Shown: positions 1 through 20,254 of the stretch, piece by piece
Numbering within the stretch: the stretch's first letter is position 1
Layout of the letters: every line of letters starts with the position of its first letter
IMG/VR virus record: IMGVR_UViG_3300020196_000310
Location: 1-20,254 of that record
DNA: 20,254 nucleotides
Source: a virus
Strand: one strand, 5' to 3'
Translations under genes and position numbers: made by a program
Notes under the pieces: generated by a model
What the model was told of the DNA's origin: nothing
Database searches by the model: none
The model's input: the letters and a program-made list of their open reading frames with translations, nothing else

Positions 1-430
1 TTTCGGTAAAGGTAAGCACTGGGTGAATGGAGTAAATGATATTCTTTCTGATATCAAATGTCAGAAGATACATCTAGTAATTGGCAATCACGACCCAACT
101 ATGCAATCTGAAAATCTTAAGAAGGCAAAGTTCAAGAGTGTTTGTAATTATCTTGAAATGAATATAAAGAACGAACCGGGTTGGGTTCAGAACTTTTATG
201 TTGAAAGGATATGCCTTTCACATTATCCTCTTCGTTCTTGGAATTCAAAAACACCAGTACACCTTCATGGCCACTCTCATGGCAAACATGGATTCATGAC
301 CAGTTCAAATAGAGGTTATCTAAGTTTTGATGTAGGAGTAGACTCTGAAGGTCTTAATTATGCACCAATATCTCTAAAAGATATTATACAGACAACCTGC
401 AATCAATACAAACAAATCAGTACCACTTGA
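1..430 (+). CDS. Calcineurin-like metallophosphoesterase, 5' end outside window
   Basis: This is the C-terminal part of a calcineurin-type metallophosphoesterase, a metal-dependent phosphatase/phosphodiesterase fold; its substrate is unknown. The frame is open back to base 2, so the true start lies upstream; a GTG at 23 is only the first possible start codon in the visible part. Counting from that GTG, the GNHD motif is at residues 21-24, a histidine motif LSHYP follows near residue 65, and LHGHSHG near residues 81-87. These match the family's third to fifth metal-binding motifs. The first two motifs (DxH and GD) are missing, presumably off the window edge. It lies 30 bases upstream of a polymerase C-terminal fragment, so it may sit inside a split polymerase locus. 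The family assignment is firm; the role is not known. Confidence 0.85.
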   Translation, partial: FGKGKHWVNGVNDILSDIKCQKIHLVIGNHDPTMQSENLKKAKFKSVCNYLEMNIKNEPGWVQNFYVERICLSHYPLRSWNSKTPVHLHGHSHGKHGFMTSSNRGYLSFDVGVDSEGLNYAPISLKDIIQTTCNQYKQISTT

Positions 431-460
431 CTTTCTGGAGTCTTGTGATAAAATATACCT

Positions 461-1576
461 ATGGACTACAGTAACTTGTCTAACGAGGAACTTCTTGCAT
501 TAAAGAAGAACCTTGAATACGAAATATCAAAATACTCAAACTTTCAGTTGGTAAGAAAGATTCAGTTGAACTCGGCATATGGTGCGATTGGTAATGAATA
601 CTTTCGCTACTTTAGCACGGATATTGCAGAGGCAATTACTCTTTCTGGTCAACTTTCGATTCAGTATATTGCAAACTCAATCAATCGATTATTGAACCAG
701 ACTCTTGGTACAACAGACGAAGATTATATTGTTGCATCAGATACAGATTCCATGTATATCTGTTTGGATAAATTGGTATCCAAAGTTATTCCGAATGAGA
801 AAGATCCTACAAAGATTAGCAAGTATCTTGATAAGGCATGTGAGTCTATAATTCAACCATTCATTGACAAGGAGTTCAACAAACTTCGTGACACCATGAA
901 TGCATATGAAAACAAGATGGTAATGGGTCGTGAAGTCATTGCGGAGAAGGGTATTTGGACTGCAAAGAAGCGATACATCTTGAACATGTGGAACAAGGAA
1001 GGTGTTCAGTACAAGGAACCTAAGTTGAAGATCATGGGTATCGAAACAACACGGAGTTCTACACCAGAGGCAGTTCGTAAGGATCTAGAGTCTTCAATTA
1101 AGATAATCATGAGCAAAGACGAAGACGCCTTAATTGATTTCATTGAAGATGTTCGTCAAAAGTTTATGAAGTATCGCCCGGAGGATGTTGCGTTTCCTAG
1201 AAGCGCAAATGGTCTTGGTGAATATGCCGACAATCAACAGATTTATCGTAAGTCAACACCAATTCAAGTCAAAGGTGCTTTGATTTACAATCATTATATT
1301 AAGAAGTACAAGTTGGATAAGAAGTACAAGCAGATTACAGACGGCGATAAAATCAAGTTTGTTTATCTGAAGAAACCCCCTCCACTTGGTGGTGTTCGTG
1401 GTCAAGACCACGTGGTTTCATTTATCAATGACATTCCAAAAGAGTTTGAGCTTGATCACTACATAGACTATGATATGCAGTTCGATAAGGCATTCATGGA
1501 ACCACTTCGTTCCATTCTTACTGCAATCAATTGGAAAGCAGAACGAGTTAGTACGCTAGAATCATTATTTGGATAA
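461..1576 (+). CDS. Family B DNA polymerase, C-terminal fragment (gp43-like, split gene)
   Basis: This is the C-terminal portion of a T4 gp43-like replicative DNA polymerase. Visible parts are motif B (KIQLNSAYG, residues 33-41), motif C (SDTDS, residues 93-97, with catalytic D94 and D96), the AKKRY segment of the palm/thumb, and a final STLESLFG. That tail resembles the sliding-clamp-binding tail of T4 gp43. The protein is 371 residues against roughly 900 for gp43, and lacks the exonuclease domain and motif A. An in-frame TAA at 449-451 prevents an upstream extension, and ATG 461 is the first start available; a good ribosome binding site is not evident. The missing N-terminal part is not in the 430 bases upstream, which hold the phosphoesterase. 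A functional enzyme would need the other half in trans, as known for split gp43 in some T4-like phages. UvsX follows 8 bases downstream. Confidence 0.9.
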
Positions 1577-1584
1577 GGAGATTT

Positions 1585-2634
1585 ATGAGCGATTTTTTAA
1601 ATGGTATTGTTAAGGAGTCTGGAAACAAGTATGCATCATTGGTAAACGATGGACTTCCGACAAGTGATGTCGGTGTTCTCATTGATACTGGATGTCATAT
1701 TCTGAATGCTCTTGTTTCTGGTGATGTATATGGTGGCATTCCTGATAACAAGATTATGGCACTTGCAGGAGAACAGGCAACTGGTAAGACCTATATTACT
1801 ATGGGTATTGTTTCTAAGTTCCTGAAGGATCATCCAGAAGCAGTTGTGCTGTATTTTGATTCAGAGCAAGCAGTTACTACTGAGATGTTCAAGAATCGTG
1901 GAGTTGATCCAAAGCGTGTAGCAGTTTTTCCTGTCATGACAATCGAAGAGTTTCGCAAGCAGATTGTTACAATCGTTGACAAGTATCTTGAGATGCCAGA
2001 GAACAAGAGAAAGAAGATGATGATTGTTCTTGACTCGCTGGGCATGTTGTCAACCTCAAAAGAAATCAACGACACTGCCGAAGGCAAGGAAGTTCGTGAC
2101 ATGACCAGAGCACAAGTTATCAAGTCAACTTTCCGTGTATTGACTGTTAAACTTGGCATTGCCCATATTCCCATGATCATTACCAATCATACTTATGATG
2201 TCGTCGGGGCATATGTACCAATGAAAGAGATGGGTGGTGGTAGTGGTCTTAAGTATGCAGCATCTATTGTTGTTTATCTTTCAAAGAAGAAGGACAAGGA
2301 TGCCTCTGGTGAAGTTGTTGGTAATATTATTCATTGCAAGCAACACAAAGGTCGCCTAACAAAAGAAAACAAGGTCGTTGATGTTCGTCTTAACTATGAA
2401 ACAGGTTTAGATCCTTATTATGGTTTGGTTGACTTAGCAGTAGATCATGGTATACTCTCAAAGACAAGTGGTAGAATCGAACTACCAGACGGTTCAAAGG
2501 TGTTTGAAAAGAACATCTACGAAAATCCTGAGAAGTATTTCACCAAGGAACTAATGGATAAGATCAATGAAGCAGCTGCATCAGAATTCAAGTATGGATC
2601 AACTGAAGCAGTAGTAGAGGAAGAAAATGAATAA
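1585..2634 (+). CDS. uvsX: UvsX-like RecA-family recombinase
   Basis: This is a RecA-family strand-exchange ATPase of the T4 UvsX type, used for recombination-dependent replication and repair. The Walker A motif is GEQATGKT (residues 62-69), followed by FDSEQAVT (91-98, catalytic acidic region) and a Walker B MIVLDSLG with D150. A Gly-rich loop [10 protein letters not shown] sits near residue 215. The length (349 residues) is close to UvsX (about 390). An AGGAG ribosome binding site at 1576-1580 overlaps the polymerase stop codon and fits ATG 1585. The C-terminus is acidic. The end overlaps the helicase start by 8 bases, so the two are probably translationally coupled. The neighbours (polymerase, helicase, primase) fit the T4 replication/recombination module. 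Confidence 0.93.
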
Positions 2635-3544
2635 TATTGAGCAAGTAATCCTACATAATATAATTAAAGACGAAAACTTTGCAAGAAAGGTTTCTCCATT
2701 CTTACTGAAGGAGTATTTTCATAATTTCTCTGAGAAGTTTGTCTTTGAAACTATTAGGGATTACTTTTTCAAGTACAACAGCCTCCCCACCAAGGAGGCG
2801 TTGTTCATCATTCTTGACAAGGAAAAGAATCTAACCGAAGTACAAGTTAAGGACATTTCCGATGTTGTGGAGTCAATCACTTCTGATGCTGACATGGTTG
2901 ATCTAGACTGGTTGACGAAAGAAACTGAAGAGTTCTGTCGTAAGAAGGCAATCTACAACGCCATAATGGAATCCATTAATATTATTGATGGTAAATCTTC
3001 CAGAGGTGATGGTGAGATTCCTGATATTCTAAGCAAGGCACTTGCAGTATCTTTTGACCCCAACATCGGACACGATTATATTGAAGACGCAGACAAACGA
3101 TATGACTTCTACCACAAGGAAGAGAAGAAGATTCCGTTTGATCTGGAGTTCTTCAACTCCATCACCAGAGATGGTGTAACTGCCAAGACTCTTAATGTCG
3201 TCATGGCAGGAACTGGAGTTGGTAAGTCTCTATTCCTTTGTCACCATGCAGCACACTGTCTCAAGAGTAGCATGAATGTTCTCTACATCACTTGTGAGAT
3301 GGCAGAAGAACGAATCGCAGAAAGAATCGATGCGAACCTTCTTGATACAAACATTGACGATCTTAAATCATTGCCAAAGATCGTTTATGAAAAGAAACTT
3401 GAGGCAGTTGCTGCTGGTGTGACTGGTAAACTTATCATCAAGGAATATCCAACTGCTACCGCGAATGCCAATCATTTTAGGTTCCTTCTAGATGAACTAA
3501 AATTAAAGAAGAAGTTTGTCCCTGATGTGATCTTTATTGATTAA
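2627..3544 (+). CDS. gp41-like replicative DNA helicase, N-terminal part ending at an in-frame TAA
   Basis: This is a DnaB-family 5'-3' replicative helicase of the T4 gp41 type. Residues 1-140 form the helical N-terminal domain with an [11 protein letters not shown]-type linker; the ATPase core follows with Walker A GTGVGKS (195-201) and the glutamate-containing CEM segment (E224). Translation stops at codon 306 (TAA, 3542-3544), just after VIFID, whose last residue D305 is the Walker B aspartate. The same frame then continues directly with the rest of the helicase core up to 4024, giving a 465-codon composite close to gp41 (475 residues). A helicase lacking everything after Walker B should be inactive. 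Readthrough, recent pseudogenisation or a sequence error are all possible. ATG 2627 overlaps the uvsX end. Confidence 0.88.
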
Positions 3545-4024
3545 AAGAACATCTGTGCATCTTCTAGACACAAAGGCTCAAAGAATGTTAACTCTTATGA
3601 GTATGTAAAATCTATTGCGGAAGAACTCCGTGGATTGGCAATTGAATACAATGTTCCTCTCTTTACCGCCACACAAACAAATCGTGAAGGTTATGGTAAC
3701 ACAGATGTTGATCTAGAAAACACATCAGAGTCTTTTGGACTTCCTGCAACATCGGATCTAATGTTTGCTCTGATTGCTACTGAAGAACTTGATGAAGTTA
3801 ACCAGATCATGGTAAAGCAATTGAAGAATCGGTACAATGACAAAGCAAAGAACCGTAAGTTCATTGTTGGTGTCAATCGTGCAAAGATGAAAATGTACGA
3901 TGTTTCCGCCGAAGATCAGGGATTTATTACTGATGCTGCTAAAAAGCAAAAGGACGAGGAACAAAACTTCTTCAATAAGACAAAACCAAGAAATCTTGTA
4001 AAGACCAGCGATTGGAAAGTCTAA
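3545..4024 (+). CDS. gp41-like helicase, C-terminal part after the in-frame stop
   Basis: This continues the upstream helicase in the same frame, immediately after the TAA. The first codons read KNICASSR, where T4 gp41-like proteins have a DYLxICxS sequence following the Walker B aspartate. Further on are NSYEYVKSIAEELRGLA, a TATQTNREG segment (sensor-like glutamine), the ESFGLPATSDLM segment and the KNRYNDKAKNRKF basic region, all matching the gp41 C-terminal core. No ATG occurs in frame before the core motifs; a TTG at 3635 is the only early candidate and has no convincing ribosome binding site. Independent translation is therefore doubtful, and the segment makes most sense as part of one interrupted gene. 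It ends with TAA directly abutting the ATG of the next gene (TAAATG). Confidence 0.82.
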   Translation, partial: KNICASSRHKGSKNVNSYEYVKSIAEELRGLAIEYNVPLFTATQTNREGYGNTDVDLENTSESFGLPATSDLMFALIATEELDEVNQIMVKQLKNRYNDKAKNRKFIVGVNRAKMKMYDVSAEDQGFITDAAKKQKDEEQNFFNKTKPRNLVKTSDWKV

Positions 4025-4627
4025 ATGATCCTCGTTCAAGTATCAAGTAAAGAACAAAAAGAATTGGTAAAGCAGATTATTGAAAAGCACCACTCCTATG
4101 TACCAACAAATTCTTCTGTGGGTCGTAGGATAGATTGGTTAATCTATGAAAGTGATGACTTCGGTAGTCAGCCAATTGGTATGATTGGTTTAGGATCTTC
4201 TGTATATCCCCCTCCCAAAGACATATTGATTAGGATGGGATTGTCTATGAAAGAATATAGATCAATATTTAATTGTGTCGCAAATAACTGGAGATTTTGT
4301 ATGTCAAAATCTATCAAGAATGCTGGTACACAAATTTTAAGACAACTTAGAGAACTGGCTCCAATTGCATGGAAAGAAAAGTATGGAAACGATTTGAAGG
4401 TGTTAATTACTTTTGTTGCAGGCGGAAATACCGGAGCAGTTTATCGTGCAGATAATTGGGAAGTCATCGGAAAAACTGCCGGACTTCCAAAGCACAAATC
4501 ATCATCAATGAAATGGGATAACTCCGAACAACTCAAAGAGAAGTTTGTAAAACCAACTGGAGAAAATCAGAAAATTATCTTATACAAAGATATACGAAGA
4601 AAAAAGGATAAAAAGAATCCTTTGTGA
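4025..4627 (+). CDS. DruA/Mom-like (DUF4338-type) GNAT-fold protein
   Basis: This 200-residue protein resembles the DUF4338/DruA family and, more distantly, the Mom DNA-modification protein of phage Mu, both thought to have a GNAT-like fold. The pattern in order is a His pair (EKHHSY, 22-23), a Gly-containing strand IGMIGLGSSVY (51-61), NNWRFCMSKS (87-96, compare NNSRF in DruA and NRFCL in Mom), a helix rich in R and L, and then ITFVAGGNTGAVYRADNW (128-145) with the GT/AxYRAxNW signature. It ends with IILYKD near residue 185, where DruA proteins have a K-x-hydrophobic segment. It starts immediately after the helicase stop and precedes the primase by 21 bases, so it belongs to the replisome operon. 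A role in modifying phage DNA is an inference; a nucleic-acid binding role is also possible. I cannot identify a catalytic residue with certainty. Confidence 0.65.
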   Translation: MILVQVSSKEQKELVKQIIEKHHSYVPTNSSVGRRIDWLIYESDDFGSQPIGMIGLGSSVYPPPKDILIRMGLSMKEYRSIFNCVANNWRFCMSKSIKNAGTQILRQLRELAPIAWKEKYGNDLKVLITFVAGGNTGAVYRADNWEVIGKTAGLPKHKSSSMKWDNSEQLKEKFVKPTGENQKIILYKDIRRKKDKKNPL

Positions 4628-4648
4628 TTAAAGTTTTGGATACATTAC

Positions 4649-5656
4649 ATGTCTACTTACATTGACAAAAAGTATATTGGTATGGTTTCTCCACTACTGA
4701 AGAGATTTAAGTGGAAGAAAGATAATCTTGCAAATTGTAGGTGTCCTATTTGTGGAGACTCTACTAAAAGAAAAACAGTTGCGAGAGGATTCTTTTACCA
4801 GAAGGGTAGTGATTTCTTTTACCGTTGTCACAACTGTGGATTTGGATCCAACCTTTATAACTTTTTAGAAAAGGTGTCTCCTTATCTTTGTAAGCAGTAT
4901 GCTCTTGAGCGTTTCATTGCAGGGGAAGACGGAAAAGCAAATTACAAGAAACCAACTCAGCAAAAACTTTATCCATATGATTCTACTCCTATATTTGAGA
5001 AAAAAGTAGATCATTTTACCCCAGCCAAATCATCAAAAGAATGCATGGAGTTTTTAGAATCTAGAAAGATTCCTGAAGACAGATGGGACGATATGGGGTA
5101 TACTGATAACTTCTCACTTTTTGCAAAGCAGTTTGATGAAACATATGATGCAAGAGAAGAACCACGCATCATTATACTGATTCGTGATGAGAACGGTGAG
5201 GTAGTTGGTGCTCAGGGTAGATGTATAACTTGTAAGAAAAACGCACCAAAGTATTTAACCATCAAGAAAGAAGACACACAGAAATTAATGTTTGGTATTG
5301 ACAGAATTAAAAAGAATGAAACAATCTACATTGTAGAAGGTCCACTCGACAGCACATTTCTGAAAAATAGTGTTGCTTGTCTTGGGACAGGTTCATTCAT
5401 TGACATATCAAAGATTTATCCAGAGGCAGTGTTTGTTCTTGACAATGAACCTAGAAATAAGGATACGGTTGAAATTCAAAAGAAGTTGATTGAGTCTGGA
5501 CATAAAGTTTGTGTGTGGCCAGAATATTGTAAAGAGAAAGATATAAATGATATGGTTCTCAAGAATGGTATTGATTATGTTAACAATATACTTGAGAAAA
5601 ATGTTTTTGAAGGACTGAAAGCACAATTGGTATTTACATCATGGAAACGAGTATAA
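4649..5656 (+). CDS. DNA primase, gp61-like (zinc finger + TOPRIM)
   Basis: This 335-residue protein has the layout of a T4 gp61-type primase, which makes RNA primers with the replicative helicase. An N-terminal zinc ribbon has the pairs C32-P-I-C35 and C60-H-N-C63 (an extra C30 is next to the first pair). The TOPRIM domain follows with VEGPLDS (E230, D234) and FVLDNEP (D265), then KDINDM near residue 299. These are the metal-binding acidic motifs expected of the fold. The length agrees with gp61 (342 residues). ATG 4649 has no strong ribosome binding site, and coupling to the upstream gene 21 bases away is likely. Its end overlaps the ThyX start by 16 bases. The helicase-primase pairing in one operon supports the assignment. 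Confidence 0.88.
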   Translation: MSTYIDKKYIGMVSPLLKRFKWKKDNLANCRCPICGDSTKRKTVARGFFYQKGSDFFYRCHNCGFGSNLYNFLEKVSPYLCKQYALERFIAGEDGKANYKKPTQQKLYPYDSTPIFEKKVDHFTPAKSSKECMEFLESRKIPEDRWDDMGYTDNFSLFAKQFDETYDAREEPRIIILIRDENGEVVGAQGRCITCKKNAPKYLTIKKEDTQKLMFGIDRIKKNETIYIVEGPLDSTFLKNSVACLGTGSFIDISKIYPEAVFVLDNEPRNKDTVEIQKKLIESGHKVCVWPEYCKEKDINDMVLKNGIDYVNNILEKNVFEGLKAQLVFTSWKRV

Positions 5657-6393
5657 AACAAAATAAAAGAATTAATGTATTGGATCATGGATTTGTGCAG
5701 TATGTTTCGCACATGGGTGACGATCTTACAGTGGTAAATGCTGCAAGAGTATCATTCAATAAGCATAGTGATTGGGAAATAGACGAAGAAGCAAAGAATC
5801 GTCTAGACTCCACTGGATCATTTTATTGGGAAGAAGATCTACTAAAGATTAGTGATAAAGACAAGAAGCTAATTAAGTATCTTGCACAACACAATCACTG
5901 GACGCCGTTCGCACATCCACAGATTACATTAAGAATCCGTGCTCCCATTTCAATACGCACACAGTTTTTTAAGCACAAACAAGGATTTGTTGAAAATGAA
6001 ATATCACGCCGATATGTGGTTGATGAACCACAGATCTATAATCCACAATGGAGATCACGGCCGTCAAACGGCGCAAAACAGGGTTCTGAAGATTTTATAA
6101 CGCATGAAGACACACTAGTAGTTTGTGATTCGTTTTATAAAACTATTGCAAGTGAGTCTTTGAAGGTATATAATAGACTAATTGAAAATGGAGTTGCACC
6201 AGAACAAGCACGATTCGTCCTACCACAAGGTACTTATACTGAGTGGTGGTGGACTGGTTCCTTGGCAGCGTATGCTAGAGTCTGTAAGCAGCGTCTTGAT
6301 CCTCATGCACAGTGGGAAATTCGTGAATATGCTGCTGCCATAAAGGAAATGATTGCACCGTTGTTTCCAGTTTCATGGGAACAACTTACCTAA
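5641..6393 (+). CDS. thyX: Flavin-dependent thymidylate synthase (ThyX)
   Basis: ThyX methylates dUMP to dTMP using FAD, methylene-tetrahydrofolate and NADPH. The signature region is RTQFFKHKQGFVENEISRRY (residues 106-125). The canonical RHRx7S motif appears here as KHK (111-113) with the serine at S122, one residue further on than in the classical spacing, a form I associate with marine phage ThyX. The C-terminal half carries ARFVLPQGTYTEWWWTGSL (190-208) and DPHAQWEIREYA (220-231), both typical of the family's substrate-binding helices. The length of 250 residues is normal. ATG 5641 lies inside the primase end (16-base overlap). It forms a nucleotide-supply pair with the RNR gene downstream. 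Confidence 0.93.
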   Translation: METSIKQNKRINVLDHGFVQYVSHMGDDLTVVNAARVSFNKHSDWEIDEEAKNRLDSTGSFYWEEDLLKISDKDKKLIKYLAQHNHWTPFAHPQITLRIRAPISIRTQFFKHKQGFVENEISRRYVVDEPQIYNPQWRSRPSNGAKQGSEDFITHEDTLVVCDSFYKTIASESLKVYNRLIENGVAPEQARFVLPQGTYTEWWWTGSLAAYARVCKQRLDPHAQWEIREYAAAIKEMIAPLFPVSWEQLT

Positions 6394-6396
6394 ATA
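6389..6396 (+). promoter_or_regulatory. Possible CTAAATAC promoter-like element before the RNR gene
   Basis: The sequence CTAAATAC overlaps the thyX stop codon and lies about 40 bases before the RNR start. It resembles the TAAATA core of T4-type late promoters but is not an exact match to TATAAATA. The gap to the RNR gene is the longest within the plus-strand block, which makes a promoter plausible. The motif alone is weak evidence. Confidence 0.25.
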
Positions 6397-6435
6397 CCTT
6401 ATCAACCCATAGAGGAATCCAAAAAGGAGAAATAT

Positions 6436-8361
6436 ATGAATGAGATTAAGTTACCTACTCCATACCAGGAGTTTATACACCTTTCACGGTATTCGCGCTG
6501 GCTAGAACAAGAAAAGAGACGAGAAACATGGGCGGAAACAGTATCCCGTTACTTTGATTTCTTTGCAAACCATCTTAAGGAAAAGCATGGTTACAAACTA
6601 TCGGCAGATTTGCGAAATGAACTTGAGAGCGCAGTTCTAAATCTTGAGATCATGCCATCTATGCGGGCATTAATGACCGCAGGAGAAGCACTTGCAAGAG
6701 ACAATACCGCCGGGTACAATTGTTCATATGTTGCAGTCAATAAGGTTCGTGCCTTTGACGAAATCCTATATATTCTGATGTGCGGCACTGGTGTAGGTTT
6801 CAGCGTGGAGAGACAATATGTTGAAAAACTTCCTACAATATCTGAACACTTTACTCAAAGCGATACCGTCATTGTTGTCAAAGATTCTAAAGAAGGATGG
6901 GCTAAAGCGTACCGAGAATTGGTATCCCTTCTTATTGGTGGACAGATCCCGAAATGGGACTTATCAAAGATTCGTCCTGCTGGTGCGCGACTCAAGACTT
7001 TCGGAGGACGCGCTTCAGGCCCAAGACCTTTGGACGAACTGTTCCACTTCACAATCAACACTTTTAAGAAAGCTGCGGGACGAAAACTTACTTCCATCGA
7101 ATGTCATGATATCATCTGCAAGATTGCTGAAATTGTCGTTGTCGGAGGAGTGCGTAGGTCAGCACTTATCTCTCTATCCAACCTCACGGATGAACGGATG
7201 CGTGACGCTAAAACTGGTCAGTGGTGGGTTGACAATCCGCAACGAGCTCTAGCAAATAACTCAGTTGCATATAAGGAGAAGCCCGAGATCGGCACTTTCA
7301 TGGAAGAGTGGGTTTCTCTCTATAAGAGCAAGAGTGGAGAGCGTGGTATCTTCAATCGTGATGCTGCACAGAAGACTGTTGCCAAACTAGGTGATCGTAG
7401 AGATCATACCAAAGAGTTCGGAACAAATCCATGCTCAGAGATAATTCTACGAGACAAGGAGTTCTGCAATCTTTCAGAGGTAGTTGATCGTCCAAGCCCC
7501 AATCCAGAAACTCTGAAGCGTAAGGTGCAGCTGGCGACCATTCTAGGAACATGGCAAGCGTCTATGACTTACTTCCCATACCTTTCTAGTGATTGGAAGC
7601 ACAACTGCGAAGAAGAGGCTCTTCTAGGTGTATCCCTTACTGGTATTCTAGACAATGCAATCATGCGTGGAAAAAATCCAAATCTTGAAGTACTACTAGA
7701 ATCATTAAAGGCAGATTCTGTTGCTACTAATAAGGAATGGGCAAAGAAACTAGGAATAAATCCTGCCGCCTCTATTACTTGCGTAAAACCTTCAGGTACA
7801 GTTTCACAACTCGTTGATGCTGCATCTGGTATTCATGCTCGACACAACGAATACTTCATTCGCACTGTTCGTGCAGACATCAAGGATCCACTTTGTAAGT
7901 TTATGATCGATGCAGGATTCCCTGCTGAACCGTGTGTCATGCGTCCAGAGCATACTATGGTATTCTCCTTCCCCATGAAGGCAGAAGGTTCAGTCACTCG
8001 TAGCGACATGACTGCAATCGAACACCTAGAGCTCTGGTTGACCTACCAGAAGCACTGGTGCGAACACAAACCATCAATCACTGTTACCGTAAAGGAACAT
8101 GAATGGATGGAAGTGGGTGCATGGGTTTACAAGCACTTTGATGAGGTGAGTGGTATTTCATTCCTACCACACTCTGATCACACATATCAGCAAGCACCTT
8201 ATCAGGATTGCACCAAGCAAGAATACGAAGCACTTCTCAGCAAGATGCCAGTAGTTCAGTGGGGTGATCTAGTCAAGTACGAGAAGGAAGACAATACCGC
8301 CGGAACACAAACATATGCCTGCTCTGGTGATAAATGTGAACTTGTTGATTTGACTAAATAA
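6436..8361 (+). CDS. Class II (adenosylcobalamin-dependent) ribonucleotide reductase
   Basis: This is a 641-residue reductase that converts ribonucleotides to deoxyribonucleotides by a B12-generated radical, similar to monomeric class II enzymes such as Lactobacillus leichmannii RTPR. C96 (AGYNCSY) and C344 (EFCNLSEV) fit the redox cysteine pair. NPCSEI (331-336) gives the thiyl-radical C333 with E335 and N331. MCGTGVGFSVE (115-125) and CVKPSGTVSQL (449-459) are phosphate/base-binding loops. The C-terminal CSGDKC (C629, C634) has the spacing of the thioredoxin-interacting tail. No N-terminal ATP-cone is visible. A clear AAGGAG ribosome binding site at 6424-6429 supports ATG 6436. The gene ends just before a strong terminator. 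It would let the phage make DNA precursors only where cobalamin is available. Confidence 0.93.
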   Translation: MNEIKLPTPYQEFIHLSRYSRWLEQEKRRETWAETVSRYFDFFANHLKEKHGYKLSADLRNELESAVLNLEIMPSMRALMTAGEALARDNTAGYNCSYVAVNKVRAFDEILYILMCGTGVGFSVERQYVEKLPTISEHFTQSDTVIVVKDSKEGWAKAYRELVSLLIGGQIPKWDLSKIRPAGARLKTFGGRASGPRPLDELFHFTINTFKKAAGRKLTSIECHDIICKIAEIVVVGGVRRSALISLSNLTDERMRDAKTGQWWVDNPQRALANNSVAYKEKPEIGTFMEEWVSLYKSKSGERGIFNRDAAQKTVAKLGDRRDHTKEFGTNPCSEIILRDKEFCNLSEVVDRPSPNPETLKRKVQLATILGTWQASMTYFPYLSSDWKHNCEEEALLGVSLTGILDNAIMRGKNPNLEVLLESLKADSVATNKEWAKKLGINPAASITCVKPSGTVSQLVDAASGIHARHNEYFIRTVRADIKDPLCKFMIDAGFPAEPCVMRPEHTMVFSFPMKAEGSVTRSDMTAIEHLELWLTYQKHWCEHKPSITVTVKEHEWMEVGAWVYKHFDEVSGISFLPHSDHTYQQAPYQDCTKQEYEALLSKMPVVQWGDLVKYEKEDNTAGTQTYACSGDKCELVDLTK

Positions 8362-8386
8362 TTAGTGTAGGTTATCCGAACACACG

Positions 8387-8407
8387 ACCCCCCGCAAGGG
8401 GGGTTTT
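8387..8407 (+). terminator. Intrinsic terminator after the RNR gene
   Basis: A 7-bp perfect stem (ACCCCCC / GGGGGGT) with a GCAA tetraloop is followed by a T run (8404-8407). It lies about 25 bases after the RNR stop. The T run is only on the plus strand, so it terminates the replication/nucleotide operon and not incoming minus-strand transcripts. Confidence 0.85.
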
Positions 8408-8412
8408 GCGTT

Positions 8413-8420
8413 TATAAATA
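8413..8420 (+). promoter_or_regulatory. T4-type late promoter octamer TATAAATA before the RuvC-like gene
   Basis: The exact octamer TATAAATA follows the terminator by 5 bases and ends 5 bases before ATG 8426. By analogy with T4 late promoters, transcription would begin close to the ATG, giving a nearly leaderless message. No ribosome binding site is visible there, which agrees with that. Chance occurrence in AT-rich DNA is possible. Confidence 0.5.
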
Positions 8421-8425
8421 TCTAC

Positions 8426-8986
8426 ATGGGAATAATCGCTGGCATTGACTATAGTTTGAATGGGCCTGCAATATGTGTAGCAAACACCGAGAAGGAGTTT
8501 TGCTTCAAGAATTGCACATTTTATTTCTTGACTGATGTTAAGAAGAATGCCACGGTGTTTTTGAATAACATATACGGAGAGAACTTCTCTGAATATGATC
8601 AGGACTGCGAAAGATATGACACTATTTCAGAATGGGTTATGCGAATTTGTATGGGTTGCGAGCAGGTTGCACTTGAAGGTTATGCTTATAATGCACAGGG
8701 TAGGGTTTTTCACATTGCTGAGAACACTGGCATTCTGAAATATAAGTTATGGCAAAACTCTATTCCATTAGAAATAGTTCAACCCTCACATGTAAAGAAG
8801 ATGGCAACCGGAAAGGGAAATTCAGACAAAGAAGGAATGTATGAATCCTTTGTCAAGGAGACATTCATCTCATTGAAGGATATAATGACTCCAAATAGAA
8901 CTGGAGTGGTTAATCCAGTATCTGATATAGTTGATGCTTTTTATATTTGTAAGATTCTGTACTACTCTATGAAAGAATCAAATTAA
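8426..8986 (+). CDS. RuvC-like Holliday junction endonuclease (RNase H fold)
   Basis: This 186-residue protein resembles the RuvC-like resolvases of marine T4-like phages, which cut branched DNA before or during packaging. The start GIDYSLNGPAICV gives the first catalytic aspartate (D8) on strand 1 of an RNase H fold. ALEGYAYNAQGR (near residues 91-102) holds the second acidic residue (E93). PSHVKKMATGKGNSDKEGM is the basic segment, and SDIVDAFYICK near the C-terminus provides the last acidic residues. It stands alone after a terminator and behind a late-promoter octamer, so late expression is likely, fitting a packaging role. Its stop codon overlaps the stop of the convergent minus-strand gene within TTAA. 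Confidence 0.8.
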   Translation: MGIIAGIDYSLNGPAICVANTEKEFCFKNCTFYFLTDVKKNATVFLNNIYGENFSEYDQDCERYDTISEWVMRICMGCEQVALEGYAYNAQGRVFHIAENTGILKYKLWQNSIPLEIVQPSHVKKMATGKGNSDKEGMYESFVKETFISLKDIMTPNRTGVVNPVSDIVDAFYICKILYYSMKESN

Positions 8987-9393
8987 GGTCTTACCCCGGC
9001 TCCACCAGCTGCACCCCTGGCCCCTTGTTTAACCATATCTCTTGCCTGCTGTTGTGCTTTGGCTCCATGTGCTCCGCTAAGAGCATTTGAATCATCGATA
9101 GTTATTGATCCGGTTGTTGTCTTATTTCCTTGTTGTTTATGAAATGTTTTTGTTTTTACATTAGTTGATTTTGGAGTAGTTGTCATTCCCCCAGGACCTT
9201 CATCATCTAAATCTCCCCCGCCCTGAACTACTTTAGTTCCAGTTGGAACGCCACTAGATTGTGACGATTTTCCACATCCACCGATTCCACACGATGCCAA
9301 GGCAAGAGCAGCAACTGCTCCTACTTTACCGGCTTTTCTAAAAAAAGATTCATCAATATTTTGCTCGTACAGATATTGTTTGAAAGTTTTCAT
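8983..9393 (-). CDS. Small putative lipoprotein with capsid-targeting-like N-terminus
   Basis: I do not recognise a family. The 136-residue protein begins MKTFKQYLYEQ, which matches the pattern of the T4 capsid-targeting peptide of internal proteins (MKTYQEFIAEA) and has L-Y-E where the T4 prohead protease (L/I-x-E) would cut. It continues with RKAGK, a hydrophobic stretch and a good lipobox LAS-C (C35), followed by another Cys (C40) and a Gly/Ser/Thr/Gln-rich low-complexity tail. The two N-terminal readings imply different destinations (head interior or membrane). The ATG overlaps the stop of the preceding gene (ATGA), giving a three-gene coupled set with the membrane proteins at 9390-10141. 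Its stop shares TTAA with the convergent resolvase gene. Confidence 0.7.
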   Translation of the reverse strand: MKTFKQYLYEQNIDESFFRKAGKVGAVAALALASCGIGGCGKSSQSSGVPTGTKVVQGGGDLDDEGPGGMTTTPKSTNVKTKTFHKQQGNKTTTGSITIDDSNALSGAHGAKAQQQARDMVKQGARGAAGGAGVRP

Positions 9394-9707
9394 TGTGGCT
9401 TATTATCTTCAGTAAGTAGTTTTTTCTTATCTTCATCTTCGTCACAGTCATCTGGTTCTTTCTTGAGGAAGAACTCTTTGATGCCCCAGGCGACAACGAG
9501 GAAGAGAACCGGCGCATACCACCATAACCATGAGTTATCTTTGCGTACTTCTTTTCCTTGTTCAATCTTGGATTTGATATCCATCATGATAACCGAGTCA
9601 GCAGTATTATCTGGGACAATTTCTGGTGCAACGGATTGACAACTAGCAAAGGCTATCAAAACAGAAATAGAAAGAATAGCAATGAACATTTTCCATATTT
9701 TCTTCAT
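9390..9707 (-). CDS. Small lipoprotein/membrane protein, spanin-like candidate
   Basis: This 105-residue protein has a positively charged N-terminus (MKKIWK), a hydrophobic segment and a lipobox-like FAS-C at residues 20-23, suggesting signal peptidase II processing. A second hydrophobic segment (about 59-80, beginning SWLWWYAP) is followed by a very acidic tail (DDCDEDED). The ribosome binding site GGGAGGAAG upstream of ATG 9707 is strong. It overlaps both neighbours by ATGA junctions. Size, lipobox and a neighbouring three-helix membrane protein suggest a lysis-related role (spanin or holin accessory), but no sequence family was recognised and no endolysin is in the window. Confidence 0.65.
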   Translation of the reverse strand: MKKIWKMFIAILSISVLIAFASCQSVAPEIVPDNTADSVIMMDIKSKIEQGKEVRKDNSWLWWYAPVLFLVVAWGIKEFFLKKEPDDCDEDEDKKKLLTEDNKPQ

Positions 9708-10141
9708 GACTTCCTCCCTGCGGCGGCAGTGCCGAAGTAGAATCCAACAATAGACACAAGAATTTGTCTATTCTCCGATGTATAGAGGAATCCATTCACC
9801 TCTACGAAGAATTTCTTGGTTGTCTCTGGAACTAGTCCAAACATAGCTTCTGGTGATACCGTATCAACTTCAACCAAGGTAGGTACACCAAAGAATGGTA
9901 GAATGAACGGAGCAGCAATTGTTCCAAAGAGGACAGTTAGAACGATCAACTGACGAACACTAGCACCAATGTCGAGTGGTACTCTCAGTGCTGCCTTGTC
10001 TTGATTTTCGGTTGTTTGTTTGTTTGCGGTGATTAACCGTTCAAACATTTCTTTTTGGTCTTGGCTCTTTTGGGCCATGTACTTGAACACGAATCCAGTT
10101 AAGCTTCCACCCACTAATGAAATTAATTCTGTAGGAATCAT
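9704..10141 (-). CDS. Three-helix membrane protein, holin-like candidate
   Basis: The start is placed at ATG 10141 because a perfect GGAGG (10151-10147) lies 5 bases before it; a TTG at 10153 that would add four residues overlaps this site. The 145-residue product has an N-terminal hydrophobic helix (about residues 4-20), a charged amphipathic region, a long hydrophobic segment beginning RQLIVLTVLFG (about 63-84) and a last one beginning RQILVSIVGFYF, followed by a basic end. Three membrane segments and the small size resemble phage holins of the three-helix type, including those of gene transfer agents, but this is topology, not homology. It begins a coupled trio with the two putative lipoprotein genes. 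Confidence 0.7.
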   Translation of the reverse strand: MIPTELISLVGGSLTGFVFKYMAQKSQDQKEMFERLITANKQTTENQDKAALRVPLDIGASVRQLIVLTVLFGTIAAPFILPFFGVPTLVEVDTVSPEAMFGLVPETTKKFFVEVNGFLYTSENRQILVSIVGFYFGTAAAGRKS

Positions 10142-10146
10142 AAAAA

Positions 10147-10151
10147 CCTCC
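10147..10151 (-). promoter_or_regulatory. Strong GGAGG ribosome binding site fixing the start at 10141
   Basis: GGAGG is separated by five T residues from ATG 10141. It fixes the start of the three-helix membrane protein and rules out the overlapping TTG at 10153. Confidence 0.85.
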
Positions 10152-10155
10152 AAAT

Positions 10156-10163
10156 ATATTTAG
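10156..10163 (-). promoter_or_regulatory. Possible late-promoter-like CTAAATAT
   Basis: On the minus strand CTAAATAT lies in the short gap between the 556-residue protein gene and the membrane protein gene. It resembles the TAAATA core of T4-type late promoters, but the first bases differ from the exact octamer. It could drive the coupled membrane/lipoprotein trio. Confidence 0.3.
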
Positions 10164-10166
10164 GAA

Positions 10167-11837
10167 TTAGTAACTTTCTAATCCTAGTATTTTTCTTCCT
10201 ATTTTAAAATGCCGTTTTTTCTTCTTCCTTGTTAGTTTGTTTTTAGCAGGGACTGCGATATCACCATTAAAATTACCCTCAGAATCATACCCCAATCCTT
10301 GAACCCCCCCCGAACCAACCGAATTTGCAACCATACCATATTCAAACAGAAGATGACCGTATTTTTCTATAAATTCGTTTACCTTCTTTTTCTTGAACTT
10401 ATCCTTTTGTGCCACATTTGCGGCAGTAAATGTAGTAGGGACAAATTTTATCGGAAGTAATCCAGGAAGTTCTGAAACAAACCCTTCATGACCGTGACCT
10501 CTTGCTGGTTGCATAGGCAATTGCCCGGTCCTGGTCAGGTGTCCGAATATAACATCTCTTGCTGAATCAACTGCATTGTGAGCGTCGAATAGGTGCTGTA
10601 GGGTTTTTTCTCTACCCCTGAACGCTTCAAGGTGTCCCTGAAGTCGTCTTGCTTGTTTTCCTAACTTACCTTCTAATGCTTTTTGTATTCTTGCCGTTGT
10701 AAAATCTCTATAACCTTGGACTGTTCTAGCATGTTCGCCTCTTTGAACGGCATTTGAGAACATTGTCATATGTCCGGCACGAGTTGCGGCTTTATCTTTT
10801 GTAGTAGGATCCGTATGCGCTGCAATTTCATCGGATAACGCCTGCACATTCTCTCTCTTTTTTTTTTTATTCGCTTTGGAGATATGACCTCTTAGTAGTC
10901 TTCTTTCCCTGAGGCCTAGTTTTGGTACGTTATTAAGAGAAAGAGATGGAAAGTGTCGCTCTGCTGTGTTTAAAAAGGAGACATCAGGAACTGCTTCTAG
11001 TCTTTTACCTGTCTGTGAGTCGAATCTACCGTGGACTGCTCGTATAGTTTTGGTGGTCTTCTTTGGACGTTTATAGTGAATCAGATTTCCTTTGAGTGTT
11101 CCTTCCCCCGAATCATGTATGAAATCTGCTTGATATGCAGTATCTGAATCTATTTTATCGTGGCCTGCTACCTCAAGTGCAGTAATGAAAGGTGTAACAA
11201 TGTGAGGTTTATCTTCTCTTGCTGCATTTTCTTTTACTTCTTCTGGTGAATAGAATCTCGTTGCGCCCCGTCCTTTGTAACTAACAAAAGGTCTACCACC
11301 AGACTTTCCAAATACAAGTGATATACTTCCATCTGCTTTGTACGAGAGGTTGTGTCCCTTTCTTCCTTTGCCAGTTAATGCTTCGTAAGTTGCTTTTAGG
11401 TGCTCAACCGTATGATGACCCCCTCCGTGATAAATGAATTCACCTACATGGGGAAGATGTCCAATTGACTCAAACTCTGCTGTTTCTTTTAAATACTTCT
11501 TTATTTGTTCTGAAAGCATTTCTTTGTTTCCTCCGTACATATTTACAGACTCTTCTTTTAATAGATCTATTGCAGTAACTAAATTATTCATATATGCTTT
11601 TATTTTTGGACTACATGATGTGTTTATCAAAAATTTAAGTCTTATGATTAGTTTATCGTATGGTGAAATGTATTTATCAGGATCTTTTAAAAAATTACCC
11701 TTTTCGTCTATTACTCCACTTCTATACGCTGCCATATCTTTAAATGGAGTTGTTATTGATTTTATAAATTTATATAATGAAAATGCATTTACTATTTGAC
11801 CTAAACTTGAAGAATTTGTTTTTCTTTGATAATTCAT
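10167..11837 (-). CDS. Putative covalent nucleotidyltransferase (ligase-like, DUF6267-type) phage protein
   Basis: This 556-residue protein resembles a phage family I recall as DUF6267. It has the landmarks of the covalent nucleotidyltransferase superfamily (DNA/RNA ligases, capping enzymes). A conserved lead-in GHLPHVGEFIYHGG (126-139) is followed by YKADGSIS, a KxDG motif with candidate nucleophile K167. Then come PFVSYKGRG (183-191, motif IIIa-like), AYQADFIH (234-241, motif III-like), and much later HEGFV (450-454, motif IV-like EGxV) and PIKFVP (462-467, motif V-like lysine K464). A basic helical segment of about 200 residues (245-445) separates the early and late motifs and is unusual. 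The N-terminal 120 residues are distinct. The start overlaps the upstream gene stop (ATGA). The C-terminus is very basic. Activity and substrate are unknown. Confidence 0.7.
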   Translation of the reverse strand: MNYQRKTNSSSLGQIVNAFSLYKFIKSITTPFKDMAAYRSGVIDEKGNFLKDPDKYISPYDKLIIRLKFLINTSCSPKIKAYMNNLVTAIDLLKEESVNMYGGNKEMLSEQIKKYLKETAEFESIGHLPHVGEFIYHGGGHHTVEHLKATYEALTGKGRKGHNLSYKADGSISLVFGKSGGRPFVSYKGRGATRFYSPEEVKENAAREDKPHIVTPFITALEVAGHDKIDSDTAYQADFIHDSGEGTLKGNLIHYKRPKKTTKTIRAVHGRFDSQTGKRLEAVPDVSFLNTAERHFPSLSLNNVPKLGLRERRLLRGHISKANKKKKRENVQALSDEIAAHTDPTTKDKAATRAGHMTMFSNAVQRGEHARTVQGYRDFTTARIQKALEGKLGKQARRLQGHLEAFRGREKTLQHLFDAHNAVDSARDVIFGHLTRTGQLPMQPARGHGHEGFVSELPGLLPIKFVPTTFTAANVAQKDKFKKKKVNEFIEKYGHLLFEYGMVANSVGSGGVQGLGYDSEGNFNGDIAVPAKNKLTRKKKKRHFKIGRKILGLESY

Positions 11838-12211
11838 TTTAGATCTTTTAATATTTTATCTATTCTATGATCTGTTCTTAGACTTTGAACGTCTACTTCT
11901 GGTATAGAATATGGTATGTAATTTAAGTAGAGTAAAAAAGATTTTAATAATGAGTGCAACTCTATATTTATTTTATAAAAGAGTATTCTACAACATGCCT
12001 CTGCACCAAATATGTTTTGCAAAGTTATTATTTTATTTAATATCAATCTTTCTTTGAGTTCTCCACCTTTTTTAAATCTTAATAGTAATCTTTTGATATA
12101 TTTTATTTTATCTAAGTCTTCATAAAATTCATCTATGCCCAAGCAAGATGGATTATTGTACATCTTGCTGGCATATAATAAAAAAGTATCAGGACTTATT
12201 TTTTGTTTCAT
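11834..12211 (-). CDS. Conserved small phage protein of unknown function
   Basis: This 125-residue protein has the sequence pattern of a small conserved protein often seen in T4-like marine phages: LYASKMYNNPSC near the start, EFYEDLDKIKYIKRLL, LKERLILNKIITLQNIFG and CCRILFYKI, then a hydrophobic LKSFLLYLNYIP segment. It is predicted to be all-helical, with no enzymatic motif I can name and no signal peptide. It begins in a TAATG junction with the 515-residue gene and ends in an ATGA overlap with the nucleotidyltransferase-like gene, so it is translated with them. A structural or adaptor role in the late operon is likely, but this is inferred from context alone. Confidence 0.7.
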   Translation of the reverse strand: MKQKISPDTFLLYASKMYNNPSCLGIDEFYEDLDKIKYIKRLLLRFKKGGELKERLILNKIITLQNIFGAEACCRILFYKINIELHSLLKSFLLYLNYIPYSIPEVDVQSLRTDHRIDKILKDLK

Positions 12212-13758
12212 TACTTAGCAATTGGTTGTCTATCGTTCTTTGATCCCTTTTTCTTCATTTTGTGAGATTTAGCAAATCTACTAAAGTTTCTTACCAAATC
12301 GTTGACAACTCTATCTTTTTCCGTTTTGGTTAGAGTTGTTTTTGCTTTTCTCATTGCAGAATTCACAACATAATAAAGTTCTCTTTGGATTTGATCTAGC
12401 TTTAGTTGACCTTTATTTTTCTTTTGCAAGAGATGATTAAAAATTGGCATTAAAACTCTATCTCTAATTTCACCTTTTCTGTTTATCAAATGCATTATTG
12501 ATCTTGCTCTATCTTTATTTCCTTTTGATTGTTTTTTTGCAGTATGTTTATCTAATTTACCTTCAAATATTGGTAATTGTTTAAATCTCATAGGATCACC
12601 AACCACAGTTTCACTTGATGGCATGGAAGCAGACATTGGTCCGGCCGAAGAAGCTCCTCCGTCACTACAACCATATTCACACATTTTCTTCACTTTTTTC
12701 TTCTTTGAATATGCTTCTCTAAGTTTCTTTGCTAAACTGTGAAGTTTTGAAGATCCAGATCGGTTGGTTTCAGTAGAGTGTGCTTCACCTTTATGTGCTT
12801 TTGCTTTTCTATGAATGTTTTCTGAATCCTTTTTTTTATTTACTAAAGATTCTATTAGAAGTTTTTCTTCCGCTAATTGTTGATTTCTTATCTGTGCCGC
12901 GGATTGAGTGACTGGTTCTTTTTCAGAAACTTTGGTGAGAATATCACCAGTTGTTTTCTTTAATCCTTCAATTTCTTTTGGTAGATTGAATTTTTCTTTG
13001 TCTTTTTTACCTTCAGTTTTTCCTTTTGCAATTGCATCTGCTGCTTTATCTCCTGCTTGAACAGTTGCACTGCCCCCGCCTTCTCCTGCTTTTTCTGTAG
13101 CACTTCCAGATCCAGGCATCGGCGGCATCATTCCTTTAATTTGATCTGTCGCGGCGCTCACTTCTCCTGCTACTTTTGCACCTTGTTTTGCAACATCCAC
13201 GATTTTGCCAAGCATACCTTCGGATAATTTTTCTTTTTCTTTTCTTCTTGCTTCAACTCTTCTTCCTATATTTTCATTGACTGGACTAGATGGATTGCCT
13301 AATTTAATTTTACCCTTTAGCATCCACATACAAGAGTCTTCATCATATGAGCAAAGAATTTCTAACACACCCTTTGCAAGATCTTCTCCTCTATCAAATC
13401 CTTTTGATAAATCTGTGGTGGGAGTCTGACCAAATACATCACCGTAATGTTTAATTGGGAATGCATTGATGCCTGGGTTTAGTTTTACTCTATTTCCATC
13501 AAATTGGAAATCAATTCCAACATGATTGAGTCTGCTTCTTAGTTCCTTGATTGCGGCATTTGGATCTACATAAGAACCACCAAGAAATCTATGAATGAAG
13601 GCGTTGATTCTGGCCATAGAATCGCCTTGATCTATTCTAAATACACCGAAATCGTTTTCCGCACTTCTGGCTGGATTTCCCATGAATCCATTAAATACGG
13701 ATCCGCCTTCGGTATAATCTTCTAACAGTTCTTTATAGAGTTGCTTAAATTTCTTCAT
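12211..13758 (-). CDS. Large Lys-rich late protein, candidate internal head protein
   Basis: I do not recognise a named family. The 515-residue protein starts MKKFKQLYKELLED, similar in spacing to capsid-targeting peptides of T4 internal proteins, with L-L-E as a possible prohead-protease site. Residues 10-165 look like a folded domain (ARINAFIHRFLGGSYVDP, LKGKIKLGNP). The middle (about 170-340) is low complexity, rich in Lys, Glu, Ala and Gly. Around residue 360 is KMCEYGCSDGG. Residues 385-515 form a second helical Lys/Arg-rich region with FKQLPIFEGK (another I-F-E) and a basic end. A strong AGGAG ribosome binding site and a TATAAATA octamer lie just upstream, so late expression is well supported. 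It may bind DNA. Confidence 0.75.
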   Translation of the reverse strand: MKKFKQLYKELLEDYTEGGSVFNGFMGNPARSAENDFGVFRIDQGDSMARINAFIHRFLGGSYVDPNAAIKELRSRLNHVGIDFQFDGNRVKLNPGINAFPIKHYGDVFGQTPTTDLSKGFDRGEDLAKGVLEILCSYDEDSCMWMLKGKIKLGNPSSPVNENIGRRVEARRKEKEKLSEGMLGKIVDVAKQGAKVAGEVSAATDQIKGMMPPMPGSGSATEKAGEGGGSATVQAGDKAADAIAKGKTEGKKDKEKFNLPKEIEGLKKTTGDILTKVSEKEPVTQSAAQIRNQQLAEEKLLIESLVNKKKDSENIHRKAKAHKGEAHSTETNRSGSSKLHSLAKKLREAYSKKKKVKKMCEYGCSDGGASSAGPMSASMPSSETVVGDPMRFKQLPIFEGKLDKHTAKKQSKGNKDRARSIMHLINRKGEIRDRVLMPIFNHLLQKKNKGQLKLDQIQRELYYVVNSAMRKAKTTLTKTEKDRVVNDLVRNFSRFAKSHKMKKKGSKNDRQPIAK

Positions 13759-13774
13759 TTTTATCTCCTAGTCT

Positions 13775-13782
13775 TATTTATA
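13775..13782 (-). promoter_or_regulatory. T4-type late promoter TATAAATA before the 515-residue protein gene
   Basis: The exact octamer reads on the minus strand 16 bases before ATG 13758, with the ribosome binding site AGGAG between them. The spacing matches T4-like late promoters, and it lies in the short gap after the stop of the upstream gene. Confidence 0.6.
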
Positions 13783-13786
13783 ACGC

Positions 13787-15547
13787 TTATTTCTTTGCTT
13801 TTTTATTCTTCTTTACACCGCCGCGAGCTCTTAGGGTAATATATGTGGCAATACGGTGTCTCGACTCGTCGTCGGTGTCGCCTTTGATTGGTTGTGGTTT
13901 GATGCCTTTTGCTTTCTCGTCTCTTGTTCTAATCTCTGCTCTAGTCATTGATCCCTTGTTTTTCTTATTGACTACTTCTTCTTGAACAAGGAATTGTTTC
14001 TCGTAGTCGCAGACATCACATGTTGGATTGTATGACTCACAACGGCATCCCCAGACTCTGAGTGCAGCATTGATCTTGCTCTTTGGATCTCTTGCAGTCT
14101 TTGCACTGGTTCTTCTTCTCTTCATTCCACACATACGAGAGCAGAACGACTTTCTTCTCTTCTGAGTCTTTCCCTTGAGTTTGCCGAATCCACCCTTCTT
14201 TTGTGCTTCTCGTTTAGTTTCAATACCGGCATGAATACCTTGTCTTCTTGCCTCGGAACGAGAGAGTCCGCCTTCAGGGTGATTCTTTCCCTTCACGAAT
14301 CCTTTGTATGGTTTCTTTGCTTCTTCTAGTCTTCGTTTGTCCTTTTCAGTATCACTTTCTTTATTTACTTGGAGATCTTCTCCTAATCCAACTGCTAGTT
14401 TTATTTTTCGAATTAATCCCCCTAAACCAGTTGGTGGATGAGCAATATCTTGTAGAGCTTGTAATACACTTACACCTTTGGGCAAAGGAAACATTTTCTC
14501 GTCTCGGTTGTCTCTTATAATAGGAGGATCTGTTTCTGGATTGTGGCGTCTATATCCTCCTTTGCCTACATTAATTGCATAATCATAAATAAAATTCTCA
14601 TTCAAATCTTCTTCTGCATCGCTAGACATATAATCAGCAACAGTGTCAATACCATCAGTTGCCTTTGTTATCTTCGATTGAACCCATGCAGGAAGTTGTT
14701 GATTCTTTCCTTTTATTTTGTTTCTTAGTCTCTTTATTGCGTGTTGGATTGTGTCAAGTTGATTTGCTGCCATTTCACCTTCGTCGTCAATTTCATTTCC
14801 TTTTTGTATTGCTATATGATTCTCTGGCAGAAGTTTTTTCATTTGATTTGCATAAAAGTAATTTACAGATTCACTTATAGGAGATGCTTCATCCTTTGGA
14901 TCATATACTTTAATTAAAGAGGTGCCGTCTCTACTTTTTGATAATCGCTTTAAGTCGTTTGGTGATTTAGCAAAAATTGGAAGAGGTTGTCCGGTTGCTG
15001 GATCTGTTTCTTGTCCTTTAATATATTTCTTAATCTTTGGATCAAATATTGCAAACTCTTCATGTACTTTCTTTTTATGCTTCTTTTTAGTTTTCCAACC
15101 ACCGCCCCTCTTCTTATACCATTTAGCGGCCCAACCATTGGCGTAGGCTGATGGATATACATCAAACTTCGATCTTGCAAGTGCTTTTGCCTTTGACCAT
15201 AATTCTGGATTTGTTGGTACATTCTTTTCTGTTAAGTATTCCATCGCCTCTGATATCCTTCCCTTTCCAAAGTTAGAAACATTTACTGGTTTGCCACCTT
15301 TACCCGCACGATCCGCCACGGGATCATGTTTTCTTTTTGCCTTTACAGCCGCAGCCCTTCGTTTTTTGCTGAGTTGCTTTCTTTTCTTGTTCGACATGCA
15401 TTTTGGTTTGGGTTCTGAACTTGATCCTCTCGCGCATGGTCCTATTGCCTCCCCTTTTGAATTAATTCTTTTCCATCCACCATCCGGGTGTTTTGGATTG
15501 AACCAATTTCTTAAATCTTCGTTCATTAATTTATTTAAATCCTTCAT
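13787..15547 (-). CDS. Modular Cys/Lys-rich phage protein (recurrent phage modules, DUF5872/DUF6321-like)
   Basis: This 586-residue protein is a string of modules I associate with marine T4-like phages. Residues 8-80 (EDLRNWF, GPCAR, KPKC, then a basic stretch) resemble the N-terminal WF/GPC module. Residues 118-150 include VYPSAYANGWAAKWYKK (DUF5872-like). Residues 255-310 contain EGEMAANQL and LPAWVQSKITKATD. Residues 405-503 (GKNHPEGGLSRSEARR, RRKSFCSRMCGMK, NAALRVWGCRC) resemble DUF6321, and 534-577 end with ATYITLRARGG. Cys pairs at 501/503 and 510/513 could bind zinc. The DUF names are from memory and should be checked. The protein is strongly basic and has no catalytic motif I can see. 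Its start overlaps the GAF-like gene stop (ATGA). A nucleic-acid-binding virion component is plausible. Confidence 0.75.
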   Translation of the reverse strand: MKDLNKLMNEDLRNWFNPKHPDGGWKRINSKGEAIGPCARGSSSEPKPKCMSNKKRKQLSKKRRAAAVKAKRKHDPVADRAGKGGKPVNVSNFGKGRISEAMEYLTEKNVPTNPELWSKAKALARSKFDVYPSAYANGWAAKWYKKRGGGWKTKKKHKKKVHEEFAIFDPKIKKYIKGQETDPATGQPLPIFAKSPNDLKRLSKSRDGTSLIKVYDPKDEASPISESVNYFYANQMKKLLPENHIAIQKGNEIDDEGEMAANQLDTIQHAIKRLRNKIKGKNQQLPAWVQSKITKATDGIDTVADYMSSDAEEDLNENFIYDYAINVGKGGYRRHNPETDPPIIRDNRDEKMFPLPKGVSVLQALQDIAHPPTGLGGLIRKIKLAVGLGEDLQVNKESDTEKDKRRLEEAKKPYKGFVKGKNHPEGGLSRSEARRQGIHAGIETKREAQKKGGFGKLKGKTQKRRKSFCSRMCGMKRRRTSAKTARDPKSKINAALRVWGCRCESYNPTCDVCDYEKQFLVQEEVVNKKNKGSMTRAEIRTRDEKAKGIKPQPIKGDTDDESRHRIATYITLRARGGVKKNKKAKK

Positions 15548-16173
15548 TGTTTCACCCTTGTTTCTTCTTCAAGGAGTACTTGTATTCTGTCTCTTGTATC
15601 TGTCATAAGTTTAGATGTTTGAATAATATTATTTAGTGCCTTCTTTGTCTTGCTTGGGCTACACCATTGAAGCATTAAATAACCAGAAATGTTATTCTTG
15701 TATTTTACTGGAAGCACCATGAATGAGTTTACATTTGATATTTCCATAAAGGACTTATGAAATCCTTCTCTTTCAGATGATACAAAATGCATATCTGCTG
15801 AGTTGTTAATTATTTTTTCAATAAGTGTTGCGAAGAGAGAAATTAAAAGACCTGTTTTCTTGTCACCTTCGGCTGCCACGCCACGAGAAACAGACTCGTG
15901 TGTGAGTGAGAGTTTTCTCATCGACACACCATCCATGAAGTACTCACCGTTGTGAAACCGAATTAATTGTGCTCTTGCTGCATCTGAAAGAACTCTTATT
16001 TCTGTTAGTTGTTCGTGAATGTCACTATGAACTCTCCAGTCCATGTCATCTTCTTTTTTGATTTTCTTTGGCCACAATTTCCATATGCTTGCACTAATTG
16101 CAACTGCGACAGCAATGCCAAGTTCGATCCAATAATTAAAACTAAACTCCTTGATTAGATCTACTTCCTGCAT
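15544..16173 (-). CDS. Membrane-anchored GAF-like protein
   Basis: This 209-residue protein has one N-terminal membrane segment (about residues 14-33, WIELGIAVAVAI) followed by a basic WPKKIKK stretch, so the rest should face the cytoplasm. Residues 50-205 look like a GAF-type sensor domain: a helix leading to RAQLIRFHNGEYF (68-80), then VSMRKLSLTHESVSRG, a central FVSSEREGFHKSF and MVLPVKYKNNISGYLMLQW (152-170, a core beta hairpin). No enzymatic domain is attached. The ligand is unknown. AGAGG before ATG 16173 is an adequate ribosome binding site. It lies 2 bases after the 874-residue gene and overlaps the next one. A role in sensing or membrane association is inferred. Confidence 0.6.
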   Translation of the reverse strand: MQEVDLIKEFSFNYWIELGIAVAVAISASIWKLWPKKIKKEDDMDWRVHSDIHEQLTEIRVLSDAARAQLIRFHNGEYFMDGVSMRKLSLTHESVSRGVAAEGDKKTGLLISLFATLIEKIINNSADMHFVSSEREGFHKSFMEISNVNSFMVLPVKYKNNISGYLMLQWCSPSKTKKALNNIIQTSKLMTDTRDRIQVLLEEETRVKQ

Positions 16174-16175
16174 AG

Positions 16176-18800
16176 TTACCTCTTGGATCTATTGTGAGAC
16201 TTGCTGGTAACTCTTAGATTTTTAACACTATTATCTTTTGGGTTGCCATTCTTGTGATCCACATCTTTACCGTCCCCGTAGCTTACTCTTCCCATCTTCT
16301 TGAGAAGTCTTCTTGCTTTATTTCGACTGGATCGTTTTTCAATCTGATCTGATCGTCCTTGGTAATTGTCATATTCTTTTCTGTAGTTTCTTTTTTCTAA
16401 TAAGAATCTTTTAGCAAGGGAAATATATCTTTGTTCTATTATATTTTTTTCAACTGGTATCTCGTATTGTTTGTCACCTATTACAATTGTGTTATAGAAT
16501 CCAGATTCCAATTTACCAAAAGTAGTAAAATCAATGTCGCCAGTTGCAAATTCATCTGGTTCAATTTCTAGAAATTGCATCAAGGAGTAAATGTCTCCTC
16601 CAATTTGATTTTCTAGTTGATCTAATGTTTCAGATACTTCTCTATTTGTAGATTGATCTTCTTTTATTAGAGTATTCAAAAATGCATTGTGTGTGAATAT
16701 TTCTTTAATCAATTTCTTTGGATTTAATACCATTGATATTACACTCCAATATGAATATAATTTTCTACCAGTTTTCTTCTCGAAAGCAATCCCTTCTGTT
16801 GATTTAACAGAACTGCTCTTGAAGCGAATTACAAAGTTCAAAGCATCTGCAACTTTATCTGCATATTCCGGTGTTATTTGTGTTAGAGATGTTTCAGTTC
16901 CATCTCTGTTCATTGAAAGTATATATTGTGCAACCGCCGGACTTATTTTCTTTGGATTTCCTGTATCGAATTTTGCAGCTCCGGTGAGTGCTTCAAATAC
17001 AAATCCTTTTCTAAATTCTTTACTCTCCGATAATAGATCCTCCAGATCCTTCTTTGCTTCTTTATGCAGTTTATCAAACATCAATATATCTTTATCTTTA
17101 CCTTTAAGTTCTCCTTTTAGATAATCAGATATATCACCGCCCTTAGTTCTTCTTGGATCATTTACTAAGTTTTTTAATGCTTTGATTAGTTTTTGAACTT
17201 TCTTTTGAACTTTAGGTTCTAGATCTCTTTTATCCATTCCTTCAAGAGCAGTATATACAGTAGCAGTTGCTTCGCCTCCTGCCTTACCTGACATTAACTG
17301 AGAAGGTCCACACTTGACAGAAACACCAACGATTTGTCCAGTATTAGTGTCTCGGAAAAGTATATCAGATTTTGGAGTATTATCCACTCCACCATAACCA
17401 GTCCAAAATTTACTTAATTTTTCTGTTTTTGTTGCACCATAATGAATTGCAACAAAATTTGAACCAGGATGCTTTACTGAAAGTTGTTCGGATATTGCTT
17501 GTAGTGTTCTATTTGCAGAGTCACCAAGTGTCGTACTTGTTTCTATAAACTTTGCTGCCTCTGGGGTTATGAGTTTATCTTTTACTTGTTTTTGTAAAGG
17601 TATGCCCATCGCAGCATTAAACGCAGCAACAATACCAGATTCCATATCACCCGCAGCATGATCGTCGTCTGGAAATCTAGATTTAGATCCAGTTACTCTT
17701 GGAACTTTTGTAGGAGGTGCCTGCGGCACATCCTTTTTTGTTTTTTTCTTACTAGATTTTGTTTTACTTTTGGTTTTTTCTTTTCCTGATTCTTTTTTAG
17801 TTCCACCAGTTTTTTCGTTTGCTGTTGGTTTTCCCTGTATTTTTCCAAAAAGAGTAATAGATGATTTAGTTTGAACAAATTTCTTTTCTTTTGTTGCTGC
17901 TTGTGCAGCACCCATAGTCATTTTATCACTACTAACTTTAAGAATGTGGGAGGCATCATCGAAGTTTGATTTTCGTATAATCATTACTTCATCGTTTTTA
18001 CTTTTAACTATACAGTATTGACGCATATCGCCGCCCTGTGCTTTTGCATCATCTCGGGCTCTTTGATTTCTTTTTCTTGTGTTATTTCCTGTTTTTGTTT
18101 CTACTCTTGTTTTTCTTTCTGCTTCTGTGATCAGAGAATTAATAACAAACGACAAAGGACCAAAGTATAAACTCTCTTTGAGTTTCTTCTTCGCTTTCTT
18201 TGCGACTTTCTTCTTTGGTGTCTCTTTCATACCAGAGGCAACATCACTAAAAAGTTCTCTGGCGTGTTCTTCCGAAACATGTGCAGGAAGACCTCTTCTG
18301 AATCCGGCAAAGTCTCCAGCAGAAACAAATGCTCTTTGCTTTGTACCAGAAACACCAGCTAGACCTTTGGCATCGTCACTTCTTGCTTCACCGGCAGTTG
18401 AACCTGTAAGTTTCTTTATTCCGAGTTTACCAACACCTGGCAATTCACCAGCTGCAACATACTCTTGCATCTTTTTAAATATGCCTTCATCTGATCTGTC
18501 TGAACCAAGAACCATGTGAACTCTATCGTAACCTTGTTGACTTAGATGATGAAGCATCTCAAATGGATTTTTAGCACCCTCACCAACATGAACTCTAGGG
18601 GTTCCTAGAACTCTTCCCATGTGCTTCGCTTTTTGTTCTGGAGTAAGCGGATTCTTTTTAGGATCGGCACTCATGCTGCCAAAGATCATATGATCTGCTC
18701 CCATTTCCCCTGCTTGCCGCATTACTTCTTGTGCCAATAGATGATGTCCCGCAGTGGGTGGGTTAAATCTACCAAAAGTTACAACTATGCTTTTTGCCAT
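16176..18800 (-). CDS. Multidomain protein: HxGH nucleotidyltransferase + PD-(D/E)XK-like + HNH
   Basis: This 874-residue protein joins three domains. Residues 1-190 are a cytidylyl/adenylyltransferase-type nucleotidyltransferase with GRFNPPTAGHH (TxGH, H19) and VSGTKQR (150-156, the ISxTxxR-type motif), including the GDFAGFRRGLP tail typical of phage members. Residues 195-370 are a Lys-rich linker region. Residues 380-600 contain a likely PD-(D/E)XK-fold segment with PKSD (D479) and VSVK (K496) followed by QLMSG; the usual acidic residue before K is S494, so catalysis is uncertain. Residues 815-874 form an HNH-type end with GDGKDVDHKNGNP (D848, H849) and NLRV (861-864). A late promoter and AGGAA precede ATG 18800. 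No prohead-targeting peptide is evident at its N-terminus. The fusion is unusual, and the substrates are unknown. Confidence 0.75.
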   Translation of the reverse strand: MAKSIVVTFGRFNPPTAGHHLLAQEVMRQAGEMGADHMIFGSMSADPKKNPLTPEQKAKHMGRVLGTPRVHVGEGAKNPFEMLHHLSQQGYDRVHMVLGSDRSDEGIFKKMQEYVAAGELPGVGKLGIKKLTGSTAGEARSDDAKGLAGVSGTKQRAFVSAGDFAGFRRGLPAHVSEEHARELFSDVASGMKETPKKKVAKKAKKKLKESLYFGPLSFVINSLITEAERKTRVETKTGNNTRKRNQRARDDAKAQGGDMRQYCIVKSKNDEVMIIRKSNFDDASHILKVSSDKMTMGAAQAATKEKKFVQTKSSITLFGKIQGKPTANEKTGGTKKESGKEKTKSKTKSSKKKTKKDVPQAPPTKVPRVTGSKSRFPDDDHAAGDMESGIVAAFNAAMGIPLQKQVKDKLITPEAAKFIETSTTLGDSANRTLQAISEQLSVKHPGSNFVAIHYGATKTEKLSKFWTGYGGVDNTPKSDILFRDTNTGQIVGVSVKCGPSQLMSGKAGGEATATVYTALEGMDKRDLEPKVQKKVQKLIKALKNLVNDPRRTKGGDISDYLKGELKGKDKDILMFDKLHKEAKKDLEDLLSESKEFRKGFVFEALTGAAKFDTGNPKKISPAVAQYILSMNRDGTETSLTQITPEYADKVADALNFVIRFKSSSVKSTEGIAFEKKTGRKLYSYWSVISMVLNPKKLIKEIFTHNAFLNTLIKEDQSTNREVSETLDQLENQIGGDIYSLMQFLEIEPDEFATGDIDFTTFGKLESGFYNTIVIGDKQYEIPVEKNIIEQRYISLAKRFLLEKRNYRKEYDNYQGRSDQIEKRSSRNKARRLLKKMGRVSYGDGKDVDHKNGNPKDNSVKNLRVTSKSHNRSKR

Positions 18801-18818
18801 AAATTAGTTCCTGTACTG

Positions 18819-18826
18819 TATTTATA
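18819..18826 (-). promoter_or_regulatory. T4-type late promoter TATAAATA before the 874-residue protein gene
   Basis: The exact octamer reads on the minus strand 18 bases before ATG 18800, with AGGAA between. It lies directly after the terminator at 18839-18868, as expected for a new transcription unit. Confidence 0.6.
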
Positions 18827-18838
18827 CGGATTTTACGG

Positions 18839-18868
18839 ATAAAAAAACCAGAGGGCGACCCTCTGGTT
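18839..18868 (-). terminator. Intrinsic terminator of the exonuclease operon
   Basis: A perfect 10-bp stem (AACCAGAGGG / CCCTCTGGTT) has a 3-base loop and is followed on the minus strand by a run of T residues (complement of 18841-18847). It lies 20 bases after the stop of the DNA-binding protein gene and before the next late promoter, so it separates two minus-strand units. Confidence 0.9.
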
Positions 18869-18887
18869 GGCACAAATGTGACTATAA

Positions 18888-19286
18888 TTAGACTTCTTGT
18901 ATAGGTTCGTCTTTTATATCGGAATCTAAACGAATTATTTTGATTCCGTATAGTTCTTCTGCCACAAATGTGTACCCTTTGTATTGTTTTCTTTTCCCAC
19001 TTATAACTTCGTACATAGCAGATCTATTTAAATCGTTTTCCTTACAGTATTCAGTAAAGTGAGATATTTTGATCTCTTTGTTGTCTTTGGAAAAGACCCA
19101 AGACTTTCTTGGTATTTCTTGTTTTTTGTTTTCTTCCCACTTCCAATACCTACCCTCTTTCACGAACTTACCACCGTGGGAATCTATGAATAGTTTTCTC
19201 CAAATGTTTGATCTAGAATCATCATTACATGCAGTCCATGTAAGAGAATTTCTTCTATTCACTTCCTCAAGTCGTAGTCGCTTCAT
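18888..19286 (-). CDS. Homing-endonuclease-associated (NUMOD-like) DNA-binding protein
   Basis: This is a 132-residue protein. The C-terminal half (HFTEYCKENDLNRSAMYEV, then GKRKQYKGYTFV, about residues 76-110) has the helix-turn-helix plus GKRKxxKGY pattern of NUMOD-type DNA-binding modules from GIY-YIG and HNH homing endonucleases. The first half (IWRKLFIDSHGGKFV, YWKWEENKK) is less recognisable; no nuclease catalytic motif is visible. It may be a homing-endonuclease remnant or a small DNA-binding protein. The start overlaps the exonuclease stop by 20 bases, and an ATGAGGAATAA ribosome binding region precedes it. A terminator follows. Confidence 0.6.
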   Translation of the reverse strand: MKRLRLEEVNRRNSLTWTACNDDSRSNIWRKLFIDSHGGKFVKEGRYWKWEENKKQEIPRKSWVFSKDNKEIKISHFTEYCKENDLNRSAMYEVISGKRKQYKGYTFVAEELYGIKIIRLDSDIKDEPIQEV

Positions 19287-19962
19287 TTTTATTCCTCATA
19301 TTTCTAATATAATCAAAGTATGTGTCTATGGCTTCTTTTAATCTTCCAACATTATTTATAACTTTGTCTTCAAAAACTTGACAGATTCCTTCTTCAGATG
19401 CCAATAATATCTTGATGTCGGGTACTTTTATTCCTGTCATTTCTTGAAACATCATGGAGTATGCACTAGCCTGTAAGAAATAATTCTCGATCTCATTTCT
19501 TTTCTTGTTTCTGGTACTACCTTTAAAGTCTATTACTGCTAGTTTTCCTTCATGTATAGCAATACAATCTACTCTACCAGCAAGTTGAAGTGTTTTGCTG
19601 TAAAGAGGAGATTCAAGGCAATAAATGTTAGTTATTTTATCCACTTCTGGTTTTATAGTATGAAATAGATCTCGTTCTATATCTCTTAATTCAGACAGAT
19701 CTACTCTCTCGTTAAGAAGATATTTCTCCACAACAGAGTGAAGACTAGTTCCGCGTGAGCATACTCTTTTTGATTCTGTTGGATTGTTTCTTCGCCACTC
19801 GGCAAAGAATGATCGCTTTTCAAACCCAGTAACCGTGGTAACAGAAGGATATACTCTACCATCTGGTGTTTGGTAGAATCTTTCCCCCGCAACTTCAAGT
19901 CTTTCTAAATTTGGAAGTTCAAGATCGGTTTTTACATGATGAAAATTACCAACTACGATCAT
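19267..19962 (-). CDS. Cas4/RecB-like PD-(D/E)XK exonuclease
   Basis: This is a 231-residue nuclease with the order expected of the RecB/Cas4/MGME1-type single-strand exonucleases: RGTSLHSVVEKYL (H75, E79), an acidic ESPLYS (E117), GRVDCIAI (D132), then AVIDFKGS (D145, K147) and QASAYSMMF (Q164). All key residues of the PD-(D/E)XK core are present. No Cys cluster of the Cas4 iron-sulfur type is seen. The start is ATG 19962, in a TAATG junction with the upstream gene, so it is translated with it. A role in DNA processing during replication or degradation of competing DNA is likely. There is no CRISPR array in the window. Confidence 0.85.
   Translation of the reverse strand: MIVVGNFHHVKTDLELPNLERLEVAGERFYQTPDGRVYPSVTTVTGFEKRSFFAEWRRNNPTESKRVCSRGTSLHSVVEKYLLNERVDLSELRDIERDLFHTIKPEVDKITNIYCLESPLYSKTLQLAGRVDCIAIHEGKLAVIDFKGSTRNKKRNEIENYFLQASAYSMMFQEMTGIKVPDIKILLASEEGICQVFEDKVINNVGRLKEAIDTYFDYIRNMRNKNEATTT
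19353..19360 (-). promoter_or_regulatory. Possible intragenic TATAAATA late promoter
   Basis: The exact octamer occurs on the minus strand inside the exonuclease gene, about 66 bases before ATG 19286. It could give separate late expression of the small DNA-binding protein. Being inside a coding region, it may be chance. Confidence 0.25.
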
Positions 19963-20254
19963 TACTGTTTTCTTGATATATTATAGAACTCTTTCATCAG
20001 TCTGTCAATTACTGTTTCTTTTTTTGGTTCTGGTTTTGGTTCATTTGATAAAATAACATTTAATTTATTTGAAAGATCTTCGTTTTCTGCAATTTGTTTG
20101 TGTGGTTCTCTAACTGATATCGTTTTAGTTGGTCCTGTTCTAATTGAACCAAGTGCATTTTGTCCTAACCAAGTCATTTGTTCAAGACCAGATGATTGGC
20201 CAGATGATGAAGTCGAATCAGTCTGTGGTCTATTTTCCGTAGACAACCTAGTTT
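19962..20254 (-). CDS. Ser/Thr-rich protein of unknown function, 5' end outside window
   Basis: The frame is open to the right-hand edge of the window, so the gene is probably truncated at its 5' end; a TTG at 20246 is the only visible start candidate. I do not recognise a family. The visible part begins with a low-complexity Ser/Thr/Gln stretch (DSTSSSGQSSG), passes through TGPTKTISVREPHKQI, then a Pro/Glu/Lys linker (EPKPEPKKE) and a helical end (VIDRLMKEFYNI). Its TAA shares one base with the ATG of the exonuclease, so the two are coupled. Confidence 0.65.
   Translation of the reverse strand, partial: TRLSTENRPQTDSTSSSGQSSGLEQMTWLGQNALGSIRTGPTKTISVREPHKQIAENEDLSNKLNVILSNEPKPEPKKETVIDRLMKEFYNISRKQ

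What the first reader, a model, noticed from the sequence alone, without database searches (positions are those of the whole stretch)
3542..3544. In-frame TAA exactly after the Walker B aspartate of the replicative helicase
The frame before and after the stop is the same, and both halves match one gp41-like helicase. The motif FID-Y-L-N-I appears as FID-stop-K-N-I: from the likely codons TAT TTG to TAA AAG, three adjacent bases differ (TTT to AAA), which is more than a single point error. TAA ends other genes here normally, so recoding of all TAA codons is excluded. The options are stop readthrough, a true inactivating change, a tiny inversion or an assembly error. The second half lacks a good start, so two separately made proteins seem unlikely.
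Basis: partly seen in the sequence, partly recalled or inferred. Interest (0 to 1): 0.7.

Follow-up and report, generated by a model that had tools for sequence, protein, structure and literature searches.

The report
False stop from three-base sequence error
The stop codon that seems to cut a phage's DNA-unwinding gene in two is almost certainly a sequence error: near-identical phage contigs have an intact gene there, and this record carries at least six more errors of the same odd kind.

Summary
The TAA at 3542-3544 is really in this record. It lies in frame inside a T4 gp41-like helicase (2627-4024), directly after the Walker B Asp. It is almost certainly not biological. A contig 99.76% identical over 5,405 bp (L002, from a Lake Tanganyika metagenome) reads TAT CTG (Tyr-Leu) where the window reads TAA AAG. 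Of 189 distinct relatives, 187 have Tyr plus Leu or Ile there and none has a stop. Bases 3544-3546 (TCT to AAA) became copies of base 3543.

The same signature, exactly three bases overwritten by copies of the preceding + strand base, occurs at six more window sites: 1378, 7498, 10861, 11557, 12032 and 14420. Near-identical contigs from two metagenomes (L002, L162, L163) contradict the window at every one. The resulting amino acid changes are radical, whereas other variants between these contigs are mostly synonymous. This type makes up 7 of 8 clean clusters in the window against about 4 of 150 in control contig pairs (p about 6e-9, post hoc). The finding is best read as a sequencing, assembly or record-handling artefact. 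Readthrough, recoding and a split helicase are not supported. The exact technical cause is not known.

The parts
2627..4024 (+). gp41/DnaB-like replicative helicase gene, one reading frame interrupted by the TAA
   Evidence: PHROG 19 and solved helicase 8dtp/8due match both halves in order
3542..3544 (+). apparent in-frame stop TAA
   Evidence: TAT in L002, L003, L004 and TAC in L005
3544..3546 (+). three-base replacement TCT to AAA, copies of base 3543 (A); creates the stop
1378..1380 (+). three-base replacement AAA to CCC, copies of base 1377; Asn to Pro in the KPNPLGG motif of the DNA polymerase piece
7498..7500 (+). GAC to CCC after C (two bases differ); Asp to Pro in ribonucleotide reductase
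10861..10863 (+). AAC to TTT after T; Leu to Lys in the 556-aa ORF on the - strand
11557..11559 (+). GCC to TTT after T; Ala to Lys in the 556-aa ORF on the - strand
12032..12034 (+). ATG to TTT after T (two bases differ); His to Lys in the 125-aa ORF on the - strand
14420..14422 (+). TTT to CCC after C; Lys to Gly in the 586-aa ORF on the - strand
18825..18833 (+). 9-bp insertion only in the window; can be read as an unmerged short overlap plus a three-base T fill (inference)
   Evidence: absent from L162, L163, L164, L166

Best explanation
The in-frame TAA is an error in this sequence record, not a feature of the phage. At seven places three consecutive bases were overwritten by copies of the preceding + strand base. 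At 3544-3546 this turned Tyr-Leu after the Walker B Asp into stop-Lys. The phage population encodes one intact gp41-like helicase. Shown: the signature, its recurrence, and the agreement of near-identical contigs and relatives against the window. Inferred: that it arose in base calling, read correction, assembly or later handling of the record; I cannot say which. Copying from the left at all five sites where direction can be told hints at a contig-level rather than read-level step, but only weakly (about 0.06 by a sign test).
For: L002, 99.76% identical over 5,405 bp, has TAT CTG at the site; its 13 differences include exactly two three-base blocks. L162 and L163, from two metagenomes, agree with each other against the window at five more such blocks. 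Copied triplets are 7 of 8 clean clusters in the window and about 4 of 150 in control contig pairs. No stop at this motif in any other viral contig scanned; 187 of 189 distinct relatives have Tyr plus Leu/Ile. Window-private changes are 11 nonsynonymous to 1 synonymous events, other differences among the same contigs 3 to 11. The polymerase Asn lost at 1378 is kept in all aligned relatives.
Against: The raw reads were not available and the window's own sample is not named. The technical step that makes exactly three copies of the preceding base is not identified. Some window-private differences (7482, 7487, 11041, 13287, 14174-14176) do not follow the rule.
Confidence: 0.96

Rival explanations
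1. A real inactivating multi-nucleotide change in a minority or dying phage lineage: the helicase is truly truncated in this genome.
For: The stop is in the record, and multi-base mutations do occur. The window shares the base at 9776 with L162 against L163, so it is a member of the same natural population.
Against: It would need seven independent triplets of the same form in one 20-kb fragment of a genome otherwise about 99.7% identical to its neighbours, nearly all radical changes in replication and other genes.
Confidence: 0.025
2. Programmed stop readthrough: the TAA is real and the ribosome reads through it to make the full helicase.
For: The frame continues with a conserved C-terminal half.
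Against: The stop is absent from every relative examined, including the near-identical L002, and the same kind of change occurs where no stop results. The frame after the stop is preserved simply because only three bases were overwritten.
Confidence: 0.005
3. Two separately made helicase proteins (a split gene), ending at 3544 and restarting downstream.
For: Split replication genes exist nearby: the DNA polymerase is in pieces.
Against: The first downstream start is a TTG at 3635, 30 codons into the conserved part, and all relatives have one continuous frame here.
Confidence: 0.003

Closest known systems
T4-type gp41 / DnaB-like replicative helicase (PHROG 19; PDB 8DTP, 8DUE)
   Same: Both halves match it in consecutive order; Walker A (AGTGVGKS) and the Walker B Asp are present
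   Different: A stop after the Walker B Asp that no relative has
False in-frame stops from sequencing or assembly errors in metagenomic contigs
   Same: Private to one record, contradicted by near-identical assemblies, unselected amino acid changes
   Different: Unusual form: three bases at a time, copies of the preceding base, length preserved. One similar event was seen in another record (L022 at 3148, CAG to AAA after A)
Programmed stop codon readthrough
   Same: Open frame and conserved sequence continue past the stop
   Different: Stop not conserved in any relative, and the change is one of a set of identical-type errors

Membership tests
gp41/DnaB-like replicative helicase | Both halves match one helicase family in order | tested here: met
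   PHROG 19 positions 160-464 and 470-603; solved helicase residues 3-311 and 315-459
gp41/DnaB-like replicative helicase | Continuous open reading frame through Walker B | tested here: not met
   TAA at 3542-3544 in this record; met in all relatives examined
Sequencing or assembly artefact | Near-identical independent assemblies lack the change | tested here: met
   L002 at this site; L162 and L163 at five like sites
Sequencing or assembly artefact | Same error type recurs in the record above a control rate | tested here: met
   7 of 8 clean clusters against about 4 of 150 in control pairs
Sequencing or assembly artefact | Raw reads of the same sample disagree with the record | not testable with these tools
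   No reads available; the window's own sample is not named
Programmed stop codon readthrough | Stop conserved among relatives | tested here: not met
   No stop at this motif in other viral contigs; 0 of 189 distinct relatives
Programmed stop codon readthrough | Peptide spanning the stop | not testable with these tools
   No proteomics data

The most novel reading that the evidence does not exclude
The window is correct, and this phage lineage has undergone a real, undescribed mutational process that overwrites three bases at a time with the preceding base, truncating its helicase.
Probability: 0.015. Interest if true: 0.6.

Novelty: not a real feature. Interest (0 to 1): 0.06.

Why it matters
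It removes a tempting case of stop readthrough or split helicase. It also gives a simple flag for false stops in metagenomic phage contigs: a three-base run copying the preceding base that near-identical contigs lack. If the fault is common in some assemblies it would produce false pseudogenes and false recoding calls.

Tried and rejected
Looked for the same stop in other viral contigs with a degenerate pattern and an exact 23-base pattern: none; these scans may leave out the window's own record. Tiny inversion: excluded, since the reverse complement of TCT is AGA. Recoding of all TAA: other genes end normally at TAA and relatives have Tyr here, so rejected. Intron or intein: rejected, since the two halves are contiguous with no extra sequence. 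N runs in the fetched loci as a source of three-base fills: only four of 245 loci hold N, as single bases or one pair and never three in a row, so a filled NNN gap is not directly supported. A paper search for a described error of this type gave one read-simulator paper, not read, and no clear precedent.

Full report
What was claimed. It offered readthrough, inactivation, a tiny inversion or an assembly error.

ORF 2627-3544 (305 aa) ends at the TAA, and the same frame is open from 3545 to the stop at 4022-4024. Both pieces match PHROG 19 in consecutive profile positions (E 4.8e-80 and 4.3e-36). Both also match the same solved sequences, named DnaB-like replicative helicase, at residues 3-311 and 315-459 (8dtp/8due). 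So this is one helicase gene with a stop inside.

Relatives do not have the stop. A search with the first 305 residues gave 80 related viral contigs. The closest, L002, is identical over all 305 residues and reads TAT CTG where the window reads TAA AAG. Over 5,405 bp L002 differs from the window at only 13 bases. Six are synonymous changes near one end of L002 and one is a synonymous change at 3247. The other six form two blocks of three: 1378-1380 (window CCC, L002 AAA) and 3544-3546 (window AAA, L002 TCT). The first block replaces the Asn of a KPNPLGG motif in the DNA polymerase; that Asn is present in all relatives that align there. The window's exact string is in no other viral contig. Among 189 distinct relatives in the fetched loci, 182 have Tyr-Leu, 5 Tyr-Ile and 2 other residues, never a stop.

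The fault recurs through the record. Two more near-identical contigs, L162 (12,764 bp) and L163 (21,385 bp), cover 6194-18966 and 6201-20254 at about 99.7% identity. L002 and L162 come from IMG 3300021092 and L163 from IMG 3300020578. Both are among the 24 Lake Tanganyika metagenomes of PMC8245535, sequenced on HiSeq 2500 and assembled with metaSPAdes. The two contigs agree with each other against the window at five more blocks: 7498 GAC to CCC, 10861 AAC to TTT, 11557 GCC to TTT, 12032 ATG to TTT and 14420 TTT to CCC. In all seven blocks the window has three copies of the preceding + strand base. At five of the seven the direction can be told, and it is always from the left. At 7498 and 10861 the same base lies on both sides. 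At four of these five sites more distant contigs that align there also disagree with the window; at 14420 none aligned.

Statistics. I took all pairs of fetched contigs at 97% identity or more as a control. Clean clusters of two or three mismatches within three bases are of the copied-triplet kind in 7 of 8 cases in the window and about 4 of 150 in controls (Fisher p about 6e-9). The rate per base gives p about 1e-7. These tests were chosen after seeing the pattern, and control events were reduced to distinct ones by hand, so the numbers are guides. Counting each block once, window-private changes are 11 nonsynonymous to 1 synonymous; other differences among the same contigs are 3 to 11 (p about 5e-4). 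The private changes mostly put Lys, Pro or Gly at residues that relatives keep. That is what unselected errors look like.

Interpretation. The most economical reading is that the record, not the phage, is at fault. The TAA, the polymerase Pro and the others are three-base overwrites made in base calling, read correction, assembly or later handling. The phage population has an intact helicase. I did not find the technical step. A 9-bp insertion at 18825-18833 that only the window has can be read as an unmerged short overlap plus a three-base T fill, which would suit a contig-joining fault, but this is inference. A few private differences (7482, 7487, 11041, 13287, 14174-14176) do not follow the rule and may be other errors or real variants.

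Limits. The window's own sample is not named and its reads were not available. The collection scans may hide its own record. The conclusion rests on comparison with contigs from two metagenomes of one lake and many more distant ones.

Verdict. Not a real feature; low interest beyond a useful warning flag for false stops in metagenomic phage contigs.

Noticed in passing
4025-4627 (+): An ORF with a DruA domain (PF14236, 2.9e-9) and weak Mom-like similarity lies between helicase and primase. In L003 and L005 the helicase is followed directly by the primase, so it looks like a recent insertion.
   Followed up: partly
461-1576 (+) and L005:1-2800: The DNA polymerase is split: the window has the C-terminal piece only (phrog_1918), after a phosphoesterase-like ORF (2-430). 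In L005 the N-terminal piece is followed by an HNH endonuclease-like ORF and other ORFs before the phosphoesterase. Synechococcus phage DSL-LC02 has one 2.5-kb polymerase gene.
   Followed up: partly
7482 and 7487: Two further window-only T to A changes 11-16 bases before the 7498 triplet in the ribonucleotide reductase gene; 7487 changes a Val kept in relatives to Asp. They do not copy the preceding base.
   Followed up: partly
14174-14176: Window CTT where L162 and L163 have TGA (Ser to Lys on the - strand); a three-base block that does not fit the copy rule.
   Followed up: partly
L162, window 15092-15111: L162 alone differs from the window and L163 at five bases within 20, three of them nonsynonymous: a local variant or an error of its own.
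   Followed up: no
L022:1784-1817 and 3148-3150: This record (IMGVR_UViG_3300002514_003088) holds scattered single N, mostly three bases apart, and one CAG to AAA triplet after A relative to L021 and L023, the same form as in the window.
   Followed up: no
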